From assembly GCF_001722335.1 (NCBI RefSeq), contig NZ_MIHA01000005.1:186001-250000 (forward strand): 64,000 nt of DNA. The letters run 5' to 3'. This DNA comes from Mycolicibacterium flavescens. Lineage in GTDB: Bacteria; Actinomycetota; Actinomycetes; Mycobacteriales; Mycobacteriaceae. Shown one piece after another: positions 1 through 64,000 of this stretch. The notes under the pieces were generated by a model, which saw only the letters and a program-made list of their open reading frames with translations, did not search any database and was not told where the DNA came from. Numbering within the stretch: the first letter of the stretch is position 1; each line of letters begins with the position of its first letter. The translations under genes and the position numbers were made by a program.

Positions 1-478
1 AGTCGGTCAACAGGATTCGGTAGGCACCCGAGAACGGGTCGGCGACCATGATGTTCGACGGTTTGACGTGCCGGTGCACGAGTCCGCGTTCGTGTGCGTG
101 GTCGAGCGCCGCGGCGACGCCGTCGACGATCGTCGTCACCCCCTCGACCGGCATCCCGTCGGGGTACCGGTCGCGCATCAGGCGGGCCGCGTCGGGACCG
201 TCGACGTACTCGGTGGCCACCCACAGCCGACCCTCGGCCTCTCCGTGGCCGAGCACCCGGGTGATGTTCGGGTGGTCGAGTCCGGCCGCGGCCTCGACCT
301 CCCGGCCGAACTGGGCGCGGAACTGCGGGTCGGCGCAGACGTCGGCGTTGAGGATCTTCAGCGCGACCTGTCGTGAATCCTGTTGCCGCTCAGCGAGGTA
401 TACGGTACCGGTGCGGCCGGAGCCGAGCCGGTTCACGATCGTGTGACCGGCGAACACCGCGCCGTTGCTCAGGGCCAC
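1..478 (-). CDS. Ser/Thr kinase-like protein with HRH in place of HRD (N-terminal part, runs off the window)
   Basis: The minus-strand frame opens with GTG at 478, 5 bases after the stop of the upstream gene, so translation is probably coupled. It reads as the N-lobe and start of the C-lobe of a Hanks-type kinase. A glycine-rich loop (GSGRTG, about residue 20) is followed by VALK with the conserved lysine and a helix-C Glu region. The catalytic loop reads HRHVKPSN where active kinases have HRDxKPxN, so the catalytic Asp is His. Codons were checked base by base: CAC-CGG-CAC at 76-68. The window ends at a Thr-Asp that is probably the start of the DFG motif. Without the catalytic base this may be a pseudokinase acting as a scaffold or sensor next to the active kinase at 4114-6429. 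The C-terminal part is outside the window. Confidence 0.85.
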   Translation of the reverse strand, partial: MALSNGAVFAGHTIVNRLGSGRTGTVYLAERQQDSRQVALKILNADVCADPQFRAQFGREVEAAAGLDHPNITRVLGHGEAEGRLWVATEYVDGPDAARLMRDRYPDGMPVEGVTTIVDGVAAALDHAHERGLVHRHVKPSNIMVADPFSGAYRILLTD

Positions 479-483
479 GCGGC

Positions 484-2940
484 CTATCGCTTCTGCAGCA
501 TCGTGGTGCCGTCGCTGCCCCTGGTGTGGCTCAACATCTTGGCGAAGCAGTGCTCCCAGTCGAAGTTGTGGTCGGCGCACCAGCCCAGTGCCTGTTCGCC
601 GGAGTTGAACGGTACCCCCGACACCGTGACCCACCAGGTCCGGTCACTGTAAACCGGCCAGTCGCCCGACCACAGCAGCCTCGCGTTGGGGAACTGCTGG
701 CGCATGGCCAGGTGCTCGCGCAGGATCTCGGGGTTGGTCCAGGTGATGCCGTCGGCGAACAGCCCGGGCCGCTTCGAGCTGAGCTGCGGCTGCCACACGT
801 TGAGCAGCGTCGCGTCGAGGACCGACCGGTCGGCGGCGGCGATGTCGACGAGCGCGGACTGCACCGCGTCCTCGAGGTTCCCGTATTCGGGCGCACCGGC
901 CTTGTCGGCGGTCACCTCGGTCGCCGAGCTCGCCGTCGAACTGGGTTTGGCGTCGTACGCGTCGCGGTGCGCGGTCAGTTCCAGGTTCCCGCTGATCGCG
1001 TCGGCGGTGCGCCAGTAGGTGCCCGCCGGATAGGTGAAGTCGACGGTGGTGCCGCCGCCGCCGACCGCGATGGGTGTCTTGCCGAGGTCGAAAACACCTG
1101 AGGCGACTTCGTTTCCGGCGTCGTCGACCGCGGTGACGCGGAACCCGCGGTTGACCAGCAGGTCGCCGTTGTCGCAGCCGGGGGTGATGTGGGTGGTGAT
1201 CGTCAGGCCGCGGTTGGTGAACCGCACGGTCTCTGGCTGCAGCAGCGGTGCGACGTCGCAGGGGGTGACCTCGTCGACCGCGGGCGGCGGGGCCGCCGAG
1301 CCACCTCCCCCGGAGGCCGAGGTGGAGCTCGGGGTGTCGTCGGACCGGGTCAGTGCGAAGATCGCGGCCGCCGCGACGATGCCGACGGCGACGATGGCCC
1401 CGGCGATCATCACCGGATTCCGCGACGCCTGGCGGGACGGCGGCGCACTCGTCGGCGGGGCGGCACCGCCGACCGGGCGGGACACCGGCGGGACGGGCGC
1501 CGATTGCGTGGCCGCGAACGGCGACACCGGCGGTGGGGTCGCGGCGAGCGCCTCGGTCGGGATCGCCGTCGTCGGAGGTTCGAAGGCTGGGTGTTCGAAC
1601 GCGGTTGTCGGGCCAGAGGTGGCCGCCTCCTCGGCCTGCCGGAAGGCGTACGCGGCGAGTTCACGCGCCTCGGCGGCGATGGTCTGCGCGGTGGGCGCCG
1701 GCGGCCCGACGGGAAACCGCAGGCACAGCGTCGCCATTCCGGCGATCATCTCCAGCGGATACCGGCCGAACGACCGTCCGCGGTACTGCGGCGGGACGGT
1801 GCCGTCCTCGCTGGTGCCGATCGGCGCCATCAACGCCAGGGTGTCGGCGCTGTGGGCACCGAAGATCATGGTCTGCAGACCACCGCCGGGCACCGTGAAG
1901 TCCTGGCGAAAAGCGTTGTCGCCGACATGGTCCCACCCCATCTCGCGCAGCCGGGCGGCCAGCTCCGGGGGCACGTCGGCGGATGCGGGTGCCTGCCCGG
2001 AGAACGACGACAGCTCCCACAGCGGCACCATCCGCGCGTTGGCGAAGATCGTGGCCACACCCGCGGGCACGTCGCCGCGCGTGCCGATGGCCCAGGCCCA
2101 CTCCGCAGGCATCTGCTGGACCGGGGTGAGGAGCGTCTCGATGACGGTCTGTCCGTCGCCGCCGATCACGAAGAACGCGAGCAACGAACCGGTGGGGCCC
2201 TCGAAGCCCATCCACATGCCTTCGAGGTCCGGCAGAGGGCCCGCACCTCCGCCGTCGGCCACCTCGGTGTCGCGGAACCTCGGCGCAGCCGTGAGGAATG
2301 CCTGCACGTGCTGATCGAGCGACCGCGGCCCCCACGACAGGATGATCAGGCCGCACGCGTTGAACATCCCGTACGCCAGCTGTTTTGGATCCTCCTCGGC
2401 CAGACCGGGATCGGCCAGCGGGACCTGCGGGTCGGTCGAGGCCGGCTTGGCGGCGCCCGACGACGCCTGCACGGTCAGGGCATTCGGCCCGGCGAGCGGT
2501 GCAGCCGCGGCGGCCGGCGGTGCTGACGGCAGGGTCCCGCCGTTGGCGGCCTGCTCGGCGGCGCGCAGCGCCCGCGGTATCGTCCAGCGCTTCCAGAAGA
2601 CCTTCTCGACGTGGCTGATCATCCCGAACTGGGTGTGCCACTCCGACAACCACATTCCGATGGTGGTGAGGTCATCGCCCTCGGGCTCGAAGACGTTGAT
2701 CGACAGGATCGGCGGCTTGGCGCCGCGGAACTCGAAGCCGCGAGGCGAGTAGTTCAGCGTGCCGTCCCCGTCCACGCGGCGCCAGCCCACGCGCGAGAAC
2801 CGACTGTCGCAGACCTCCATCGCGCGCTCGGGCTCGAGCGTGGTCGCGATCGTGAGCTGTCGCCGCGCCAGCAGCGACAGAATCCACATCGTGACCAGAA
2901 TGCCGAACAGCACGAAGATCAGTGCAGCCGCGGCGTCCAT
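484..2940 (-). CDS. large two-TM membrane protein of unknown function
   Basis: The product has 818 residues. A hydrophobic segment at residues about 5-25 is followed by a roughly 490-residue soluble part rich in Ala and Pro, with two or more globular blocks. A second TM segment starts with VMIAGAIVAVGIVAAAAIF (about 515-535). After a Ser/Gly linker comes a C-terminal domain of about 270 residues, with one Cys pair early on and several Trp near the end. If both hydrophobic stretches span the membrane, both ends lie on one side and the middle part on the other. I recognise no family. It is collinear with the kinase-like gene that follows 5 bases later and divergent from the LuxR-type regulator, so it probably belongs to the phospho-signalling system of this region. 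Confidence 0.85.
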   Translation of the reverse strand: MDAAAALIFVLFGILVTMWILSLLARRQLTIATTLEPERAMEVCDSRFSRVGWRRVDGDGTLNYSPRGFEFRGAKPPILSINVFEPEGDDLTTIGMWLSEWHTQFGMISHVEKVFWKRWTIPRALRAAEQAANGGTLPSAPPAAAAAPLAGPNALTVQASSGAAKPASTDPQVPLADPGLAEEDPKQLAYGMFNACGLIILSWGPRSLDQHVQAFLTAAPRFRDTEVADGGGAGPLPDLEGMWMGFEGPTGSLLAFFVIGGDGQTVIETLLTPVQQMPAEWAWAIGTRGDVPAGVATIFANARMVPLWELSSFSGQAPASADVPPELAARLREMGWDHVGDNAFRQDFTVPGGGLQTMIFGAHSADTLALMAPIGTSEDGTVPPQYRGRSFGRYPLEMIAGMATLCLRFPVGPPAPTAQTIAAEARELAAYAFRQAEEAATSGPTTAFEHPAFEPPTTAIPTEALAATPPPVSPFAATQSAPVPPVSRPVGGAAPPTSAPPSRQASRNPVMIAGAIVAVGIVAAAAIFALTRSDDTPSSTSASGGGGSAAPPPAVDEVTPCDVAPLLQPETVRFTNRGLTITTHITPGCDNGDLLVNRGFRVTAVDDAGNEVASGVFDLGKTPIAVGGGGTTVDFTYPAGTYWRTADAISGNLELTAHRDAYDAKPSSTASSATEVTADKAGAPEYGNLEDAVQSALVDIAAADRSVLDATLLNVWQPQLSSKRPGLFADGITWTNPEILREHLAMRQQFPNARLLWSGDWPVYSDRTWWVTVSGVPFNSGEQALGWCADHNFDWEHCFAKMLSHTRGSDGTTMLQKR

Positions 2941-3426
2941 TTCACATCACCTCAATAGTGTGCAACAGCAAGCGAATTGGTATGTCGAGGCCTATCTCCG
3001 GTTGCTGCCGCACGTGGCGCGCTTCTGCAGTGGGCGGTGACGTTTGGGGCAGTCCGCCATGGCGGGTCCTTCCTGCGGGCAGGCGCCCGCGCTTACGGGC
3101 ATCAATATTTTGCTCGTCTTCCAAGATCAGGCATATACGCCGTTTGACCGACACAGTTTCGTCGGTACCGATACGCCAGTATCGGCCGGGGTGGTAGTCT
3201 TCGGCGGCCGAAGGCTATCGCGTTAGCGAGCGCCACACCTGACCTGCGGTCATGGCCGGTCGCACGCGGTAGCTGAACAGTTGTGTAATAGCTGAAGGAT
3301 TTGACGCATGCGACAATCCGTCAACGCCGTTCATGCAGCCCGGCACCAGGTAAATATTGCGGAGTCAACGATTGGTTGATCTAATCGACAAAGCACTGAA
3401 TTAGCTGAGAGTGGGGGGTTCGGATC
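2941..3426. promoter_or_regulatory. divergent promoter region with several short dyads
   Basis: This stretch of 486 bases lies between the minus-strand 818-residue gene and the LuxR-type gene. It has no convincing ORF and is visibly less GC-rich than its neighbours. It holds several dyads: CCGATAC-GCCA-GTATCGG (3168-3185), CTTCGGC-G-GCCGAAG (3199-3213), TTGACG-N12-CGTCAA (3301-3324) and TCAAC-GATTG-GTTGA (3365-3379). The sequence GTCAAC or its complement occurs three times in the last 130 bases before the regulator, which would suit binding by the regulator itself. A G-rich stretch (GTGGGGGG) about 10 bases before 3427 is a plausible ribosome binding site. No -10/-35 pair is clear enough to call. 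Confidence 0.5.
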
Positions 3427-4104
3427 GTGCCGGGGGCTACGGACACGCAAGCCGACGTTTCGGTCGCGGTAATCGACGGCCACGACGTGGTGCACGCCGG
3501 CATCGAGGCGTGGGCGACGGGAAGCCGACCCCGGATGAAGGTGGTCGGGCACTACTCGCATCCGCGGGAGTTCATCGATCACCACCCCGCCGCCACCCCG
3601 GCAATCGACGTCGTGCTGTTCGGCCTCAAATACGAGGGCGCCGGCCCGGAGTTCGACGCGCTGCGGGAGCTGTGCGCCCGCGGGTTCCGCGTCGTCGTGT
3701 ACTCCTACCTCAGCGGTGACGAGATCATCCTCACCAGCCTTGACGCCGGCGCGGTCACCTACGTGCTGAAATCCGAGAGCGGGCAGCACCTCGCGGACGC
3801 GATCTACGCGGCCACCACCGACACGCCGTACGTCGCGCCGTGCATGGCGCAGGCCCTGCGCAACGGTGAGGTGCTGGGCCGGCCACGGCTGAGCACCCGC
3901 GAGCGCGAGGTTCTGGTCGCCTGGTGTCAGACCGAGAACAAGGACCGGGTCGCGCGGCGGCTGTTCGTCGAACCCTCGACAGTGCGCACGCACTTGCAGC
4001 GGGTCCGCGCGAAGTACGCGGCCGTCGGCCGGCCGGCCCCGACCAAGGCGTCGCTGATCGCCCGGGCCATCCAGGACGGCATCGTCAACGTCGACGACCT
4101 CTAG
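3427..4104 (+). CDS. LuxR/NarL-type regulator with a receiver domain lacking the phospho-acceptor Asp
   Basis: The product has 225 residues and starts at GTG behind a G-rich ribosome binding site. The N-terminal half (about 10-130) has a CheY-like fold: the acidic-pair position reads VIDGHDVVHAG, and the usual phospho-Asp position reads VVLFGLKYEG, with Gly instead of Asp. The later conserved Lys is kept (YVLKSES). The C-terminal LuxR HTH starts at LSTREREVL (about 157) and includes STVRTHLQRVRAKY. Without the Asp it is unlikely to be controlled by ordinary histidine-kinase phosphorylation; phosphorylation on Ser/Thr by the neighbouring kinase, or ligand binding, is possible. It ends 9 bases from the convergent stop of the kinase gene, splitting the two halves of the system. 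Confidence 0.9.
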   Translation: MPGATDTQADVSVAVIDGHDVVHAGIEAWATGSRPRMKVVGHYSHPREFIDHHPAATPAIDVVLFGLKYEGAGPEFDALRELCARGFRVVVYSYLSGDEIILTSLDAGAVTYVLKSESGQHLADAIYAATTDTPYVAPCMAQALRNGEVLGRPRLSTREREVLVAWCQTENKDRVARRLFVEPSTVRTHLQRVRAKYAAVGRPAPTKASLIARAIQDGIVNVDDL

Positions 4105-4113
4105 ACCCGTCAG

Positions 4114-6429
4114 TCAGTTCGCCGCCGCCGCGATCCCGATGACGATCAGGACCACCACCGCCACCGCGACGATGCCCAGCGCGATCAGCAGCACGAAGCA
4201 CAGCGCCGAGAGCGCCAGCGGCACCAGACACAGCCCGCCGAAACCGATCGCGGACTTGGTCGCGGTGTCCGCCAGCCGCGAATCCATCTCCGCGAAGTTG
4301 ACGATGACCACCATCAGCACCAGCGCGGCGATCGCCAACACCAGGGCGACCTGCTGGAACGTCGCGCTCGGGAAGTTGAGGATCTCGTAGACCCAGCTGA
4401 ACGGCCACTCGCGGGTCTTGGGCACCTTCGGGGTCAGCATGATGTGCGCGATCAGCGCCGCGACGGCGATGGCGGCCGCGCCGAGCGCGCGCAACGTCAA
4501 ACCGTTCTTGATCTCCCGCTGACGCGCCCGCGCGGCTTCGGCGGCGGCGGCTTCGGCGGCGAGCTGCCGTTCGTGTTCGGCGGCTTCGGCGGTGGCGCAG
4601 GCCTGGTCGTAGTGCCGGGCGAGGTCGACGACGCCGGTGGCCAGCGCGGTCGCGGCGATCTGGCCGGGATCGGCGTCGGCGCTGTCCGGCGGGGTCTGGC
4701 GTGCGCCCGGTCTGGCCTGCGTGCACAGCGCGGCGAACCAGTGCGGGCCGCTGCGGTCGAGTTGGTTGAGGTCGCGGCGCAGATCGGCCAGCACAGCCGG
4801 TGACAGCAGCGCCGCGCGCGCGACGCCCTGAGCGCGGATGATGCGCCGCGCCATCGCCTCGCGCACATCGACACCCACGTCGACGCCGGCCACCCGCGTG
4901 GCCGCGGCCTGCACGATCGCGGCCGCGGCGGTGTCGATGCGCTGGTCGATGTCCTTCGCGTACCGCGACAACCGGGCCAGCGCGTAGTACTCCCCGGACT
5001 GGCCGGCCGGTCCGGCGTTCTCGTCGAACTGGGTCGCGACGAGCGCCGCGATCACGTCGGGTTCCAGCGTGTGCAGCAGCGGATCGCGCGGCCACGTGTC
5101 ACCGGCCTGCAGGTAGCGCACGGCCAGGTCGCGCGAGTTGATCCGGGAACCGCGGTAGATCACGTCGCTGCCGCGGTAGTGCGCGGCGAACTCCAGGATG
5201 CGCGCGTCGATCTGGGACCGCCGGCCGCCGATCGGGGTCAGCAGGTTGGTCTCGATGTGGGTGTCGCGGACGTCCTCGCGGATCCAGGCGCGCAGCGCGT
5301 CGCACTGCTCTTTGGAGGTGAACAGCGACACCGCCGCGTCCCAGTTCGTCACCATGTGGGCGGCCAGTGCGACCGGATCGGTGAAGCGGCGCCCGTCGAA
5401 CCGGAACGCGGCGATCGGCCCGCCCGCGCGGATCGGCGTCGCCCGTGCCGCCGCGACGGGCGGGGTGTCGCCGTCGAGCCACGCGTGGATCTGCGGGGCG
5501 CTCCACCGGTCGGCCGGATTGTGCACCAACAGCCCGCGGCACAACAGGTTCCAGCGCGGGTCGGCGACCGCCGACAGGTCGATGTCGCCCATCGTGATCG
5601 CGTGCCGGATGGCGTTCTCGTCACGCAGCGGCCGGCCCCTGCCGTCCTTGAACGGGTGCTGTCCGGTCAGGACCTCGCACATCATCATGCCGACTGCCCA
5701 CCAGTCGCGGCTGCGGCCGGCGTTCGGCGTGTTGAGGGTTTCGGGCGACTGGTACACCAGGGTGCCCTTGATCCCGCCGCTGGTGTCGCGTCGCGACTGC
5801 CGGGTGGCGGCCAGTTCGGCCGCGATCCCGAGGTCGGCGAGCACGAGGTCGAGCGGTTGGCGCCGCCGGATCAGGATGTTGGCGGGTTTGATGTCGCGGT
5901 GCACGATGCCCATGTGCTGGTGGATGTACTGCAGCGCGTCGGTCATCTCGACGAGGATGTCGAGCGCGAGTTGCGGGGCCCGCCCACCCGAATTCGCCAG
6001 CAGCGTCTCCAGTGAGCCCTCGGGCAGGTAGTCCATCACCTCGATGAATCGCGGTGCGCCCCAACCGTGGTAGGTCGACCGGGTGACGGGCAGGACGTGC
6101 GCGGGGTCGGCCGCGGCGAGGCGGTCGACGAACGCCTGCGACAGCGTGATGCCGCGGTGGTAGATCTTCACGACTTTGCGCGCCCCGTCGCGGCGGCGCT
6201 GGATGACCGCGACGTTGGCCTCGCCGCCGGAGTCGAGGTCCTCGACGAGGTCGAAGTCGGCCTCCAGGTAGTCCGGCAGCCGCAGGGCGCTGCGCGGCGG
6301 GGCGGCGTACCGCGCGTCGCGGACGGTGGCGGGGCGCGCATCGCGCGCGGTGGGCGGGCGTTGGTCGCGCGCGGTGGGCGGACGCTGGTCGCGCGACGTC
6401 GGCGGACGCCAGGGAGGTGGTTCAGTCAT
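4114..6429 (-). CDS. membrane-anchored Ser/Thr protein kinase
   Basis: The product has 771 residues. A Pro/Arg-rich head (1-50) contains four 8-residue repeats. The kinase domain (about 55-330) keeps the key residues: SGGE loop (67-70), VVKIY with Lys88, HRDIKPANIL (177-186), DLG at 199-201 in place of DFG, and the SPE motif in YQSPETL. So it should be active. About 300 residues of unknown helical sequence follow, then an Ala/Glu coiled-coil stretch and a C-terminal part with about four TM segments, which puts the kinase on the cytoplasmic face. The ATG lies inside the end of the PP2C gene (8-base overlap), giving a kinase-phosphatase pair. It is the last gene of the seven-gene operon and converges on the LuxR-type gene. 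Confidence 0.93.
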   Translation of the reverse strand: MTEPPPWRPPTSRDQRPPTARDQRPPTARDARPATVRDARYAAPPRSALRLPDYLEADFDLVEDLDSGGEANVAVIQRRRDGARKVVKIYHRGITLSQAFVDRLAAADPAHVLPVTRSTYHGWGAPRFIEVMDYLPEGSLETLLANSGGRAPQLALDILVEMTDALQYIHQHMGIVHRDIKPANILIRRRQPLDLVLADLGIAAELAATRQSRRDTSGGIKGTLVYQSPETLNTPNAGRSRDWWAVGMMMCEVLTGQHPFKDGRGRPLRDENAIRHAITMGDIDLSAVADPRWNLLCRGLLVHNPADRWSAPQIHAWLDGDTPPVAAARATPIRAGGPIAAFRFDGRRFTDPVALAAHMVTNWDAAVSLFTSKEQCDALRAWIREDVRDTHIETNLLTPIGGRRSQIDARILEFAAHYRGSDVIYRGSRINSRDLAVRYLQAGDTWPRDPLLHTLEPDVIAALVATQFDENAGPAGQSGEYYALARLSRYAKDIDQRIDTAAAAIVQAAATRVAGVDVGVDVREAMARRIIRAQGVARAALLSPAVLADLRRDLNQLDRSGPHWFAALCTQARPGARQTPPDSADADPGQIAATALATGVVDLARHYDQACATAEAAEHERQLAAEAAAAEAARARQREIKNGLTLRALGAAAIAVAALIAHIMLTPKVPKTREWPFSWVYEILNFPSATFQQVALVLAIAALVLMVVIVNFAEMDSRLADTATKSAIGFGGLCLVPLALSALCFVLLIALGIVAVAVVVLIVIGIAAAAN
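6298..6393 (-). repeat. four in-frame 24-bp repeats in the kinase head
   Basis: Residues 13-44 of the kinase are four 8-residue units: RDQRPPTA, RDQRPPTA, RDARPATV and RDARYAAP. The DNA shows the same 24-base periodicity. Each of the first three units carries a Thr, which could be a phosphorylation site recognised by the FHA protein of the operon; that is inference. Confidence 0.7.
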
Positions 6430-7150
6430 GCACTGCCCCCACAGAGATCAACGCGAACGAGAAGTTGTCGTGGGCGCCGCCCTGGCGGGTGGCGTCGACG
6501 ATCGATTCGGCGACCTCGGCGAAGTCGGCCTTCATCACCGCGGCGCGCAGACCGGCCGCGGTCATCACGCCGCTCACCCCATCCGAGCACAGCAGATAGC
6601 TCGTGCCGTCGCGGGGGCACAGCGTCACGTGCGGTTCGACCGGCAGCCGCTGGCCGAGCGACTGGGTGATCGTGCTCGTCGGGCGACCCTCGGCGTCGAT
6701 AATCGCGTCGTCGGTCGAAACCTGCTGCAGGAAGCCGCTGTTCACGCTGTAGATGCGGCTGTCGCCGACGTTGAACACCGCCACCTCGCGGTCGAGCACG
6801 CAGATGCCCGCGATCGTCGTGCCCATTCCGCGCAGGTCCGGGTTCTGCCCGACCTGGAACACCCGCTCGTTGGCCTGGTGCAGCCCGGCCACCACGTCCT
6901 CGGGTGTGCGCCACGTGGTCGACACGTCGGCGATCACGCCGAGCGCCACCCGGCTGGCCAGATCTCCGCCGGCGTGTCCGCCCATCCCGTCGGCGACCGC
7001 CGCGACGAACGGCACATCGTCCGAGAACTCCATGCTGACAACGGTTCCCACCGCGGCCTGGCAGGTCCAGCCGCCGAGCAGCAGGGCGTCCTCGTTGCGG
7101 GTGCGGACCAGGCCGGTGTCGGTGAATGCGGTGGCGGCGATGCGGCTCAC
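6422..7150 (-). CDS. PP2C-family Ser/Thr protein phosphatase
   Basis: The product has 242 residues and starts at GTG overlapping the FHA gene stop (GTGA). It is a soluble PP2C (PPM) domain with the metal-binding and catalytic motifs: RNED near residues 18-21, DGMGGHAGG (54-62), GMGTT (about 108), NVGDSR (about 125), LCSDG (about 188) and DNFS near the C-terminus. It should reverse phosphorylation by the kinase encoded next in the operon. There is no TM segment, unlike PstP of the mycobacterial pknA/pknB locus, and no cell-division genes are near, so this is a separate phosphatase dedicated to this system. Confidence 0.95.
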   Translation of the reverse strand: MSRIAATAFTDTGLVRTRNEDALLLGGWTCQAAVGTVVSMEFSDDVPFVAAVADGMGGHAGGDLASRVALGVIADVSTTWRTPEDVVAGLHQANERVFQVGQNPDLRGMGTTIAGICVLDREVAVFNVGDSRIYSVNSGFLQQVSTDDAIIDAEGRPTSTITQSLGQRLPVEPHVTLCPRDGTSYLLCSDGVSGVMTAAGLRAAVMKADFAEVAESIVDATRQGGAHDNFSFALISVGAVHD

Positions 7151-7683
7151 TGACCGGTCCCCCCGATCGATACGACGGCGCGCAGGTGGGCGCCGAAACC
7201 CACGACGTCGCCGTCGGCCAGTGCGGCAGGCCGGTATTCGTCGATCTTCTCGCCGTTGACCGTCGTCCCGTTGGTCGACGCCTGGTCCTCGACGAACAGT
7301 TGCCCGTCGCGCAGGGTCACCTTGGCGTGCAGCCGGGACACGTTGGTGAAGTCCTCGATCGCCGCGCCGCAGCGCTCGACGTAGTCGCGCCCGATGGTCA
7401 GTTCACCGGCGTCGACGGTGACCGGCCCCCACGGGAACCGCAGCTCCACACCCGATGCGGGCTGGTTCGTCGCGATGTAGGCGGCGGCCTCGGCGGCGTC
7501 GCGCCGGGCTCCGGTCGAGTGCAGAGGGCACGGGACCGGCATGTCGCATCCGGGTTCGGCGCACGAATCAGTCTGCGGGTCACCGCTGTCCACGTCGGGC
7601 TCGACGGGTTCGAAGCAGCCGGGCTGCTCGCACACGTCACCGGAGAGCCGGCCGTGGGCGCGGCACCTCATCGGGGTCGCCAT
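7147..7683 (-). CDS. FHA-domain protein with an N-terminal Cys/His-rich module
   Basis: The product has 178 residues. ATG at 7683 is chosen; it lies inside the radical SAM gene (17-base overlap). Residues about 6-58 contain seven Cys and two His in two clusters (CRAHG..CEQPGC and CAEPGC..CPLH), which looks like a zinc ribbon pair. The FHA domain follows (about 80-175) with the phospho-Thr-binding signatures TIGRDYVE, SRLHAKV and STNGTTVNGEKI. FHA domains read phosphothreonine, so this is the natural reader of the kinase next door. I do not know a characterised protein with this domain pair. It may bridge the phospho-signal to another partner of the operon. Confidence 0.9.
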   Translation of the reverse strand: MATPMRCRAHGRLSGDVCEQPGCFEPVEPDVDSGDPQTDSCAEPGCDMPVPCPLHSTGARRDAAEAAAYIATNQPASGVELRFPWGPVTVDAGELTIGRDYVERCGAAIEDFTNVSRLHAKVTLRDGQLFVEDQASTNGTTVNGEKIDEYRPAALADGDVVGFGAHLRAVVSIGGTGQ

Positions 7684-8315
7684 GACACCTCCGCGAGCGC
7701 GACGCCGGCGCCGGCCAGGGCGGTTTCCAGGCGGCGCAGATCGCCGCGGCGCGGGACGCCGATCATCCACACCTGCCCGTCCTCGACGGTGACCTGCAGG
7801 GGTGGTTGTTCGGGGCGGGCATCGAGGTACGGCGCGTAGCGCTGCCGCCCACGCTCGCTCAGCGGGATCAGCCGCTGGTTGGCCGAACCGCGCCACAGCA
7901 AGTCGGTGGGTTCGGCGACGGCGAAGGGCCCGACGATCACCGCGTCGATCAGGTCGCCCGCCCAGGGGAGGACCGCGTGGAAGTCGGCTTCGTCGCGGCC
8001 GGTGTAGCACAGCACGTCGCCGGTGAAGACCCCGTCGCGGCGCAGGGCGTCGACACCTTCGAGCAGGGCTCGTAGGGCGACGGGCTGTTCGGTCGGTTCG
8101 CCGCCGGAGATCGTCAGCCCGTCGACGTCGCCGAGTCCGGTGAGCCACGCCAGCACGTCGTCGACGTCGAGCGCGGTGCCGTCCCCCGGTGCCCAGGTGT
8201 CGCGGGACACGCAGCCCGGGCAGCCGATCGAGCAGCCCTGCACCCACAGCCCCGCCCTGGTGCCCGGTCCGAGCGCGGTGACCGGGTGGTGCAGCCGGGA
8301 GATATTGATCCTCAT
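7668..8315 (-). CDS. small radical SAM protein of the NrdG/activase type
   Basis: The product has 215 residues. It has the radical SAM cluster motif CSIGCPGC (Cys28, Cys32, Cys35; CX3CX2C), the GGE motif at 71-73 (GGEPTEQP) and an NrdG-like LWRGSANQR stretch near residue 145. It resembles anaerobic ribonucleotide reductase activases, which use one 4Fe-4S cluster and S-adenosylmethionine to make a glycyl radical. No glycyl radical enzyme is encoded in the window and no RNR gene is near, so its target is open. Its fixed place between the AAA+ gene (ATGA overlap) and the FHA gene suggests it modifies a protein of this operon or its client. Confidence 0.92.
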   Translation of the reverse strand: MRINISRLHHPVTALGPGTRAGLWVQGCSIGCPGCVSRDTWAPGDGTALDVDDVLAWLTGLGDVDGLTISGGEPTEQPVALRALLEGVDALRRDGVFTGDVLCYTGRDEADFHAVLPWAGDLIDAVIVGPFAVAEPTDLLWRGSANQRLIPLSERGRQRYAPYLDARPEQPPLQVTVEDGQVWMIGVPRRGDLRRLETALAGAGVALAEVSWRPR

Positions 8316-10132
8316 CGCAGTTCGAGTTCCCAGTTCTGCCCGAGCTTGGTGGCCTGCGCGATCTCGACGGGGACGATGTCGGGCATCGCGAACAGCGCGC
8401 GTGACAGCGGGTTGATCAAAATGGTCTCGATCGCCGACACGACGCCGCGTCCGCCGTTGTTGGAGTCGGCGGTGGCCGCGGCCCGGATCGTGGTGCGCGC
8501 CTCGTCGGACATCGTGATCGGCACCCCGAACCGGGTGGACGCGGTGTCCAGGGCCCGCGAGATCGACCCCTCGGCGATGTCGGCGAGCACCTCGGTCGGC
8601 AGGAAGTTGAACACCACGACACCTTCGCGCAGGCGGTTGTACAGCTCGGGGCGGCCGAGGGTCTCGCGGAAGTGGATCTCGATGTAGTCGCGCACCTTGG
8701 TGTCGATGGCATCGGGCGGGTCGGCGATCGTCACGTTGTTGACCGGCCGGCCGTCGGGCCCGGGGATCACGATGCCGAGGTTGGTGGTGAACACGATGAT
8801 CGACTCGGTGAAATGCACGGTGGCGCCGCGGCCATCGGTGAGCCGGCCATCGTCGAGGATCTGCAGGAACTTGTCGAGGATCCGCGGGTGGGCCTTCTCG
8901 ATCTCGTCGAACAGGATCACCTGGAACGGCCGCGCCCGCACTCCGTTGGTGAGCTCACCGCCGGCGTCGAACCCGACGTAACCCGGCGGCGCGCCGATCA
9001 GCCTGGCCTCGTTCTGCTCGGCGGCGAATTCGCTCATGTCGAAACGCAGGTAGGCCTTCTCGTCGCCGAACACGATCTCGGCGATCGCCTTGGCCAGCTC
9101 GGTCTTGCCGACACCGGTCGGACCGGCGAAGAACAGCACCCCGCGCGGCCGGCTCGGCTGACCGCGCATGTGTGCGCCACCGAGGCCGATCGCCGCGCGT
9201 TTGAGGATGTCGAGGGTGCGGATCACCGCGTGCGGCTGCCCGAGCACCCGTTCGGCGAGCTCGACGTCGGCACCCGCGATACGTTCGCGCAGTTCGGGTT
9301 TCACCCACGGGTTGTCCGGCACACCGATGCGGTACGCGCGGACGGCGTCGGCGATCTCGGTGGCGGGCACCTCGCTGGCGGCGGCCAGCGCGCAGATGTC
9401 GCGGATCGCGCGGCAGTGCAGCCCGTGGGTCAACTCGGCGAACGTCTCGACCAGGGCGTCGCCGTCGTCGGCCGGGAAGCCCGGCACCCGGCGCAGCATC
9501 AGGTCGCACATCTGCAACCGCGCACCCAGATCCGGTGTGGGCACCACGGTGGTGCGGATCGCGTGGTTGCCGGAGCTGAACCAGGCCGGCAGGTCGCCGG
9601 GCTGGTCGATCAGCCAGACGATCACCGGATAACTGCCACCGAAACGCACAGCGTCGTAAGCCAATTGGTTGGCCGCCGCCAGAAACGTGCGCTGCTCCTC
9701 GGTCAGCGGATCGTCGAACAACCGTCCGGCGTCGGGGAACATCAGCGCGATCGGTGCGCCGGGGTCGACGCCGGGCTGCACGGCGGTGAGCGCCTCGAGC
9801 ACCTGCCGCAGCATGTCCCACGACAGCCGGGCCCCGAGTTCGAGGTTGTTGACCGCGCCGAGGATCCGGCTGGCGTCGGGGGTGAAGGAACCGGTCTTGT
9901 CGGCGACGACGGCGAGCCCGGCCGAATGCGTGTAGGTCAGCATCGCCGCGAAACCCTGCTCGCGCAGCACGAACCACAGCGCGTCGGTCATCGACATCGG
10001 CCACCGCCGCCCGGCCGGGTCGTCGAGCAGATACATGTCGCGCAGGTTCCCGGTCAGGATGAGCTGCGGGTGCATGCGGGTGGCGAGGTCGATCTCGCGG
10101 ATCCAGGCCGGCCGCTGCTGCGGCGCGGTCAC
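8312..10132 (-). CDS. AAA+ ATPase with a ClpB-D2-like module
   Basis: The product has 606 residues and starts at GTG (GTGA overlap with the upstream gene). Residues about 15-270 look like a degenerate AAA module with no Walker A. The second module has Walker A GPTGVGKT (337-344), the pore loop GYVG (384-387), Walker B VILFDEIEKAH (405-415), sensor-1 TTN and a ClpB-type C-terminal small domain. It has no Clp N-domain, no coiled-coil M-domain and no ClpP-binding loop that I can see. It should form a ring that unfolds or remodels proteins. In this context the client may be a phosphorylated or radical-modified partner. It resembles ClpV of type VI secretion only in being a Clp-like ATPase beside kinase, phosphatase and FHA genes. 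Confidence 0.92.
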   Translation of the reverse strand: MTAPQQRPAWIREIDLATRMHPQLILTGNLRDMYLLDDPAGRRWPMSMTDALWFVLREQGFAAMLTYTHSAGLAVVADKTGSFTPDASRILGAVNNLELGARLSWDMLRQVLEALTAVQPGVDPGAPIALMFPDAGRLFDDPLTEEQRTFLAAANQLAYDAVRFGGSYPVIVWLIDQPGDLPAWFSSGNHAIRTTVVPTPDLGARLQMCDLMLRRVPGFPADDGDALVETFAELTHGLHCRAIRDICALAAASEVPATEIADAVRAYRIGVPDNPWVKPELRERIAGADVELAERVLGQPHAVIRTLDILKRAAIGLGGAHMRGQPSRPRGVLFFAGPTGVGKTELAKAIAEIVFGDEKAYLRFDMSEFAAEQNEARLIGAPPGYVGFDAGGELTNGVRARPFQVILFDEIEKAHPRILDKFLQILDDGRLTDGRGATVHFTESIIVFTTNLGIVIPGPDGRPVNNVTIADPPDAIDTKVRDYIEIHFRETLGRPELYNRLREGVVVFNFLPTEVLADIAEGSISRALDTASTRFGVPITMSDEARTTIRAAATADSNNGGRGVVSAIETILINPLSRALFAMPDIVPVEIAQATKLGQNWELELR

Positions 10133-11331
10133 AGCGTCCGCCTCTTCTCGGCGGGCTTGGCAGCCCTGGCGGCCGAGGGTTTCACGAGTTTGTCGTCGGC
10201 GACCTTCTGCACGGCGTAGGCGCCCGGGGCGTGCCGCAGATCGACGTCGAGGTCGACGCCGTCGCGCTTGGCCAGCTCCACCATCTTGTCCAGCGCGTCG
10301 CAGAACACCCGTTCGGCCGCGGCGTCCTCGTCGGCGGTGGTGATCACGGCGTCGGAGCGCACCGCCTGCGCGGTGAACCGGTTGGATCCCGGCTCCAGCC
10401 GCACCTTGACCCCGTAGTGCGACGAGCCGTTGCGCGCGAGCGCCGCGTTTGCGCCCGACAGGTCGGTCGAGAACTGCGGTCCCACCACGTAACCCAGCTC
10501 CTGCAGCGCCCGGTGCATGACGCGCACGACGTGCTGGCGGTCGGCCTCGGCGTCGGCCTGTGCGACCGCGGCGTCGACGGCGGCGATGAGGTCGTCGGGC
10601 ACCGCGGTCGCGTCGGCGGCGATCAGTGCGGAGATGCGGTCACGCAATGCGTCGGCGGCGGGTACCTCCGCGAGGCGGGCCCGCATGGCGGTCAACTCGG
10701 CGCGGGTCGCCGCGACCGCCTCCCGGCGCGCGGTGGCGGCGCGGCTCCCGGTGATGACCAGGTCGAGTTCGTTGAGCAACAGGTCGATTCGCGTCTCCGA
10801 CCCGGCGCGCTTGATGTCGGCGACGAGTTCCTGCACCCGGGTCGGGTCGTGGTCGAGGGTCGCGAGGTCACGGATGCGACGGCCGAGACGCTCGTTGACG
10901 CGGTCCCGGTCGACGGCCGCCGGTTCAGGCGTTTGGGGGCGTGTCGATTCCCATCGTGACGCGCGGTGCGTCGTCGTCGGTTGTGCTTGTGCCTGAACGC
11001 TTTCCACGAGGCCGGCGACCTGGGCGGCGTGTGCGCTCTGCGCGGCCTCCTCGCGGGCCGCCGAAAGCGCGGTGGCCGCCTGTTCGGTCGCGGCCTGCAG
11101 GGCCTGCGCGGCGGCGGTGTACGCCGTCGAGTCCGCGTGCGCCGACGGTGGGGCGGGCCGTTCGCACGCCGGGGCGCTGCCGGCCACCTGCAGCAGCACC
11201 GCCCGGCGGGAAACGACGTCCTGCCAACGCGATTCGGCCCCCGCGTAAGCGGCCTTGGCGTCGCGCAGCATCCGGGCTTCGCGTTGTTCGGCGGTCTCGA
11301 CGTGGTAGGCGCCGCCCTTGGGTCCACTCAC
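10129..11331 (-). CDS. coiled-coil protein of unknown function
   Basis: The product has 400 residues and starts at GTG at 11331, in a GTGA overlap with the stop of the membrane protein gene; a longer in-frame ORF upstream only shadows that gene. Residues about 70-270 are rich in Ala, Glu, Gln and Arg and predict long helices or coiled coil. A more globular part (about 275-370) includes MHRALQELGYVV and FTAQAVRSDAV, and the C-terminal tail is basic (KPSAARAAKPAEKRRTL). No family is recognised. It is the second gene of the operon, directly before the AAA+ ATPase, and could be its adaptor or a structural subunit. Confidence 0.85.
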   Translation of the reverse strand: MSGPKGGAYHVETAEQREARMLRDAKAAYAGAESRWQDVVSRRAVLLQVAGSAPACERPAPPSAHADSTAYTAAAQALQAATEQAATALSAAREEAAQSAHAAQVAGLVESVQAQAQPTTTHRASRWESTRPQTPEPAAVDRDRVNERLGRRIRDLATLDHDPTRVQELVADIKRAGSETRIDLLLNELDLVITGSRAATARREAVAATRAELTAMRARLAEVPAADALRDRISALIAADATAVPDDLIAAVDAAVAQADAEADRQHVVRVMHRALQELGYVVGPQFSTDLSGANAALARNGSSHYGVKVRLEPGSNRFTAQAVRSDAVITTADEDAAAERVFCDALDKMVELAKRDGVDLDVDLRHAPGAYAVQKVADDKLVKPSAARAAKPAEKRRTL

Positions 11332-12035
11332 AGCCGGCCCCGCCCACCGAAGGCCGCGGTCACAGCGCGGGTGGCGAAGTAGGCACCGCAGTACAGCAGG
11401 ATCACCGTCAGACCGGCCGCGTTGCCGCCGCACGTGCCGCCGTCGACCGTGGAGACGAACACCGCGTGCGCGCCGAGCGCCACGGCCGCCAGGCTGGTCA
11501 CCACGATCGGTAACCGGACAACCAGGAGCCCCAACGCGAATGCGGTCGGCACCAGCACGGCGAGCACCACCAGATCCGAGGTGGTGCCGTAGGTCAGAAA
11601 CGACGTGACGGTCAGGAGCGTCTCCACCGATCCGAGCAGCGCCACGCCGAGACCGCGCCGGAACGGCTTGTGCAGCGTGACGAACGAGGCGAACGCGGCG
11701 ACTGAAGCGACCGCCAGCACGAGGATCAACGCGGCCCACCGCAGCGGTGTCGCGACTCCGTTGCCGCACACCCCGGTGGCGAATGCCAGCGCGGCGGGGA
11801 AGACCAGCAAGATCGCCATGCCGTCGTAGAGCCACATCGCCGGGCCGCGCAGGAAGTTGGAGATCGCGAACACCGCCGAAGCGATGCCGATGCCGATCGC
11901 CACCATCAGCACACCGCTGTCGGTCGAGCCGGCCGACGACACCATGGCGCCGAAAGCCACCGCGGTGACCAGGCCGCTGACGAACGGGCCGATCGCGTCG
12001 GCGTCAGTTCCCAGATTCTTGGTGCTGATGCTCAT
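11328..12035 (-). CDS. polytopic membrane protein, first gene of the kinase-AAA-radical SAM operon
   Basis: The product has 235 residues and consists almost entirely of hydrophobic segments (about seven TM helices) with short loops and four Cys in two loop regions. No transporter motif is seen. ATG at 12035 is preceded by a GGGAG about 12 bases upstream, a poor spacing. With no gene upstream on this strand for 150 bases, the operon promoter should lie in 12036-12185, shared divergently with the DUF3060 gene. It may anchor the system in the membrane. Confidence 0.85.
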   Translation of the reverse strand: MSISTKNLGTDADAIGPFVSGLVTAVAFGAMVSSAGSTDSGVLMVAIGIGIASAVFAISNFLRGPAMWLYDGMAILLVFPAALAFATGVCGNGVATPLRWAALILVLAVASVAAFASFVTLHKPFRRGLGVALLGSVETLLTVTSFLTYGTTSDLVVLAVLVPTAFALGLLVVRLPIVVTSLAAVALGAHAVFVSTVDGGTCGGNAAGLTVILLYCGAYFATRAVTAAFGGRGRL

Positions 12036-12185
12036 CGCGGCGAGTGCTCCCAGTTATCGACCGCTCCGCTTACACGGAACATCTCATCGTCGCCGACACG
12101 GCGGGCCCTGGGTATCGACCGTTCGACTGACATCGCCTCGAGGTGGGCATTGAGCTGGGGCGTTGTGCTGTGGCAGCATCTGCCC

Positions 12186-12887
12186 ATGAACCCGGAGGAC
12201 GACCCGGAGGCCCGGATCCGCCAGCTCGAGCAACCGCTGGCCAACTCGGGCGTCGAACTCGGCACCACCGACCCGGCCGCGACACCGCCGACGTCGCCGC
12301 TGCCGCCACCGGTCTACGCCGGCCCGTATCAGCCGCCCTACGACCAGTCGCCCTACGCGGCGCCGCCGTTCGGTGTCGCCTATCCGCAGGTAGCGAAGTC
12401 CGGTGTGCCGGTCGGGCTCGTCCTGGCGATGATCGGCGTGGTCGCCGTTCTGATCGTCGCGGGCATCGGCGCCGTCGTCTGGATGGTGTCGTCGTCGAAC
12501 CCCGGGACCAGCGCGCGGCCGGTCGGCAGCGGGTCGTTCGACGACGTGCCGACGTGGGTGCCGCCGAGTTTCCCGTCGGTGGTGGTGCCGACCGAGCAGC
12601 CTCCGCAGGTGGCGGTGGCCCCGGCGGGCGAGAATTACAGCATCTCCGGCGTCGACAACGTGGAGACCGTCGAATGCAACGGCAGCGAGATCAGCATCAG
12701 CGGGGTCAACAACACCGTGACGCTGCTCGGCCACTGCCTGAGCGTGAACGTCTCGGGTGTCGAGAACAACGTCGAGCTCGACAGCGCCGACCGGATCAGC
12801 GCGTCGGGCTTCGACAACGAGGTGATCTACCACAGCGGCGAGCCCGAGGTCGCCGCGACGTCGCGCAATATCGTCGCGAAAGGTTAG
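12186..12887 (+). CDS. DUF3060-type membrane-anchored protein
   Basis: The product has 233 residues. ATG at 12186 is preferred over an upstream GTG-type start because the sequence from [18 protein letters not shown] matches the usual head of such mycobacterial proteins (recalled). A Pro/Tyr-rich cytoplasmic stretch is followed by one TM segment (about 77-100) and an external domain of short repeats built on the pattern ISGVxNxVxxxG, typical of DUF3060 and predicted to form a small beta-solenoid. The function is unknown. It ends in a 4-base convergent overlap with the dehalogenase gene. Confidence 0.85.
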
Positions 12888-13780
12888 GTCCGCCAGTCGC
12901 GGATCCGCGCCGCCAGCTCCGGGCCGCAGTCCTCCTGGACGAAGTGGCTGCCGTTGATGCGGGCGTGCGGCTGGCCGGCCGCGCCGGGGACGTGCGCGAT
13001 CAGCGGGCGGTCGGCGCGGCCGAGAATCGGGTCCTTGGCGCCGAAGATGCACAGGAACGGTTTCTCCCAGCGCCCCAACGCATCCCACGCGGCGCGGTTG
13101 GCGGGTAGCGCGGGGTCGTCCTGATCGGTCGGCACCAGTGCGGGGAACGCGCGGGTGCCGGCCTGAAATCGCTTGTCGGGAAACGGGGCGTCGTATCCGG
13201 CGCGGATGCGGGCGGGGACGTCGGTGACGGTGCCGAACGCGACGATCCGCCCGGCCGGAAAAACCGGGGTGTGGCGGGCGAACGCGCGCCAGATGCGGAA
13301 CGGCAGGTTCGCCTCCATCTGGCCGGCCGGCAGGAATCCGTTGGCCACCACGATGCGGGCGACGCGGTGGTCCTGTTCGGCGGCGATCCGCAGGCCGATC
13401 AGCGATCCCCAGTCCTGCACGACGATCGTCGTCTCGCGCAGATCGAGCGCCTCGAACCACGCGGTCACCCACTCGACATGGCGCAGATAGGTGTAATCCG
13501 CTGTGCGAGTGGGCTTGTCGGAGCGGCCGAAGCCGATCAGGTCGGGCGCCAGCACGCGGTGACCGGCGGCGGCCAGCGGCGGAATCATGGTGCGGTACAG
13601 GTAACTCCACGTCGGTTCACCGTGCAGAAGGACGACGGGCGGGCCGTCGGCGGGGCCTTCGTCGACGTAGTGCATGCGCACGTCTTGGGTGTCTGTCGCG
13701 GCGACGTCGACGTAGTGCGGCGCGAACGGGTAGCCCGCGAGGTTGTCGAACCGGGAGTCGGGGGTGCGCAGCACGTCCAT
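12884..13780 (-). CDS. dhmA: haloalkane dehalogenase, DhmA/DmbB type (subfamily I)
   Basis: The product has 298 residues, as expected for the family, and starts at [11 protein letters not shown]. From memory this matches the N-terminus of M. tuberculosis Rv2296 closely. It is an alpha/beta hydrolase that cleaves carbon-halogen bonds with water. The nucleophile is the Asp in VQDWGS, followed by the first halide-stabilising Trp; the second Trp is in FRIW of the cap; the acid is probably the Asp of AKDP; the base is His in GSHFVQED. The HGEP oxyanion motif is present. An SseB-like sulfurtransferase lies 1.5 kb away; in M. tuberculosis sseB (Rv2291) is also near Rv2296. The physiological substrate is not known. 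Confidence 0.92.
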
Positions 13781-13927
13781 GTGTCTGCAGCGTAGACCTG
13801 CGGGTCCCCCGATCGGAGGACATCGGATTCCTCCCCCTGATCCACCGGTTGCCCGACAGATTTCGTCGCCGCGGTGCCGCATCGTTGAGTCATCACCGGA
13901 GCACGAACTCACCGAGGAGCTAACGAC

Positions 13928-14179
13928 ATGAACACCACCACCACCACCACCACCAGCCGCATCGCCCGCATCTTCGCCGTCCCCTTCGTCGCCGCCGGAC
14001 TGCTCGCCGGCGCGTTCTGCTTCTCCGCCGCAGCGCACGCCGGCACCTACTCGCCGGACCACACCCCGCGGCCGGGCATCGTCGCGACGCCCGACACCCA
14101 CGCCCAGCCGGTCGGCCCCGGTACGACGCATCACCGTCACGGCTACTTCCACGTCCAGGACCTGGGCCTGCTGCCGTAG
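13928..14179 (+). CDS. small secreted protein
   Basis: The product has 83 residues, with a GAGGAGC ribosome binding site 8 bases before the ATG. After a run of seven Thr and an Arg, a hydrophobic core ([17 protein letters not shown]) leads to a signal peptidase site at AHA-GT (about residue 38). The mature part is only about 45 residues, rich in His, Pro and Gly, and could bind metal. It is expressed alone, followed by a strong terminator. No family recognised. Confidence 0.8.
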
Positions 14180-14192
14180 AACCCTCCACATA

Positions 14193-14229
14193 GAGGCCCT
14201 CCCCGGGTGGCGTATTCGGGGAGGGCCTC
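14193..14229 (+). terminator. intrinsic terminator after the small secreted protein gene
   Basis: A perfect 13-bp stem (14193-14205 with 14217-14229, GAGGCCCTCCCCG) closes an 11-base loop 13 bases after the stop codon. There is no long T-run, as is common in mycobacterial terminators. Confidence 0.8.
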
Positions 14230-14268
14230 GCTTCGTTGCTCGCGCCGTCGTCGTCGCCGCCCCACAAT

Positions 14269-14331
14269 CGCCGACTTCTGCGAGAGGGTCGCGATTTCAC
14301 GCGATCGACGACCCTGGCGCAGAAATCGGCG
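14269..14331. repeat. 63-bp palindromic repeat, copy A
   Basis: Arms CGCCGACTTCTGCG and CGCAGAAATCGGCG (one mismatch) enclose a second pair, AGGGTCG and CGACCCT. Copies B (15286-15348) and C (60345-60407) have exactly the same length and layout. It stands between two plus-strand genes. It is probably a dispersed intergenic palindrome able to form a long RNA hairpin. Confidence 0.85.
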
Positions 14332-14447
14332 CGCGACGGGCCCCCACCCGCGGCCCTCCCCACCCCGCAGTCGAGTTATCCACAACCCTGGCGTGGAAAC
14401 CGCCGACCGAGTGCTTATCTGTCGGTCGTCGCAGTGACGCTCCGGCC

Positions 14448-15311
14448 ATGTGGCAACCATTTCTCGGCCCCGAGGCGATCGCCGATGGCAGACTCACCCG
14501 CGGCCAACTCCGCTGGAACAACACCGCGATCCTGCCGCGGGTCTACGCTCCCAACGACGCCAAACCGACGGTCTACACCAATGCCGTCGCAGCCTGGCTG
14601 CACACCGGGCGCAAAGGCATCATCGCAGGCAGAGTGGCAGCCTCCCTGCACGGCGCCAAATGGGTCGACGCGTCCACGCCGGTCGAGATCATCACAACCC
14701 ACACCCGCCGCCGCTCGGGCATCATCGTGCACGAGGAACGCATCGCCGACGACGAGATCACCCATGTCAACGGTCTACCCGTGACCGCCGTCGCCCGCAC
14801 CGCGCTCGACCTGGGACGACACCTGCCTCGCGGTGCGGCCGTCGCGCATCTCGATGCCCTTTCACGGGCGACGGGCGTGACCGCCGATGACGCCCTCAGC
14901 CTGATCGACCGCTATCGCGGAGCGCGCGGAGTCCGACGCGCCCGCACCGCGCTCGACCTGATGGACGGCGGAGCGCAGTCACACGAGGAAACCCGCGTCC
15001 GGTTGATCCTCATCGACGCCGGACTCCCCAGACCGCGTACACAGATCAGGGTCAGCGACGGCCGCGACGAGGCCTTCCTCGACATGGGCTACGACGAACC
15101 GATGGTCGGGCTGGACTACGACGGGCTGCACCACAGCGAGGACCGACGGCAATACGTCTACGACATCGGACGGGACGCGTTCGTCGAGCGCCAGGGCTGG
15201 ATCGACATCCACGTGGTCAAGGAGCACAGCCGCGCATACATCTTGCATCGGGTCTATGAAGCGTTCGCCCGGCGCGGCTGGAACCCGCCGAAATCTGCAC
15301 GAGGGTCGTGA
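14448..15311 (+). CDS. AbiEi-like/DUF559-type protein (antitoxin-like head, nuclease-like tail)
   Basis: The product has 287 residues. The N-terminal half resembles mycobacterial proteins annotated as AbiEi-family antitoxin-like (Arg/His-rich stretches, GLPVTAVARTALDLGR). The C-terminal part (about 175-280) looks like a DUF559/Vsr-type PD-(D/E)XK nuclease: an acidic Glu in SHEETR, then DEAFLDMG and VGLDYDGLHH. No AbiEii-type toxin gene is adjacent, so a toxin-antitoxin role is not supported here. The stop codon lies inside repeat copy B, so the last residues (SARGS) come from the palindrome. The start ATG is the first available and has no strong ribosome binding site. Confidence 0.75.
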   Translation: MWQPFLGPEAIADGRLTRGQLRWNNTAILPRVYAPNDAKPTVYTNAVAAWLHTGRKGIIAGRVAASLHGAKWVDASTPVEIITTHTRRRSGIIVHEERIADDEITHVNGLPVTAVARTALDLGRHLPRGAAVAHLDALSRATGVTADDALSLIDRYRGARGVRRARTALDLMDGGAQSHEETRVRLILIDAGLPRPRTQIRVSDGRDEAFLDMGYDEPMVGLDYDGLHHSEDRRQYVYDIGRDAFVERQGWIDIHVVKEHSRAYILHRVYEAFARRGWNPPKSARGS

Positions 15312-15348
15312 AATCGCGAAATCTACGACCCTGGCGCAGAACTCGGCG
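15286..15348. repeat. 63-bp palindromic repeat, copy B, holding the stop codons of both flanking genes
   Basis: Arms CGCCGAAATCTGC... and ...GCAGAACTCGGCG enclose GAGGGTCGT and ACGACCCT. The plus-strand gene stops at 15309-15311 and the minus-strand sulfurtransferase at 15323-15325, both inside the element. The element therefore supplies the C-terminal codons of both convergent genes and probably also ends both transcripts. Confidence 0.85.
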
Positions 15349-16150
15349 CAGAACCGCGCTCCACCGGGCGCGACGGGTCCGCGCTCCACTCCGACCACGA
15401 GCCGGGAAACAGCGCGGCGTCCACACCGTCGGCCATCAGCGCCGCGACCACCACCGCCGCCGTCACCCCGGACCCGCAGTACACCGCGACGTCTGAGCCG
15501 GGCACCTCGATGTCGGCGCGCAGGGTGCCGTCGTCAGCCAGCAGGCTGGTGCTCGGCACGTTGACCGCGCCTGGGATGTGCCCGGCGACCGGGTCGACCG
15601 GTTCGACGTCACCGCGAAACCGCTCCGGCGCCCGCGCGTCGATCAGCACCTTCTCCGATAAGGACTCCGCGGTCACGGTCGGCAGCGCGCCGGCGTACAG
15701 GTCGTCGTGCGCAACGGTCACATCACCCGGCACCGGCGTGACGGCTCCGGACTCCAGCTCACCGCGCCAGGCCGCCAACCCGCCGTCGAGGATGCGCACG
15801 TCGGGGATGCCCGCGGCGGTCAGCACCCACCACGCCCGCGCCGAGCCCGCCCGGTTCCAGTCGTCGTAGACCACGACCGGCACACCCGTGCGCACACCCC
15901 ACCGCCGCGCCGCCTCCTGCAGCGCCGCACCCGACGGCAGCGGATGCCGGCCGCGACCGGTCACGCTGTGGTCGCTGAGCTCGTCGTCGAGCGAGACGTA
16001 CACCGCCCCGGGCAGATGCCCCTGCTCGTAGACGGGCCGACCGTCGGGCTCGGCGAGTTGCCAGCGGACATCCAGCAGTGTCACCGGCTCACCGGCGTCG
16101 AGCATCCGGGCCAACTCCGCGGCGGTGACGAAGACGTTGGAGCGTGTCAT
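15323..16150 (-). CDS. rhodanese-type sulfurtransferase (SseB-like)
   Basis: The product has 275 residues with two rhodanese domains (about 5-125 and 150-265). The active-site loop in the second domain is CGSGVTA, the form usual for 3-mercaptopyruvate sulfurtransferases; thiosulfate-specific enzymes usually have CRKGVTA. It moves sulfur as a Cys persulfide. The start MTRSNV at 16150 overlaps the SnoaL-like gene stop (ATGA). M. tuberculosis has a similar pairing of SseB (Rv2291) near DhmA (Rv2296), so this may be the sseB orthologue. The last residues fall in repeat copy B. Confidence 0.88.
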   Translation of the reverse strand: MTRSNVFVTAAELARMLDAGEPVTLLDVRWQLAEPDGRPVYEQGHLPGAVYVSLDDELSDHSVTGRGRHPLPSGAALQEAARRWGVRTGVPVVVYDDWNRAGSARAWWVLTAAGIPDVRILDGGLAAWRGELESGAVTPVPGDVTVAHDDLYAGALPTVTAESLSEKVLIDARAPERFRGDVEPVDPVAGHIPGAVNVPSTSLLADDGTLRADIEVPGSDVAVYCGSGVTAAVVVAALMADGVDAALFPGSWSEWSADPSRPVERGSAPSSAPGS

Positions 16151-16560
16151 CCCTCCGACGGTAGCGCGACCGGCACCGGATCCCACGTCAGCTCCCGCGA
16201 CGTGAAGTACCAGCCGCCCCGCTCGTAGATCAGCCGGTCGTCGAAGACGCCGGTGGACCGTGGCTGACCGTCGACGAACAACAGTGCCACGCAGCGCTGG
16301 GTGGCGTGCACACCGTCGACGACGATCTCGTTGTCCGCGGTCACCAACCGTCGCGCGTCACCGCCGTCGAACGCCGCCCGCAGATCGCTGAACTCCTGAC
16401 CGTCTCGCCGGTAGGTGGCTCCGGAGTGCCGGAACGTGGCGATCCAACCGGCCAGGTCGCCCGCCGCGTACAACCGGTTGTGCCGAGCCGTCAGGTTCAG
16501 GATCTCCGCCCTGGCCTGCAACCCGTCGAGCACGTACTGCTGCTGATACGTCAGCGTCAT
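16147..16560 (-). CDS. SnoaL/NTF2-like protein
   Basis: The product has 137 residues, the size of a single NTF2-like cone fold. The pattern ARHNRLYAAGDLAGWIATF near the N-terminus and DRLIYERGGWYFTSRELTW at the end are typical of SnoaL_4 proteins, which include small dehydratases, isomerases and ring-hydroxylating dioxygenase beta-type subunits. It lies downstream of the CoA-ligase and Rieske genes (9-base gap) in the same direction, so it may assist that pathway, for example as an accessory subunit. Confidence 0.8.
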   Translation of the reverse strand: MTLTYQQQYVLDGLQARAEILNLTARHNRLYAAGDLAGWIATFRHSGATYRRDGQEFSDLRAAFDGGDARRLVTADNEIVVDGVHATQRCVALLFVDGQPRSTGVFDDRLIYERGGWYFTSRELTWDPVPVALPSEG

Positions 16561-16569
16561 GACCCTCCT

Positions 16570-18108
16570 TCACCGAACCACTTCGTAGCCGTGCGCTTCC
16601 CGGTCCCACGCGCCGGGCGTCAAACCCTTCGCCCGCAGCAGATCCTTGCGGACCCGACCGACCGCGTTCTTGGGCAGTTCGTCGACGACCTCCACATACC
16701 GCGGCACACAGAAGTACGGCATCCGCGCCGAGCAGAAGTCCAGAAGATCTGCGAAATCCATTGTCAGGCCGGGCCGCAACGCGACGACCACCAGGATGTC
16801 GTCCTCGCCGAGATCGCTGGGCACCCCGACCGCGGCGGCCTCCAGGATCGCCGGGTGCTTCATCACCGTCGTCTCGACCTCGACCGACGACACGTTCTCG
16901 CCGCGCCGCCGCAGCGAGTCCTTCACCCGGTCGACGTAGGACAGCTGACCGTCCGCGCCGAGGACCCCCATGTCGCCGGTCCGGAACCACTCCGGGTGTG
17001 GCTCCACCCGCAGAGCGGCCGGGTCCACACGCACGTAGCCATCGCTGATCACCCCGGGGCGCATTGCCCGGCAACAGATCTCACCGACCACCCCCGCCGG
17101 CACCGGCCGACCGTCAGCGTCGACGATCCACACCTCGAACGCGGGGTTCACCCGGCCCGAGGCGCCCGGCACACCCGGCTCGCGAACTCCCTTGTACGCG
17201 ATCGGAAACGCCTCGGTCAGCCCGTACATGGTCACCACCCGCACGGCGTACCGCTGTTCGATGCCGCGGTACATCGCCGCGTCGATCGGCGCCGCCGAGA
17301 TGAACCGCAGCGGGTTGTCGCTGTCCGCCGAATCCGCCGGCTGGTTGGCGAGCATCGACACCATCGCACCTGCCCCCGCGAAACCCGCTGCGCCACAGGA
17401 CCGGATGTCGTCGAGCACCTCCCCCGGGTGAAACGACGCCCGCAGCACGGTCGTCGAACCCAGCAGCAGCGGCGTGAGCACCATCGGCGCCGCGCTCAGA
17501 TGGAACAGCGGCATCGCCGACCACAACACCTCCCCCGCCGCCAGCTGCCACGCATCGGCGACCGCGTCGGCCGCCGAGAACAGGTACCGCCACGTCGTGG
17601 CCACGGCTTTCGACGGGCCGGTGGTGCCCGACGTGAAGAACAGCACGCCGACCTGATCGGCGCCGGGCGGGTCGAGCGGCCTCGAAAAGCGCTGCGCACC
17701 GGGCGAACCGTCGAGGGTCACCACCGTGTCCAACGTGTCCACGTCCGCGGCGATGTCGGCGACCCGCGGTTCGTGCTCGGCGTCGGTCAGCACCACCTTG
17801 GCCCGCGCCACCCGCAGTGCGTGCGACAGGAACTCCCCTTTGTTGGCGACGTTGACCGCGGCACTGATCGCGCCGATGTGCGCGGCGCCCAGCCAGAAGT
17901 ACACCCACTCCGGGCAGGTCCGCGCGAACAACGCCACCGTCTCGCCGCGCTGCACACCCAACTCGACGAGCGTGGCAGCGGCCGCCCCCGCGCGGTCGCG
18001 CATCTGCGCGAATGTCACCGGGGTCTGGTCGACGACCATCATCACCCGATCGGGATGCTCGGCCGCACGTCGGTCGAGAAGCGTTGCGACGTCGGCTGTC
18101 TCGACCAT
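16570..18108 (-). CDS. acyl-CoA synthetase (class I adenylate-forming enzyme)
   Basis: The product has 512 residues. ATG at 18108 shares one base with the Rieske gene stop (TGATG), which fixes the start. Motifs in order: FFTSGTTGPSKA (P-loop), YGLTEAF (A5), FRTGDMG (A7), RVKDSLRRRGENVSSVEVE (A8 hinge) and KNAVGRVRK with the catalytic Lys near the C-terminus. It resembles the CaiC/carnitine-CoA ligase branch and should activate a carboxylic acid with ATP and CoA. Being in one operon with a Rieske oxygenase, it probably activates an acid made from, or needed for, the oxygenated substrate. Confidence 0.92.
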   Translation of the reverse strand: MVETADVATLLDRRAAEHPDRVMMVVDQTPVTFAQMRDRAGAAAATLVELGVQRGETVALFARTCPEWVYFWLGAAHIGAISAAVNVANKGEFLSHALRVARAKVVLTDAEHEPRVADIAADVDTLDTVVTLDGSPGAQRFSRPLDPPGADQVGVLFFTSGTTGPSKAVATTWRYLFSAADAVADAWQLAAGEVLWSAMPLFHLSAAPMVLTPLLLGSTTVLRASFHPGEVLDDIRSCGAAGFAGAGAMVSMLANQPADSADSDNPLRFISAAPIDAAMYRGIEQRYAVRVVTMYGLTEAFPIAYKGVREPGVPGASGRVNPAFEVWIVDADGRPVPAGVVGEICCRAMRPGVISDGYVRVDPAALRVEPHPEWFRTGDMGVLGADGQLSYVDRVKDSLRRRGENVSSVEVETTVMKHPAILEAAAVGVPSDLGEDDILVVVALRPGLTMDFADLLDFCSARMPYFCVPRYVEVVDELPKNAVGRVRKDLLRAKGLTPGAWDREAHGYEVVR

Positions 18109-19205
18109 CAGACCCCGTTTTCGGGTCCCTCGGTGTAGCCGAAGTCGTCGGGCCGCGGCTCGGCACCGGGATAGAAGCGGTGCGCCCACCGGCGCAGCGC
18201 GGCGTAGTCGCGGGCCTCCTCGGGCGCCAGGTTCGGCTTCTCCAGGTACTTCATGTTCTCCCAGGTGAAGAAGTCCTGCTTGATGACCTCCTGCTGCAGC
18301 TGGATGAACCGCGCCGCGCGCCCGCTCGGGACGTCGCCGGTGTCGCCGGGCTCACGGATCGAGGCCTGGGTGTAGAAGTAGTCGGTGTAGTCCTCGTCGA
18401 CCGGGGTCTGCCCGGTGACCTGGACGGTGGCCAGCAGCTCGGACGGGAACCGGACGAAGCCGAGCCCCAGCGAGAAGTTGTCGTAGATGATCTTGGCGTC
18501 GACCGGCCCGTTCGGCGTCAGCCAGGTCTTGGGCCGCCCGCCGCCGAAGTTCGCGTTGACCGTGGCGTGCAGCCGGTAGCCGTTCACCTCGAAGTCGGCG
18601 GTGTGGGCCGCCCGGTCGGCCTTGTGCACGTACTGCACGTGGTACGGGTCGGCGGCGTTCTCGATGATCATCTGCGCGTGCACCTTGACCCGGTTGACCA
18701 TCCGGCTGTGCGGGTGCAGCGGGTAGTACTCGTCGGTCTCGAGTTCGGGGATCGCCGGCGGATGCCAGTAGGGCGGCCGGCCGTGGCGCTCGTGCCACAC
18801 CAGGATGAAGCCGTACCACTGCATGCACGGGTAGGCCCGCACGCGCACATTCTGCTTGCAGCCGATCTTGCTGTACGGGATCAGCACATTGGCCCCGTCG
18901 CCGTTCCAGTGCCACCCGTGCCAGGGGCACACCAGGTGCTCATCCTCGACGGTGCCGCCGACGGCCATGTTCGCGCCCAGGTGCTGGCAGTACGCGTCGA
19001 GCACCTGCAGCCGGCCCGACCGGGTCCGGAACAGCACGAGTTCCTCACCGAAGTAGTGCAGTCGCTTGACATCGCCGGGCGCGACGTCGGAGTCGAACCC
19101 GACGATGAACCAGCCGGTCGGGAACCGGTACGTCGACAGCGTGATGCCGGATCCGAACTCGCGATCGGACGGGTCCACGGCGGGTTCCGGGTGTGTCTGC
19201 GTCAT
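18108..19205 (-). CDS. Rieske non-heme iron oxygenase, KshA-like
   Basis: The product has 365 residues. The Rieske 2Fe-2S site is CQHLGAN (about 72) with CPWHGWHW (about 93). The mononuclear iron site starts with ENAADPYHVQYVH (about 180), giving two His ligands. The layout is that of KshA, the oxygenase part of 3-ketosteroid 9-alpha-hydroxylase, but the sequence is clearly different from KshA as I remember it, so a steroid- or terpenoid-like substrate is only a guess. No reductase gene is close. It is the first gene of the 19205-16147 operon; the upstream region carries one half-site like the proposed TetR operators. Confidence 0.9.
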   Translation of the reverse strand: MTQTHPEPAVDPSDREFGSGITLSTYRFPTGWFIVGFDSDVAPGDVKRLHYFGEELVLFRTRSGRLQVLDAYCQHLGANMAVGGTVEDEHLVCPWHGWHWNGDGANVLIPYSKIGCKQNVRVRAYPCMQWYGFILVWHERHGRPPYWHPPAIPELETDEYYPLHPHSRMVNRVKVHAQMIIENAADPYHVQYVHKADRAAHTADFEVNGYRLHATVNANFGGGRPKTWLTPNGPVDAKIIYDNFSLGLGFVRFPSELLATVQVTGQTPVDEDYTDYFYTQASIREPGDTGDVPSGRAARFIQLQQEVIKQDFFTWENMKYLEKPNLAPEEARDYAALRRWAHRFYPGAEPRPDDFGYTEGPENGV

Positions 19206-19245
19206 CGGCCCTCCGTCCCGGATGTTAGTGATGCTTTCCTACCAT

Positions 19246-19256
19246 GTAAGTGCCAC
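19246..19256. promoter_or_regulatory. half-site of the proposed TetR operator
   Basis: GTAAGTGCCAC is the complement of GTGGCACTTAC and matches the half-site GTGTCACTTAC of the full dyads at 20029 and 26759 with one change. The partner arm 29 bp across (19228-19234, GTGATGC) is weak. It sits between the divergent Rieske and TetR genes. Confidence 0.45.
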
Positions 19257-19363
19257 AAACACAACGGAAACGGCCCGAGTCGAATCGTGGCTTGTCGCAT
19301 CGGAAATCCCGTGATCGCCGACAGGACACTGTGCATGGTGTCCGCGTTCAGTAGACTGTCGCC

Positions 19364-20017
19364 ATGCCGACCCGCGCCGCACGCATCCAGCAGGTGGGGC
19401 CCGAGCGTGAGGGTGTCCGGGACCGGTTACTCAAAGCGGCCCACGAACTGTTCACCGACCTCGGTTACCGGGCGACCACCACCAAGGAGATCGCCGCCCG
19501 GGCGCAGGTCGCCGAACTGACCCTGTTCCGCCACTTCGGTTCGAAGGTCGAGGTGTTCGAGGCCAGCGTCCTCGCGCCGCTGAAGTCCTACATCGAGCAG
19601 TGGAGCCGCTCCTGGGTCGACTTCTCCACCGAGGCGTCGCTCGAGGAGATGGCGACCCGTCTGGTCGAGGGGCTCTACCCGCTGATCCGCCAAGACCACC
19701 GGATCTTCCAGGAGCTCATCGCCGCGCGTTCGGACCCCCGCAGCGACCTCTACCCGGCCGCGGTCTCGGTCAGCGCCGAACTACGCAAGGGTCTGCGCGC
19801 GGTGCACGACGCGTCGTTCGACGTGGCCAACAAGTACGGCATTCCCGGCGACGACAAGCCGGCCACCATCGGCGCGGTCGCGGCGATGGTCATCGGATCG
19901 GTGGTGCTCGAGGACTGGGTGTACCCCGCCCAACGTCGCATCCCCGGCCGCGAGCGGATGGTAAAGGAGCTCATCCGCCTCATCATCGACGGCACCACCC
20001 ACCGCGAGAAGCCCTGA
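19364..20017 (+). CDS. TetR-family transcriptional regulator
   Basis: The product has 217 residues. The HTH is at about 20-65 (RDRLLKAAHELFTDLGYRATTTKEIAARAQVAELTLFRHFGSK is the usual TetR pattern, cited here in part: TTTKEIAARAQVAE and FRHFGSK). The rest is the helical ligand and dimer domain. It lies between the Rieske operon (divergent) and the APH-like gene. A TAGACT at 19352-19357 ends 6 bases before the ATG, so the transcript may be leaderless. It is the obvious candidate to bind the GTGTCAC-N15-GTGACAC dyads upstream of the next gene and of the alcohol dehydrogenase gene. Confidence 0.92.
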   Translation: MPTRAARIQQVGPEREGVRDRLLKAAHELFTDLGYRATTTKEIAARAQVAELTLFRHFGSKVEVFEASVLAPLKSYIEQWSRSWVDFSTEASLEEMATRLVEGLYPLIRQDHRIFQELIAARSDPRSDLYPAAVSVSAELRKGLRAVHDASFDVANKYGIPGDDKPATIGAVAAMVIGSVVLEDWVYPAQRRIPGRERMVKELIRLIIDGTTHREKP

Positions 20018-20028
20018 CTCGGACGTGA

Positions 20029-20057
20029 GTGTCACTTACCGTAGAAGTGAGTGACAC
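20029..20057. promoter_or_regulatory. dyad GTGTCAC-N15-GTGACAC, proposed TetR operator
   Basis: Perfect 7-bp arms at 20029-20035 and 20051-20057 are exactly 29 bp end to end, with CTTAC following the left arm. The same arms and spacing occur at 26759-26787. It lies between the tetR stop and the APH-like gene. Confidence 0.75.
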
Positions 20058-20142
20058 TGACATCGAAGCGGCCGTTCTATTGCAATCGGCGAGCCGGCCT
20101 GCCTACCATCGGGTTCGACGCGCCGATGCGGAGGCAGGCCGA

Positions 20143-21234
20143 ATGTCAACCGTCAGCAGCGCGGATCGTGACTGGGACAACGTTCTTCGCGGCTTCGAGC
20201 GCTGGCACTACCAGCGCTGGCCCGGCGCGCACGACGTCGTGGTCCGCATGGCCTCAGAGACCGATGCCGTCCGCACCAACGGCTTCTCCAGCGAGAGCGC
20301 GCTGATCGAGGTCTCCTGGCGCACTTCTGAGGGCGAGCACTCCCAGGGCGCCGTCCTGCGACTGCCGCCCGCCGGCGCGGGCGTGTTCCCCACCTACGAC
20401 CTCGTTCGCCAGGCCCGCACCATGGAGCTGGCCCGCAAGCACGGCATCCCCGCCCCCGAGGTCTTCGCCGTCGAGGAGGATCCGTCGTACGTCGGCGCAC
20501 CGTTTCTCGCCATGGACCTGGTGCCGGGTCGCATCCCCGCCGACGAGGCGCCGCAGTACTGCGTCGCGGGCTGGCTGTACGAGGCCGGCCCGGACCGGCA
20601 GCGCGAGTTCTACCTTGACTTCCACGACCGGCTCGCCGACATCGGCGCCGTCGCCGACACCGACGGCGCCCTGGACTTCCTGCACCGACCCCAGGGTCCG
20701 GGACTGGCCGGTGAACTCGCCTGGTGGCTCGACTACCTCGACTGGGCCACCGACGGTTCGCCGCCCGCCGAGATGGCCGAGGTGGCCGACTGGCTGCGCG
20801 GCCACCTGCCGGCGCCCGCCGCACCCGACGCGCTCATCTGGGGCGACGCCCGCTTCGGCAACATGATCGTCGACGACGACTTCCATGTGCGGGCGGTCCT
20901 GGACTGGGAGATGGCCGGCGTCGGCCCGGCGGAAGTCGACCTCGGCTGGTCGTTCGCGATCCGCCGCTCGATCCAGCTGGGCAACGGCTTGCCGCTCGAC
21001 GCCGAACTCCCCGGCTTCCCCGACCGCGCTCAGACCCTCGACCGCTACGCGCAGCGCCTCGGGCGTCCACTCCAATCCCTGGACTGGTACGAGGTTTTCG
21101 CGATGCTGCGGATGGGCGCGGTGCTCAAGTCGCTGTCGCGGCTGCTGACCGAGCGCGGCATCACCGACCACATCGTCCACACCATCCCGCCGCTGCAGGA
21201 CTGGATCTACGACCTGATGGAAGGGCGCACGTGA
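20143..21234 (+). CDS. APH-like phosphotransferase family protein
   Basis: The product has 363 residues. ATG at 20143 has GGAGGC at a good distance, which excludes the longer open frame. The fold is that of aminoglycoside phosphotransferase/acyl-CoA-dehydrogenase-10-like kinases: the nucleotide-binding N-lobe, the catalytic loop LIWGDARFGNMIV (about 228-240; HxD-type loop with Trp-Gly-Asp) and the metal site VLDWEMAGVGP. Relatives near catabolic genes often phosphorylate small alcohols or are of unknown substrate; drug resistance is not implied. It follows the TetR operator dyad and is coupled to the next gene (GTGA overlap). Confidence 0.88.
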   Translation: MSTVSSADRDWDNVLRGFERWHYQRWPGAHDVVVRMASETDAVRTNGFSSESALIEVSWRTSEGEHSQGAVLRLPPAGAGVFPTYDLVRQARTMELARKHGIPAPEVFAVEEDPSYVGAPFLAMDLVPGRIPADEAPQYCVAGWLYEAGPDRQREFYLDFHDRLADIGAVADTDGALDFLHRPQGPGLAGELAWWLDYLDWATDGSPPAEMAEVADWLRGHLPAPAAPDALIWGDARFGNMIVDDDFHVRAVLDWEMAGVGPAEVDLGWSFAIRRSIQLGNGLPLDAELPGFPDRAQTLDRYAQRLGRPLQSLDWYEVFAMLRMGAVLKSLSRLLTERGITDHIVHTIPPLQDWIYDLMEGRT

Positions 21235-22394
21235 CCTACACCGGACCGCTGGTGCCCGCCGACGATCACCTCAACCACCAGATCGCCGACACATTCGCGA
21301 CCGTCGCGCAGACCGACCGGGCGTGGACCGAGAAGGTCGCCGCTTCGGCCTACAGCACCGACGGTGACCTGCACATGTTCTTCGGGTGCGGCAAGTACAC
21401 CAACCGCGGGGTGATCGACGCGTTCGGCGGGGTCAGCCGCGGCACCGACCAGTGGACGGTACGCGCGAGCCGGGAGCTGTCCCCGGTGGTCGACTCGGTG
21501 TCGGTCGGGCCGCTGCACTACGAGATCGTCGAACCGATGAAGCAGGTCCGGTTCGCGCTCGACGAGAACGACATCGTGCCGATCAGCTTCGAGTGGACCT
21601 TCACCAAGGTGGTCCCGCCGGTGATGGAGAACCGGGAGCAACACCGGTCGCTCGGCGGCACCCGGCTGGACGCCGACTTGGTCCGCTACCACCAGATCGG
21701 TACGGCCACCGGCTGGGTCGAGGTCGACGGCCACCGCACCGAGTTCGACGACCGGACGTGGGTGTCCACCCGCGACCACTCCTGGGGGGTGCGGTATTTC
21801 GTCGGCCAGCCCCTCACCGACATCCCGCCGCCACCGCACCCCGGCGACGCGGCGAACCACATGATCTGGATGCCTGCGCTGATGCGCAACAGCGACGGGT
21901 CGCAGTACGGTTTGCACCTGTACTACCAGGCCAGCACGTCGGAGGCGGTGGGGTCCTCGCTGCAGGTGCAGGGTGGGATCGAATACCCCGACGGCCGGCG
22001 CGACGCCGTGATCGGCGCCGTCCCCGACCTGACGTACCAACCCGACAACCGCCGCCTCCTCGGCGGCACCATCACGCTGACGCTGGCCGGCGGTGAGACT
22101 CGCGAGATCACCGTCAAGCCGATGTCGGACACCGGTTTTCATCTCGGCACCGGGCTGTACTTCGGATTCGAGGGCGACATCCACGGGGTGTGGCACGGAC
22201 CGCTGCACGTCACCGGCGAGCACATCGCCGACTGCGACGACCCCGCGGTGGCGCGCCGCATCCATCAACTCCGCGACTGCGTGGTCGAGGTCGTCGACCA
22301 CGCCACGGGCGCGCGCGGCCGCGGCAACGCCCAGACGATGGTGATCGGCGCACCGGCCGGCCTCGGGATGGACGCCGAGTCGTCGTTCCTATGA
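21231..22394 (+). CDS. conserved protein of unknown function (lipocalin-like/DUF7064-type)
   Basis: The product has 387 residues; the GTG overlaps the stop of the APH-like gene. There is no signal peptide or TM segment. The sequence is rich in Trp, Tyr and beta-type segments: TNRGVIDAFGGVSR, SFEWTFTKVVPP, TRDHSWGVRYFVG, FGFEGDIHGVWHGPLH. It resembles mycobacterial hydroxyneurosporene synthase or lipocalin-like proteins with two beta-barrel halves, but I cannot name a reaction. Cotranscription with the APH-like kinase and the TetR operator suggests a role in the same catabolic regulon. The 3' end overlaps the convergent SnoaL-like gene by 6 bases. Confidence 0.82.
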   Translation: MTYTGPLVPADDHLNHQIADTFATVAQTDRAWTEKVAASAYSTDGDLHMFFGCGKYTNRGVIDAFGGVSRGTDQWTVRASRELSPVVDSVSVGPLHYEIVEPMKQVRFALDENDIVPISFEWTFTKVVPPVMENREQHRSLGGTRLDADLVRYHQIGTATGWVEVDGHRTEFDDRTWVSTRDHSWGVRYFVGQPLTDIPPPPHPGDAANHMIWMPALMRNSDGSQYGLHLYYQASTSEAVGSSLQVQGGIEYPDGRRDAVIGAVPDLTYQPDNRRLLGGTITLTLAGGETREITVKPMSDTGFHLGTGLYFGFEGDIHGVWHGPLHVTGEHIADCDDPAVARRIHQLRDCVVEVVDHATGARGRGNAQTMVIGAPAGLGMDAESSFL

Positions 22395-22838
22395 CATCGT
22401 GAGCGGAAATGCCTGTCCGACAGGAACTGTCGTGTCCAGGTACAGGACCGAGTATCGCCGCGTGGTGAACACCCAGCCGTCGCCGTCGCGGCGCAGCTCG
22501 TCCTCGTAGAGCGCGCGCACCTCCATCGCCGGGATCCCGGGCGGTGCGCCCTCGGCGGCGCGGCCCACCTCGTGGACCGTCGACCGGCTCGTCGCCGTAT
22601 CGCCGTCGACGTGCACCACGATGTTCGCGGCGGTGAACACGAAGAAGTCCAATCGCGCGATTTCACCGCTCAATTCGGCGACGATCGCGTCGCGTCCGGA
22701 GACGCGGCGGTCGATCGGCGGCCCGACGATCCACACCGCGTCGGGGGCGTACATCGCCCCGTACGCCGCGGAGTCCCGACGGGTGACCGCGTCGGCGTAT
22801 CCCTCGATGACGCGGCGCACCGCGAGCTCGTCGTGCAT
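22389..22838 (-). CDS. SnoaL/NTF2-like protein
   Basis: The product has 149 residues. It starts as MHDELAVRRVIEGYADAVTRRD and has AVWIVGPP and DGWVFTTRRYSVLYLD, typical of SnoaL_4 proteins. It is the last gene of the operon that begins with the alcohol dehydrogenase at 26714 (13-base gap to the aldehyde dehydrogenase). A second member is at 16147-16560. The catalytic role cannot be assigned from sequence alone. Confidence 0.82.
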   Translation of the reverse strand: MHDELAVRRVIEGYADAVTRRDSAAYGAMYAPDAVWIVGPPIDRRVSGRDAIVAELSGEIARLDFFVFTAANIVVHVDGDTATSRSTVHEVGRAAEGAPPGIPAMEVRALYEDELRRDGDGWVFTTRRYSVLYLDTTVPVGQAFPLTMS

Positions 22839-22851
22839 GACCCACCTTCCG

Positions 22852-24306
22852 TTACAGGGCGATCCAGACGTTCTTCGGGCGGGTGAACTCGCGGATGCCG
22901 TCGCGGCCGCCGATCCGGCCGAAGCCGCTCTGCTTGACCCCGCCGAACGGCATCGACGGCGGTATCCCGAAAAACCCGTTCACCCAGATATTTCCGGCCT
23001 GCAGCTGTGCGGCCACCCGGTGGGTGCGCTGCAGATCCGAACTCCAGATGTAGGCGGCCAGGCCGTAGGGGGTGTCGTTGGCCAGCCGCACCGCGTCCTC
23101 GGTGTCGGAGAACCGCATGATCGACAGCACCGGTCCGAACACCTCGTTCTGCGCCAGATGCGAACCGTTGTCGACGTCGGCGAACACCGTCGGCGCGATG
23201 AAGTAGCCGTCTGCGTAGTCACCGTCCAGTCGCGTGCCGCCGGTGACCAGCCGCGACTCGCCGCGCGCCCGCTCGACCACGCCCATGATCCGGTCGGCGG
23301 CCGTCGCGCTGACCACCGGGCCCATCACGGTCTGCGGGTCCAGCGGATCGCCCACCTGGACATGGTCGAGGAAGCTCGCGGTCATCTGCACGACGTCGTC
23401 GTACACGGAGTCTTCGACGATCAACCGCGTTCCGCACAGACATGTCTGGCCGGACAGCTGGACCAGTCCCCCGACTGCCTGCTGCACGGCGGCGGGCAGA
23501 TCGGCGTCGGCGAACACCAGGTTCGCGCTCTTGCCGCCCAGCTCCAGCGACACCGGGGTCAGGTTCTGCTGTGCGCCGGCCAGCACGTGGCGCGCGGTGA
23601 GACCGCTGCCGGTGAAGTGCAGCTTGTCGATGCCTGGGTGCCGGGTCAACGCCTCGCCGGCCTCCGGCCCGCCGGGCACCACGTTGAGGACCCCCGGCGG
23701 AAATCCGGCCTGCGCCACCAGTTCCCCGAACCGCAGGCTGGTCCACGGCGTCAACTCGGGCGGTTTGAGCACCACGCAGTTGCCCGCGGTCAGCGCAGGC
23801 GCCACCACCATGCCGATCGACGCCAGCGGCCCGTTCCACGGAATGATCACGCCGACAACGCCGTACGGCTCTTCGGTGCTGTAGTCCAGCGCGGGCACCG
23901 GCCAGCTGGGCTCCACCGCGCCGCCGACCTTGTCCGCCCAGCCCGCGTTGTACTCGAACAGGTCCGCGGTGACCGCCGGGTTGTGCGTGGCGAGCATGAG
24001 TGGCATGCCGTTCTCGACGACGCTCATCAGCGCCAGTTCCTCGGCGTTCTCGCGCAGGAGTTCGGCGACCCGCCACAACAGCCGTCGCCGCTGATCGCGC
24101 GGCAGCGCCGTCCACACCGGCACGGCGGCGCGCGCGGCCTGCACGGCGCGGTCGACCTCCTGCGCGCCGGCCAGCGGGAACTCCCGGGTGGTCTGACCGG
24201 TGGCCGCGTAGCGGTGCTGCAGGGTGCCGCCGGAACTGGTCGTCAAGCGGTCTTCGCCGATCAGCAGCGCCGGGTCGGGCAGGACATCGACGGGCGGGGT
24301 TGTCAT
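22852..24306 (-). CDS. aldehyde dehydrogenase
   Basis: The product has 484 residues. ATG at 24306 is used; a GTG two codons upstream is also possible. Family marks: PWNGPLAS (substrate and NAD region), FTGSGLTA, the general base Glu in LELGGKSAN, the nucleophile Cys in SGQTCLCGTR, and EVFGPVLS. It should oxidise an aldehyde to the acid with NAD or NADP. In its operon it follows the P450 and the alcohol dehydrogenase, so an alcohol-aldehyde-acid sequence is the simplest reading. The CoA ligase at 16570 could then activate the acid. Confidence 0.95.
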   Translation of the reverse strand: MTTPPVDVLPDPALLIGEDRLTTSSGGTLQHRYAATGQTTREFPLAGAQEVDRAVQAARAAVPVWTALPRDQRRRLLWRVAELLRENAEELALMSVVENGMPLMLATHNPAVTADLFEYNAGWADKVGGAVEPSWPVPALDYSTEEPYGVVGVIIPWNGPLASIGMVVAPALTAGNCVVLKPPELTPWTSLRFGELVAQAGFPPGVLNVVPGGPEAGEALTRHPGIDKLHFTGSGLTARHVLAGAQQNLTPVSLELGGKSANLVFADADLPAAVQQAVGGLVQLSGQTCLCGTRLIVEDSVYDDVVQMTASFLDHVQVGDPLDPQTVMGPVVSATAADRIMGVVERARGESRLVTGGTRLDGDYADGYFIAPTVFADVDNGSHLAQNEVFGPVLSIMRFSDTEDAVRLANDTPYGLAAYIWSSDLQRTHRVAAQLQAGNIWVNGFFGIPPSMPFGGVKQSGFGRIGGRDGIREFTRPKNVWIAL

Positions 24307-24318
24307 CGGCACGGTCGG

Positions 24319-25551
24319 CTACCCCGTGAACTCGATGGGAAGGTGCTCGAAGACGTTCATGTTCAGCGTCAGGTTCGGGTGGGTGACCGTCGGCTCACCG
24401 ACCGTGAATGACGCCGGCCGGGTGAGGATCTCATCGAGGGCGGCACGGATCTCGGCCCGGGCCAGCATCGCGCCCAGACAATAGTGCGGGCCGCCGCCGC
24501 CGAACGTCACGTGGGGGTTGTCCGACCTCGTGATGTCGAACCGGAACGGGTCGGCGAACACGTCCTCGTCACGATTGGCCGACGCCAGGATCGACATCAC
24601 CCGCGCCCCGGCGGGGATCGGCTCGCCGTCGATCTCGATGTCGGTTTTGGCCCCGCGCACCCAGAACGCCACCGGCGAGGTCCACCGCAGCACCTCCTCG
24701 ACGGCCGAGGAGCGCACCGACTCGTCCTCGCGGTAGCGCGCCAGCTGGTCCGGGTTGTCCTCGAACGCGCGCAGGCAGGCCGTCAGCGCGTTCTTCGTGG
24801 TGTCGGCGCCGGCCAAACCGAGGATGAAGAAGAAGATTTCGAGCTCGTTCTCCTCGAGCGCATATCTGGTGCCATCATCGTCGGTGGCGGTCGCCGTGGT
24901 CAGCGCGCTCCAGATGTCGTCGGTGGGGTTCTTGCGTTTCTCGGCCGTGAGATTCATGGCGTACTCGAAGATCTGCATGTAGATCGCGGGCTCGTCCTCG
25001 GGCGCGACGCCGGAGTTGGGCGCCTTGGTCATGAGGATGTCGTCGAGCAGTGTGAAGATCCGCGGCCGGTCCTCCTGGGGGATGCCGACGATGTCGCCGA
25101 TCACCGTCATCGGCAACAGACCGGCCACCTGGGTGACCCAGTCCCCGCCGCCGGCGTCGTACAGTTCGTCGACCATCTTCTTGGCCCGCCGCCGGATGCC
25201 TTCCTCCAGCTTGGCGACGGCCCGCGGGGTGAACGCACCGCTGAGGATCTTGCGCCGCCGGTTCACGTCGGGCGGGTCCATGTTGATGATGCTCGGGAAC
25301 GCGGAGAAGGTCTCCAGCGGCTGGATGAGCGGGCCTTCCGAGGCGGTGAAGCTCTCGGTGTCGCGGTGCAGCCGCAGGCAGTGCTCGTGTTTGGTGGTGA
25401 CCCAGAACTCGCGCTTGACCTGCTCGGCCACCCGGTCGTTGGACGGGTGGTGGAACACCGGCGTTTCCCGACGCAGCCGGGTGAACAGCTCGTGCGGGAA
25501 TCCGTTGGCCCACAGCGCCGGATCGGACAGGTCGACAGTCGCGGTCGTCAT
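24319..25551 (-). CDS. cytochrome P450
   Basis: The product has 410 residues and starts in an ATGA overlap with the alcohol dehydrogenase stop. The I-helix oxygen-binding motif is GLAGADTTKN, ExxR is in EEVLRW and the heme loop is FGGGGPHYCLGAMLARAE with the axial Cys. The FGGG-PH-CLG form is seen in mycobacterial CYP124/125/142-like enzymes that hydroxylate steroids and branched lipids, which hints at a terpenoid-like substrate. No ferredoxin or reductase gene is in the operon. Confidence 0.95.
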   Translation of the reverse strand: MTTATVDLSDPALWANGFPHELFTRLRRETPVFHHPSNDRVAEQVKREFWVTTKHEHCLRLHRDTESFTASEGPLIQPLETFSAFPSIINMDPPDVNRRRKILSGAFTPRAVAKLEEGIRRRAKKMVDELYDAGGGDWVTQVAGLLPMTVIGDIVGIPQEDRPRIFTLLDDILMTKAPNSGVAPEDEPAIYMQIFEYAMNLTAEKRKNPTDDIWSALTTATATDDDGTRYALEENELEIFFFILGLAGADTTKNALTACLRAFEDNPDQLARYREDESVRSSAVEEVLRWTSPVAFWVRGAKTDIEIDGEPIPAGARVMSILASANRDEDVFADPFRFDITRSDNPHVTFGGGGPHYCLGAMLARAEIRAALDEILTRPASFTVGEPTVTHPNLTLNMNVFEHLPIEFTG

Positions 25552-26714
25552 GCGCTGACCTCCTCGTCGAACACGATGACGCCGCGAACGTTGCGGTCCC
25601 GGCGCAGATCCTCGTAGCCCTCGTTGATCTGGTCGAGGGAGTAGGTGGTGGTGATCATCTCGTCGAGCTTGAGCTGGCCGGACCCGTAGAGCTCCAACAG
25701 CATCGGGACGTCCGAGCGCGGGTTCATCGACCCGAGGATCGTGCCCGCCAGGGTCTTGTTCATCAGCGTGAAGTCCTGCACGTTGAAGTCGATCGACGTC
25801 AGCGTCTGCGACGACATCCCGGTGATCACGCACGTTCCGCCCTTGCGCGTCAACGCCAGTCCGGCGGCCGGGGTGTCGTGCTGCACCAGCGACGGCGCCA
25901 GGACGACGGCGTCGGCCATCACCCCGCGGGTGAGGTCGCGCACCAGTTCGACGGCCTCGTCCGCGGACGCCGCGGTGTGGGTGGCGCCGAACTCGAGTGC
26001 CGATTGCCGTTTGAACTCGCTGGGGTCGACGGCGACGATCTGCGCCGCACCGCGGATCCGGGCGGCCTGCACCGCGCACATCCCGATGCCGCCGCATCCG
26101 ATCACCACCGCGGTGTCCCCGCCGCGCACGTTCGCCCGGTTGGCCATCGACCCGAAACCGGTCGGCACCGCGCAGGCCACCAGCGCGGCCGCGCGCAACG
26201 GGATGTCGGGATCGATCTTCACCAGCGACGTCTCGGCCACCACGGTGTGCTCGGCGAACGCGCCGACCTTGGACAGATGTCCGAGCCCCTGACCGGACAG
26301 CGTGTGGTGGCGGAATGTGCCGTCGGTCGGCATGCCCGGCACCATCGTCAACGAACCGCTGTCGCACAGATACTGTGCGCCCGACGCGCACCAGCGGCAC
26401 CGCCCGCAGGTGGAGACAAACGACATCACGACGTGGTCGCCGGGCTCGAGATCCGTGACGCCGTCCCCGACTTCGACCACGACACCCGAACCCTCGTGAC
26501 CGCCGATGAGCGGGAACATCTCCGGCATGCCCATCGCCTTCATGACGTCGTTGGGCGCCGAGAGGTCACCGGTGAGAATGTGCTCGTCGGAGTGGCACAT
26601 CCCGGCGGCGGCGTTGCGGACGAGCACCTCACCGGCCCGCGGTGAGTCCAGCTCGAATTCCTCGACTGACCAGGGCTTACCGACTCCGTGCAGGATGGCG
26701 CCTCGTGTCCGCAT
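25548..26714 (-). CDS. NDMA-dependent-type zinc alcohol dehydrogenase
   Basis: The product has 388 residues. The start MRTRGAILHGVGKPW is typical of the NDMA-dependent alcohol dehydrogenase group. Catalytic zinc ligands: Cys in GMCHSDEH and His in GGHEGSGV. Structural zinc: CGRCRWCASGAQYLC. Rossmann loop: GCGGIGM. In actinobacteria this family is linked to the redox cofactor mycofactocin and keeps its NAD tightly bound (family knowledge); no mycofactocin biosynthesis genes are in this window. It heads the operon with P450, aldehyde dehydrogenase and SnoaL genes, and the TetR-type dyad at 26759-26787 lies 45 bases before its start. Confidence 0.92.
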   Translation of the reverse strand: MRTRGAILHGVGKPWSVEEFELDSPRAGEVLVRNAAAGMCHSDEHILTGDLSAPNDVMKAMGMPEMFPLIGGHEGSGVVVEVGDGVTDLEPGDHVVMSFVSTCGRCRWCASGAQYLCDSGSLTMVPGMPTDGTFRHHTLSGQGLGHLSKVGAFAEHTVVAETSLVKIDPDIPLRAAALVACAVPTGFGSMANRANVRGGDTAVVIGCGGIGMCAVQAARIRGAAQIVAVDPSEFKRQSALEFGATHTAASADEAVELVRDLTRGVMADAVVLAPSLVQHDTPAAGLALTRKGGTCVITGMSSQTLTSIDFNVQDFTLMNKTLAGTILGSMNPRSDVPMLLELYGSGQLKLDEMITTTYSLDQINEGYEDLRRDRNVRGVIVFDEEVSA

Positions 26715-26758
26715 CCGACCACCGTTCTCTCACGCGGACACTCAGGGCGCCGCTGTAG

Positions 26759-26787
26759 GTGTCACTTACACAGTATGTGTGTGACAC
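26759..26787. promoter_or_regulatory. dyad GTGTCAC-N15-GTGACAC upstream of the alcohol dehydrogenase operon
   Basis: Arms at 26759-26765 and 26781-26787 are identical to those at 20029-20057, with the same 15-base spacer length and CTTAC after the left arm. Symmetry extends further inward here (TTACACA against TATGTGT). It is a likely operator for the TetR protein at 19364. Confidence 0.75.
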
Positions 26788-26813
26788 TCACAGCAGGCAA
26801 GGGATTCGGAAAA

Positions 26814-27413
26814 TCAGACGGTGGCGGCGACCGGCGGGCCGATCTCATCGGTGAGGGTGTCGATCACCCGGGCCAGCTCGTCGACGATCCAACTGTCGCT
26901 GCGCCGCCGGTACACCTCGAGCAGCGACCGGTAGTGCCAGAGGTGTTCGTGCGGGTCGTCGGTGCTGAAGCGCTGCCACACCGGGTCGCCGTAGCGCCGG
27001 TAGTCACGCAGGATGGCGCGGGCGTTGTCGAGCTTGTCGGCCATCGACACGCGAATCGCGCTGTCGGAAACCGTGTTCAGGTGCGCGATGTAGTTCTCTT
27101 TGCGCTCCCGCCACGGCGGCTTGGGGGTGATGACGGTGTCGCTGCACTCCTCGACGATGCCCGCCACCTCGGCGCCGAAGCGGTCGTCGATGTCGGCCAG
27201 CGTCGCCTCGCCGCCCTGGTCCTCGGCGGCGTCGTGCAGAAGCGCCGCGATCGCCTCGGTCTCGGTGCCGTCGGCCTCGATCACCAGCCCGGCGACCGAC
27301 AGCAGGTGCCCGATGTAGGGCACGTCGCTGGCCTTGCGGGTCTGGGTGCGGTGCAGTTCGGCGGCGTAGCCGAGCGCCTCCTGAAACTTCGGGCCCAGTC
27401 GCGGTGTCGTCAT
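26814..27413 (-). CDS. HD-domain hydrolase of the SpoT/MESH1 type
   Basis: The product has 199 residues. The HD motif is LLHDAAEDQGG (about 60-70), preceded by YIGHLLSVAGLV, and ADKLDNARAIL (about 125) supplies the later metal Asp. This is the pattern of single-domain RelA/SpoT-like hydrolases, which can remove pyrophosphate from (p)ppGpp or act on NADPH. No synthetase domain is attached. It lies 9 bases after the LppP-like gene and so is probably cotranscribed with it. The substrate is inferred only. Confidence 0.85.
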   Translation of the reverse strand: MTTPRLGPKFQEALGYAAELHRTQTRKASDVPYIGHLLSVAGLVIEADGTETEAIAALLHDAAEDQGGEATLADIDDRFGAEVAGIVEECSDTVITPKPPWRERKENYIAHLNTVSDSAIRVSMADKLDNARAILRDYRRYGDPVWQRFSTDDPHEHLWHYRSLLEVYRRRSDSWIVDELARVIDTLTDEIGPPVAATV

Positions 27414-27422
27414 CTCACCTGC

Positions 27423-27878
27423 CTACTCCGCCGACGGCGCGGGATCGAGCATCACGACGCGGTCGTCGTGCCACCGGTAGCGCACGGTCGACTCGTCAGG
27501 CGTCTTGTACGTGAGCACGACGGTGTCGTCGCTGCTGGCGTCGGCGTCCAGCGACGTGAAACCGTGCGCCTTGGCCGTGCCGGTGCCGACGAACTCGCCG
27601 TGGTGGAACATCAGCGCCTGGACCGGGGAGCTGCCGGTCGCGCCCTCGACGGTCACCAGGATCGTCGACAGCGTCGCGCACGGGTCGTAGTTGCTCGCGA
27701 CCGGCGTCGGGTCCCACTTGGCGCCGGTCAGCGGTTCGAACGGCAGCTGGGCGAACGCGAACCGGATGGCGGCGGGCTCGTCGGGACCGCCGCAGTTCTG
27801 CGCGGCGGCGGCCGGGCTCGCGATCACCGACAGGCCGGTCAGCGCGGCAGCGGTCGTCGCGGCGAACCATCGGTTCAT
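27423..27878 (-). CDS. LppP/LprE-type secreted protein
   Basis: The product has 151 residues. ATG at 27878 is chosen because it places the signal peptide right (MNRWFAATTAAALTGLSVIA, cleavage near ASPAAAA-QN). The rest matches the LppP/LprE family pattern: Cys pair (NCGG and DPCAT), FAFAQLPFEP, and a C-terminal TVRYRWHDDRVVML. No lipobox Cys is seen at the signal-peptide end, so it is probably secreted rather than lipid-anchored. Function unknown. Confidence 0.82.
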   Translation of the reverse strand: MNRWFAATTAAALTGLSVIASPAAAAQNCGGPDEPAAIRFAFAQLPFEPLTGAKWDPTPVASNYDPCATLSTILVTVEGATGSSPVQALMFHHGEFVGTGTAKAHGFTSLDADASSDDTVVLTYKTPDESTVRYRWHDDRVVMLDPAPSAE

Positions 27879-27951
27879 GTGTCCCGGCTTCCCGCGGCGG
27901 GTGCTGGACAAACGTCCCTCACGTCGGACCGACCTCCTATGGTGAACGGTG

Positions 27952-30900
27952 ATGGCGCTTCATATTCATCGCGCGGAGCGCACCGACCTGCTGGCCGACG
28001 GCCTGGGTGCGCTGCTCGCGAGCCCGCTGGCCGACCCGTTCGCCGAGGAACTGGTCATCGTGCCGGCCAAGGGCGTCGAGCGGTGGTTGAGCCAGCGCCT
28101 GAGCCACGTCCTGGGCCGCGGCACCGGCGCCGACGGGGTGTGCGCGGGGATCGCGTTCCGCAACCCGCGCTCGCTGATCGCCGAACTCACCGGAACCGAG
28201 CGTGACGACCCGTGGTCGCCCGACGCGATGGTGTGGCCGCTGATGGAGGTCATCGACGCGCACTGTTCGCAGCCGTGGTGCACGCCGCTGGCGGTTCATC
28301 TCGGCCACTTCGAGGCCGGCGACGAGAAGGAACTGCGGCAGGGCAGGCGCTACGCGGTGGCTCGGAGGCTGGCCGGATTGTTCGCCTCCTATGCGCGTCA
28401 ACGGCCCGGTCTGCTGATCGACTGGGAGAACGGCGACGACGGCGACGTTGCTCCCGACCTGAACTGGCAGCCGCCGCTGTGGCGTGCGCTGATCGAGCGT
28501 ATCGACGCCGACACCCCGCACATCCGCCACGCCAAAACCCTTACCAGACTTGCCGAGTCGCCGACAAACCTGCCGCAGCGGCTGTCGCTTTTCGGCTACA
28601 CGCGACTGCCCAGCACCGAGGTCGAACTGCTCGACGCGCTGGCCACCCACCACGACCTGCACCTGTGGCTGCCGCACCCCAGCGACGACCTGTGGCGAAA
28701 GCTCGCGGACACCCACGGCCAGATCCCGCGCCGCACCGACACCAGCCACCGCGAGGTCGGCCACCCGCTGCTGGCCACGCTCGGCCGCGACCTTCGCGAA
28801 CTGCAGCGCACCCTTCCCGCCGACGCGCGGACCGATGAGTATCTCGGCGGCCGCGACCACCCGGACACCCTGCTCGGCTGGTTGCAGTCCGACATCACCG
28901 CCAACGAGGTCCGCCGCGAAGGCCGGGTCCACGACCGGAAAGACCGCTCGGTGCAGGTGCACTGCTGCCACGGGCCGGCCCGCCAGATCGACGTGCTGCG
29001 TGAGGTCCTGCTCGGCCTGCTCGCCGACGACCCCACCCTCGAACCGCGCGACATCCTCGTCATGTGCCCCGATATCGAGACCTACGCACCGCTGATCGTC
29101 GCGGGTTTCGGTCTCGGCGACATGATCAACGGCGTGCACCCGGCGCACCAGTTGCGGGTGCGTCTCGCCGACCGCTCGCTGGTGCAGACCAACCCGCTGC
29201 TCGGCGTCGCGGCGCAACTGCTCACGCTGGCCGGCGGGCGCGCCACCGCCAGCGAGGTGCTCAACCTCGCGCAGGCCGCGCCGGTGCGCGCCCGGTTCGG
29301 GTTCACCGACGACAACCTCGAAGACATCACCCGCTGGGTGCGCCAGGCCAACATCCGCTGGGGCTTCGACACCGAGCACCGCCGGCCCTACGGCGTCGAC
29401 TTCATCCAGAACACGTGGCGGTTCGGCATCGACCGGGTGCTGGCCGGGGTGGCCATGTCCGACGACTCGCACGCCTGGATCGACACCACGCTGCCCCTCG
29501 ACGACGTCAGCAGCAACCGGGTGGACCTGGCCGGTCAGCTCGCCGAGTACGTCGAACGGCTGCGGCGCTCGGTCGAATCCCTCACCGGCGCAAAGCCTCT
29601 CGCAGACTGGCTGGCGGCGCTGACCGACAGCGTCGCGCTGCTGACCCGGGTGGATGACGACGACGTCTGGCAGCGCGCGCAACTGGAACGCGAGTTCGCC
29701 GAGGTGCTCGCCACCGCCGGCCCGCGCGCCGACACGCTGATGCGGCTGTCCGATGTGCGCGCCCTGCTGGACCGCCACCTCGCGGGCCGCCCGACGCGGG
29801 CCAATTTCCGCACCGGCACGCTGACCGTCTGCACGATGGTGCCGATGCGGTCGGTGCCGCACCGGGTGGTGTGCCTCGTCGGCCTCGACGACGGTGTGTT
29901 CCCGCGCATCGGGATCGTCGACGGTGACGACGCGCTGGCCCGCGAACCGATGACCGGCGAGCGCGACATCCGTTCCGAGGACCGGCAGTTGCTGCTCGAC
30001 GCGATCGGCGCCGCGACCGAGACGCTGGTGATCACCTACACCGGCGCCAACGAGTACACCGGCCAGGAGCGCCCGCCCGCGGTGCCGCTGGCCGAACTGC
30101 TCGACACCCTCGACCGGACGACCGACGCGCCGGTGCGTGACGACGTCGTCGTCGAACACCCGCTGCAACCGTTCGACGACCGCAATGTGCTGCCCGGCAA
30201 GCTGATTCCCGACAAACCGTTCACCTTCGACTCGACCGTCGTGCACGCCGCCCGGGCCCGCGCCGGTGACCGCGGCCCGCGGCCCGGCTTCGTGTCGGGC
30301 ATGCTGCCCGCTCCCCCGCCCGACGACGTGGTGCTCGCCGACCTCGTCTCGTTCTTCCGCGATCCGGTCAAGGGGTTCTTCCGGGCGCTCGAGTACACGC
30401 TGCCGTGGGAGGTCGACGGCGTCGACGACGCGATGCCGGTGGAGATCGACGCGCTCGAGGAGTGGACGGTCGGTGACCGCATGCTCGGGGACATGTTGCG
30501 CGGCATGTCCTCCGAGGAGGCCCGGAACGCCGAGTGGCGCCGAGGCACCCTGCCGCCGGGCAACCTCGGGTGGCGGCGGGCCAAGGACATCTGCGAGCGG
30601 GCCACGCTGATCGCCGAGGCCGCCCGGCCGTACCGAGGTGAGCGTGCGGGCGCGGTCGACGTCGACGTCGAGATCGGCGGTGGCCGTCGCGTCACCGGAA
30701 CCGTCGGCCCGGTCTACGGGGACCGGTTGATGTCGGTCACCTACTCCAAGCTCGACGGCCGTCATCTGCTGCAGCCGTGGATTCCGTTGCTGGCGTTGCA
30801 CGCTCACGACCCGGGCCGACTGTGGAAGGCGGTCTGCATCGGGCGCCCGCGCCGCGGCAACGATCCGCGTGTCGAGGTGATCGGCCGCCCGCACGAACAG

Positions 30901-31194
30901 GCCCGCGCGCTGCTCGCCGACCTGGTCGCAATGTACGACGAGGGCCGCCGTCATCCGCTGCCGCTGCCGGTCAAGACGTCGTACGCCTGGGCCGAGGCCG
31001 TGCACGGTCACGGCGATCCCGAACAGCGCGCCGGATACCGGTGGCGCTCCGGCAACTACCCCGGCGAAGAGGAAGAACCGGCGTACCGGCAGGCCTTCGG
31101 CGAACGCACGTGGCTCAAGCACCTCGTCGACCGCGGACTGGACACCTACGCAGGCCGGTTGTGGCTGCCGATGCTGCGGGCGCTGGAGAGCTGA
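27952..31194 (+). CDS. recC: exodeoxyribonuclease V subunit gamma, RecC
   Basis: The product has 1080 residues, close to the usual size. The N-terminal half is an inactivated helicase fold (LVIVPAKGVERWLSQRLSHV; later DILVMCPDIETYAPLI) and the C-terminal half an inactivated nuclease fold. RecC holds the complex together and, in E. coli, reads Chi. ATG at 27952 is used; GTG at 27949 is equally possible. A TATGGT at 27938-27943 could be a -10 for a nearly leaderless transcript. First gene of recC-recB-recD. In M. smegmatis RecBCD serves single-strand annealing rather than RecA recombination (published family knowledge). Confidence 0.95.
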   Translation: MALHIHRAERTDLLADGLGALLASPLADPFAEELVIVPAKGVERWLSQRLSHVLGRGTGADGVCAGIAFRNPRSLIAELTGTERDDPWSPDAMVWPLMEVIDAHCSQPWCTPLAVHLGHFEAGDEKELRQGRRYAVARRLAGLFASYARQRPGLLIDWENGDDGDVAPDLNWQPPLWRALIERIDADTPHIRHAKTLTRLAESPTNLPQRLSLFGYTRLPSTEVELLDALATHHDLHLWLPHPSDDLWRKLADTHGQIPRRTDTSHREVGHPLLATLGRDLRELQRTLPADARTDEYLGGRDHPDTLLGWLQSDITANEVRREGRVHDRKDRSVQVHCCHGPARQIDVLREVLLGLLADDPTLEPRDILVMCPDIETYAPLIVAGFGLGDMINGVHPAHQLRVRLADRSLVQTNPLLGVAAQLLTLAGGRATASEVLNLAQAAPVRARFGFTDDNLEDITRWVRQANIRWGFDTEHRRPYGVDFIQNTWRFGIDRVLAGVAMSDDSHAWIDTTLPLDDVSSNRVDLAGQLAEYVERLRRSVESLTGAKPLADWLAALTDSVALLTRVDDDDVWQRAQLEREFAEVLATAGPRADTLMRLSDVRALLDRHLAGRPTRANFRTGTLTVCTMVPMRSVPHRVVCLVGLDDGVFPRIGIVDGDDALAREPMTGERDIRSEDRQLLLDAIGAATETLVITYTGANEYTGQERPPAVPLAELLDTLDRTTDAPVRDDVVVEHPLQPFDDRNVLPGKLIPDKPFTFDSTVVHAARARAGDRGPRPGFVSGMLPAPPPDDVVLADLVSFFRDPVKGFFRALEYTLPWEVDGVDDAMPVEIDALEEWTVGDRMLGDMLRGMSSEEARNAEWRRGTLPPGNLGWRRAKDICERATLIAEAARPYRGERAGAVDVDVEIGGGRRVTGTVGPVYGDRLMSVTYSKLDGRHLLQPWIPLLALHAHDPGRLWKAVCIGRPRRGNDPRVEVIGRPHEQARALLADLVAMYDEGRRHPLPLPVKTSYAWAEAVHGHGDPEQRAGYRWRSGNYPGEEEEPAYRQAFGERTWLKHLVDRGLDTYAGRLWLPMLRALES

Positions 31195-34100
31195 TGGAAC
31201 CGTTCGATCTGTCGGGGGATCTGCCCGCGCCCCGCACCACCACGGTGCTGGAGGCCAGCGCGGGCACCGGAAAGACGTTCGCGCTGGCGGGTCTGGTCAC
31301 CCGCTACCTCGCGGAGGGCGTCGCGACGCTCGACCAGATGCTGCTGATCACGTTCAGCCGCGCCGCCAGCCAGGAGCTGCGCGACCGCGTGCGCCGCCAG
31401 ATCGTCGACGCCGTACAGGCATTCGGAGACCCGGCCGGCGTCGAGACCAACGAGATCATCGACTACCTGCGCCGCGGTTCCCCCGAGGAGATCGAGGTGC
31501 GCGAACGCAACCTGCGCGACGCGCTGGCCGCGTTCGACGCCGCCACGATCGCCACCACCCACCAGTTCTGCCAGCTGGTGCTGCGGTCACTGGGCGTGGC
31601 CGGCGACAGCGACTCCGGGGTCACGCTGGTCGAGAGCCTCGACGAGCTGGTCACCGAGATCGTCGACGACCTGTACCTGCACCACTTCGGCCGCCAGCGC
31701 GACGACCCGCTGCTGACCTATCCCGACGCGCTGCGGCTCGCCAAAGAGGTCGTGAAGAACCCGGCCACCGAGCTGCGGCCCGCCGACCCAGAACCGGAGT
31801 CACGCGCCGCCGTGTGCCTCCGGTTCGCCAAAGACGTTCTCGCCGAACTGGAGAAGCGCAAACGCCAGCGGGGAATTCTGGGCTACGACGATCTGCTGAG
31901 CCGACTGGCCGACGCGCTGGCCGCCGACGGCTCGGCAGCGCAGGTGCGGATGCCGCAGCGCTGGCCGATCGTGATGGTCGACGAGTTCCAGGACACCGAT
32001 CCCGTGCAGTGGCAGGTGATCGACCGCGCGTTCACCGGGCGCTCCACGCTGATCCTGATCGGCGACCCCAAACAGGCGATCTACGCGTTCCGCGGCGGCG
32101 ACATCGTCACGTATCTGAGCGCGGCGTCCAAGGCCGACGTGCAGAAGACGCTGGCGACCAACTGGCGCAGCGACGCGGCGCTGGTCAACCGGCTGCAGGC
32201 GGTGCTGCGCGGCGCGCAACTGGGTCACTCGAAGATCGTCGTGCACGATGTCGCCGCCAAGCACACCGGCTCCCGGCTGGCCGGCGCCCCGTGCACCGAT
32301 CCGTTCCGCCTGCGGGTGGTGCGCCGGGAGACGTTGGGGCGCAGCGGAACCGGTGTCATCCCGATCGACCAGCTGCGCACCCACATTCCGCGTGACCTGG
32401 CCGCCGACGTCGCGTTACTGCTGGATTCTGACGCCACGTTCGACGGCCGGCCGCTCGGGGCGGGCGACATCGCGGTGATCGTGGAGACCCACAAGGATGC
32501 CCGCGCCTGCTACCGCGCGCTGTGCGACGCCGGGATCCCCGCCGTCTACACCGGCGACTCGGACGTGTTCACCTCCGACGCCGCCAAGGACTGGCTGGCG
32601 CTGCTCGAGGCTTTCGACCAGCCGCACCGGCCCGGCGTGGTGCGCGCGGCCGCCGCGACGATGTTCTTCGGTGAGACCGCCGCAACGCTGGTCGCCGGCG
32701 GTGACGAGCTGACCGACCGCATCGCGGAGACGTTGCGCGAGTGGGCCAGTCACGCCCGCGAGCGCGGTGTCGCGGCGATCTTCGAGGCCGCGCAGCTGGC
32801 CGGCATGAGCGACCGCGTGCTGGGCTGGCAGAACGGGGAGCGGCAGATGACCGACCTCGCGCACATGACCCAGCTGTTGCAGGAGGCCGCACACCGCGAG
32901 CACTTCACGTTGCCCGCGCTACGCGACTGGCTGCGCGCCCAGTGTGAGGAGGGCAGCGGCACCGCCGAACGGTTCCGCCGCCTCGACAACGACGCCGCCG
33001 CGGTGCAGGTGATGACGGTGTTCGTCGCCAAGGGCCTGCAGTTCCCGGTGGTCTACCTGCCGTTCGCGTTCAACCGGCACGTCCGCGAACCCGAGATCGT
33101 GCTGTACCACGAGGGCGAGACCCGCTGTTTGCACATCGGCGGCAACGACAGCCCGGACTTCCACGCGGTGTCCAAACTCGGCCGCCAGGAGGACGCCAGC
33201 GACGACAGTCGGCTGATGTACGTGGCGATGACGCGCGCACAGTCGCAACTGGTGACGTGGTGGGCGCCCGCCCACGGCGAACCCCACGGCGGCCTGTCGC
33301 GGCTGCTGCGCGGTCGACGGCCCGGTGAGGCGATGGTGCCCGATACCGTTGCGCCGTTGCGGGTTTCCGACGACGACGCGATGGCACGGCTACAGGAGTG
33401 GGCGGCGATCGGTGGCCCGTCGCTCGAGGACTCGGTGCCGCGACCGATACCCGCGCGCCCGCGGGTGTCCGAGTCCGGGGACTTCGACGTCCGGCACTTC
33501 CACCGGCCCATCGACGCGGCCTGGCGGCGCACGTCGTACAGCGGGCTGATCCGCGCCGTCGAGGCGACACCGGTCAGCAGCGAACCCGAGGTGGTCGAAC
33601 TCGACGACGAGGTCGCCGAGATCGCGTTGACCTCGCAGACCGCCGGCGCCGATGTGCCCTCGCCGATGGCCGACCTGCCCACCGGGGCGAAGTTCGGCAC
33701 GCTGGTGCACGCGGTGCTCGAGGACGCCGACCCGTTCGCCACCGACCTGGCCGCCGAACTGGAGGCCCGGATCCGTGAGCACGCCGTGTGGTGGCCCGTC
33801 GACGTCTCAGCGGAGGAGTTGGCGGCGGCGCTCGTGCCGTTGCACGACACGCCCCTCGGGCCGCTGGCCGACGGGGTGACGCTGCGGCAGATCGGGCTGG
33901 AGGACCGGATGCGGGAGATGGAGTTCGAGTTCCCGCTGGCCGGTGGGGATCTGCGGACTTCGGCGCCCGACATCCGGCTGGCGCACGTCGGGGCGCTGCT
34001 GCGTGAGCACCTCGATGTCGGGGACCCGATGCGGGTGTACGCCGACCGGTTGGCCGAGGCGGGCCTGGGAACGCAGTCGCTGAAGGGCTACCTGTCGGGA

Positions 34101-34493
34101 TCGGTGGACGCGGTGCTGCGCGTCCCCGATGATTCTGGCGGGCGCTATCTCGTCGTCGACTACAAGACCAACTGGCTGGGTGACCCGGCGCGGCCGCTGA
34201 CCGCCGCCGACTACGCGCGGCCGCGGCTCGTCGAGGCGATGCTGCACTCGGACTACCCGCTGCAGGCCCTGCTGTACAGCGTTGTGCTGCACCGGTTCTT
34301 GCGCTGGCGGCTGCCGGGCTATGACCCGTCGCAGCATCTGGGTGGGGTGCTGTACCTGTATTTGCGCGGCATGTGCGGTGCGGACACTCCGGTGGTCGAC
34401 GGCGATCCGGCGGGGGTGTTCAGTTGGCGGCCGCCCGCGGCGTTGATCACCGCGCTGTCGGATCTGCTCGACGCGGGACGGGCGGCGGCATGA
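31194..34493 (+). CDS. recB: exodeoxyribonuclease V subunit beta, RecB
   Basis: The product has 1099 residues; the ATG shares one base with the recC stop (TGATG). UvrD-type helicase motifs: ASAGTGKTF (about 21-29), MVDEFQDTDPVQW (about 261), LATNWRSD, VFVAKGLQFPVVYLP and MYVAMTRAQSQL. The C-terminal RecB nuclease has LVHAVLED and VVDYKTNW (about 987-994), so both the 3'-5' helicase and the single nuclease site look intact. It forms the RecBCD end-processing machine with its neighbours. Confidence 0.96.
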   Translation: MEPFDLSGDLPAPRTTTVLEASAGTGKTFALAGLVTRYLAEGVATLDQMLLITFSRAASQELRDRVRRQIVDAVQAFGDPAGVETNEIIDYLRRGSPEEIEVRERNLRDALAAFDAATIATTHQFCQLVLRSLGVAGDSDSGVTLVESLDELVTEIVDDLYLHHFGRQRDDPLLTYPDALRLAKEVVKNPATELRPADPEPESRAAVCLRFAKDVLAELEKRKRQRGILGYDDLLSRLADALAADGSAAQVRMPQRWPIVMVDEFQDTDPVQWQVIDRAFTGRSTLILIGDPKQAIYAFRGGDIVTYLSAASKADVQKTLATNWRSDAALVNRLQAVLRGAQLGHSKIVVHDVAAKHTGSRLAGAPCTDPFRLRVVRRETLGRSGTGVIPIDQLRTHIPRDLAADVALLLDSDATFDGRPLGAGDIAVIVETHKDARACYRALCDAGIPAVYTGDSDVFTSDAAKDWLALLEAFDQPHRPGVVRAAAATMFFGETAATLVAGGDELTDRIAETLREWASHARERGVAAIFEAAQLAGMSDRVLGWQNGERQMTDLAHMTQLLQEAAHREHFTLPALRDWLRAQCEEGSGTAERFRRLDNDAAAVQVMTVFVAKGLQFPVVYLPFAFNRHVREPEIVLYHEGETRCLHIGGNDSPDFHAVSKLGRQEDASDDSRLMYVAMTRAQSQLVTWWAPAHGEPHGGLSRLLRGRRPGEAMVPDTVAPLRVSDDDAMARLQEWAAIGGPSLEDSVPRPIPARPRVSESGDFDVRHFHRPIDAAWRRTSYSGLIRAVEATPVSSEPEVVELDDEVAEIALTSQTAGADVPSPMADLPTGAKFGTLVHAVLEDADPFATDLAAELEARIREHAVWWPVDVSAEELAAALVPLHDTPLGPLADGVTLRQIGLEDRMREMEFEFPLAGGDLRTSAPDIRLAHVGALLREHLDVGDPMRVYADRLAEAGLGTQSLKGYLSGSVDAVLRVPDDSGGRYLVVDYKTNWLGDPARPLTAADYARPRLVEAMLHSDYPLQALLYSVVLHRFLRWRLPGYDPSQHLGGVLYLYLRGMCGADTPVVDGDPAGVFSWRPPAALITALSDLLDAGRAAA

Positions 34494-36181
34494 CGAGCCT
34501 GGAGTGGCGGCGGTCGGTCAGCGCGACGGGTCTGCTGCGGACGTTCACCGACGCCGAGGTGCTCGATGCCGCCGATGTGCATGTCGCGCAACGGCTCTGC
34601 GAGATGGCGAAGGCACCCGACGATGTCGTCGCGTTGGCGGTGGCGTTGACGGTGCGAGCGCTGCGCAACGGGTCGGTGTGCGTGGACCTCGCGGCGATCG
34701 AGGAGCAGGTCGCAGTCGAGGGGTTGCCGTGGCCGGCGCTGGACGAGTGGCGGGCGGCCGTCGTCGCGCATCCGTTGTCGGGTACGCCGCCTGCGCTGCG
34801 CCTCGACGGGGACCTGCTGTACCTCGACCGGTACTGGCTCGAGGAACAGCAGGTGTGCGACGACATCCTGGCGATGGTGGCGGCCAGGCCCGTCGCGGCG
34901 GCCCCGGACGTCGACCGGTTGTTCCCGCCGGGCTTCGAGGAGCAGCGGGCGGCGGCGGAACGCGCGCTGGCGCAGGGTTTGACGGTGCTCACCGGCGGAC
35001 CCGGCACCGGTAAGACGACGACGGTGGCGCGACTGTTGGCGTTGCTGGCCAGCGGGACCCAGTTGCGGATCGCGCTGGCGGCGCCGACCGGCAAGGCGGC
35101 GGCGCGGCTGCAGGAGGCGGTGCAACTGGAGGTCGACAAGCTCGGCGCGGCCGACCGGGAGGCGTTGTCCGGGATGCACGCGACGACGATGCACCGGCTG
35201 CTGGGCAGCCTGCCGGAAACGTCCGCGCGGTTCCGGCACCACCGGGGAAACCGGTTGCCGCACGACGTGATCGTCGTCGACGAGACGTCGATGGTGTCGC
35301 TGACGATGATGGCGCGACTGCTCGAAGCGGTGCGCCCCGACGCCCGGCTGGTGCTGGTCGGCGACCCGGACCAGTTGGCGTCGGTGGAGGCCGGCGCGGT
35401 CCTGGCAGATCTGGTCGACGGGCTGGGCGCCGACCGGATCGCGCAGCTGACGACGTCGCACCGGTTCGGCGAGTCGATCGGCGCGCTGGCCACCGCGATC
35501 CGCTCGGGTGATGCGGACGGGGTGGTCGAGGTGCTGCGCGCCGGCGGTGAGCACATCTCGTGGATCGACACCGAGACGCCGGCCGAGGAGCTGCGCAAGG
35601 TGGTGCTGCCGCAGGCGGTCGGGTTGCGGCAGGCGGCGCTGCTCGGCGACCACGAGGCGGCGCTGGCGATGCTGGCCGAACATCGGCTGCTGTGCGCGCA
35701 CCGGCGCGGCCCGTTCGGGGTGCGGTACTGGAACCATCAGGTCGAGCGGTGGCTGGCCGAGGCGACCGGCGAGCCGATCTGGTCGGCCTGGTACGCCGGG
35801 CGTCCGATCCTGGTGACCGCCAACGACTATGGGCTCGGACTGTACAACGGCGACACCGGGGTGACCGTGGTGCGCGGCGGCGTGCTGCGCGCGGTGATCG
35901 CCGGCACGCAGCGCTACGAGTTCGCGACCAGCAGGCTCGCCGATGTCGACACCATGCACGCGATGACGATCCACAAGTCCCAAGGCAGCCAGGCCGACGA
36001 GGTGACCGTGCTGCTGCCGCCCGAGGATTCGCGACTGCTCTCGCGGGAGCTGTTCTACACGGCGGTCACCCGCGCCAAGCGCCGCATCCGGGTGGTCGGC
36101 CCGGAGGCGTCGGTGCGTGCGGCGGTCGCCCGCCGGGTGGTGAGGGCCTCGGGCCTGGCCCGCCGCCTCCGCCTTTCCTAG
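34490..36181 (+). CDS. recD: exodeoxyribonuclease V subunit alpha, RecD
   Basis: The product has 563 residues in an ATGA overlap with recB. SF1B helicase motifs: GGPGTGKTTT (about 168), APTGKAAARL, VIVVDETSMVS, VGDPDQLASVEAG, and the C-terminal TIHKSQGSQADEV with YTAVTRAKRRI. It is the 5'-3' motor of RecBCD. The operon ends here and a long inverted repeat follows within 10 bases. Confidence 0.96.
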   Translation: MTSLEWRRSVSATGLLRTFTDAEVLDAADVHVAQRLCEMAKAPDDVVALAVALTVRALRNGSVCVDLAAIEEQVAVEGLPWPALDEWRAAVVAHPLSGTPPALRLDGDLLYLDRYWLEEQQVCDDILAMVAARPVAAAPDVDRLFPPGFEEQRAAAERALAQGLTVLTGGPGTGKTTTVARLLALLASGTQLRIALAAPTGKAAARLQEAVQLEVDKLGAADREALSGMHATTMHRLLGSLPETSARFRHHRGNRLPHDVIVVDETSMVSLTMMARLLEAVRPDARLVLVGDPDQLASVEAGAVLADLVDGLGADRIAQLTTSHRFGESIGALATAIRSGDADGVVEVLRAGGEHISWIDTETPAEELRKVVLPQAVGLRQAALLGDHEAALAMLAEHRLLCAHRRGPFGVRYWNHQVERWLAEATGEPIWSAWYAGRPILVTANDYGLGLYNGDTGVTVVRGGVLRAVIAGTQRYEFATSRLADVDTMHAMTIHKSQGSQADEVTVLLPPEDSRLLSRELFYTAVTRAKRRIRVVGPEASVRAAVARRVVRASGLARRLRLS

Positions 36182-36186
36182 CCGCG

Positions 36187-36244
36187 CGAACGTGGGTTAC
36201 CCGCACGTCTTCGGCGACTTTTGCGTGCGGGTAATCCACGTTCG
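36187..36244. repeat. long inverted repeat after recD, probably a terminator
   Basis: Arms of 21 bp (36187-36207 and 36224-36244, CGAACGTGGGTTACCCGCACG against its complement) differ at one position, which would still pair as G-U in RNA. The loop is 16 bases and contains TTTT. It starts 6 bases after the recD stop. Confidence 0.75.
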
Positions 36245-36341
36245 GCGGGGACTCAGGCGATGTTTAAGCCCACGTGGGGACCGGGCACTCTCGTGCGGCG
36301 ATTGTGGCGCAGTACACACCACCGGGTGGACGGAGCGAGCA

Positions 36342-37946
36342 ATGAGCACGGAGAACCGGGTCAAACCGACCGACGTCGACAAGGCCCTGCTCGGCAGCGC
36401 CACATACCGAAGTCTCGGCGAGCAGAAACTCTCGCCGCAGGAGGAACGCTTCGAGAAGGGCCGCCGCACCATCGGCCTGTTCCTCGCCCCGCTGCTGACC
36501 GTCGTGTTCCTGGTCCTGCCGATCGACATCCCCCGCGAACAGCAGGTGCTGGCCGCCGTACTGCTCGGCGTGATCGCGCTGTGGATCAGCGAAGCGGTGC
36601 CGATCCCGATCGGCGGCCTGCTCGGCGTCGCGATCGCGGTCTTCCTCGGGGTGGCCCCGGTCGACGACGTGCTCGGCCCGTTCGGCTCGTCGACGGTCTT
36701 CACCTTCATCGGCGCGTTCATCCTCGCCCAGGCAATGCTCAAACACGGCCTGGCCCGCCGCTTCGCGTTCCGGATCCTCTCGCTGCCGCGCGTCGGCCGC
36801 TCCACCACCGGCGTCATCATCGCGTTCGGCGCGATCACCTGCCTGCTGTCGGCGTTCGTCTCCAACACCGCGACCGTCGCCATGCTGTTGCCGACGGCCA
36901 TCGGCATCCTGTCCGTCGTCGCCAAACTGCTGCAGCAGCGCGGCGACGTCGAACCCGACTTCGACCCGCGACGCCTGCGCGTCGGCACCGCACTGATGCT
37001 GATGCTCGCCTACGGCGCCAGCGTCGGCGGCCTACTGACCCCGGTGGGCAGCCCGCCGAACCTGATCGGCCGCGGCCTGATCGAAGAGGCCACCGGCGAG
37101 CGGATCAGCTTCGGCCAGTGGATGGTGATGGCGGTCCCGATCTGCGCGGTGATGTTCGCACTGCTCACGCTCATCCTCCTGCGGCTCAACCGGCCCGAGA
37201 TCAAGCAGATCGAAGGCGTCACCGAGTACGTCGCCAGCGAACGCGAGAAACTCGGAAACCTCTCCCGCGCCGAGAAGAACACGCTGATCGCGTTCGGCAT
37301 CACCGTGGCTCTGTGGATCCTGCCCGGCATCTTCGCGCTGATCACCGGCACCGAGTCGAGCACCTACGAGTTCGTCAGCGACCGGTTGGACGAGGGCGTG
37401 GTCGCGGTGTTCGGCGCGTCCCTGCTGTTCCTGCTGCCCACCGACTGGAAGTCCCGCGAGTTCACCCTGCGTTGGAAGGACGCCGCCGAAATCGACTGGG
37501 GCACCATCATTCTGTTCGGCACCGGCATCATCTTCGGGTCGCTGATCTCGTCGACCGGGCTGGCCGAGACCATCGGCACCTCGGTCAACGACGCGCTAGG
37601 CCTCTCCAGCGTCATCCCGATCACGATCTTCGCGGTGATCCTGGCCATCGTCGTGTCCGAGACGACGAGCAACACCGCGTCGGCGGCCGTCGTCGTCCCG
37701 ATCGTGATCCCGGTGGCCGTGGCCGCGGGCGTCAACCCGTTCGTGCCCGCGCTGGCGGCGACGTTCGCCGCGTCGTTCGGGTTCATGCTGCCGGTGTCCA
37801 CACCGCAGAACGCGATCGTCTACGGTTCAGGCGTGGTACCGATCACCAAGATGATCCGTTCCGGTATCAGCTTCGACATCGCCGGCGCCATCCTCATCAT
37901 CATTCTGCTGCCGATGATGATCAGCCTGCTCGGGTTGGGCGCATGA
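36342..37946 (+). CDS. DASS-family sodium/dicarboxylate (divalent anion) symporter
   Basis: The product has 534 residues with about 11-12 TM segments. The paired substrate-binding signatures of the family are present: SNTATVAMLLP (about 183) and TTSNTASAAVVVPI (about 445), plus the SPPNLIGRG and STPQNAIVYGSG half-helix loops. Members carry C4-dicarboxylates, tartrate or sulfate. The next gene overlaps by 4 bases and encodes a tartrate/malate-type dehydrogenase, so uptake of malate, tartrate or a related hydroxy acid is likely. ATG at 36342 is the start consistent with the cytoplasmic N-terminus. Confidence 0.93.
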   Translation: MSTENRVKPTDVDKALLGSATYRSLGEQKLSPQEERFEKGRRTIGLFLAPLLTVVFLVLPIDIPREQQVLAAVLLGVIALWISEAVPIPIGGLLGVAIAVFLGVAPVDDVLGPFGSSTVFTFIGAFILAQAMLKHGLARRFAFRILSLPRVGRSTTGVIIAFGAITCLLSAFVSNTATVAMLLPTAIGILSVVAKLLQQRGDVEPDFDPRRLRVGTALMLMLAYGASVGGLLTPVGSPPNLIGRGLIEEATGERISFGQWMVMAVPICAVMFALLTLILLRLNRPEIKQIEGVTEYVASEREKLGNLSRAEKNTLIAFGITVALWILPGIFALITGTESSTYEFVSDRLDEGVVAVFGASLLFLLPTDWKSREFTLRWKDAAEIDWGTIILFGTGIIFGSLISSTGLAETIGTSVNDALGLSSVIPITIFAVILAIVVSETTSNTASAAVVVPIVIPVAVAAGVNPFVPALAATFAASFGFMLPVSTPQNAIVYGSGVVPITKMIRSGISFDIAGAILIIILLPMMISLLGLGA

Positions 37947-39022
37947 CGGTGCCCGATGCTCTTCGCGCAAGCGGCTCATCGTCAATCGCGGTCATCCCCG
38001 GCGACGGTATCGGCACCGAGGTCATCACGTCGGCGCGCGCGGTGCTCGACGCGGTCGCGCGCAAGCACGGTATCTCGTTGTCCTACACCGAGTTCGACTG
38101 GTCGTGCCAGCGATACCAGCAAGAGGGCGCGATGATGCCCGCCGACGGGATCGAGACGCTGAGCGGGTTCGACGCGATCCTCCTCGGCGCGGTCGGCTGG
38201 CCGGGGGTGCCGGACCACGTGTCGCTGTGGGGACTGTTGATCCCGATCCGCCGGGCCTTCCGCCAGTACGTCAACCTGCGGCCGATCCGGGTGTACGACG
38301 GCGTCGAAAGCCCTTTGCGCACACCGGGTGAGGTCGACTTCGTCGTCGTCCGGGAGAACGTCGAGGGCGAGTACAGCGAGATCGGTGGACGGCTCAACCG
38401 CGGCTTCCCCGACGAGATGGCGGTGCAGGAGTCGGTGTTCACCCGCGTCGGGGTGAGCCGCATCGCGGACTTCGCGTTCGAGCTCGCCCGCAGCCGGCGC
38501 GGCTACGTGACCTCGGCGACGAAGTCGAACGGCATCGTGCACACGCTGCCGTTCTGGGACGAGGTGGTCGCCGAGCGGGCCGCGGCGTTCCCCGACGTCC
38601 GGTTCGACAGTGAGCACATCGACGCGCTCGCAGCGAAATTCGTGCTGCAGCCGCAGCGCTTCGACGTCGTCGTGGGCTCGAACCTGTTCGGCGACATCCT
38701 GTCCGACCTCGCGGCCGCGGTCGCCGGGTCCATCGGGATCGCACCGTCGGCGAACCTCGACCCGACCAAGCAGTACCCGTCGATGTTCGAACCGGTGCAC
38801 GGGTCGGCGCCCGACATCGCCGACCAGGGTATCGCCAACCCGATCGGCGCCGTGTGGTCGGCGGCGCTGATGCTCGACCACCTCGGGCACCCGCAGGCCG
38901 CCGCCGAGGTGATGGCCGCGATCGAGGCCACGCTGGCCGACCCCGAGACCCGCACCGGCGACCTCGGTGGCCGCGCGAAGACGACCCAGGTGACCGACGC
39001 GCTCGTCGCGCATCTCTCCTAG
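37943..39022 (+). CDS. tartrate dehydrogenase/D-malate dehydrogenase family (isopropylmalate dehydrogenase superfamily)
   Basis: The product has 359 residues. It has IAVIPGDGIG at the N-terminus, NLRPIRVYDGVESPL, VVRENVEGEYSEIGGR, TSATKSNGI with the catalytic Lys, and the metal/NAD region VGSNLFGDILSDLAAA with FEPVHGSAPDIA. The VRENVEGEYSE form and FDWSCQRY fit tartrate dehydrogenase/D-malate decarboxylating enzymes rather than LeuB. The reaction is NAD-linked oxidation with decarboxylation of a 2-hydroxy acid. The ATGA overlap with the transporter gene supports an uptake-and-oxidise pair. Confidence 0.9.
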   Translation: MTVPDALRASGSSSIAVIPGDGIGTEVITSARAVLDAVARKHGISLSYTEFDWSCQRYQQEGAMMPADGIETLSGFDAILLGAVGWPGVPDHVSLWGLLIPIRRAFRQYVNLRPIRVYDGVESPLRTPGEVDFVVVRENVEGEYSEIGGRLNRGFPDEMAVQESVFTRVGVSRIADFAFELARSRRGYVTSATKSNGIVHTLPFWDEVVAERAAAFPDVRFDSEHIDALAAKFVLQPQRFDVVVGSNLFGDILSDLAAAVAGSIGIAPSANLDPTKQYPSMFEPVHGSAPDIADQGIANPIGAVWSAALMLDHLGHPQAAAEVMAAIEATLADPETRTGDLGGRAKTTQVTDALVAHLS

Positions 39023-39032
39023 GCCGCGAAGC

Positions 39033-39096
39033 GCGCCGAGTGTGAAATGACGGCGAGAAATCCCGCTGATTCTCGCCAAGGATTCACACTCGGCGC
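39033..39096. repeat. nested palindrome with GCGCCGAGTGTGAA ends
   Basis: Perfect outer arms of 14 bp (39033-39046 and 39083-39096) flank perfect inner arms GGCGAGAA/TTCTCGCC (39052-39059 and 39070-39077). It lies 10 bases after the dehydrogenase stop and may act as terminator. The element at 61886-61945 has a related outer end. Confidence 0.8.
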
Positions 39097-39180
39097 ACCG
39101 CCGCGCCTTGCACACCGATGCCGCGAACACCGAGAGCCCAACCGCCTGACGGCGACGTCATTTTCACCTATCGTGGGCGC

Positions 39181-39627
39181 GTGGCCGAAATCGACCGCAG
39201 CCGTACCATCGCCGCAACTCCCACCCAGATCTGGGCCGTCCTGTCCGATTTCGGTGGGCTCAGCGGGTGGGTCGACAAGATCGACCACTCGTCGATCCTG
39301 ACCCGCGGCCCCGACGGCGAGATGGTCGGCACCACGCGCCGCGTGCAGATGGGCCGCAACACCGTGGTCGAACGCGTCACCGAGTGCGACCCGCAGTTCG
39401 TGCTCGCCTACGACATCGAGGGGCTGCCGAAGTTCCTCGGCCGGCTCGGCAACCGCTGGACCCTGGAGGCCACCGGCGCCGGCGAGACCGTCGTGACCAT
39501 CACCAGCAGCGCCCGCCTCGGCGCCGGCAAGACCCAGCGACTCGTCGAGCGCCTGGCCTGCCGGCTGGTGGCCCGCGAGTCCGACGCCATGCTGGCCGGG
39601 CTCGCTCAGCGATTGGAGAACCCGTGA
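39181..39627 (+). CDS. SRPBCC-family protein (polyketide cyclase/START-like)
   Basis: The product has 148 residues from GTG at 39181; a longer in-frame version from 39118 reaches towards the palindrome and is less likely. The pattern IDRSRTIAATPTQIWAVLSDFGGLSGWVD followed by beta strands and a long C-terminal helix (VERLACRLVARESDAML) is that of helix-grip SRPBCC proteins, which bind hydrophobic ligands. It overlaps the sulfatase gene (GTGA), suggesting a shared, unknown substrate. Confidence 0.82.
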   Translation: MAEIDRSRTIAATPTQIWAVLSDFGGLSGWVDKIDHSSILTRGPDGEMVGTTRRVQMGRNTVVERVTECDPQFVLAYDIEGLPKFLGRLGNRWTLEATGAGETVVTITSSARLGAGKTQRLVERLACRLVARESDAMLAGLAQRLENP

Positions 39628-41357
39628 CCGACCGCCCCGACATCGTGATCGTGATGACCGACGAGGAGCGGGCGATCCCGCCGTACGAGGCACCCGAGGT
39701 CCTGGCCTGGCGCAACTACACGCTCAGCGGCCGCAAGTGGTTCGACGACCACGGCGTCAGCTTCGTCAGGCACTACACCGGATCGCTGGCGTGTGTGCCC
39801 AGCCGCCCGACGATCTTCACCGGCCACTACCCCGACCTGCACGGCGTCACCCAGACCGACGGGCTCGGCAAGTCCGCCGACGACTCCCGCATGCGCTGGC
39901 TGCGGGCCGGCGAGGTGCCGACGCTGGGCAACTGGTTCCGCGCGGCCGGCTATGACACCCACTACGACGGCAAGTGGCACATCTCCCACGCCGACCTCAC
40001 CGACCCCGCCACCGGCCGGCCGCTGGCCACCAACGACGACGACGGCGTCGTCGACCCCGACGCGGTGCAACGCTACCTCGACGCGAATCCCCTTGACCCG
40101 TACGGCTTCTCCGGATGGGTCGGACCGGAGCCGCACGGCGCGTTGCTGGCCAACTCCGGGATGCGACGCGACCGCCTGATCGCCGACCGCGTCGTCGCCT
40201 GGCTGACCGACCGCTACGCGCGCCGCCGCGCCGGCGACCCCGAGGCGATGCGCCCCTTCCTGCTGGTCGCCAGCTTCGTCAACCCCCACGACATCGTGCT
40301 GTTCCCGGCCTGGCAGCGCCGCAGCCCGGTGCGGCCGTCGCCGCTGGACCCGCCGCACGTGCCGCCGGCACCGACCGCCGACGAGGACCTGTCCACCAAA
40401 CCCGCCGCGCAGATCGCCTACCGCGAGGCCTACTACTCCGGCTACGGCCCGGCCCCCGCGGTCGACCGCACCTACACCCGCAAGGCCCAGCAGTACCGCG
40501 ACCTCTATTACCGGTTGCACGCGGAGGTCGACGGGCCGCTGGACCGGGTGCGGCGGGCGGTCACCGACGGGTCGACGGACGCGGTGCTGGTGCGCACGGC
40601 CGATCACGGGGATCTGCTCGGCGCGCACGGCGGCCTGCACCAGAAGTGGTTCAACCTCTACGACGAGGCCACCCGGGTGCCGTTCGTCGTCGTCCGCATC
40701 GGCGCCCGCCAGACCGAACCGCGCACCGTGACCGCACCCACCTCGCACATCGACATCGTCCCGACGCTGCTGGACGCGGCCGGCGTCGACGTCGAGGCGA
40801 CGGCCGCCAAGCTGGCCGAGGAGTTCACCGAGGTGCACGAACTCCCGGGGCAGGATCTGATGCCGGTGGTCGACGGCGCACCGGCCGACGAGTCGCGCGC
40901 GGTCTACCTGATGACCCGCGACAATGTGCTCGAGGGCGACACCGGCGCCTCCGGTCTGGCGCGCAAGCTCAAGCGGGGTACGAATCCGCCTGCGCCCCTG
41001 AGGATTCGGATCCCGGCGCATGTGGCGTCGAACTTCGAGGGCTTGGTGGTGCAGGTCGACGGGCATCTGTGGAAGCTGGTGCGCACCTTCGACGACCCGG
41101 CGACGTGGACCGAACCCGGGGTCCGGCACCACGCGGCCAACGGTCTCGGCGGCGACGCCTACCGGTCGTCGCCGCTCGACGACCAGTGGGAGCTCTACGA
41201 CCTGACCGACGATCCCGCCGAGAGCACCAACCGCTGGGCCGATCCGGATCTGCACGAGCTTCGTCAGCACCTTCGTATGCAGCTCAAGCAGGTGCGGGCG
41301 GCCTCAGTGCCCGAACGCCACCATCCGTGGCCGTACGTGTCGCGCGCCAAACTTTGA
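39624..41357 (+). CDS. type I (Cys-type) sulfatase or related phosphonate/sulfate ester hydrolase
   Basis: The product has 577 residues. The active-site signature is CVPSRPTIFTG with Cys57, the residue that formylglycine-generating enzyme turns into formylglycine. Metal ligands: MTDEE at 11-15 and RTADHGDLLGAHG. HYDGKWH supplies the Lys-Trp-His stretch usual in sulfatases. No signal peptide is seen, so it should be cytoplasmic. The length and C-terminal extension (QWELYDLTDDPAEST) fit the arylsulfatase A-like group. The start GTG overlaps the SRPBCC gene. No sulfatase-modifying gene is in this window. Confidence 0.92.
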   Translation: MTDRPDIVIVMTDEERAIPPYEAPEVLAWRNYTLSGRKWFDDHGVSFVRHYTGSLACVPSRPTIFTGHYPDLHGVTQTDGLGKSADDSRMRWLRAGEVPTLGNWFRAAGYDTHYDGKWHISHADLTDPATGRPLATNDDDGVVDPDAVQRYLDANPLDPYGFSGWVGPEPHGALLANSGMRRDRLIADRVVAWLTDRYARRRAGDPEAMRPFLLVASFVNPHDIVLFPAWQRRSPVRPSPLDPPHVPPAPTADEDLSTKPAAQIAYREAYYSGYGPAPAVDRTYTRKAQQYRDLYYRLHAEVDGPLDRVRRAVTDGSTDAVLVRTADHGDLLGAHGGLHQKWFNLYDEATRVPFVVVRIGARQTEPRTVTAPTSHIDIVPTLLDAAGVDVEATAAKLAEEFTEVHELPGQDLMPVVDGAPADESRAVYLMTRDNVLEGDTGASGLARKLKRGTNPPAPLRIRIPAHVASNFEGLVVQVDGHLWKLVRTFDDPATWTEPGVRHHAANGLGGDAYRSSPLDDQWELYDLTDDPAESTNRWADPDLHELRQHLRMQLKQVRAASVPERHHPWPYVSRAKL

Positions 41358-41699
41358 TCCCTGACCGCCAAACGCGGTACGGTTCGACCAGGTTGATTCC
41401 CCAGCCTCGCGGAAACGTCACGGCGGCGATCTGACTCCCCGCCGGAGGACACCGGACCTCGACGTCAGCCGACCGACCACTGGTTGACGTGTTGGGGGTT
41501 GATGTCCGGGAATCCGCTTGAGGGCATCTGCCCGGCGCGCTGCCACGATCCAGCGGCGCCGGGTGGGTACAGTCGGGATGCTCGATCAGCACTACAGCTC
41601 GTTTCGGCCGAAGCGACGCATCATCTCCGGCGGCGGCGAAAGCCCCGCCGGACAACCCACTGCGCGTCGTCGTGTGACACGTACCGCTGAAGGACTGTA
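41358..41699. promoter_or_regulatory. 342-base leader region before the FadD-like gene
   Basis: No convincing gene is present. A TACAGT at 41568-41573 lies 4 bases before an ATG at 41578 that opens a 40-codon frame. This frame ends in TAG at 41698-41700, sharing a base with the GTG of the next gene. An AAGGACTG just before 41700 can serve as ribosome binding site for the FadD-like gene. The 40-codon frame has weaker GC bias at third positions than real genes here, so it is not called. Confidence 0.4.
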
Positions 41700-43334
41700 G
41701 TGAGCGAATTTACCGAGACCATGTATCGCAATGCCCGGTGGAGCACCAACGGGATGGTGACCGGTGAGCCGGGCGCCCCCGTCAAACACACCTGGGCCGA
41801 GGTCAACGAACGCGCCAGCCGCATCGCCGGCGGGCTGGCCGCCGCGGGTATCGGGCACGGTGACGCGATCGCCGTGCTCGCCGGTGCACCGGTCGAGATT
41901 GCGCCTACCGCACAAGGCATTTGGATGCGCGGCGCGAGCCTGACGATGCTGCACCAACCGACTCCTCGCACCGACCTGGTGCGCTGGGCCGCCGAGACCA
42001 CCGCGGTGATCACGATGATCGCGGCGAAGGCCGTCGTCATCTCCGATCCGTTCATGGCCGCCGCGCCCGTGTTGGCCGATCTCGGAATGACCGTGCTGAC
42101 CATCGAATCACTGCTGACCGGTCCGTCCATCGATCCGGTCAACACCACCGACGACGACGTCGCGCTGATGCAGCTCACGTCCGGATCGACGGGTTCCCCC
42201 AAGGCCGTTCAGATCACGCACGCCAACATCGTCGCCAACGCCGAGGCGATGACCGTCGGTTGCGATTTCGACATCAACACCGACGTGATCGTCAGCTGGT
42301 TGCCGTGCTTCCACGATATGGGCATGACCGGCTACCTGACCGTGCCGATGTTCTTCGGCGCCGAGCTGGTGAAGGTGACGCCGGTCGACTTCCTCAGCGA
42401 TACGTTGTTGTGGGCCAAGCTGATCGACAAGTACAAGGGCACCATGACGGCCGCGCCGAACTTCGCGTACACGCTGTTCGCCAAGCGGCTGCGCCGTCAG
42501 GCCACCCCGGGTGAGTACGACCTGTCGTCGCTGCGGTGGGCGCTGTCCGGCGCCGAACAGGTCGACCCGCTCGACGTCGAAGACCTCTGCGAAGCCGGCG
42601 CACCGTTCGGGCTGCGGCCCGAGGCCATCGTTCCCGCCTACGGGATGGCCGAGACGACGGTGGCCGTGTCCTTTTCCGAATGCGGGCGCGGAATGGCCGT
42701 CGACGAGGTCGACGCCGACCTGCTGGCTGTCCTGCATCGCGCCGTGCCCGCGGTCAAGGGGCACACCCGTCGCCTCGTCAAGCTCGGCCGCCCGCTGGAG
42801 GGCCTCGAGGTGCGGGTGGTCGACGAGGACGGTGCAGAGATGCCGCCTCGCGGCGTCGGTGTCATCGAGGTCCGCGGCGACCCGGTGACCAGGGGTTACA
42901 TCACGGTGGCCGGGTTCATCCCCGCCCAGGACGAGCGTGGCTGGTACGACACCGGCGACCTGGGATACCTCACCGAGACCGGCGAGGTGGTGGTGTGCGG
43001 GCGCCTCAAGGACGTGATCATCATGGCCGGGCGCAACATCTACCCCACCGACATCGAGCGGGCGGCAGGCCGCGTCGACGGCGTGCGGCCCGGCTGCGCG
43101 GTCGCGGTGCGCCTGGACGCCGGGCTGTCACGCGAGACGTTCGCGGTTGCGGTGGAATGCAAGAACTACGCCGACAGCGACGAAGTCCGCCGCATAGAGC
43201 GGCAGGTCGCGCACGAGGTCTTCAGCGAGGTCGACGTGCGGCCGCGCAACGTCGTGGTGCTCGAACCGGGCATGATCCCCAAGACTCCGTCGGGCAAGTT
43301 GCGGCGCGCGCACGCGTTGTCGCTCGTGAGCTGA
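41700..43334 (+). CDS. fatty acyl-AMP/CoA ligase, FAAL-like FadD
   Basis: The product has 544 residues and starts at GTG with AAGGA upstream. Motifs: [16 protein letters not shown] (P-loop), [16 protein letters not shown] (the HDMG stretch typical of FAAL enzymes), [35 protein letters not shown] and KTPSGKLRR with the catalytic Lys. FAALs make acyl-AMP and hand it to acyl carrier or polyketide synthase proteins; none is adjacent. CoA ligation cannot be excluded from sequence. Confidence 0.9.
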
Positions 43335-43371
43335 CTGTCGGCGCCGCACGCCGGGTACATTCGGGCACAGC

Positions 43372-44175
43372 ATGGCTGATTACGACGCCCAAACGGGTCG
43401 CGAGTCGGTCCCGGACACGGATCTGTCCAGCGCGCAACGCGACGCCGACGAGGCCGATCTGCATGCCGGGCTCGCGGGTGTGGCGGGGCTGGTGGCCGGC
43501 GCCCGCCCGGTGGTCGATCTCCTCGGCGACGTGGCCGGGTTCGCCGCACGCGCCATACCGGACGTCGACGGTGCCGGTGTCGCGCTCGCATCACTCGACG
43601 GTCGCGGAAACCTGGAGACCCGCGCCGCCACAGCCGATTTCGTGTGGGAGATCGACGGCGTCCAGTACGACGAGTTGAACGAAGGACCGTGTCTGACGGC
43701 CATGCAGACCGCACGGCCGACGGTCAGCGGCTCGCTGGGCAGCGATCAGCGGTGGCCGCACTTCGGTGGGCGGGTGGCGCGCATGGATGTCCATTCGGCG
43801 CTGTCACTGCCACTGGTCGTCGACGACCGGGTGATCGGCGTCATCAACGCCTACGCCAGACAGCGCGACGCGTTCGGCGAGCACGCCGTGCAGCTGGGCA
43901 CCCAGTTCGCGGGGCCGGCGGCGGTGTCGGTGTACCACGGCCAACTGCTCGCGCACGCCCGGGAACGGACGGCGCAGCTGCAGCGGGCGCTGGCCAGTCG
44001 CGCGGTGATCGACCAGGCGATCGGGATCATCCGCAGCCGGTCGGGCGTGACGGCCGAGGAGGCGTTCGACCGGCTGACCCGGTTGAGCCAGGCCGAGAAC
44101 ATCAAGCTCTACGTGGTCGCCGAGCGGTTGGTGGACGAGGCCGTTCGCCGCGCCCGGGCCCGTCAGCAGCCGTGA
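43372..44175 (+). CDS. GAF-ANTAR regulator
   Basis: The product has 267 residues. The GAF domain (about 50-185: AGVALASLDGRG, NEGPCLTAMQTARP, HSALSLPLVVDDRVIGVINAYA) is followed by a C-terminal ANTAR RNA-binding domain (about 205-262: LASRAVIDQAIGIIRSRSGVTAEEAFDRL, cited in parts, and VAERLVDEA). ANTAR proteins bind paired hairpins in mRNA leaders and prevent termination. The signal is presumably a small ligand or redox state sensed by GAF. Its stop codon abuts that of the next, convergent GAF-ANTAR gene. Confidence 0.92.
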   Translation: MADYDAQTGRESVPDTDLSSAQRDADEADLHAGLAGVAGLVAGARPVVDLLGDVAGFAARAIPDVDGAGVALASLDGRGNLETRAATADFVWEIDGVQYDELNEGPCLTAMQTARPTVSGSLGSDQRWPHFGGRVARMDVHSALSLPLVVDDRVIGVINAYARQRDAFGEHAVQLGTQFAGPAAVSVYHGQLLAHARERTAQLQRALASRAVIDQAIGIIRSRSGVTAEEAFDRLTRLSQAENIKLYVVAERLVDEAVRRARARQQP

Positions 44176-44880
44176 TCAGGGCTCCAGCGTCAGCTGTCCG
44201 CCGAGGATGTCGCGGGCGACCTCGCTGCCGCTGCGCCCGCTCGAGTACGCGTGGGCGCGGAGCCGCGCCAGTGCGGCGGCCGGCTCGATCCCCAGCTGCG
44301 CGACGAGCATCCCGGTGGCCTGGCTGACGTCGGCACGCGAGACCGCGTGCAGGTCGGCCCAGGCGCTGCTGTCGGGGTTGGCGACGGCGGCCGCGAGATC
44401 GCTGTCGAGCAGGTCCAGCAGAGCGGCACCGGCGATCTCAGCGGCCACGACGGCACCCGCGTGATCGTCTCGGCTCAGCGGGCCGGGCCGGGCCCGGAAC
44501 AGGTCCAGTGCGCCGACCGATTCACCGCCGACCGCGACGGGCAGCGCGAACACCCCGCGGACGAAGAGGTCGACCATCGCCAACGCGTACATCGGCCACC
44601 GTCGCTCTTCGAGGTCGGCGAGGTCGTTGACCAGGATGTGCATCTGCTCGGTGACGGCGTCCAGACAGGGTCCTTCGCCGAGGCTGAACTGCATCTCGTC
44701 GTACCTGCGCGCCGCCGCGTCGCTGCACCCCAGCGTGCCGGTGTTCACGCCGTCGAAGACCAGCGAGATCGCTGCGGCGTCGACGTCGAACGCGCTCACG
44801 CACGCTTCACAGAGCCGGTCCGCGGCGGCCACCCCGTGTAGGCCGTCGACGGCCGACAGGAGCTGCTCGCGGATCACCAT
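44176..44880 (-). CDS. GAF-ANTAR regulator
   Basis: The product has 234 residues. ATG at 44880 is chosen, 2 bases after the upstream glycosyltransferase stop; a longer frame only shadows that gene. GAF part: AAAISLVFDGVNTG, SLGEGPCLDAV, GVFALPVAVGGESVGALDLF. ANTAR part: VSQATGMLVAQLGIEPAAALARLRAHAY. It belongs to the same class as the convergent gene at 43372 but is only distantly similar to it. Coupling to a glycosyltransferase gene suggests shared expression. Confidence 0.9.
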   Translation of the reverse strand: MVIREQLLSAVDGLHGVAAADRLCEACVSAFDVDAAAISLVFDGVNTGTLGCSDAAARRYDEMQFSLGEGPCLDAVTEQMHILVNDLADLEERRWPMYALAMVDLFVRGVFALPVAVGGESVGALDLFRARPGPLSRDDHAGAVVAAEIAGAALLDLLDSDLAAAVANPDSSAWADLHAVSRADVSQATGMLVAQLGIEPAAALARLRAHAYSSGRSGSEVARDILGGQLTLEP

Positions 44881-44882
44881 GA

Positions 44883-45959
44883 TCAGTCGGGCGCCGCCGA
44901 CGCCCCCGCCAGCTGCGCGACGAGCTCGTTCGCCAACCGCAGGTACTCCGCGGCCACCGCCGACCACGCCATGTCAGGTGCCAGCCGCCGCGCCTCGGCG
45001 GCCATCGCGCCCGAGAGCCGCGGCTGCGTCACGACCTGGCGTAACACCGCGGCGAGGCCATCTGCGTCGTCGTGGTCGACCACCGCGCCCGCGCCGTTGC
45101 TGAGCAGTTCCACCGCGTGCGGGAACGCCGTGGCCACGACCGGCCGACCGTGCGCGATCGCCTCGACGAGCACCGCGGACGCGGTCTGCTCGGTGGTGTC
45201 GTAGGGCAGTACGATCACCGCGGCCTGCTGCAGCAGCGTCGACAGCATCACCCCGTCGTAGTGGCGCGCGTCCAACGACACCGACCCGGTGACGCCGGTG
45301 CGGCGCGCCTGTTCGATCCGGGCGTCGCGGTAGCTGTCACCGTCGACGGCGAGCACCCGCGGATGGGTGGGTCCGGCGACCACGTACCGGGGCTGACCGG
45401 GAACGTCCTTCAGCGAGGCCATCGCGTCGATGACCCGTTCGACGCCGTCGCCGGGAGCGAGCCACCCCCAGGTCAGGATGGTGGGCCTGCTGGGCCGCTT
45501 CATCCGCATGGGACCGGGAATCGTGGCGCCGTAGGGGACGACGGCGATTCTGCCGCGGTCCACCGCGTACTCGCGGCTCAGGCACGCGTACGCGGCCCGC
45601 GACATGACGACGAGCCGGTCGGCCGCTGCGGCGATCGCGTGCACACTCGAGCGTTGTTGTGCGGTCGGGCTTTTCGGCACGGAATGCAGCACGGCGATCG
45701 ACGGCACGGATAAGCGGCCGACGTGGTCGGCGAGCTCACCGGACGCGGCATCGCAGTCGTGCTGGACGATCGCGACGTCGGCATGGCCGAGCAGCGAGGC
45801 GTCGACGACGCGGGTGTCCACATGCGCACGTTCCATCGCGCGCGACAGCCCGGCGCCGAACCGTGCCAGCGCACATGCGTCCGGGGTCGGTGTGTCGAGG
45901 ATGCTCAAGCGGCGAACGCGTTGCCGGGCAACGGGCTTGACGGCCTGGATCGTGGGCAT
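44883..45959 (-). CDS. GT4-family glycosyltransferase
   Basis: The product has 358 residues; ATG at 45959 is preferred to a TTG three codons upstream. GT-B fold: N-terminal Rossmann part (AIVQHDCDAASGEL, VLHSVPKSP), the second domain begins near TILTWGWLAPGDGVERVIDAM, and the sugar-nucleotide site is ASAVLVEAIAHGRPVVATAFPHAVELL, the E-x7-E-like region of GT4 enzymes. It probably transfers a hexose in glycan or glycolipid synthesis. The acceptor is unknown. Cotranscribed with the GAF-ANTAR gene. Confidence 0.9.
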   Translation of the reverse strand: MPTIQAVKPVARQRVRRLSILDTPTPDACALARFGAGLSRAMERAHVDTRVVDASLLGHADVAIVQHDCDAASGELADHVGRLSVPSIAVLHSVPKSPTAQQRSSVHAIAAAADRLVVMSRAAYACLSREYAVDRGRIAVVPYGATIPGPMRMKRPSRPTILTWGWLAPGDGVERVIDAMASLKDVPGQPRYVVAGPTHPRVLAVDGDSYRDARIEQARRTGVTGSVSLDARHYDGVMLSTLLQQAAVIVLPYDTTEQTASAVLVEAIAHGRPVVATAFPHAVELLSNGAGAVVDHDDADGLAAVLRQVVTQPRLSGAMAAEARRLAPDMAWSAVAAEYLRLANELVAQLAGASAAPD

Positions 45960-46170
45960 CGCGTTCAATGCTGTCCCAACTGAAGGTTGGTTTCCGGCGT
46001 GTCCGGCGTGAGCGGATGCTCGGCGAGATCAACGGATGTTCGGCTGATCATCTGCGGATTAGCTGGGTTTCCAACATCTGCGACGGTACACCCTCTTCAC
46101 TCCGACACCCGGGGTAGGGTCGTGGCATCGGGACCATTCAGGCCCCCACGATCTGATCAAGGGGCCAGCC

Positions 46171-46308
46171 GTGTCTGACAAGTCTCCTCGCCAGTCCATG
46201 ACCAAGAAATCGGGTAAGTCGCTCAAGGAGAAACGGGCCGATAAGCACGCGAAAGCCGCAGCCAAGCTGTCGGCCGTCGAGTCGACCATGGAGCGCAACA
46301 AGCGCTGA
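46171..46308 (+). CDS. small basic protein of 45 residues
   Basis: GTG at 46171 has AAGGGG 7 bases upstream. The reading is VSDKSPRQSMTKKSGKSLKE followed by KRADKHAKAAAKLSAVESTM and ERNKR, with 10 Lys and 4 Arg against 5 acidic residues and no hydrophobic core. I recall very similar short proteins in many mycobacteria, which supports it as a real gene. It is probably a helical nucleic-acid- or ribosome-associated protein; that is inference. It stops 4 bases from the convergent desaturase gene. A TAGGGT at 46115-46120 could be a -10. Confidence 0.75.
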   Translation: MSDKSPRQSMTKKSGKSLKEKRADKHAKAAAKLSAVESTMERNKR

Positions 46309-46312
46309 GGCG

Positions 46313-47446
46313 TCAGCCCGCCGCGAACTTGCGCTCCGACGCGGTTTCCGGCGCGTCGTCGCTCGTCGCGATCAAGAGGCTGTCGGGAAGCGCGAGTTTG
46401 TGGATCGTGCGCAGCGTCAGAAGGTACTGGCGCGCAAGCGGACCCGTCGTGTAGGGCAGGCCGTACTTGTCGCAGATCGCCCGCACCCGCACCGCGATCT
46501 CGGCGTAGCGGTTGCTCGGCAGGTCGGGAAACAGGTGGTGCTCGATCTGGTAGCACAGGTTGCCGCTCGAGAACGCCATCACCGGCCCGGCGTGAAAGTT
46601 GGCCGCGCCCAACATCTGACGGAGATACCACTCGGGGCGGGATTCTTCTTTGAGCACATCGGCGGTGAATTTCTCGGCGCCGTCGGGGAAGTGCCCGCAG
46701 AAGATCACCACGTACGCCCACAGGTTGCGCAGCAGGTTCGCGACGACGTTTGCGCCCAGGGTGCGCCGCCACCGTCGACCGGTCAGCGCCGGGACGACGA
46801 CGTAGTCCTTGACCGCCTGGCGGGCGATCTTGCCGACCAGCCGCCGCCGTTCGCGGGTGATGCGCTCGGTGTCACCCTCGGCCCGGTCGCGTTCGGAGTG
46901 CACCCCGTGCAGCGCGATACCCCACTCGAAGATCAATGCCAGCAACATATTTCGAACCGGCTGCAGCAGGTGTACCGGCTGCCAGGGGATGTCGCGCGAT
47001 ATCCGCATGATCCCGAAGCCGAGGTCGTCGTCGACTCCGACCACGTTGCTGAACACGTGGTGGCGGTAGTTGTGCGAGTACCGCCACTGCGCCGAGACCG
47101 CGACCATGTCCCACTCCCAGGTGCTGGAGTGGATCTCGGGATCGTTCATCCAGTCCCACTGACCGTGGCCGACGTTGTGCCCGATCTCCATGTTCTCGAC
47201 GCTTTTGGCGTAGGCCAGCGCCGCGGTGCCGGCGAGCCAGCCCGCCCTCGACCGGGTGCCGGCGATGAGCAGACGCGCGGCGACCTCGAGCGCACGCTGG
47301 AAGACGATCGTGCGCCGGATGTAGGCGGCGTCCTTCTCGCCCAGCGACTCCTCGATGTCGGCGCGGATGGCGTCCAACTCTGCGCCCATCGCCTCGATGT
47401 CGGCCTGGGTGAGATGGGTGTAGGCACCGATATCGGTGATTGCCAA
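46313..47446 (-). CDS. membrane fatty acid desaturase, DesA3-like
   Basis: The product has 377 residues from TTG at 47446 (reads as MAITDIGAYTHLTQADIE, which lines up with the start of DesA3 as I remember it; AGGGA lies upstream). Histidine boxes: GHNVGHGQWDW, HNYRHH and QIEHHLFP, which bind the di-iron centre. DesA3 (Rv3229c) makes oleoyl-CoA from stearoyl-CoA at the membrane. This copy is shorter at the C-terminus (DesA3 is about 427) and lacks the neighbouring reductase gene of the desA3 locus, so it is probably a paralogue with another substrate. Confidence 0.9.
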   Translation of the reverse strand: MAITDIGAYTHLTQADIEAMGAELDAIRADIEESLGEKDAAYIRRTIVFQRALEVAARLLIAGTRSRAGWLAGTAALAYAKSVENMEIGHNVGHGQWDWMNDPEIHSSTWEWDMVAVSAQWRYSHNYRHHVFSNVVGVDDDLGFGIMRISRDIPWQPVHLLQPVRNMLLALIFEWGIALHGVHSERDRAEGDTERITRERRRLVGKIARQAVKDYVVVPALTGRRWRRTLGANVVANLLRNLWAYVVIFCGHFPDGAEKFTADVLKEESRPEWYLRQMLGAANFHAGPVMAFSSGNLCYQIEHHLFPDLPSNRYAEIAVRVRAICDKYGLPYTTGPLARQYLLTLRTIHKLALPDSLLIATSDDAPETASERKFAAG

Positions 47447-47597
47447 TGGATTCCCTGTGTCGTCGCGCGGATGGTGCGGGTGGGGCTTGTGTGCAAACCG
47501 GGTAGGGCGGACCACCGGCCGAAAATGACGGCAGCGCTCGGCGTACCACCACTGTAATGAGGTACCGCGCCGGTGTCGATGTGGCGGACGGACCTGT

Positions 47598-48401
47598 TCA
47601 GCCGATCGACACCAGTTCGTCGACCGAGTCACCGGGTAGCTCACCGTCGACGACCGCGGTCACCGCCAGCTTGTCCAGCGCGATGGTGCCGCTGTGGTTG
47701 GACAGGAACGCGGTGTCGGCGGCGTCGCGTCCGGTGGCGATGCGCACCAGCGACGAGCGCGGCGCCAGCAGGGTGCCGTCGACCACCCGCCACTGGCCCT
47801 CGACGAATGCCTCGACCACCGCATGGAAATCCATCGGATACAGGCCCGGGGCGTACACCGACACCATCCGGGCGGGCACGGTGACCGCGCGCAGCAGCGC
47901 GACCACCAGATGGGCGAAGTCGCGGCACACGCCCGCACCGGAGAGCAGGGTGTCGACCGCCCCGTCGATCGGATCACTGGACCCGGGCACGTAGTTGAGC
48001 CGCGTGCCGACCCAGGACGACACCCGCTCCAACAGCGTGGCGGAGTCGGCGAAGATGCCGAATTCCGTTGCGGCGAAACCGTAGAACTTGTCGGCTTCGG
48101 CGTAGCGGCTGGGCCGCAGGTAGGCGAGCAGGTCGTATGCGGTGACCGGCGGCGGCTCGGCCCGGCCGAGGATCGTCGCGGTGTACTGGACCGACAGTGT
48201 GCCGCCACCGGCGGGCAGCGTGTGGATGCGGGTGCCGTGCGGACCGGCGATCTCGACGGGCTCGACCTGTTGGCCGTTCAGGGCGACCGACAGCTGTTCG
48301 GTGACCTCGACGCCGGGCTGCTGCGCGACCGCGATCTGCAGTTCCAGGTGCGTCGGCTCGGTGATCTCGACCTGCAGCTCGACGCCGACCTCTCGTCTCA
48401 T
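47598..48401 (-). CDS. transglutaminase-like (papain-fold) protein
   Basis: The product has 267 residues. A beta-rich N-terminal part (1-95) is followed by a transglutaminase-like domain with the catalytic triad in order: Cys in GAGVCRDFAHL, His in MDFHAVVEAF and Asp in VVDGT. Such bacterial proteins are mostly peptidases or amidases. No signal peptide. It is 10 bases after the DUF5994 gene, in the same direction. Confidence 0.9.
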   Translation of the reverse strand: MRREVGVELQVEITEPTHLELQIAVAQQPGVEVTEQLSVALNGQQVEPVEIAGPHGTRIHTLPAGGGTLSVQYTATILGRAEPPPVTAYDLLAYLRPSRYAEADKFYGFAATEFGIFADSATLLERVSSWVGTRLNYVPGSSDPIDGAVDTLLSGAGVCRDFAHLVVALLRAVTVPARMVSVYAPGLYPMDFHAVVEAFVEGQWRVVDGTLLAPRSSLVRIATGRDAADTAFLSNHSGTIALDKLAVTAVVDGELPGDSVDELVSIG

Positions 48402-48411
48402 CGTTGGAGGA

Positions 48412-48873
48412 TCAGCTGCCTGTCGACAGCAGCGAGTCGACGGTCGAGGTGTTGTCGGGGGCGGCCGCGGCCATCGTGATGGCGTGTGCGAGGTCGGCGT
48501 CGGTGCGCGACGGCACCACGAGCAGAAGCAACTGGTTGCCCAGGTTGTCGAGGACGCCGATCGTGTTGGCCGGCTGCCGCTGATATCCGTCGAGTTTGAC
48601 GAAGCGCTCGTTGACCAGCATCTTTCGTGGCGCTTCGGTCCACTCGTTGAGGTTGTAGGTCACCCGGGCCACCCCGCCGAGGCGGATTGACAGGACGCTC
48701 AGCAGATCGGGCAGCTCGACAGGCAGATCCTCGCTGTGCGGCCACCACGCGCCGTCGACGTGCCCGTTGGCGGGCGCTTTGCGCTTGAGCCGAAGCCGCG
48801 GGGTGTTGTCCGGCCCGTCGTGGGGGCCGTCGTGGCGGTGCCCGGAGTCGGTGGAAGTTTGTTGTCGTGCCAT
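48412..48873 (-). CDS. DUF5994-family protein
   Basis: The product has 153 residues. The family marks are PRLRLKRK at the start, then HVDGAWWPHSEDLPVELPDLL and a hydrophobic LLLLVVPSRTD strand. Function unknown. A second member at 49477-49956 lies on the other side of cspA with the opposite orientation. It is the first gene of a two-gene operon with the transglutaminase-like gene. Confidence 0.85.
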   Translation of the reverse strand: MARQQTSTDSGHRHDGPHDGPDNTPRLRLKRKAPANGHVDGAWWPHSEDLPVELPDLLSVLSIRLGGVARVTYNLNEWTEAPRKMLVNERFVKLDGYQRQPANTIGVLDNLGNQLLLLVVPSRTDADLAHAITMAAAAPDNTSTVDSLLSTGS

Positions 48874-49039
48874 GGGGTTGATCCCGCCTGAGCCGACGCG
48901 CGGCTCATCAATCGAATCGGCGACGACACGATCCCAGATGGCCGTATACGAGGAGCCGCCGATACGTCCAGCCTACGGCACAGATCACCGGACGGCATTT
49001 CCGTTACGGCGCTTCTGAATACGTACCCGCAAAACGAAA

Positions 49040-49071
49040 TGTGGGCCGGTGGGTAAACCCACCAGCCCACA
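49040..49071 (-). terminator. intrinsic terminator of cspA
   Basis: Arms of 15 bp (49040-49054 and 49057-49071, TGTGGGCCGGTGGGT) with one mismatch close a 2-base central loop. On the minus strand a T-rich stretch (TTTCGTTTT) follows. It starts 15 bases after the cspA stop. Confidence 0.85.
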
Positions 49072-49086
49072 AATGTTCGATCGTGA

Positions 49087-49290
49087 CTAGACGGCGCTTA
49101 CGCCGACTGCCTGAGGTCCTTTAGCGCCCTGTTCAATCGTGAACTCGACGCGCTGGTTCTCCTCCAACGAGCGGAAACCGCCACCCTGAATCTCGGAGTA
49201 GTGGACGAAAACGTCCTTGTCGCCGCCGTCAGGAGCGATGAAGCCGAAGCCCTTTTCGCCGTTGAACCACTTCACAGTTCCCTGTGCCAT
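49087..49290 (-). CDS. cspA: cold shock protein CspA
   Basis: The product has 67 residues, the full length of a single cold-shock domain. RNP-1 is KGFGFIAP and RNP-2 is DVFVHYSEI; the start is [14 protein letters not shown]. It binds single-stranded RNA and DNA and melts RNA structure. A leader of up to 186 bases lies between it and the divergent DUF5994 gene, and a strong terminator follows. Confidence 0.97.
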
Positions 49291-49476
49291 ACTTTTCCAA
49301 CTTCTTTCATCTTGACTGGATGTCGAAGAACATCCCGTTGAAGGCTAGCACGGCCGGCCGGAAATGCCGGTGTAGTGTCAGCAATGAACCGTTTCGTTTG
49401 TCGAGGTGTTCCCGCCCCGGCAGGGCTGACCTGATCACCGAGCGATCCGATTCGTCTTGCAACGAAGGAAATTTCA

Positions 49477-49956
49477 GTGAAACAGGCGACCCAGCGGCGT
49501 AGCGCCAGTCCGATCCGGCTCACCATGGTCAGCGCTCCGGGCGAGGGCCTGGACGGTGCCTGGTGGCCGCGGACCCCGTCGATCGCCCGCGAACTCCCCC
49601 AGCTGATCGACGCGCTGCGCGCCTCGCTGGGACAGGTCGTCGACATCAACATCAACTGGTCGTCGGCCAACGCCGTTCCCGATCTCGACATGCTGACCCG
49701 CCGCGGTATCGGCGCGCTTCCCGGGTGGAAGGACCGCCCGCAGCGGGTGATGTGTGTGGTCGGTGAGGAGGCGCGGGCCAAGCTGTTGGTCGTGCCGTGC
49801 CACACCACCCCGGCGCTGGCGGTGATGGTGCTGCGGCATGCCGCCGGCCTGCCCGTCGACAGCCGCCACTACGACTCGGCGCGCTATCTGGCGGCGTTCG
49901 ACATCGTGGAGGCCGCCCGCGCGGTCTGCGCCGGCCAACCCGAGCCCACCAGCTAA
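49477..49956 (+). CDS. DUF5994-family protein
   Basis: The product has 159 residues; the GTG is preceded by GAAGGAAA at good distance. It shows the same pattern as the protein at 48412: SPIRLTMVSAPGEGLDGAWW, then PRTPSIARELPQLIDALRA, and a late AKLLVVPCHTTPALAVMVL strand. Function unknown. It shares the promoter region with cspA. Confidence 0.85.
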   Translation: MKQATQRRSASPIRLTMVSAPGEGLDGAWWPRTPSIARELPQLIDALRASLGQVVDININWSSANAVPDLDMLTRRGIGALPGWKDRPQRVMCVVGEEARAKLLVVPCHTTPALAVMVLRHAAGLPVDSRHYDSARYLAAFDIVEAARAVCAGQPEPTS

Positions 49957-50071
49957 CCCCCAGTCGGGGCCGCGAGCGTGCGCCGCGGTGTTTCCACCGC
50001 TTGTGCACGCGCTTCGAATCGCGCTGAACCTAACCGGTGACGCCGCCGCGATCGCCGGGCAGCCTTTCCGG

Positions 50072-51523
50072 GTGACTCGTGTGATCCGCTTCAACGCCTT
50101 CGACATGAACTGCGTCGCCCATCAGTCCCCCGGTCTGTGGAAGCACCCGGACGACCAGTCGTGGCGCTATAAGGACCTGGAGTACTGGACCGAACTGGCC
50201 AAGCTGCTCGAGCGCGGCCGCTTCGACGGGCTGTTCATCGCCGACGTGCTCGGCACCTACGACGTCTACGGCGCCGGCGACGAAGCCGCCATCCGCCAGG
50301 CCGCCCAGATCCCGGTCAACGATCCGATGCTGCTGGTGTCGGCGATGGCGCTGGTGACCGAACACCTCGGCTTCGGCGTCACCACCGGCACCGGCTTCGA
50401 GCACCCGTACCCGTTCGCCCGCCGGATGTCGACGCTCGACCACCTCACCAAGGGCCGCATCGGCTGGAACGTCGTCACCGGATACCTGCCCGCCGCGGCA
50501 CGCAACATGGGCCAGACCGACCAGCCCGCACACGACGCCCGCTACGACCACGCCGACGAGTACCTCGAGGTGCTCTACAAGCTGTGGGAGGGGTCGTGGG
50601 AGGACGACGCCGTCGTGCGCGACGCCGCCGGCGGGGTGTTCACCGATCCGGCCAAGGTGCACCACATCGGCCACCAGGGAACGCATTTCAGCGTGCCGGG
50701 TGTACACCTGTCCGAGCCGTCGCCGCAGCGCACCCCGGTCATCTACCAGGCCGGCTCGTCCCCGCGCGGTGTGCGGTTCGCCGCCGAGAGCGCCGAGGCG
50801 ATCTTCACCGCGTCGCCGACGAAAGCCATTCTGCGCCAGACGGTCAGCACCATCCGCCAGGAACTCGAGATCGCCGGCCGTGACCCGTATTCGGTGAAGA
50901 TCTTCAACCTCTCGACGATCGTCACCGCCGCCACCGACGAGGAGGCGCACGCCAGGCTCGCCGAGTACCTGTCCTACGGCGATCCCGAGGGCGCGTTGAC
51001 GTTCATGTCCGGGTGGATGGGTGTCGACCTGTCGCGCTACGGGCTCGACGAACCGGTCGGCAACGTCGACTCGAATGCGATCCTGTCGGCGGTCAAGGCC
51101 TTCCAGTCCGCCGATCCCGACGGGCGCGAATGGGCGGTGCGGGACATCGCCGAGTGGGGCAAGATCGGCGGGATGGGCCCGCGGTTCGTGGGTTCCGGTG
51201 TCAGCGTGGCGGATTCGCTGCAGGAGTGGGTCGAGGAGACCGACGTCGACGGTTTCAACCTGGCGTACGCGATCACACCGGGTTCGTTCGCCGAGTTCGT
51301 CGACCATGTCGTGCCGGTGCTGACCGAGCGCGGCGCCTACCAGTCGTCGTACACGCCGGGCACGTTGCGCCACAAGCTGCTCGGCAACGGCGACCGCCTA
51401 CCCGAGGACCACCGCGGTTCCGGCTATCGGGTCGGCGGGCATCGCTCGACGATCATCGACCGGCCATCCACGGTGCCGTCGTCCTCGGCATCGACCGCTT
51501 CGCAGCCGACCGGAGGGCGCTGA
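50072..51523 (+). CDS. DszA/NtaA-family FMNH2-dependent monooxygenase
   Basis: The product has 483 residues from GTG at 50072; a GTG three codons later is possible. It is a luciferase-like TIM barrel of the NtaA/SnaA/DszA group: ERGRFDGLFIADVLG, VTEHLGFGVTTGTGFEHPYPFARRM (in parts), GRIGWNVVTGYLPAAARN, VIYQAGSSPRGVRFAAE. These enzymes use reduced flavin from a separate reductase to cleave sulfones, chelates or similar compounds. Being followed by ssuD and an SfnB-like gene, a C-S bond-cleaving role is likely. No flavin reductase is in the window. Confidence 0.92.
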   Translation: MTRVIRFNAFDMNCVAHQSPGLWKHPDDQSWRYKDLEYWTELAKLLERGRFDGLFIADVLGTYDVYGAGDEAAIRQAAQIPVNDPMLLVSAMALVTEHLGFGVTTGTGFEHPYPFARRMSTLDHLTKGRIGWNVVTGYLPAAARNMGQTDQPAHDARYDHADEYLEVLYKLWEGSWEDDAVVRDAAGGVFTDPAKVHHIGHQGTHFSVPGVHLSEPSPQRTPVIYQAGSSPRGVRFAAESAEAIFTASPTKAILRQTVSTIRQELEIAGRDPYSVKIFNLSTIVTAATDEEAHARLAEYLSYGDPEGALTFMSGWMGVDLSRYGLDEPVGNVDSNAILSAVKAFQSADPDGREWAVRDIAEWGKIGGMGPRFVGSGVSVADSLQEWVEETDVDGFNLAYAITPGSFAEFVDHVVPVLTERGAYQSSYTPGTLRHKLLGNGDRLPEDHRGSGYRVGGHRSTIIDRPSTVPSSSASTASQPTGGR

Positions 51524-51524
51524 C

Positions 51525-52694
51525 ATGACGATCCAACTGCACTGGTTCCTGCCCACGTACGGCGACAGCCGGCTCATCGTCGGCGGCGGTCACGGAACGC
51601 CGATCGGCGCCGCACACGGTGACCGCGACGCGTCGATCGACTACCTCGGTTCGATCGTGCGCGCCGCCGAGAGCTTCGGGTTCACCGGGGCGCTGATCCC
51701 GACCGGCGCCTGGTGCGAGGATGCGTTCATCACCGCCGCGCTGTTGGCCCGCGAGACAACGTCGTTGGCGTTCCTCGTCGCCTTCCGTCCCGGTCTGGTC
51801 AGCCCGACGCTGTCGGCGCAGATGGCCGCGACGTTCGCGCGGCACGCGCCGGGCCGCATCCTGCTCAACGTGGTGGTCGGCGGTGAGGCGCACGAGCAGC
51901 GCGCGTTCGGCGACCACCTCGACAAGGACGGCCGCTACCACCGCTGCGACGAGTTCCTCGAGGTGGTCCGCCGGCTGTGGGCCGGCGAGAAGGTGACGGT
52001 GAACGGCGAGCACATCAGCGTCGAGGACGCCACGATTCCGACGCTGCCGAACCCGGTGCCGCCGTTGTACTTCGGCGGCAGCTCGGCGGCCGCGGGTCCG
52101 GTCGCGGCCCGGCACGCCGACGTGTACCTGACGTGGGGTGAGCCGCCGGCCGCGGTGCGCGAGAAGATCGACTGGATCCGGGGTCTTGCCGCCGAACAGG
52201 GCCGCGAGGTGCGGTTCGGCATTCGCCTGCACACGATTTCGCGTGACACCGCCGACGAGGCGTGGGCGCAGGCCGACAAACTGGTCGCCGCCTTGGACGA
52301 CGAGACGGTCGCCAACGCGCAGAAGGGCCTGCACCGCAGCCAGTCCGAGGGGCAGAAGCGGATGCTGGCGCTGCACGAGCAGGCCCGCAGCGACGGCAGC
52401 TGGCACGACGCCCGGTCCCTGGAGATCGCGCCGAACCTGTGGGCCGGTGTCGGACTGGTCCGCGGCGGCGCAGGCACGGCGCTGGTCGGCAGCCACGCCG
52501 ACGTCGCCGAACGCATCGCGGAGTACGCCGACATCGGCATCGACGAGTTCATCTTCTCGGGCTACCCGCACCTGGAGGAGCTCTACTGGTTCGGCGAGGG
52601 AGTCGTGCCGATCCTGCGCGAACGCGGCCTGTACAAGGGTGCGGCGACGACGGCCACTCCGGCGTCGATCCCGTTCGTGAGCGGCTCGCGGTGA
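51525..52694 (+). CDS. ssuD: FMNH2-dependent alkanesulfonate monooxygenase, SsuD-like
   Basis: The product has 389 residues, and GGAGGGC precedes the ATG at 51525. SsuD marks are LHWFLPTYGDSR, the IPTGAWCEDAFI loop, LAFLVAFRPGLVSPTLSAQ and NVVVGGEAHEQRAFGD. SsuD releases sulfite from alkanesulfonates with FMNH2 and O2. The gene starts 2 bases after the DszA-like stop and overlaps the next gene by 4 bases. No SsuABC transporter or SsuE is beside it; the MetNIQ-type importer of the same locus may supply the substrate. Confidence 0.93.
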   Translation: MTIQLHWFLPTYGDSRLIVGGGHGTPIGAAHGDRDASIDYLGSIVRAAESFGFTGALIPTGAWCEDAFITAALLARETTSLAFLVAFRPGLVSPTLSAQMAATFARHAPGRILLNVVVGGEAHEQRAFGDHLDKDGRYHRCDEFLEVVRRLWAGEKVTVNGEHISVEDATIPTLPNPVPPLYFGGSSAAAGPVAARHADVYLTWGEPPAAVREKIDWIRGLAAEQGREVRFGIRLHTISRDTADEAWAQADKLVAALDDETVANAQKGLHRSQSEGQKRMLALHEQARSDGSWHDARSLEIAPNLWAGVGLVRGGAGTALVGSHADVAERIAEYADIGIDEFIFSGYPHLEELYWFGEGVVPILRERGLYKGAATTATPASIPFVSGSR

Positions 52695-53884
52695 TCACGA
52701 CGGCCGACGAGGCGCTCGACGTCGCGGCCAAGCTGTCGGCCGAGTTCGACGCCGAAGCCTCCACCCGCGACGCCGAACGGCGCCTGCCGCACGAGCAGGT
52801 CGCCGCGCTCAAGGAGTCGGGGCTTCTGGCGCTGACCGTGCCCGTCGCGTACGGCGGGATCGAAGCACCGGCCACGGTCCTGGCCGAGGTGTTCCGGCTG
52901 ATCGCGCACGCCGACCCGTCGCTGAGCCAGATTCCGCACTCGCACTTCGTGTTTCTCGAAGCGCTGCGGCTGCAGGGCACCGACACTCAGAGGGCGTACT
53001 TCTACGGTCAGGTGCTCGGCGGCGCGTTGCTGGCCAATGCACAGTCCGAGCGCGGGCCGCACACCATCGACGTCGACACCACCACGCTGGTCCCCCAACC
53101 GTCGGGCGACTACCTACTCACCGGCCGCAAGTTCTATTCGACCGGAGCGCTGTTCGCCGACTGGGTGCTGGTGCGGGCCTCCCTCACCGACGGCGCGACC
53201 GTCCCGACCGCGACGACGCCCAAGGCCGTCGCGTTCGTGGCGCGCGGCGCCGACGGCGTCGAGGTGGTCGACGACTGGGACGGTATGGGCCAGCGGACCA
53301 CCGCGTCAGGAACCGTCACCCTCGACGGCGTCGCGGTGCCCGTCGAGCACGTCGTGCCGTTCTCCCCGATCTTCGACGGGCCGTCGGTGTACGGCGCGCG
53401 AGCGCAGTTGCTGCACAGCGCGATCGACGTCGGCATCGCCACCGGTGCGCTCGCGGCAGGGATCCGCCAGGCCGAGCGGGCGCGGCCACACTTCGAGGCC
53501 GGGGTCGCGACCGCGGTCGAGGACCCGACGCTGATCACCGTCGCCGGGGAGTTGGCGATCACCGTGCGCGGTGCGCAGGCGCTGCTGGAGTCGGCGGCGA
53601 GGGCAGTCGATCACGCGTCGGCGAACCTGACCGCCGAGTCGGCGGCCGAGGCGTCGATCGCCGTCGCCGCGGCGAAGGTCGCGGCGGTGCGGGCGTCGCT
53701 GGAGGCATCGAACGTGTTGTTCGAATTGGGCGGTACGAGAAGCGCTTCGGCGTCAGCCAATCTGTCGCGCTACTGGCGTGACGCCCGCACACACACGCTG
53801 CACGACCCGACGCGGTGGAAGGTGCAGCACATCGGCCGCTACACACTCTCGGGTACTCCGCCGCCGCGCCACGGCCAGCTCTAG
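52691..53884 (+). CDS. SfnB/DszC-like flavin monooxygenase (acyl-CoA dehydrogenase fold)
   Basis: The product has 397 residues and starts at GTG in a GTGA overlap with ssuD. The fold is that of acyl-CoA dehydrogenases, but the sequence pattern (IPHSHFVFLEALRLQG, YFYGQVLGGALLANAQSERG, TGRKFYSTGALFADWVLV, ARTHTLHDPTRWKVQHIGRY) fits SfnB and DszC-type enzymes that oxygenate sulfur compounds. It probably hydroxylates or oxidises a dialkyl sulfur compound before the other monooxygenases act. Convergent 4-base overlap with the metallopeptidase-like gene. Confidence 0.9.
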   Translation: MITTADEALDVAAKLSAEFDAEASTRDAERRLPHEQVAALKESGLLALTVPVAYGGIEAPATVLAEVFRLIAHADPSLSQIPHSHFVFLEALRLQGTDTQRAYFYGQVLGGALLANAQSERGPHTIDVDTTTLVPQPSGDYLLTGRKFYSTGALFADWVLVRASLTDGATVPTATTPKAVAFVARGADGVEVVDDWDGMGQRTTASGTVTLDGVAVPVEHVVPFSPIFDGPSVYGARAQLLHSAIDVGIATGALAAGIRQAERARPHFEAGVATAVEDPTLITVAGELAITVRGAQALLESAARAVDHASANLTAESAAEASIAVAAAKVAAVRASLEASNVLFELGGTRSASASANLSRYWRDARTHTLHDPTRWKVQHIGRYTLSGTPPPRHGQL

Positions 53885-54741
53885 GACCGCAGGTACGGGT
53901 CGAGCAGCTGAGACCACGCGTTGTCGAGCCGCTCCCATTCGTGCTCGCAGCCGTCGGCGCGGTCCTGCGGCAGCCCGCCTTCGCCGACGAGCTCGGCGCT
54001 GCCGTCCGGATCGGCGCCGTAGATCCAGCACTGCAGGTTGTAGACCCTGGTCTCGTCGAGTGAGTGCGGGTCGGCGAAGTCCTCGGCGCCCAGCTCGCCG
54101 CGTTGTTCTCCGAGCGCCTGGAAGGTGCGGGCGAAATCCTTGACCGCTTGGACAGATTCGGGGTCGGGCTTGCCGTCGTCGCCGGGCTGCAGCAGCACGT
54201 AGGCGGCGAGCTGGTCGGCGACGTCCTCTTCGCGGCCGGTGGCCGGAAGGTCGTAGAGGCTGATCACCATGTGCCCGACCTCGTGGTAGAAGGTCGCGGT
54301 CTCGGCGTTGAGCATCGCGGTGGTGGGGTCGGCCACACCGTCGTCGGTGAAGGTCCGCAGCGCCTCGTCGGCGTCCTCGTAGCAGATGGTGACGCTGTCC
54401 TCCGAGGAGTCCCAGAACGCATTGGCCTCACCGCATTCCGAGCCGAGCAGCGCGACGTCGCGCGGCAGGATCAGCGACTCGTTGATGCCGGCGGCGAGGT
54501 CTTCGAGCAGCGTGTTGTCCTGCACCAGTTCTCGACCTCGCACCGCTTCGGGGCTCTGCGCATCCTCGTAGGTCACGATCATGGTGCCGCCGTCCTCGAC
54601 GTCGGCGTCCTCGATGCCGGCGACCTCCTCCTCGGTGACTTGCGCCTGGGGAGATGGCGAGGCCGGCGGCTGCTGTTGCGGGCCCGCACATCCGGCGACC
54701 ACCAGCGCGAGCGCTCCCACCGACACAATGCCACGACGCAT
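53881..54741 (-). CDS. DUF4344-type lipoprotein, putative metallopeptidase
   Basis: The product has 286 residues. ATG at 54741 has AGGGAG upstream. The lipobox LVVAGC (Cys20) marks a lipid-anchored exported protein. The zinc motif is HEVGH (about 155), followed by a conserved REEDVADQLA in which the Glu could be the third ligand. Six further Cys may form disulfides outside the cell. The family is annotated as putative metallopeptidase; no substrate is known. Confidence 0.88.
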   Translation of the reverse strand: MRRGIVSVGALALVVAGCAGPQQQPPASPSPQAQVTEEEVAGIEDADVEDGGTMIVTYEDAQSPEAVRGRELVQDNTLLEDLAAGINESLILPRDVALLGSECGEANAFWDSSEDSVTICYEDADEALRTFTDDGVADPTTAMLNAETATFYHEVGHMVISLYDLPATGREEDVADQLAAYVLLQPGDDGKPDPESVQAVKDFARTFQALGEQRGELGAEDFADPHSLDETRVYNLQCWIYGADPDGSAELVGEGGLPQDRADGCEHEWERLDNAWSQLLDPYLRS

Positions 54742-54833
54742 GACCACTCCCTAGCTTCCCTACTTAATTGACACCGTCGCAGATTCTGCCACGGCGGAGG
54801 GTCGCTTCGCGGAAATTGGCCGTGCGGGGCGGG

Positions 54834-55253
54834 TTATCCGTCGGTGTAGTCGGCGCTGAGCCAGCGCAGCGGTCGCATCCGGATCGCGATCGAGGTCGGC
54901 GTGAGGTTCTCGTCGGTGAACGTGTTGCCCTCTTCCTCGCCGAGGTACCGGATCGCCAGTCCGCGCACGTCGGCGTCGACCGCCGGGCCGATGCTGGTGA
55001 CATCGCCCTCGGCGGTGACGTAACGGTACGGCGGCGCCTCGTCCTGCGCGGTGATCGCGAACCGGCCGGCGTCCCGGATGAGCCGATGCTTGACCGTGGC
55101 CTCCTCGGTCCACAGCAGCACCTCGCCGCCGGGCTCGTAGCCGTACCAGATCGGCACGCTCAACGGCGCCCGGTCGGGCCGTTCCACCGCGATCACGCCC
55201 ACGTGCACGTCGGCGAGGAACTTTTCCCGGTCGTCCTTGCTCATCTTGGCCAT
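54834..55253 (-). CDS. PPOX-class (split-barrel) F420- or flavin-dependent protein
   Basis: The product has 139 residues: a single split beta-barrel of the pyridoxamine-phosphate-oxidase-like class. Marks: LADVHVGVIAVERPDRAPLSVPIWYGYE, TVKHRLIRDAGRFAI and YRYVTAEGDVT (cited in parts). Mycobacterial members often bind F420 and reduce or oxidise small molecules; some bind heme or FMN. It ends the operon of the second DszA-like gene (3-base gap), so it could serve organosulfur metabolism. Confidence 0.85.
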   Translation of the reverse strand: MAKMSKDDREKFLADVHVGVIAVERPDRAPLSVPIWYGYEPGGEVLLWTEEATVKHRLIRDAGRFAITAQDEAPPYRYVTAEGDVTSIGPAVDADVRGLAIRYLGEEEGNTFTDENLTPTSIAIRMRPLRWLSADYTDG

Positions 55254-55256
55254 GAC

Positions 55257-56606
55257 TCAGCCAACCGCTGCGACGCCGGTCACATTCCCGCGCCGGTCCG
55301 GTACCCGCGAAAGTCCCAGGTGACCGCGCAGCGTGGTGTGCCGGTATTCGCGACGGAACAGCCCGCGCTCGCGCAGGATCGGCACCACGTGGTCGACGAA
55401 CAACTCGAGTCCCGACGGGAACACGTCGGGCATCAGGTTGAACCCGTCGACCGCCCCCGCGACGAACCACTCCTCGATCGCGTCGGCGATCTGTTCGGGG
55501 CCGCCGATCACCAGCCGGTGCCAGGTGATGACGCGGTCGAGCAGTTGGCGCACGGTCAGGTTCTCCCGCCGCGCCAGGTTCACCACGATGTCGCGGGCGC
55601 CCTGTGATCCGGTGTCGGTCACCGCGCCGTCGAGCAGATACCGCGGCAGCGGTTTGTCCCACGACAGCTCCGACGGGTCCACCGAGATCTGCCCCGCGAG
55701 GTGCGCCAGCCGGCGCTCGCCTGCCAGGTCGTTGAGTTCGTCGTTGCGCCGGCGGGCCTCCTCCTCGGTGCTGCCGAGCACGAACGACAGTCCCGGCATG
55801 ATCCGCACGGCGTCCCGCGGCCGTCCGTATGCCGCTGTCCGCGTGCGGATTTCCTCGGCGTTCCGCAGCGCGTCCGGCAGCGACGCCTGCGCGGCGAAGA
55901 CGCCGTCGGCGTACTTGGCCGCCAGGTCCAGCCCGCCGGCGGACCCGCCGGCCTGGAACAGCACCGGATGCCCCTGCGGGGGCCGCGGCAGGGTCAGCGG
56001 CCCGTCGACGCGGTAGAACTCGCCGCGGTGGTCGATGGTGTGGATCGCGCCGATCCGGCTGAACGCGCCGCTGGCCTTGTCGGCGAGCACGGCGTCGTCG
56101 TCCCATGAATCCCACAGCGCGCGAACCACATCGATGAACTCGGCGGCCTGACGGTACCGGTCGCGCCGGTCGGGCTGCCCGGAGCCGCCGAAGTTGTTCC
56201 ACGCGTATGGGTCGCTGCTGGTGACGACGTTCCACGCCACCCGGCCGCGGCTCAGATGGTCCAGCGTCGCGAACCGTCGCGCCAGGTTGTAGGGCTGCTC
56301 GAACGACGTCGACACCGTGCCGATCAGCCCGAGATGTGTGGTCACCGAGGCCAGCGTGGACAGCAGCACGATCGGATCCAGCGCCAGCGGCGGCGCGGTC
56401 AGCGGCGCGTCCGGCGGCTGGAACAGCGAGGGGCTGTCGGCCAGGAACAGCGCGTCGAGCGTGCCGCGTTCGGCGATGCGGGCCAACTCGATCCAGTAGG
56501 CGGGATCGGTGAACCAGTTCGGGTCGGCGTCGGGGTGCTGCCACGCCGCCGGGTGCATCCCGTCGGAGAGCACGTTGACGCCGAGATGCAGCTCGCGTTC
56601 GGTCAT
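55257..56606 (-). CDS. DszA/NtaA-family FMNH2-dependent monooxygenase
   Basis: The product has 449 residues, starting in an ATGA overlap with the binding-protein gene. Luciferase-like pattern: ERGTLDALFLADSPSLF, HLGLIGTVSTSFEQPYNLAR, GRVAWNVVTSSDPYAWNNFG, VLFQAGGSAGGLDLAAKYADG. It is a relative of, but clearly different from, the enzyme at 50072. Direct cotranscription with a MetQ-like binding protein indicates that the imported compound is its substrate, probably a sulfur compound. Confidence 0.92.
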   Translation of the reverse strand: MTERELHLGVNVLSDGMHPAAWQHPDADPNWFTDPAYWIELARIAERGTLDALFLADSPSLFQPPDAPLTAPPLALDPIVLLSTLASVTTHLGLIGTVSTSFEQPYNLARRFATLDHLSRGRVAWNVVTSSDPYAWNNFGGSGQPDRRDRYRQAAEFIDVVRALWDSWDDDAVLADKASGAFSRIGAIHTIDHRGEFYRVDGPLTLPRPPQGHPVLFQAGGSAGGLDLAAKYADGVFAAQASLPDALRNAEEIRTRTAAYGRPRDAVRIMPGLSFVLGSTEEEARRRNDELNDLAGERRLAHLAGQISVDPSELSWDKPLPRYLLDGAVTDTGSQGARDIVVNLARRENLTVRQLLDRVITWHRLVIGGPEQIADAIEEWFVAGAVDGFNLMPDVFPSGLELFVDHVVPILRERGLFRREYRHTTLRGHLGLSRVPDRRGNVTGVAAVG

Positions 56607-57517
56607 GTCGGATCGCCCGGCAGCGCGAGCTTTTTCACCTCGGGGTCCTCGGCGATGTAGATCTGCACGCGGGGGTCGGTGAACGCCTTGATCAGGTTCT
56701 GGACGTTCTCGGAGTCGACGTAGTCGCTGCCGACGGTCAGCACCGAGGCGAACTCGTCGGGCGAGGTCGGCGCGAAGATCAGCTTGTCCTCGGGCACCCC
56801 GGCGGCCAGGAACGATTCGGCGTAGCCGACGATCGCGTCGAGATCGCGCAGCGCGCGCGGTTGGGCCGCCAGGTCCAGCAGCGTGAATGTCAGGTTCTTG
56901 GGGTTGTCGACGATGTCTTTCGTCGTCAGCGCCGTGATGTCGGCGTCCGGTCGCAGCGTGATCAGCCCGGCCTGACTGAGATACCACAGCGCCTGCGCGT
57001 TGTTGGCGGGGTCCGACGGCAGCGACACGCTCGCGCCGTCCGGAAGGTCCTGCGGCGTCTTGTACTTGTCGGACCAGATGCCGAACACCCAGTGGAAGAA
57101 CGGCCCGGTGACGGCTTCTTCGCGGAAGCCCGGATTGGCGTCGAGCACCTGCTGCAGCCAGTGCCGGTGCTGGAAGATCGTTCCGGCGTAGCGACCGTCG
57201 CTGACGGCCTGGTTGATCTGGGTGCTGTCACCGAGTCCGACAGCACCGACCTTGACGCCGTAGTCGGGGGCGATGTTTTCGGCGATGTACTCGATGATCA
57301 GCTTCTCGGCGGGGTTGGAGTCGAGGTAGACGACGTCGAGTGTGGCGCCTGCGGTTTCGATCGGTGACGTGCTGTTGCCGATGCGCGCGACGACGAATGC
57401 GGCGACGACGGCCACCACCACGATCGCACCGATCACCAGGTAGGGCCACTTGCGCCGCTTGCCGATCGTGAAGCCGTGGGGTTCACCGCTGACCGAGACA
57501 GACTCGTCGATGCTCAT
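56603..57517 (-). CDS. MetQ/NlpA-type substrate-binding protein
   Basis: The product has 304 residues. ATG at 57517 is chosen since the TM anchor (WPYLVIGAIVVVAVVAAFVV, about 37-56) then follows a cytoplasmic head; there is no lipobox, unlike typical NlpA lipoproteins. The periplasmic-type binding part has AVSDGRYAGTIFQHRHWLQQVLDANP and SVSLPSDPANNAQALWYLSQAGLI (cited in parts), typical of methionine-type binding proteins. It is paralogous to the protein at 59416 and is divergent from the ABC transporter genes. Confidence 0.9.
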   Translation of the reverse strand: MSIDESVSVSGEPHGFTIGKRRKWPYLVIGAIVVVAVVAAFVVARIGNSTSPIETAGATLDVVYLDSNPAEKLIIEYIAENIAPDYGVKVGAVGLGDSTQINQAVSDGRYAGTIFQHRHWLQQVLDANPGFREEAVTGPFFHWVFGIWSDKYKTPQDLPDGASVSLPSDPANNAQALWYLSQAGLITLRPDADITALTTKDIVDNPKNLTFTLLDLAAQPRALRDLDAIVGYAESFLAAGVPEDKLIFAPTSPDEFASVLTVGSDYVDSENVQNLIKAFTDPRVQIYIAEDPEVKKLALPGDPT

Positions 57518-57557
57518 GGCGCAAGCGTGCGGTCCGACCCCTTCGCAGACCACGGTT

Positions 57558-57589
57558 TGAATCAGGGTGAATCGTCGGTCATTGATTCA
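57558..57589. promoter_or_regulatory. TGAATCA inverted repeat in the divergent organosulfur promoter
   Basis: TGAATCA (57558-57564) and TGATTCA (57583-57589) form a dyad with an 18-base spacer, and a further TGAATC lies at 57568-57573. The region separates the two divergent transporter operons and could be the site of a shared regulator. Confidence 0.5.
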
Positions 57590-57689
57590 TGCTGAGCGCA
57601 AAGGTATTGACGGGGACCGCCGTTTGGCACGGTCGTGGCGGCGATGCTCCCTGCGCGCCGAACCCTTCCCGCAAGGACTTTCCTTCCCC

Positions 57690-58697
57690 ATGATCGAACT
57701 GACCGACCTGACCAAGGTCTACGGACGCGGCGACGACCGCACGGTGGTGCTCGACCGGATCAACTTCCGCGTCGAGCAGGGCGAGATCCTCGCCGTCGTC
57801 GGCCCCAGCGGCGCCGGCAAGAGCACGCTGGCGCAGTGCATCAATCTGCTGACGTTGCCGACCGCGGGGTCGGTCGTCGTCAACGGCGAGGACCTGACGA
57901 CGTTGTCGTCGCAGAAGCTGCGCGTCGCGCGTCGGCGGATCGGCACGGTGTTCCAGTCGTCGGGGCTGTTCGAACGGCGCACGGCGGCCGAGAATGTCGC
58001 GCTGCCACTGGATTACCTCGGGGTGACCGCCGACGAGTCGCGCAGGCGGGTCGCCGAACTGCTCGACCGGGTCGGCTTGACGTCGCGCGCGAACCACTAC
58101 CCGTTTCAGCTGTCGGGGGGTCAGCGGCAGCGGGTCGGGATCGCGCGGGCGCTGGCGCTGCGGCCGTCGGTGCTGCTGAGCGACGAGGCCACCGCAGGCC
58201 TGGACCCGACGACGACGTCGTCGGTGGTGGACCTGCTGCGCGAACTGCGTGACGATCTGAACCTGTCTATCGTGTTCATCACCCACGAGATGGACACCGT
58301 GCTCAAGATCGCCGACTCGGTCGCGCGGCTGGACCACGGCAGCATCGTCGAATCGGGCCGGGTGGTCGACCTGTTGACCGACCCGGCGTCGTCGTTGGGC
58401 GCCGAGCTGCGCCCGCAAGGCGTCGCCGCCGATGCTGCTGACGGGCAACGGATCTGGCAGGTGGTGTACGACGCGCCGGATGTGCCGTCGGACTGGATCT
58501 CTCGCGCGTCGACCGATCTCGGCGCCCCAGTGGCGGTGCTGGGCGCCTCGGTGCAGTCGGTCGGCGGGGTGACGGTCGGCAGCGCGACGCTCGGTATTAC
58601 CGAGGCGTTGAGCGCACGGGTGCCGGAGGTGTTGCGGCGCTACGGCCTTGCCACCGTCGGAGCGAGAGCCGCGCAGGAACTGGAAGGCGTGGCATGA
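57690..58697 (+). CDS. MetN-type ABC transporter ATPase
   Basis: The product has 335 residues; ATG at 57690 is preceded by AAGGAC. Walker A is VVGPSGAGKST, the signature is LSGGQRQRVGIARAL, Walker B is VLLSDEATAGLD and the H-loop is FITHEMD. A C-terminal NIL-like domain (about 255-335) follows, as in MetN. It powers uptake with the permease and the binding proteins. Given the neighbours, the substrate is more likely an organosulfur compound than methionine itself. Confidence 0.93.
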   Translation: MIELTDLTKVYGRGDDRTVVLDRINFRVEQGEILAVVGPSGAGKSTLAQCINLLTLPTAGSVVVNGEDLTTLSSQKLRVARRRIGTVFQSSGLFERRTAAENVALPLDYLGVTADESRRRVAELLDRVGLTSRANHYPFQLSGGQRQRVGIARALALRPSVLLSDEATAGLDPTTTSSVVDLLRELRDDLNLSIVFITHEMDTVLKIADSVARLDHGSIVESGRVVDLLTDPASSLGAELRPQGVAADAADGQRIWQVVYDAPDVPSDWISRASTDLGAPVAVLGASVQSVGGVTVGSATLGITEALSARVPEVLRRYGLATVGARAAQELEGVA

Positions 58698-59404
58698 CCG
58701 AGACCGTCCTGGCCAACGCCAAGGTTCCGGCCAACGAGCTGCCCGCTCTGCTGTTCCCCGCGCTGCTGGACACGCTGATCATGGTCGGCATCGTGATGAC
58801 GATCGTCGTGCTCGTGGGTGTCCCGCTCGGCGCACTGATCCACAACCTCGCCCCGGGTGGACTGTTCGAGAACCCGACACTGCACACAATTCTGAGTTGG
58901 ATCATCAGCATCGGGCGGTCGCTGCCGTTCCTGATCCTGATGGCGTCGATCATGCCGTTCACCCGGTTCATCACCGGAACCAACATCGGCATCGCCGCGG
59001 CGGTGGTGCCGATGTCGCTGGCGGGTATCGCGTTCTTCACCAGGATCGTGGAGAACTCGCTGCGGTCGGTCCCGCCGTCGGTGGTGCAGGTGGCGCGCGC
59101 CTCGGGCGGGTCGCGGTTGCAGATCATCCGCACCGCGCAGGTCAGCGAGGCCGTGCCGTCGATCCTGGGCGGCCTGACCATCAACGTCATCGCGATGATC
59201 GAGTACTCCGCCATCGCCGGCACCATCGGCGCGGGTGGGATCGGCTACGTCGCAGTGACATACGGATATCAGCGGTTCGACCAGGGCGTCATGCTGGCCA
59301 CCATCGTCATCCTCGTCGTCACCGTCGCGGTCGTTCAGCTCAGCGGCGACGCGCTGGTCCGATTCACCACTCCCCGTGCGCGGATCCGCGCAGCGGCGGC
59401 CTGA
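58694..59404 (+). CDS. MetI-type ABC transporter permease
   Basis: The product has 236 residues with five to six TM segments. The ATG overlaps the ATPase gene (ATGA). The EAA loop that docks the ATPase reads VARASGGSRLQIIRTAQVSEAVP, cited here in part as ASGGSRLQIIRTA. The length and layout are those of MetI, which works as a dimer with two MetN subunits. Confidence 0.93.
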   Translation: MTETVLANAKVPANELPALLFPALLDTLIMVGIVMTIVVLVGVPLGALIHNLAPGGLFENPTLHTILSWIISIGRSLPFLILMASIMPFTRFITGTNIGIAAAVVPMSLAGIAFFTRIVENSLRSVPPSVVQVARASGGSRLQIIRTAQVSEAVPSILGGLTINVIAMIEYSAIAGTIGAGGIGYVAVTYGYQRFDQGVMLATIVILVVTVAVVQLSGDALVRFTTPRARIRAAAA

Positions 59405-59415
59405 AAGAGGTAGTC

Positions 59416-60312
59416 ATGACAACGACAACGACGCCGGTCGACGGTGATCACGGATTCGAGCTCAAGCGGCGCCCGAAATGGGTGTGGATCGCGCTGAGCC
59501 TGCTCGTGGTGGTGGCGCTGGTGGTGGCGGCACGATTCGTGTTCTTCGATAAGGCGCAGTCGGCGAACGAGATTCCGGGTGCGACGCTGGTGGTCGCGAC
59601 CAATGAGGGCAACACCGCCGAGCAGGCTCTGATCGAGTTCATCGCGCGGGAAGTGGCGCCGCGGCACGGGATCACGGTGGCGTTCCGCGGGCTGGCCGAC
59701 AGCAATACGATCAACCGCGCGGTCAGCGACGGCGAGGTTGCGGGCACGATCTATCAGCACAAGCTGTGGCTGGGGCAGGTGCTCGAGGCGAATCCCGACT
59801 TCCGCGAGGAGGCCGCCACCCCGGTGTTCCGGTGGGGCTTCGGCATCTGGTCGGACAAGTACAAGGATCCCGCGCAGCTGCCGGATGGTGCGACGGTGTC
59901 GCTGTATTCGGATCCGGCGAACGAGGCGCAGGGGTTGTGGCTGCTGGAGCGCGCGGGGTTGATCACGCTGGACCCGGCGGTCGACAAGTGGACGGCCACG
60001 CAGAAGGACATCGTCGCGAATCCGAAGAACCTGAAGTTCACGCTGCTGGACTTCGCGGCGCAGTCGCGGTCGCTGCCCGACCTGGACGCCGCGGTCGGGT
60101 ACACGGAGTACTACCTGGCGGCGAAGGTGCCGCTGGAGCATCAGATCTTCGCGCCGCCGGCGCCTGACGAGTTCGCCGGACAGCTCACGATCGGCAGCCG
60201 CTGGGCCGATGCCGACAACATCAGGAAGCTCGTCGCGGCGTTCAAAGACCCGGCGGTGCAGCAGTTCCTGGCCACCGATCCGAGCGTCAAGGGGATCCTG
60301 CTGCCGCTGTAG
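59416..60312 (+). CDS. MetQ/NlpA-type substrate-binding protein
   Basis: The product has 298 residues with GAGG just before the ATG. An N-terminal TM anchor (WVWIALSLLVVVALVVAARF, about 22-41) replaces the lipoprotein signal. The binding part is similar to that of the protein at 56603: AVSDGEVAGTIYQHKLWLGQ, FGIWSDKYKDPAQLPDGATV, DIVANPKNLKFTLLDFAAQ. Two binding proteins on one transporter would widen its range to two related ligands. Confidence 0.92.
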   Translation: MTTTTTPVDGDHGFELKRRPKWVWIALSLLVVVALVVAARFVFFDKAQSANEIPGATLVVATNEGNTAEQALIEFIAREVAPRHGITVAFRGLADSNTINRAVSDGEVAGTIYQHKLWLGQVLEANPDFREEAATPVFRWGFGIWSDKYKDPAQLPDGATVSLYSDPANEAQGLWLLERAGLITLDPAVDKWTATQKDIVANPKNLKFTLLDFAAQSRSLPDLDAAVGYTEYYLAAKVPLEHQIFAPPAPDEFAGQLTIGSRWADADNIRKLVAAFKDPAVQQFLATDPSVKGILLPL

Positions 60313-60344
60313 GTGCGTCTTTCGCCACAGTTTCGCCGTAGTTT

Positions 60345-60407
60345 CGCCGAGATCTGCGCGAGGGTCGCGATTCTCGAGGAATCGCGACCCTGGCGTAGAA
60401 ATCGGCG
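60345..60407. repeat. 63-bp palindromic repeat, copy C
   Basis: Arms begin CGCCGAGATCTGCGCGAGGG and end with its near complement at TAGAAATCGGCG, with perfect inner arms GAGGGTCGCGATT-like and AATCGCGACCCT. The length and layout equal copies A and B. It lies between the convergent MetQ-like and deazaflavin-type genes, 32 and 18 bases from their stops, so it may end both transcripts. Confidence 0.85.
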
Positions 60408-60425
60408 GTGGTGCAGTCGCCGCGC

Positions 60426-60848
60426 TCAGACCAGTTCGAAGACCGGGATGACGCGGTCGGTGCGCTGCTGGTACTCACCGAAGCCGGGGGCACGTTCGAC
60501 GACGGTCGCGTAGATCCGGTCGCGCTCGTCGCGCGGCAGCTCCCGGGCCGTGACGGCACGCGGCGGGTCGGCGCCGATCTCCACCGACGCAGTCGGATTG
60601 GCCCGCAGGTTGAAGACCCACCCGGGACTGGATTCGCGCCCGGCTGCCGAGCCGACGATGTAGATGCGGCCGTCGATGTCGAAGTACCCCACCGGGCTGA
60701 CGCGTTGCTCCCCGCTCTTGGCGCCGGTCGAGGTGAGCAGCAATAGCGGGAAGCCTTCGAACGGCCCGCCGACCTTGCCGCCATTGCGGCGGAACTCCTC
60801 GATGTTGCGTTGGTTGAAGTCGCGCTCGGCGGCCATGTCGTCGGACAT
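60426..60848 (-). CDS. deazaflavin (F420)-dependent nitroreductase family protein, Ddn-like
   Basis: The product has 140 residues. The pattern NQRNIEEFRRNGGKVGGPFEG, LLLTSTGAKSGEQRVSPVGYF, YIVGSAAGRESSPGWVFNLRANP (cited in parts) is that of the Ddn/FDOR-A group, which binds F420H2 and reduces quinones or similar acceptors. The FEGFPLLLL stretch fits membrane-associated members. Substrate not predictable. Confidence 0.9.
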   Translation of the reverse strand: MSDDMAAERDFNQRNIEEFRRNGGKVGGPFEGFPLLLLTSTGAKSGEQRVSPVGYFDIDGRIYIVGSAAGRESSPGWVFNLRANPTASVEIGADPPRAVTARELPRDERDRIYATVVERAPGFGEYQQRTDRVIPVFELV

Positions 60849-60884
60849 CGCTACATCGTGGCAGATCGCGCCCGCTCACTCCGT

Positions 60885-61859
60885 CTACTCGGCGTCGTTG
60901 GCCTCACGCCAGGCCTGCCAGATCTCCGGCCGCAGCCGGCCGCGATCCGGTACCGGCAGCCCGGCGTCGCGTGCCCAGGCTCGCACGTCGGCGGTGCTGG
61001 GCCCGGTGTCGATCGCAGGAGCCGCGACCGGGACCGGCGAGATACGCTGCAGCGCCGCCTCTTCGGAGACCGCCCAGGTATGCGCGGCCGCCAGGAACCG
61101 GTAGGTCCACTCCTCGGCGAGTTGACGTGTCTCGCAGAACACGATCGGCACTGTGGGCCAACGGATCTGCAACTCGGCGAGGTTGTCGGCGGCGATCGCC
61201 GGCCGGATGAACGTGTTGCGGAACAGCTGCGAGTAACGGTCCTCCACCACCACCGCCGCCCGCGGCAGCGACGCCAGATGCCCGACCTGATACCGCAACT
61301 TGCCGCTGGTCAGGCTCGACGTCAGATCCGACATCGACTTGCGTTCGACGCTCGCGACCAGGGTTCCGTCGACGGCGACCGCGTAGTCGCCGCACGGCAG
61401 CGCCTGTTTGACGAGGTCGACCTGCTGCGTGTTGAACGTGTACGCGTACCGCTCATGCGCGTCGACGAGGATCTGCAACCGCTCGATGCCCTGCGCGCGG
61501 GCGGTCGGCGTGCGCACATTGGGTCGCGCCTGCTTACGCGTGCGCGGCGACTGCCAGAACACCGTCTCGCGTCCCCGCGTGGTGGTGAACACGATCTGCG
61601 AGCGGTTCTCCCGCCCGCGCGTGAGGATCACGTCGATCGCGGCACCGCGGCGCTGGCACGACTGCAGCGGGAGCCGCTCGACGATCTCAGGGTCGGCCGG
61701 CCACTCGTCGAGGCTCATCGGATGGCAGTACAGCGCCTTGACTCGCGGCCACGTGCCTGAGGTCCGAAACAGCAGGTCACCGCCGGGTTGCGGCAGCCGT
61801 ACCAGGTAGGGCAGCCGCGAGTCCCGCTGCGGATTGACCGCGATCAGCAGTTCGGCCAC
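60885..61859 (-). CDS. ERCC4-type nuclease fused to an Lsr2-like DNA-binding domain
   Basis: The product has 324 residues from GTG at 61859 (VAELLIAVNPQRDSRLPYLV). The central part (about 140-260) holds the ERCC4 nuclease signature: LPCGDYAV, then VASVERKSMSDL (the ERKxxxD metal site), then a helix and VVVEDRYSQLF. The C-terminal 45 residues match the Lsr2 DNA-binding pattern: STADVRAWARDAGLPVPDRG then RLRPEIWQAWREAN, including the RGR-like hook that reads AT-rich minor grooves. The combination suggests a nuclease directed to AT-rich or foreign DNA or to branched structures. It is divergent from the RNase H gene. Confidence 0.88.
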   Translation of the reverse strand: MAELLIAVNPQRDSRLPYLVRLPQPGGDLLFRTSGTWPRVKALYCHPMSLDEWPADPEIVERLPLQSCQRRGAAIDVILTRGRENRSQIVFTTTRGRETVFWQSPRTRKQARPNVRTPTARAQGIERLQILVDAHERYAYTFNTQQVDLVKQALPCGDYAVAVDGTLVASVERKSMSDLTSSLTSGKLRYQVGHLASLPRAAVVVEDRYSQLFRNTFIRPAIAADNLAELQIRWPTVPIVFCETRQLAEEWTYRFLAAAHTWAVSEEAALQRISPVPVAAPAIDTGPSTADVRAWARDAGLPVPDRGRLRPEIWQAWREANDAE

Positions 61860-61885
61860 GAAGCCCAGTGTGCCCCGACCAGGCC

Positions 61886-61945
61886 GCGAGTGTGGGATTG
61901 GGACACGCGAAAGTGCCCGACGGCGTGACACAACCCCACGCTCGC
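61886..61945. repeat. palindrome in the divergent ERCC4/RNase H promoter
   Basis: Arms GCGAGTGTGGGATTG (61886-61900) and CAACCCCACGCTCGC (61931-61945) pair with two mismatches. The GAGTGTG end is shared with the palindrome at 39033-39096. Here it stands between divergent starts, so it is not a terminator of a called gene. Confidence 0.65.
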
Positions 61946-61992
61946 CGCAAAGACCGGATGACATGTCGGACCCGGTCCTTACAGTCCCGGAC

Positions 61993-62934
61993 ATGGACAC
62001 CATCGAGAAGACTGCAGCCAAGCCGGTGGCCAGGCCTCGCCCGGCCGACGTCGTGCCGGCGCGGCCGCGCCCGGTGACGACGGTGGCGATCGTCGTCGCG
62101 GGGCCCGGCGACACCGCGTTCCGCTATTCGGCCTGCTCGGCGGATCAGAACTGGACCGGCACGGTGACGGCAGACTCCGCCGAGACCGCGATCCTCGACG
62201 TGATCAAACGGGTGCGCGCGCAGTCCGACGCGCCGCGGCTGCGGTTCGTCGTGCAGCTGCCGCCGCGCAGCACGCTGTGGGCGCTGCGCGACGAGATCCC
62301 GGTGCTGATGCCCGGGGTGTTCGTGGAGCGGCCGACGCTGGTCGACGAGCCGCTGATGACGGCCGCCCGCCGGGGTCTGCTGCGCAGGCCGGTCACGCAG
62401 GAGCCGGTGTGGGTGGCGACGGACGGTTCCGTGCGCGGCAAGGTGACCGGCTACGGCTGGTTGGCGTCGACGGGCGAGTACGGGCTGATGGGATTTCGTC
62501 ACTCGCGCAAGCAGATCGGGCCGAACGTGGTGCTGGTCGCCGAGCTGCGCGCGATCGCCAAGGCAGTGCAGTATCTGCGCGGACGCGACATCACGGTGCT
62601 CAGCGACAGCAAGCTGGCCGTCGCGATGGTGCAGCGCTGGATGGCCGGCGACGACGTGCTGCCCGACGGCTACAGCCGCGTCCGCGACAACGGCAGGACC
62701 CCCGGGCTGGTGACCGCCCAGCGGATGATCTTCGCCGAGCGCGACCGGATCCACCCGGTGTGGGTCAAGGCGCACGCCGGAGAGCCGCTCAATGAGGGCG
62801 CCGACGCGCTGGCTCGGCTGGCGTCGCGGTACGTACTGGGCGACAGCGGCCTCGACGGCACCGAATACCGCTGTCGCGCGGACGATCTCGCTGAGACCTT
62901 CGCAGCGGAGTTCAACCGCCGCAAATCCGCCTGA
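61993..62934 (+). CDS. RNase HI-family protein with an N-terminal extension
   Basis: The product has 313 residues. ATG at 61993 follows TACAGT (61980-61985) by 7 bases, consistent with a leaderless transcript; ATG at 61963 is the alternative. The first 130 residues are unassigned. The RNase H domain (about 135-295) has all catalytic acids: ATDGS, VAELRAIAKAV, VLSDSKLAVAM, and WVKAHAGEPLNEGADALARLA with the His and last Asp. It cuts RNA in RNA-DNA hybrids. Its stop codon abuts that of vapC. Confidence 0.9.
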   Translation: MDTIEKTAAKPVARPRPADVVPARPRPVTTVAIVVAGPGDTAFRYSACSADQNWTGTVTADSAETAILDVIKRVRAQSDAPRLRFVVQLPPRSTLWALRDEIPVLMPGVFVERPTLVDEPLMTAARRGLLRRPVTQEPVWVATDGSVRGKVTGYGWLASTGEYGLMGFRHSRKQIGPNVVLVAELRAIAKAVQYLRGRDITVLSDSKLAVAMVQRWMAGDDVLPDGYSRVRDNGRTPGLVTAQRMIFAERDRIHPVWVKAHAGEPLNEGADALARLASRYVLGDSGLDGTEYRCRADDLAETFAAEFNRRKSA

Positions 62935-63330
62935 TCACGGCCTTACGAGGACTGCGACATCGCGGTGTAGCTGGGCGAGCCCTTCGTCGAAGGTGGCGAG
63001 TTGGCCCTTGCGACTCCGCGCCAGCGCGGCCAAGTAAGCGTCTGTCACCTGGCGGTGCCCGACGACCCCGGTGGGGTCAAGGTCGGAGTAGGACAGTGAA
63101 TCTGGCCAGAAGGCGTGCCGTTCTGCAGCGGCCAAAGTCTTGATGACCTCGCGGGCCGCAGTCACCGGTTGGCCGGCGCGTACCAGAAACCGAGTCAGAC
63201 TTCCCTCGGTGATCGGGCAGGTTGCAAAGGCGAAATCGCCTGCGGCCAACCACTCCACGGCCCGGTCGTGGTGCACGTGGTCAGCGACGACGAGCGCAAT
63301 GAGCACGTTCGCGTCGAGCAGCGTGGTCAC
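62935..63330 (-). CDS. vapC: VapC-family PIN-domain toxin
   Basis: The product has 131 residues. PIN-domain acids: LLDANVLIAL (Asp6), the Glu in PITEGSLTRFL, VTDAYLAALA and TFDEGLAQ near the end. It should cut specific RNAs when free of its antitoxin. It overlaps the antitoxin gene by 4 bases (ATGA). Confidence 0.93.
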   Translation of the reverse strand: MTTLLDANVLIALVVADHVHHDRAVEWLAAGDFAFATCPITEGSLTRFLVRAGQPVTAAREVIKTLAAAERHAFWPDSLSYSDLDPTGVVGHRQVTDAYLAALARSRKGQLATFDEGLAQLHRDVAVLVRP

Positions 63331-63551
63331 TCGTCCTCCAAAGAGCGAACATCCTCGGAGGTCACCACCGTTCCGACGGTGACGAGCGGCAACCCCGTCC
63401 GCGGGTCACGCGAAACCGACGTCGCGTCCCCCGACGAAAGACCGCGACGCATCAGGTCAGCCACGGTTTGACTCAACGACCGACCGGTGTCGCGGGCGAT
63501 CGCGAGCGCCTGTTTATGCAGGTCCTCCGGCAGATCGATGGTGGTACGCAT
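63327..63551 (-). CDS. vapB: VapB-family antitoxin
   Basis: The product has 74 residues. ATG at 63551 has GGTGGAG upstream; a longer frame is not needed. The ribbon-helix-helix is MRTTIDLPEDLHKQALAIAR with GRSLSQTVADLMRRGL, and the C-terminal tail (TVGTVVTSEDVRSLEDE) should wrap the toxin. The pair should repress its own promoter. Confidence 0.92.
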   Translation of the reverse strand: MRTTIDLPEDLHKQALAIARDTGRSLSQTVADLMRRGLSSGDATSVSRDPRTGLPLVTVGTVVTSEDVRSLEDE

Positions 63552-63599
63552 GGCTCCACCGTAGCATCGCCGCATCATGATGCGATGATGCGGAAGCGC

Positions 63600-64000
63600 T
63601 CAGGCTGCACGGGAGTCCCGCAACCGCGCGCACGCCTCTTCGAATCGCGCCCACTCAGCGGTCGTCGGTCTCACAGCGAAGTCGGTCAACGCGTCCGCGC
63701 CCACCTCCAGTCCCGGCGCTAGCGGCGCCAGCATCCCTGCCAGGTTGGCGAGCTGCCCGGCGGGACTGTCCGCATAACTCTCGAACACCCGCTCCCGGAT
63801 CCAGGCTTCGGCGACGTCCACGCCCTCGACAAGATCCAGACCCGGCACGCCCAATGCAGGTCCGCACGCGGCAACGTGGTTCTCGTAGCGATCGTCCCAT
63901 CGCTCTGTGCGCCAGCCCGGCCACAGCTCCGGCAGCGCCTCGAAGAAGCCCATCGTGTCGGCGGTCTGCCACGCGCCGATCGATTGGGCGGGCACATCGA
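63600..64000 (-). CDS. protein of unknown function, probably cut at its 5' end by the window edge
   Basis: The frame is open to the window edge. It ends at 63600 and reads from near the edge VPAQSIGAWQTADTMGFFEA, then LPELWPGWRTERWDDRYENH. A GTG at 63995 could be the start but has too little upstream sequence to judge. The part seen (about 131 residues) is rich in Trp and acidic residues, with no TM segment or motif that I recognise. Confidence 0.6.
   Translation of the reverse strand, partial: DVPAQSIGAWQTADTMGFFEALPELWPGWRTERWDDRYENHVAACGPALGVPGLDLVEGVDVAEAWIRERVFESYADSPAGQLANLAGMLAPLAPGLEVGADALTDFAVRPTTAEWARFEEACARLRDSRAA

Follow-up and report, generated by a model that had tools for sequence, protein, structure and literature searches.

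Seven overlapping genes occupy positions 4114–12035 on the minus strand of the window, the 64,000-nucleotide stretch of Mycolicibacterium flavescens DNA analyzed here. The operon begins with a membrane protein of 235 residues (11328–12035), followed by a coiled-coil protein of 400 residues with a GTG start and the N-terminus MSGPKGG (10129–11331), a chimeric tandem AAA+ protein of 606 residues (8312–10132), an NrdG-like radical SAM protein of 215 residues carrying CX3CX2C and GGEP motifs (7668–8315), a protein of 178 residues that combines a Cys-rich N-terminus with an FHA domain (7147–7683, alternative start 7671), a PP2C-type phosphatase of 242 residues (6422–7150) and a Hanks-type Ser/Thr kinase of 771 residues (4114–6429). 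Successive genes overlap by 4, 4, 4, 16 (or 4), 4 and 8 bases; the original prediction was right about the overlapping minus-strand genes, and its range of 4–17 bases becomes 4–16. Its domain calls are backed by Pfam matches for the AAA+ (AAA_2, 1.8e-43), radical SAM (Fer4_12, 6.6e-21), FHA (1e-15), PP2C (PP2C_2, 7.3e-10) and kinase (Pkinase, 6.6e-31) proteins, and by intact motifs (CX3CX2C, Walker A/B, HRD, PP2C and FHA). No PADLOC model matches the window membrane, coiled-coil, radical SAM, FHA or PP2C proteins, and the PADLOC matches of the kinase and the AAA+ protein look like generic domain matches. A LuxR-type response-regulator-like gene (3427–4104, plus strand) is convergent with the operon. 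It probably belongs with it, since relatives lie close to the core in five loci (L001, L003, L005, L012 and L083) and since 20-kb stretches from eight relatives that lack the operon gave no such gene.

The AAA+ protein consists of an AAA domain without a P-loop (residues ~1–290) and an active ClpB-D2-type motor in the remainder. The model of the N-terminal half (pLDDT 92.0) gives fold matches to p97 D1, Rpt and PAN with both Foldseek and VIA-align. The earlier description of this protein as ClpB-D2-like holds for the motor, and a second, degenerate AAA domain had been overlooked. The motor residues are kept in 55/55 sequences. The protein shares an active D2-type motor with the ClpB/ClpV disaggregases; however, it differs from ClpB, with its two active rings, in that the first AAA fold lacks the P-loop, and it scores 246.7 bits against the ClpB equivalog cut-off of 1232.1, with a match that spans residues 253–582 only. 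Searches of E. coli genomes gave no near match to the query, and a distant search gave no place reaching 80% query coverage; the 20 records listed of 1,479 contained ClpB or Clp ATPase genes over 12–13%. A scan of viral contigs gave no relative of the AAA+ N-terminal half.

The radical SAM protein scores 73.4 bits with the NrdG model, below the cut-off of 126.1 for this anaerobic ribonucleotide reductase activase. NrdD was found in 0/21 genomes of relatives (control genomes were positive in 6/14) and a glycyl-radical domain in one of the 21, so that the enzyme appears to be an orphan, lacking a known client in these genomes. The coiled-coil protein has no Pfam family at E ≤ 0.01, and phage records gave no relative of it. 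Its model (pLDDT 91.4) shows long helices on an alpha/beta head formed by an N-terminal strand and residues ~270–375; the strand is placed in the head because fold alignments span residues 1–370. Most coiled-coil proteins begin M-S-[G/S/A]. This start, together with the absence of NrdD from those 21 genomes and the near absence of glycyl-radical domains, speaks for the original suggestion that the AAA+ protein may remodel a radical-modified client. Against such a client, the start and the radical SAM gene are not always paired: four plasmid versions from alpha-, beta- and gammaproteobacteria carry a radical SAM gene but lack the M-S-[GSA] start, and in L008, L099 and L100, which do show this start, the locus yielded no radical SAM gene.

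The kinase contains HRDIKPAN and DLG, and a hydropathy scan places four membrane stretches in its large C-terminal part. The HRDxKxxN pattern was found in 24 of 39 kinase rows, so the kinases of some relatives may be variant or inactive; some relatives carry two kinase genes (for example L010, L026 and L052). The metal-binding motifs of the PP2C protein are intact. The FHA protein, presumably a phosphopeptide reader as is known for its family, has an N-terminus that looks like a Cys-rich zinc ribbon by eye. The membrane protein, with seven membrane stretches predicted by a simple hydropathy scan, matches nothing in Pfam, NCBIfam or PADLOC at E ≤ 0.01. Of the first 56 loci, its profile matched the window and L038 alone, and further matches were found in L083 and in L089, where the gene is on the opposite strand. 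This gene was seen only in mycobacterial versions, and its product is a candidate local effector or sensor.

The gene set is recurrent in bacteria of several unrelated groups. The scattering of homologues that would have spoken against the original prediction was not seen: a radical SAM gene lies within ~10 kb of the AAA+ gene in 51/56 loci, usually joined, in overlapping order, by genes for the coiled-coil, zinc-ribbon/FHA, PP2C and kinase proteins. Of the seven genes first listed, the one for the membrane protein falls outside the widely conserved set. All six genes occur together in 18 of the 56 first-set loci and in 5 of the 20 second-set loci; the radical SAM gene was not called in 7/20 of the latter, mostly weaker AAA relatives. 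Over the 76 loci, adjacent pairs (overlapping ones in parentheses) number 49 (39) for AAA+ and radical SAM, 35 (27) for coiled-coil and AAA+, 34 (20) for radical SAM and FHA, and 27 (25) for FHA and PP2C. AAA+, radical SAM and coiled-coil genes make up the part that varies least, and the FHA, PP2C and kinase genes form a frequent second module. Since the arrangement recurs elsewhere with the same overlaps, it is more than chance. Divergence is also correlated in seven part pairs (mirror-tree r 0.68–0.91, reached by 0/999 permutations for any pair), in an analysis that left out L016, L017, L043, L050 and rows beyond the length limits, and in which host phylogeny also raises the correlations. 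That common domains came together by chance, or that an NrdG operon was misread, can practically be dismissed: all of these domain types abound in actinobacteria, but the order and short overlaps are the same across phyla, divergence is correlated, and NrdD was found in none of the 21 relatives' genomes.

Presence is sporadic, with 6/396 actinobacterial genomes sampled and 4/198 genomes within one genus positive, and 8/398 and 6/194 in two further draws; only part of the candidates was scored per genome, making all four counts lower bounds. The genome on which a draw was centred is counted in it, and some matches are weak, distant AAA+ relatives. One of the scans used a single peptide pattern. 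Among the 20 listed of 2,276 plasmid records, six plasmids were examined; three of the six have a conjugative typing, and a recombinase, transposase or ArdA lies nearby in three of them. In eight relatives the right flank is kept without the operon; among the 119 genomes that match, these eight rank directly behind L083.

The varying neighbours of the core look like effectors, namely CHAT proteases, an MkoA-like helicase with PIN, and a kinase-DUF4011-helicase-nuclease fusion. CHAT genes above the Pfam cut-off occur in at least 11/56 loci, all among the 26 actinobacterial loci, and L012 adds a weak one at its edge; L013, L014 and L028 were outside the Pfam re-test, and the count is a minimum. 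Our own CHAT profile matched 15/56 loci and was partly trained on the same loci. Only matches above the Pfam cut-off were counted; L027, whose gene is cut by the locus end, failed Pfam and was dropped. In 15 genomes, 10 CHAT loci (11 with L012) were observed compared to ~0.23 expected from genome-wide density (the sum over the genomes of CHAT matches per Mb × 0.0209 Mb), although these genomes were picked after the CHAT-profile result and 11 of them have a profile match; the unselected figure is 11/26 actinobacterial loci. CHAT-profile genes are also present in the second-set loci L084, L087 and L097, the last from the proteobacterial draw. Helicase and PIN genes are found in four plasmid loci, the helicase of plasmid locus L053 matching MkoA (7.9e-93). 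Labels from our own PIN profile, which AAA+ proteins had contaminated, were disregarded. L091 encodes a kinase-DUF4011-helicase-REase fusion, to which the Rhizobium kinase-helicase of L050 is related. The CHAT profile matches nothing in the window, L038, L083, L088 or L089, and the window operon has no adjacent CHAT, helicase/PIN or kinase-helicase-nuclease effector.

We favour, at about even confidence, a horizontally mobile, modular conflict system, serving immunity or regulated self-destruction, in which phosphorylation gates AAA+ remodelling. This reading draws on the gene order, co-divergence, sporadic presence, plasmids, empty sites, effector neighbours, orphan radical enzyme and conserved motor residues. 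The sequences show a core of chimeric AAA+, orphan NrdG-like radical SAM and coiled-coil proteins that is coupled to a kinase writer, an FHA reader and a PP2C eraser and, in many relatives, lies next to varying effector-like genes; its activity would be phospho-gated. At rest, the PP2C phosphatase would hold the switch off. Phosphorylation would rise upon a trigger, for instance when the membrane kinase senses infection or damage to the envelope, or when the phosphatase is inhibited, and the Cys-rich/FHA adaptor would dock the phosphorylated partner on the AAA+ ring. The dead first ring could grip the coiled-coil protein, which the live second ring would thread or remodel, and the radical SAM enzyme may modify a partner, perhaps the coiled-coil protein, to license or mark it. 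The remodelled complex would then free a local effector: a CHAT protease, an SF1 helicase with PIN, or a kinase-fused helicase-nuclease. No such effector is adjacent in the window, so the acting part there would have to be either the membrane protein or, as in KKP, the kinase. Several observations count against a conflict system: CHAT is absent beside the window operon and from L038, the full six-gene set is in the minority, PADLOC has no specific models, the viral-contig and phage-record scans gave no relatives, a radical SAM gene is not called in some second-set loci, some kinases may be variant or inactive, and an M-S-[GSA] start is not always matched by a radical SAM gene, or the reverse.

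It is possible, and we suggest it only tentatively, that the locus encodes a new class of bacterial immune or programmed-death machine. Its radical SAM enzyme would modify a dedicated partner (perhaps the coiled-coil N-terminus), which the chimeric AAA+ protein, a dead classic-AAA ring on a live ClpB-type one, would remodel under kinase/FHA/PP2C control, firing interchangeable caspase-like, RNase-like or helicase-nuclease effectors. The original prediction left open stress-sensing or defence, and the CHAT, helicase, PIN and nuclease neighbours elsewhere favour the latter. A stress- or envelope-sensing machine, in which the membrane kinase and PP2C steer, via FHA, a disaggregase-like AAA+ protein that remodels a coiled-coil scaffold in the host's own interest, free of any abortive or antiviral role, seems rather unlikely. 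It would suit the ClpB-type motor, the window's kinase with its membrane stretches, its membrane protein of seven such stretches and the LuxR-type gene beside the operon, and the five loci named above as free of CHAT-profile matches; however, a housekeeping stress system would not be expected to be so sporadic within one genus, to be carried on plasmids or to have helicase, nuclease, PIN or CHAT partners elsewhere.

NrdG-like enzymes have a fold in common with small-molecule radical SAM enzymes, and the usual glycyl-radical client is missing in nearly all genomes searched. The radical SAM protein could then make a small product, a modified peptide or nucleotide serving as signal or toxin. Handling or releasing it would be the task of the AAA+ and coiled-coil proteins, under regulation by the phospho-module. 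Peptide modification by radical SAM enzymes has been predicted in other conflict systems, in the available portion of PMC7159879. Such a product is nevertheless improbable here, as the tabulated operons (genes of at least 45 codons called) show no recurrent short precursor-peptide gene beside the core and no transporter was recognised among the annotated recurrent neighbour families. Very unlikely is a regulator of a cryptic secretion or contractile machine, analogous to type VI secretion, another system with a Ser/Thr kinase, a PP2C, an FHA protein and a ClpB-like ATPase. The four shared domain types and weak TagH-like FHA and ClpV1 profile matches would fit this analogy, but the scores are far under the curated cut-offs (38.8 vs 120.25 and 200.6 vs 884.95 bits, respectively), and annotation of the neighbours revealed no sheath, baseplate or tube gene.

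If confirmed, the favoured conflict system would be widespread and combine an unusual chemistry, a client-less radical SAM enzyme, with an unusual motor, an AAA+ chimera of two clades. In bacteria, it would connect signalling by Hanks kinases with caspase-like and nuclease effectors, and would give a new, testable role, in hosts without NrdD, to NrdG-like proteins that some sources name anaerobic ribonucleotide reductase activases.

The absence of a match to a named system, as originally proposed, agrees with the open-access literature searched, in which we found no description of the gene set. Mokosh type I is defined by the MkoA kinase-helicase. The plasmid-borne helicase of L053 matches MkoA; the window proteins contain no helicase family, and the window kinase matches MkoA over residues 122–389 only, which sets the operon apart from Mokosh type I. 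The Rhizobium kinase-helicase of L050 matches both the PDC-S37 (2.8e-139) and Hhe (5.1e-64) models; in L053, neither these two models nor MkoA find a match in the AAA+, radical SAM or coiled-coil protein. The TerY-P triad consists of a vWA protein (TerY), a PP2C and a kinase. The window operon likewise encodes a kinase and a PP2C, but its seven proteins include no vWA or Ter family, and it is not a TerY-P triad.

KKP, as described in the available part of PMC11341870, is prophage-encoded and has two kinases, its Hanks kinase/phosphatase balance having an antiphage outcome. The window operon shares a Hanks kinase and a phosphatase with KKP; however, it has one kinase, which sets it apart from KKP, and no AAA+, radical SAM or FHA partner is named for KKP in that part of the source. 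The vWA-MoxR ternary and GAP1-N2 systems (Kaur et al. 2020, PMC7159879, available portion) combine a chaperone-type NTPase core and effectors that can be exchanged. Among the GAP1-N2 loci, some encode a kinase, a PP2C and a vWA protein and others HSP70, and radical SAM enzymes, named as SPASM-fused and Memo-related ones, are present in some ternary systems. In contrast, the window AAA+ protein is a ClpB-D2/pseudo-AAA chimera of AAA_2/ClpB type rather than MoxR, none of the seven proteins has a vWA family, the radical SAM enzyme is NrdG-like, and the coiled-coil/AAA+/NrdG-like core is not mentioned in that portion of the paper. The operon is thus not a vWA-MoxR ternary system. HSP70-like and vWA genes do occur in the distant relatives L087 and L101, and the present loci share with the systems of that paper, as far as its available text describes them, a chaperone-type NTPase core accompanied by exchangeable effectors.

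Seven genes on the minus strand of the window (12035–4114) encode a membrane protein, a coiled-coil protein, an AAA+ protein, an NrdG-like radical SAM protein, a Cys-rich/FHA protein, a PP2C phosphatase and a membrane-anchored kinase. They are tightly coupled, neighbours overlapping by 4–16 bases, which bears out the original prediction of seven overlapping minus-strand genes (given there as 4–17 bases). Among proteins from named organisms, the coiled-coil protein is closest to those of Mycolicibacterium rutilum (77%) and strain F2034L (64%), and in a region of a sampled genome (L083) the gene order is identical and protein identities are 77–94% across the operon. For an 818-residue gene at 484–2940, which L083 likewise keeps next to the operon, neither Pfam nor NCBIfam gave a family at E ≤ 0.01. 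ARAGORN calls an 87-base tRNA-Ala at 12238–12324, within a DUF3060 gene; since the orthologous L083 is without this call, a false positive is more probable than an integration site.

Relatives were sought with the N-terminal half of the AAA+ protein, because ordinary ClpB proteins would otherwise swamp the search. A single scan returned 49 loci, mostly from Actinomycetota, the others from Cyanobacteria, Nitrospirae, Deltaproteobacteria, Betaproteobacteria, Leptospiraceae and further taxa. Together with the window and six plasmid loci, taken from 20 among the matches listed, these form a first set of 56 loci of at most ~21 kb each. Genes were called with a finder built for the analysis and assigned by iterated profiles: radical SAM genes were found in 51 of the 56, coiled-coil genes in 42, FHA in 41, kinase in 35 and PP2C in 26, counts that became 52, 43, 43, 35 and 28 in a six-frame check. 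Twenty further regions, from genomes drawn on taxonomy without use of neighbourhood, make up a second set; radical SAM accompanies AAA+ in 13 of them. The cohesion of all seven genes, proposed as a check, held in part: the six core and switch genes (coiled-coil, AAA+, radical SAM, FHA, PP2C and kinase) are all present in 18/56 and 5/20 loci. Over the 76 loci, same-strand neighbours within 300 bases were AAA+ and radical SAM in 49 places (39 overlapping), coiled-coil and AAA+ in 35 (27), radical SAM and FHA in 34 (20), and FHA and PP2C in 27 (25). Pairwise divergence is correlated for seven pairs of parts (r 0.68 to 0.91, reached by 0/999 permutations), as expected for genes inherited together, with shared host ancestry contributing. 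Given this recurrent adjacency and correlated divergence, alongside gene co-presence, the scattering of homologues that would have told against a system was looked for and not seen.

The distribution of the operon is sporadic. Relatives occur in at least 6/396 genomes of an actinobacterial draw, at least 4/198 from the genus of locus L038, at least 8/398 of a proteobacterial draw and at least 6/194 of a cyanobacterial draw, all lower bounds that include the centre genome of the draw and, in some cases, weak AAA+ relatives only. In two loci of the cyanobacterial draw (L099 and L100), the AAA+ relative is accompanied by a coiled-coil gene starting MSGSPKYS, and no radical SAM gene was called in the 20-kb region. 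Plasmid carriers were found in Rhizobium, Leisingera, Polaromonas, Photobacterium, Moellerella and Aristaeella; three of the six plasmids examined were typed as conjugative, and a recombinase, transposase or ArdA gene lies close by in three of six. On the plasmid of Rhizobium sp. C104 (L050, 10986–12267), the radical SAM gene and a zinc-ribbon/kinase frame appear broken into pieces, the former having single-piece matches on several other Rhizobium plasmids. Eight relatives picked for keeping the right flank of the window (the best 8 after L083 of 119) retain the DUF3060, haloalkane-dehalogenase-like and further genes in unchanged order. Within 20 kb in each, none of the seven operon genes, the convergent LuxR-type gene (3427–4104, plus strand) or the 818-residue gene was found, nor does any of the eight appear among the matches of the actinobacterial and same-genus surveys.

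The kinase, PP2C and FHA proteins of the window carry the usual motifs, and key residues of PP2C and FHA are nearly all conserved across relatives. As HRDxKxxN is found in only 24/39 kinase rows, some kinases among the relatives may be variant or inactive. The AAA+ protein is, judging from its model, a chimeric motor. CX3CX2C is present in 49/53 radical SAM rows, the remaining four being short or broken calls, and the window protein scores 73.4 bits with the NrdG model (cut-off 126.1). NrdD was found in 0/21 genomes of relatives searched (controls positive in 6/14) and a glycyl-radical domain in 1/21 (controls 3/14). No client of the radical SAM protein is known, and the usual ones were not found in nearly all of the relatives' genomes searched; a client encoded in the same operon would be the simplest alternative.

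One candidate client, suggested by its sequence, is the coiled-coil protein. An M-S-[GSA] start (start codon counted as M) is seen in 36/46 coiled-coil proteins versus 19/726 other predicted genes of the same loci, and slightly further on, in frame, in 4 of the 10 exceptions. All nine profile-defined members of the second set have it, two at a later in-frame start. Distant members beyond the reach of the profile begin with MSG[ST]PKYS, by which they were retrieved, so they are not independent evidence. Against the proposal, four alpha-, beta- and gammaproteobacterial plasmid versions start with MSEY, MSKI, MSRA and MYLD despite a radical SAM gene alongside, and L008, L099 and L100 have the start with no radical SAM gene found within the locus, which loosens its link to the radical enzyme. 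Alternatively, the start may have no more than a structural role, because fold matches of the predicted model (pLDDT 91.4) extend from the N-terminal strand into the C-terminal alpha/beta head.

Effector-like genes lie near many relatives. A CHAT (caspase-like) protease domain exceeds the Pfam cut-off in 11/56 loci, all within the 26 actinobacterial ones (L001–L006, L008, L009, L018, L020 and L047, with L005 matched via genome coordinates); the match of L047 is weak, its locus being truncated at that point, and another weak one, at the edge of L012, was excluded. In 15 genomes, selected after the CHAT-profile results on the loci were known, CHAT occurs at 10 loci (11 with L012) against ~0.23 expected from genome-wide density. 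In several CHAT loci the gene is on the opposite strand or some kilobases off, outside the operon. CHAT was matched twice in G001, the genome containing L038, but not in the L038 stretch. On four plasmids (Leisingera, Photobacterium, Polaromonas and Moellerella), genes annotated with AAA and PIN domains immediately precede the coiled-coil gene; Pfam identified a superfamily-1 helicase in 2/2 and PIN_4 in 1/1 tested, and the Photobacterium helicase matches the defence model MkoA (7.9e-93). L091 encodes a single 2,097-residue protein (12067–18360) consisting of kinase, DUF4011, SF1 helicase and REase_MTES_1575 nuclease; its Rhizobium relative in L050, with a broken frame, matches PDC-S37 and Hhe. 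No effector of the CHAT, helicase/PIN or helicase-nuclease kind adjoins the operon in the window.

Other neighbours also recur. In Lentzea and Actinocrispum (L009, L013 and L028), the kinase follows a conserved five-gene block, one member of which has an OmpA domain, and a U1-family (CHAT-related) gene; the radical SAM gene is located apart from AAA+ there. In Nocardia (L012, L015–L017), a gene of 208–228 residues recurrently precedes the coiled-coil gene, and a TPR protein of 776–866 residues is encoded near the operon. Near the operon of L086 (genome G148) are a gene of 1,105 residues and two short genes, which by eye we take to be WXG100-like.

The operon has, in our judgement, about an even chance of being a mobile immunity or self-destruction system. 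The kinase/FHA/PP2C switch would gate the AAA+ motor, the motor would act on the coiled-coil protein, the radical SAM enzyme would modify a partner, and the outcome would be defence or cell death. The fuller version, in which the radical SAM enzyme modifies a dedicated partner that the chimeric AAA+ protein remodels under phosphorylation control to fire interchangeable effectors, is held only tentatively, a little more so in view of L008, L099 and L100, where the M-S-[GSA] start is less closely tied to the radical enzyme. A stress-regulatory role for the same genes seems unlikely, and a radical SAM product acting as a signal or toxin seems quite improbable.

None of the known families tested for membership fits the window operon, and an earlier description of the gene set, which would have undercut its claimed novelty, was not found in full-text searches of 5.39 million open-access papers. 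A second subtype is seen in two distant relatives, L087 and L101: beside the AAA+, radical SAM and MSG[ST]PKYS coiled-coil genes they carry HSP70-like and vWA genes, which recall the chaperone-gated conflict systems of PMC7159879. We would place the gene set provisionally among the modular NTPase-gated conflict systems in the broad sense, with an unusual core.
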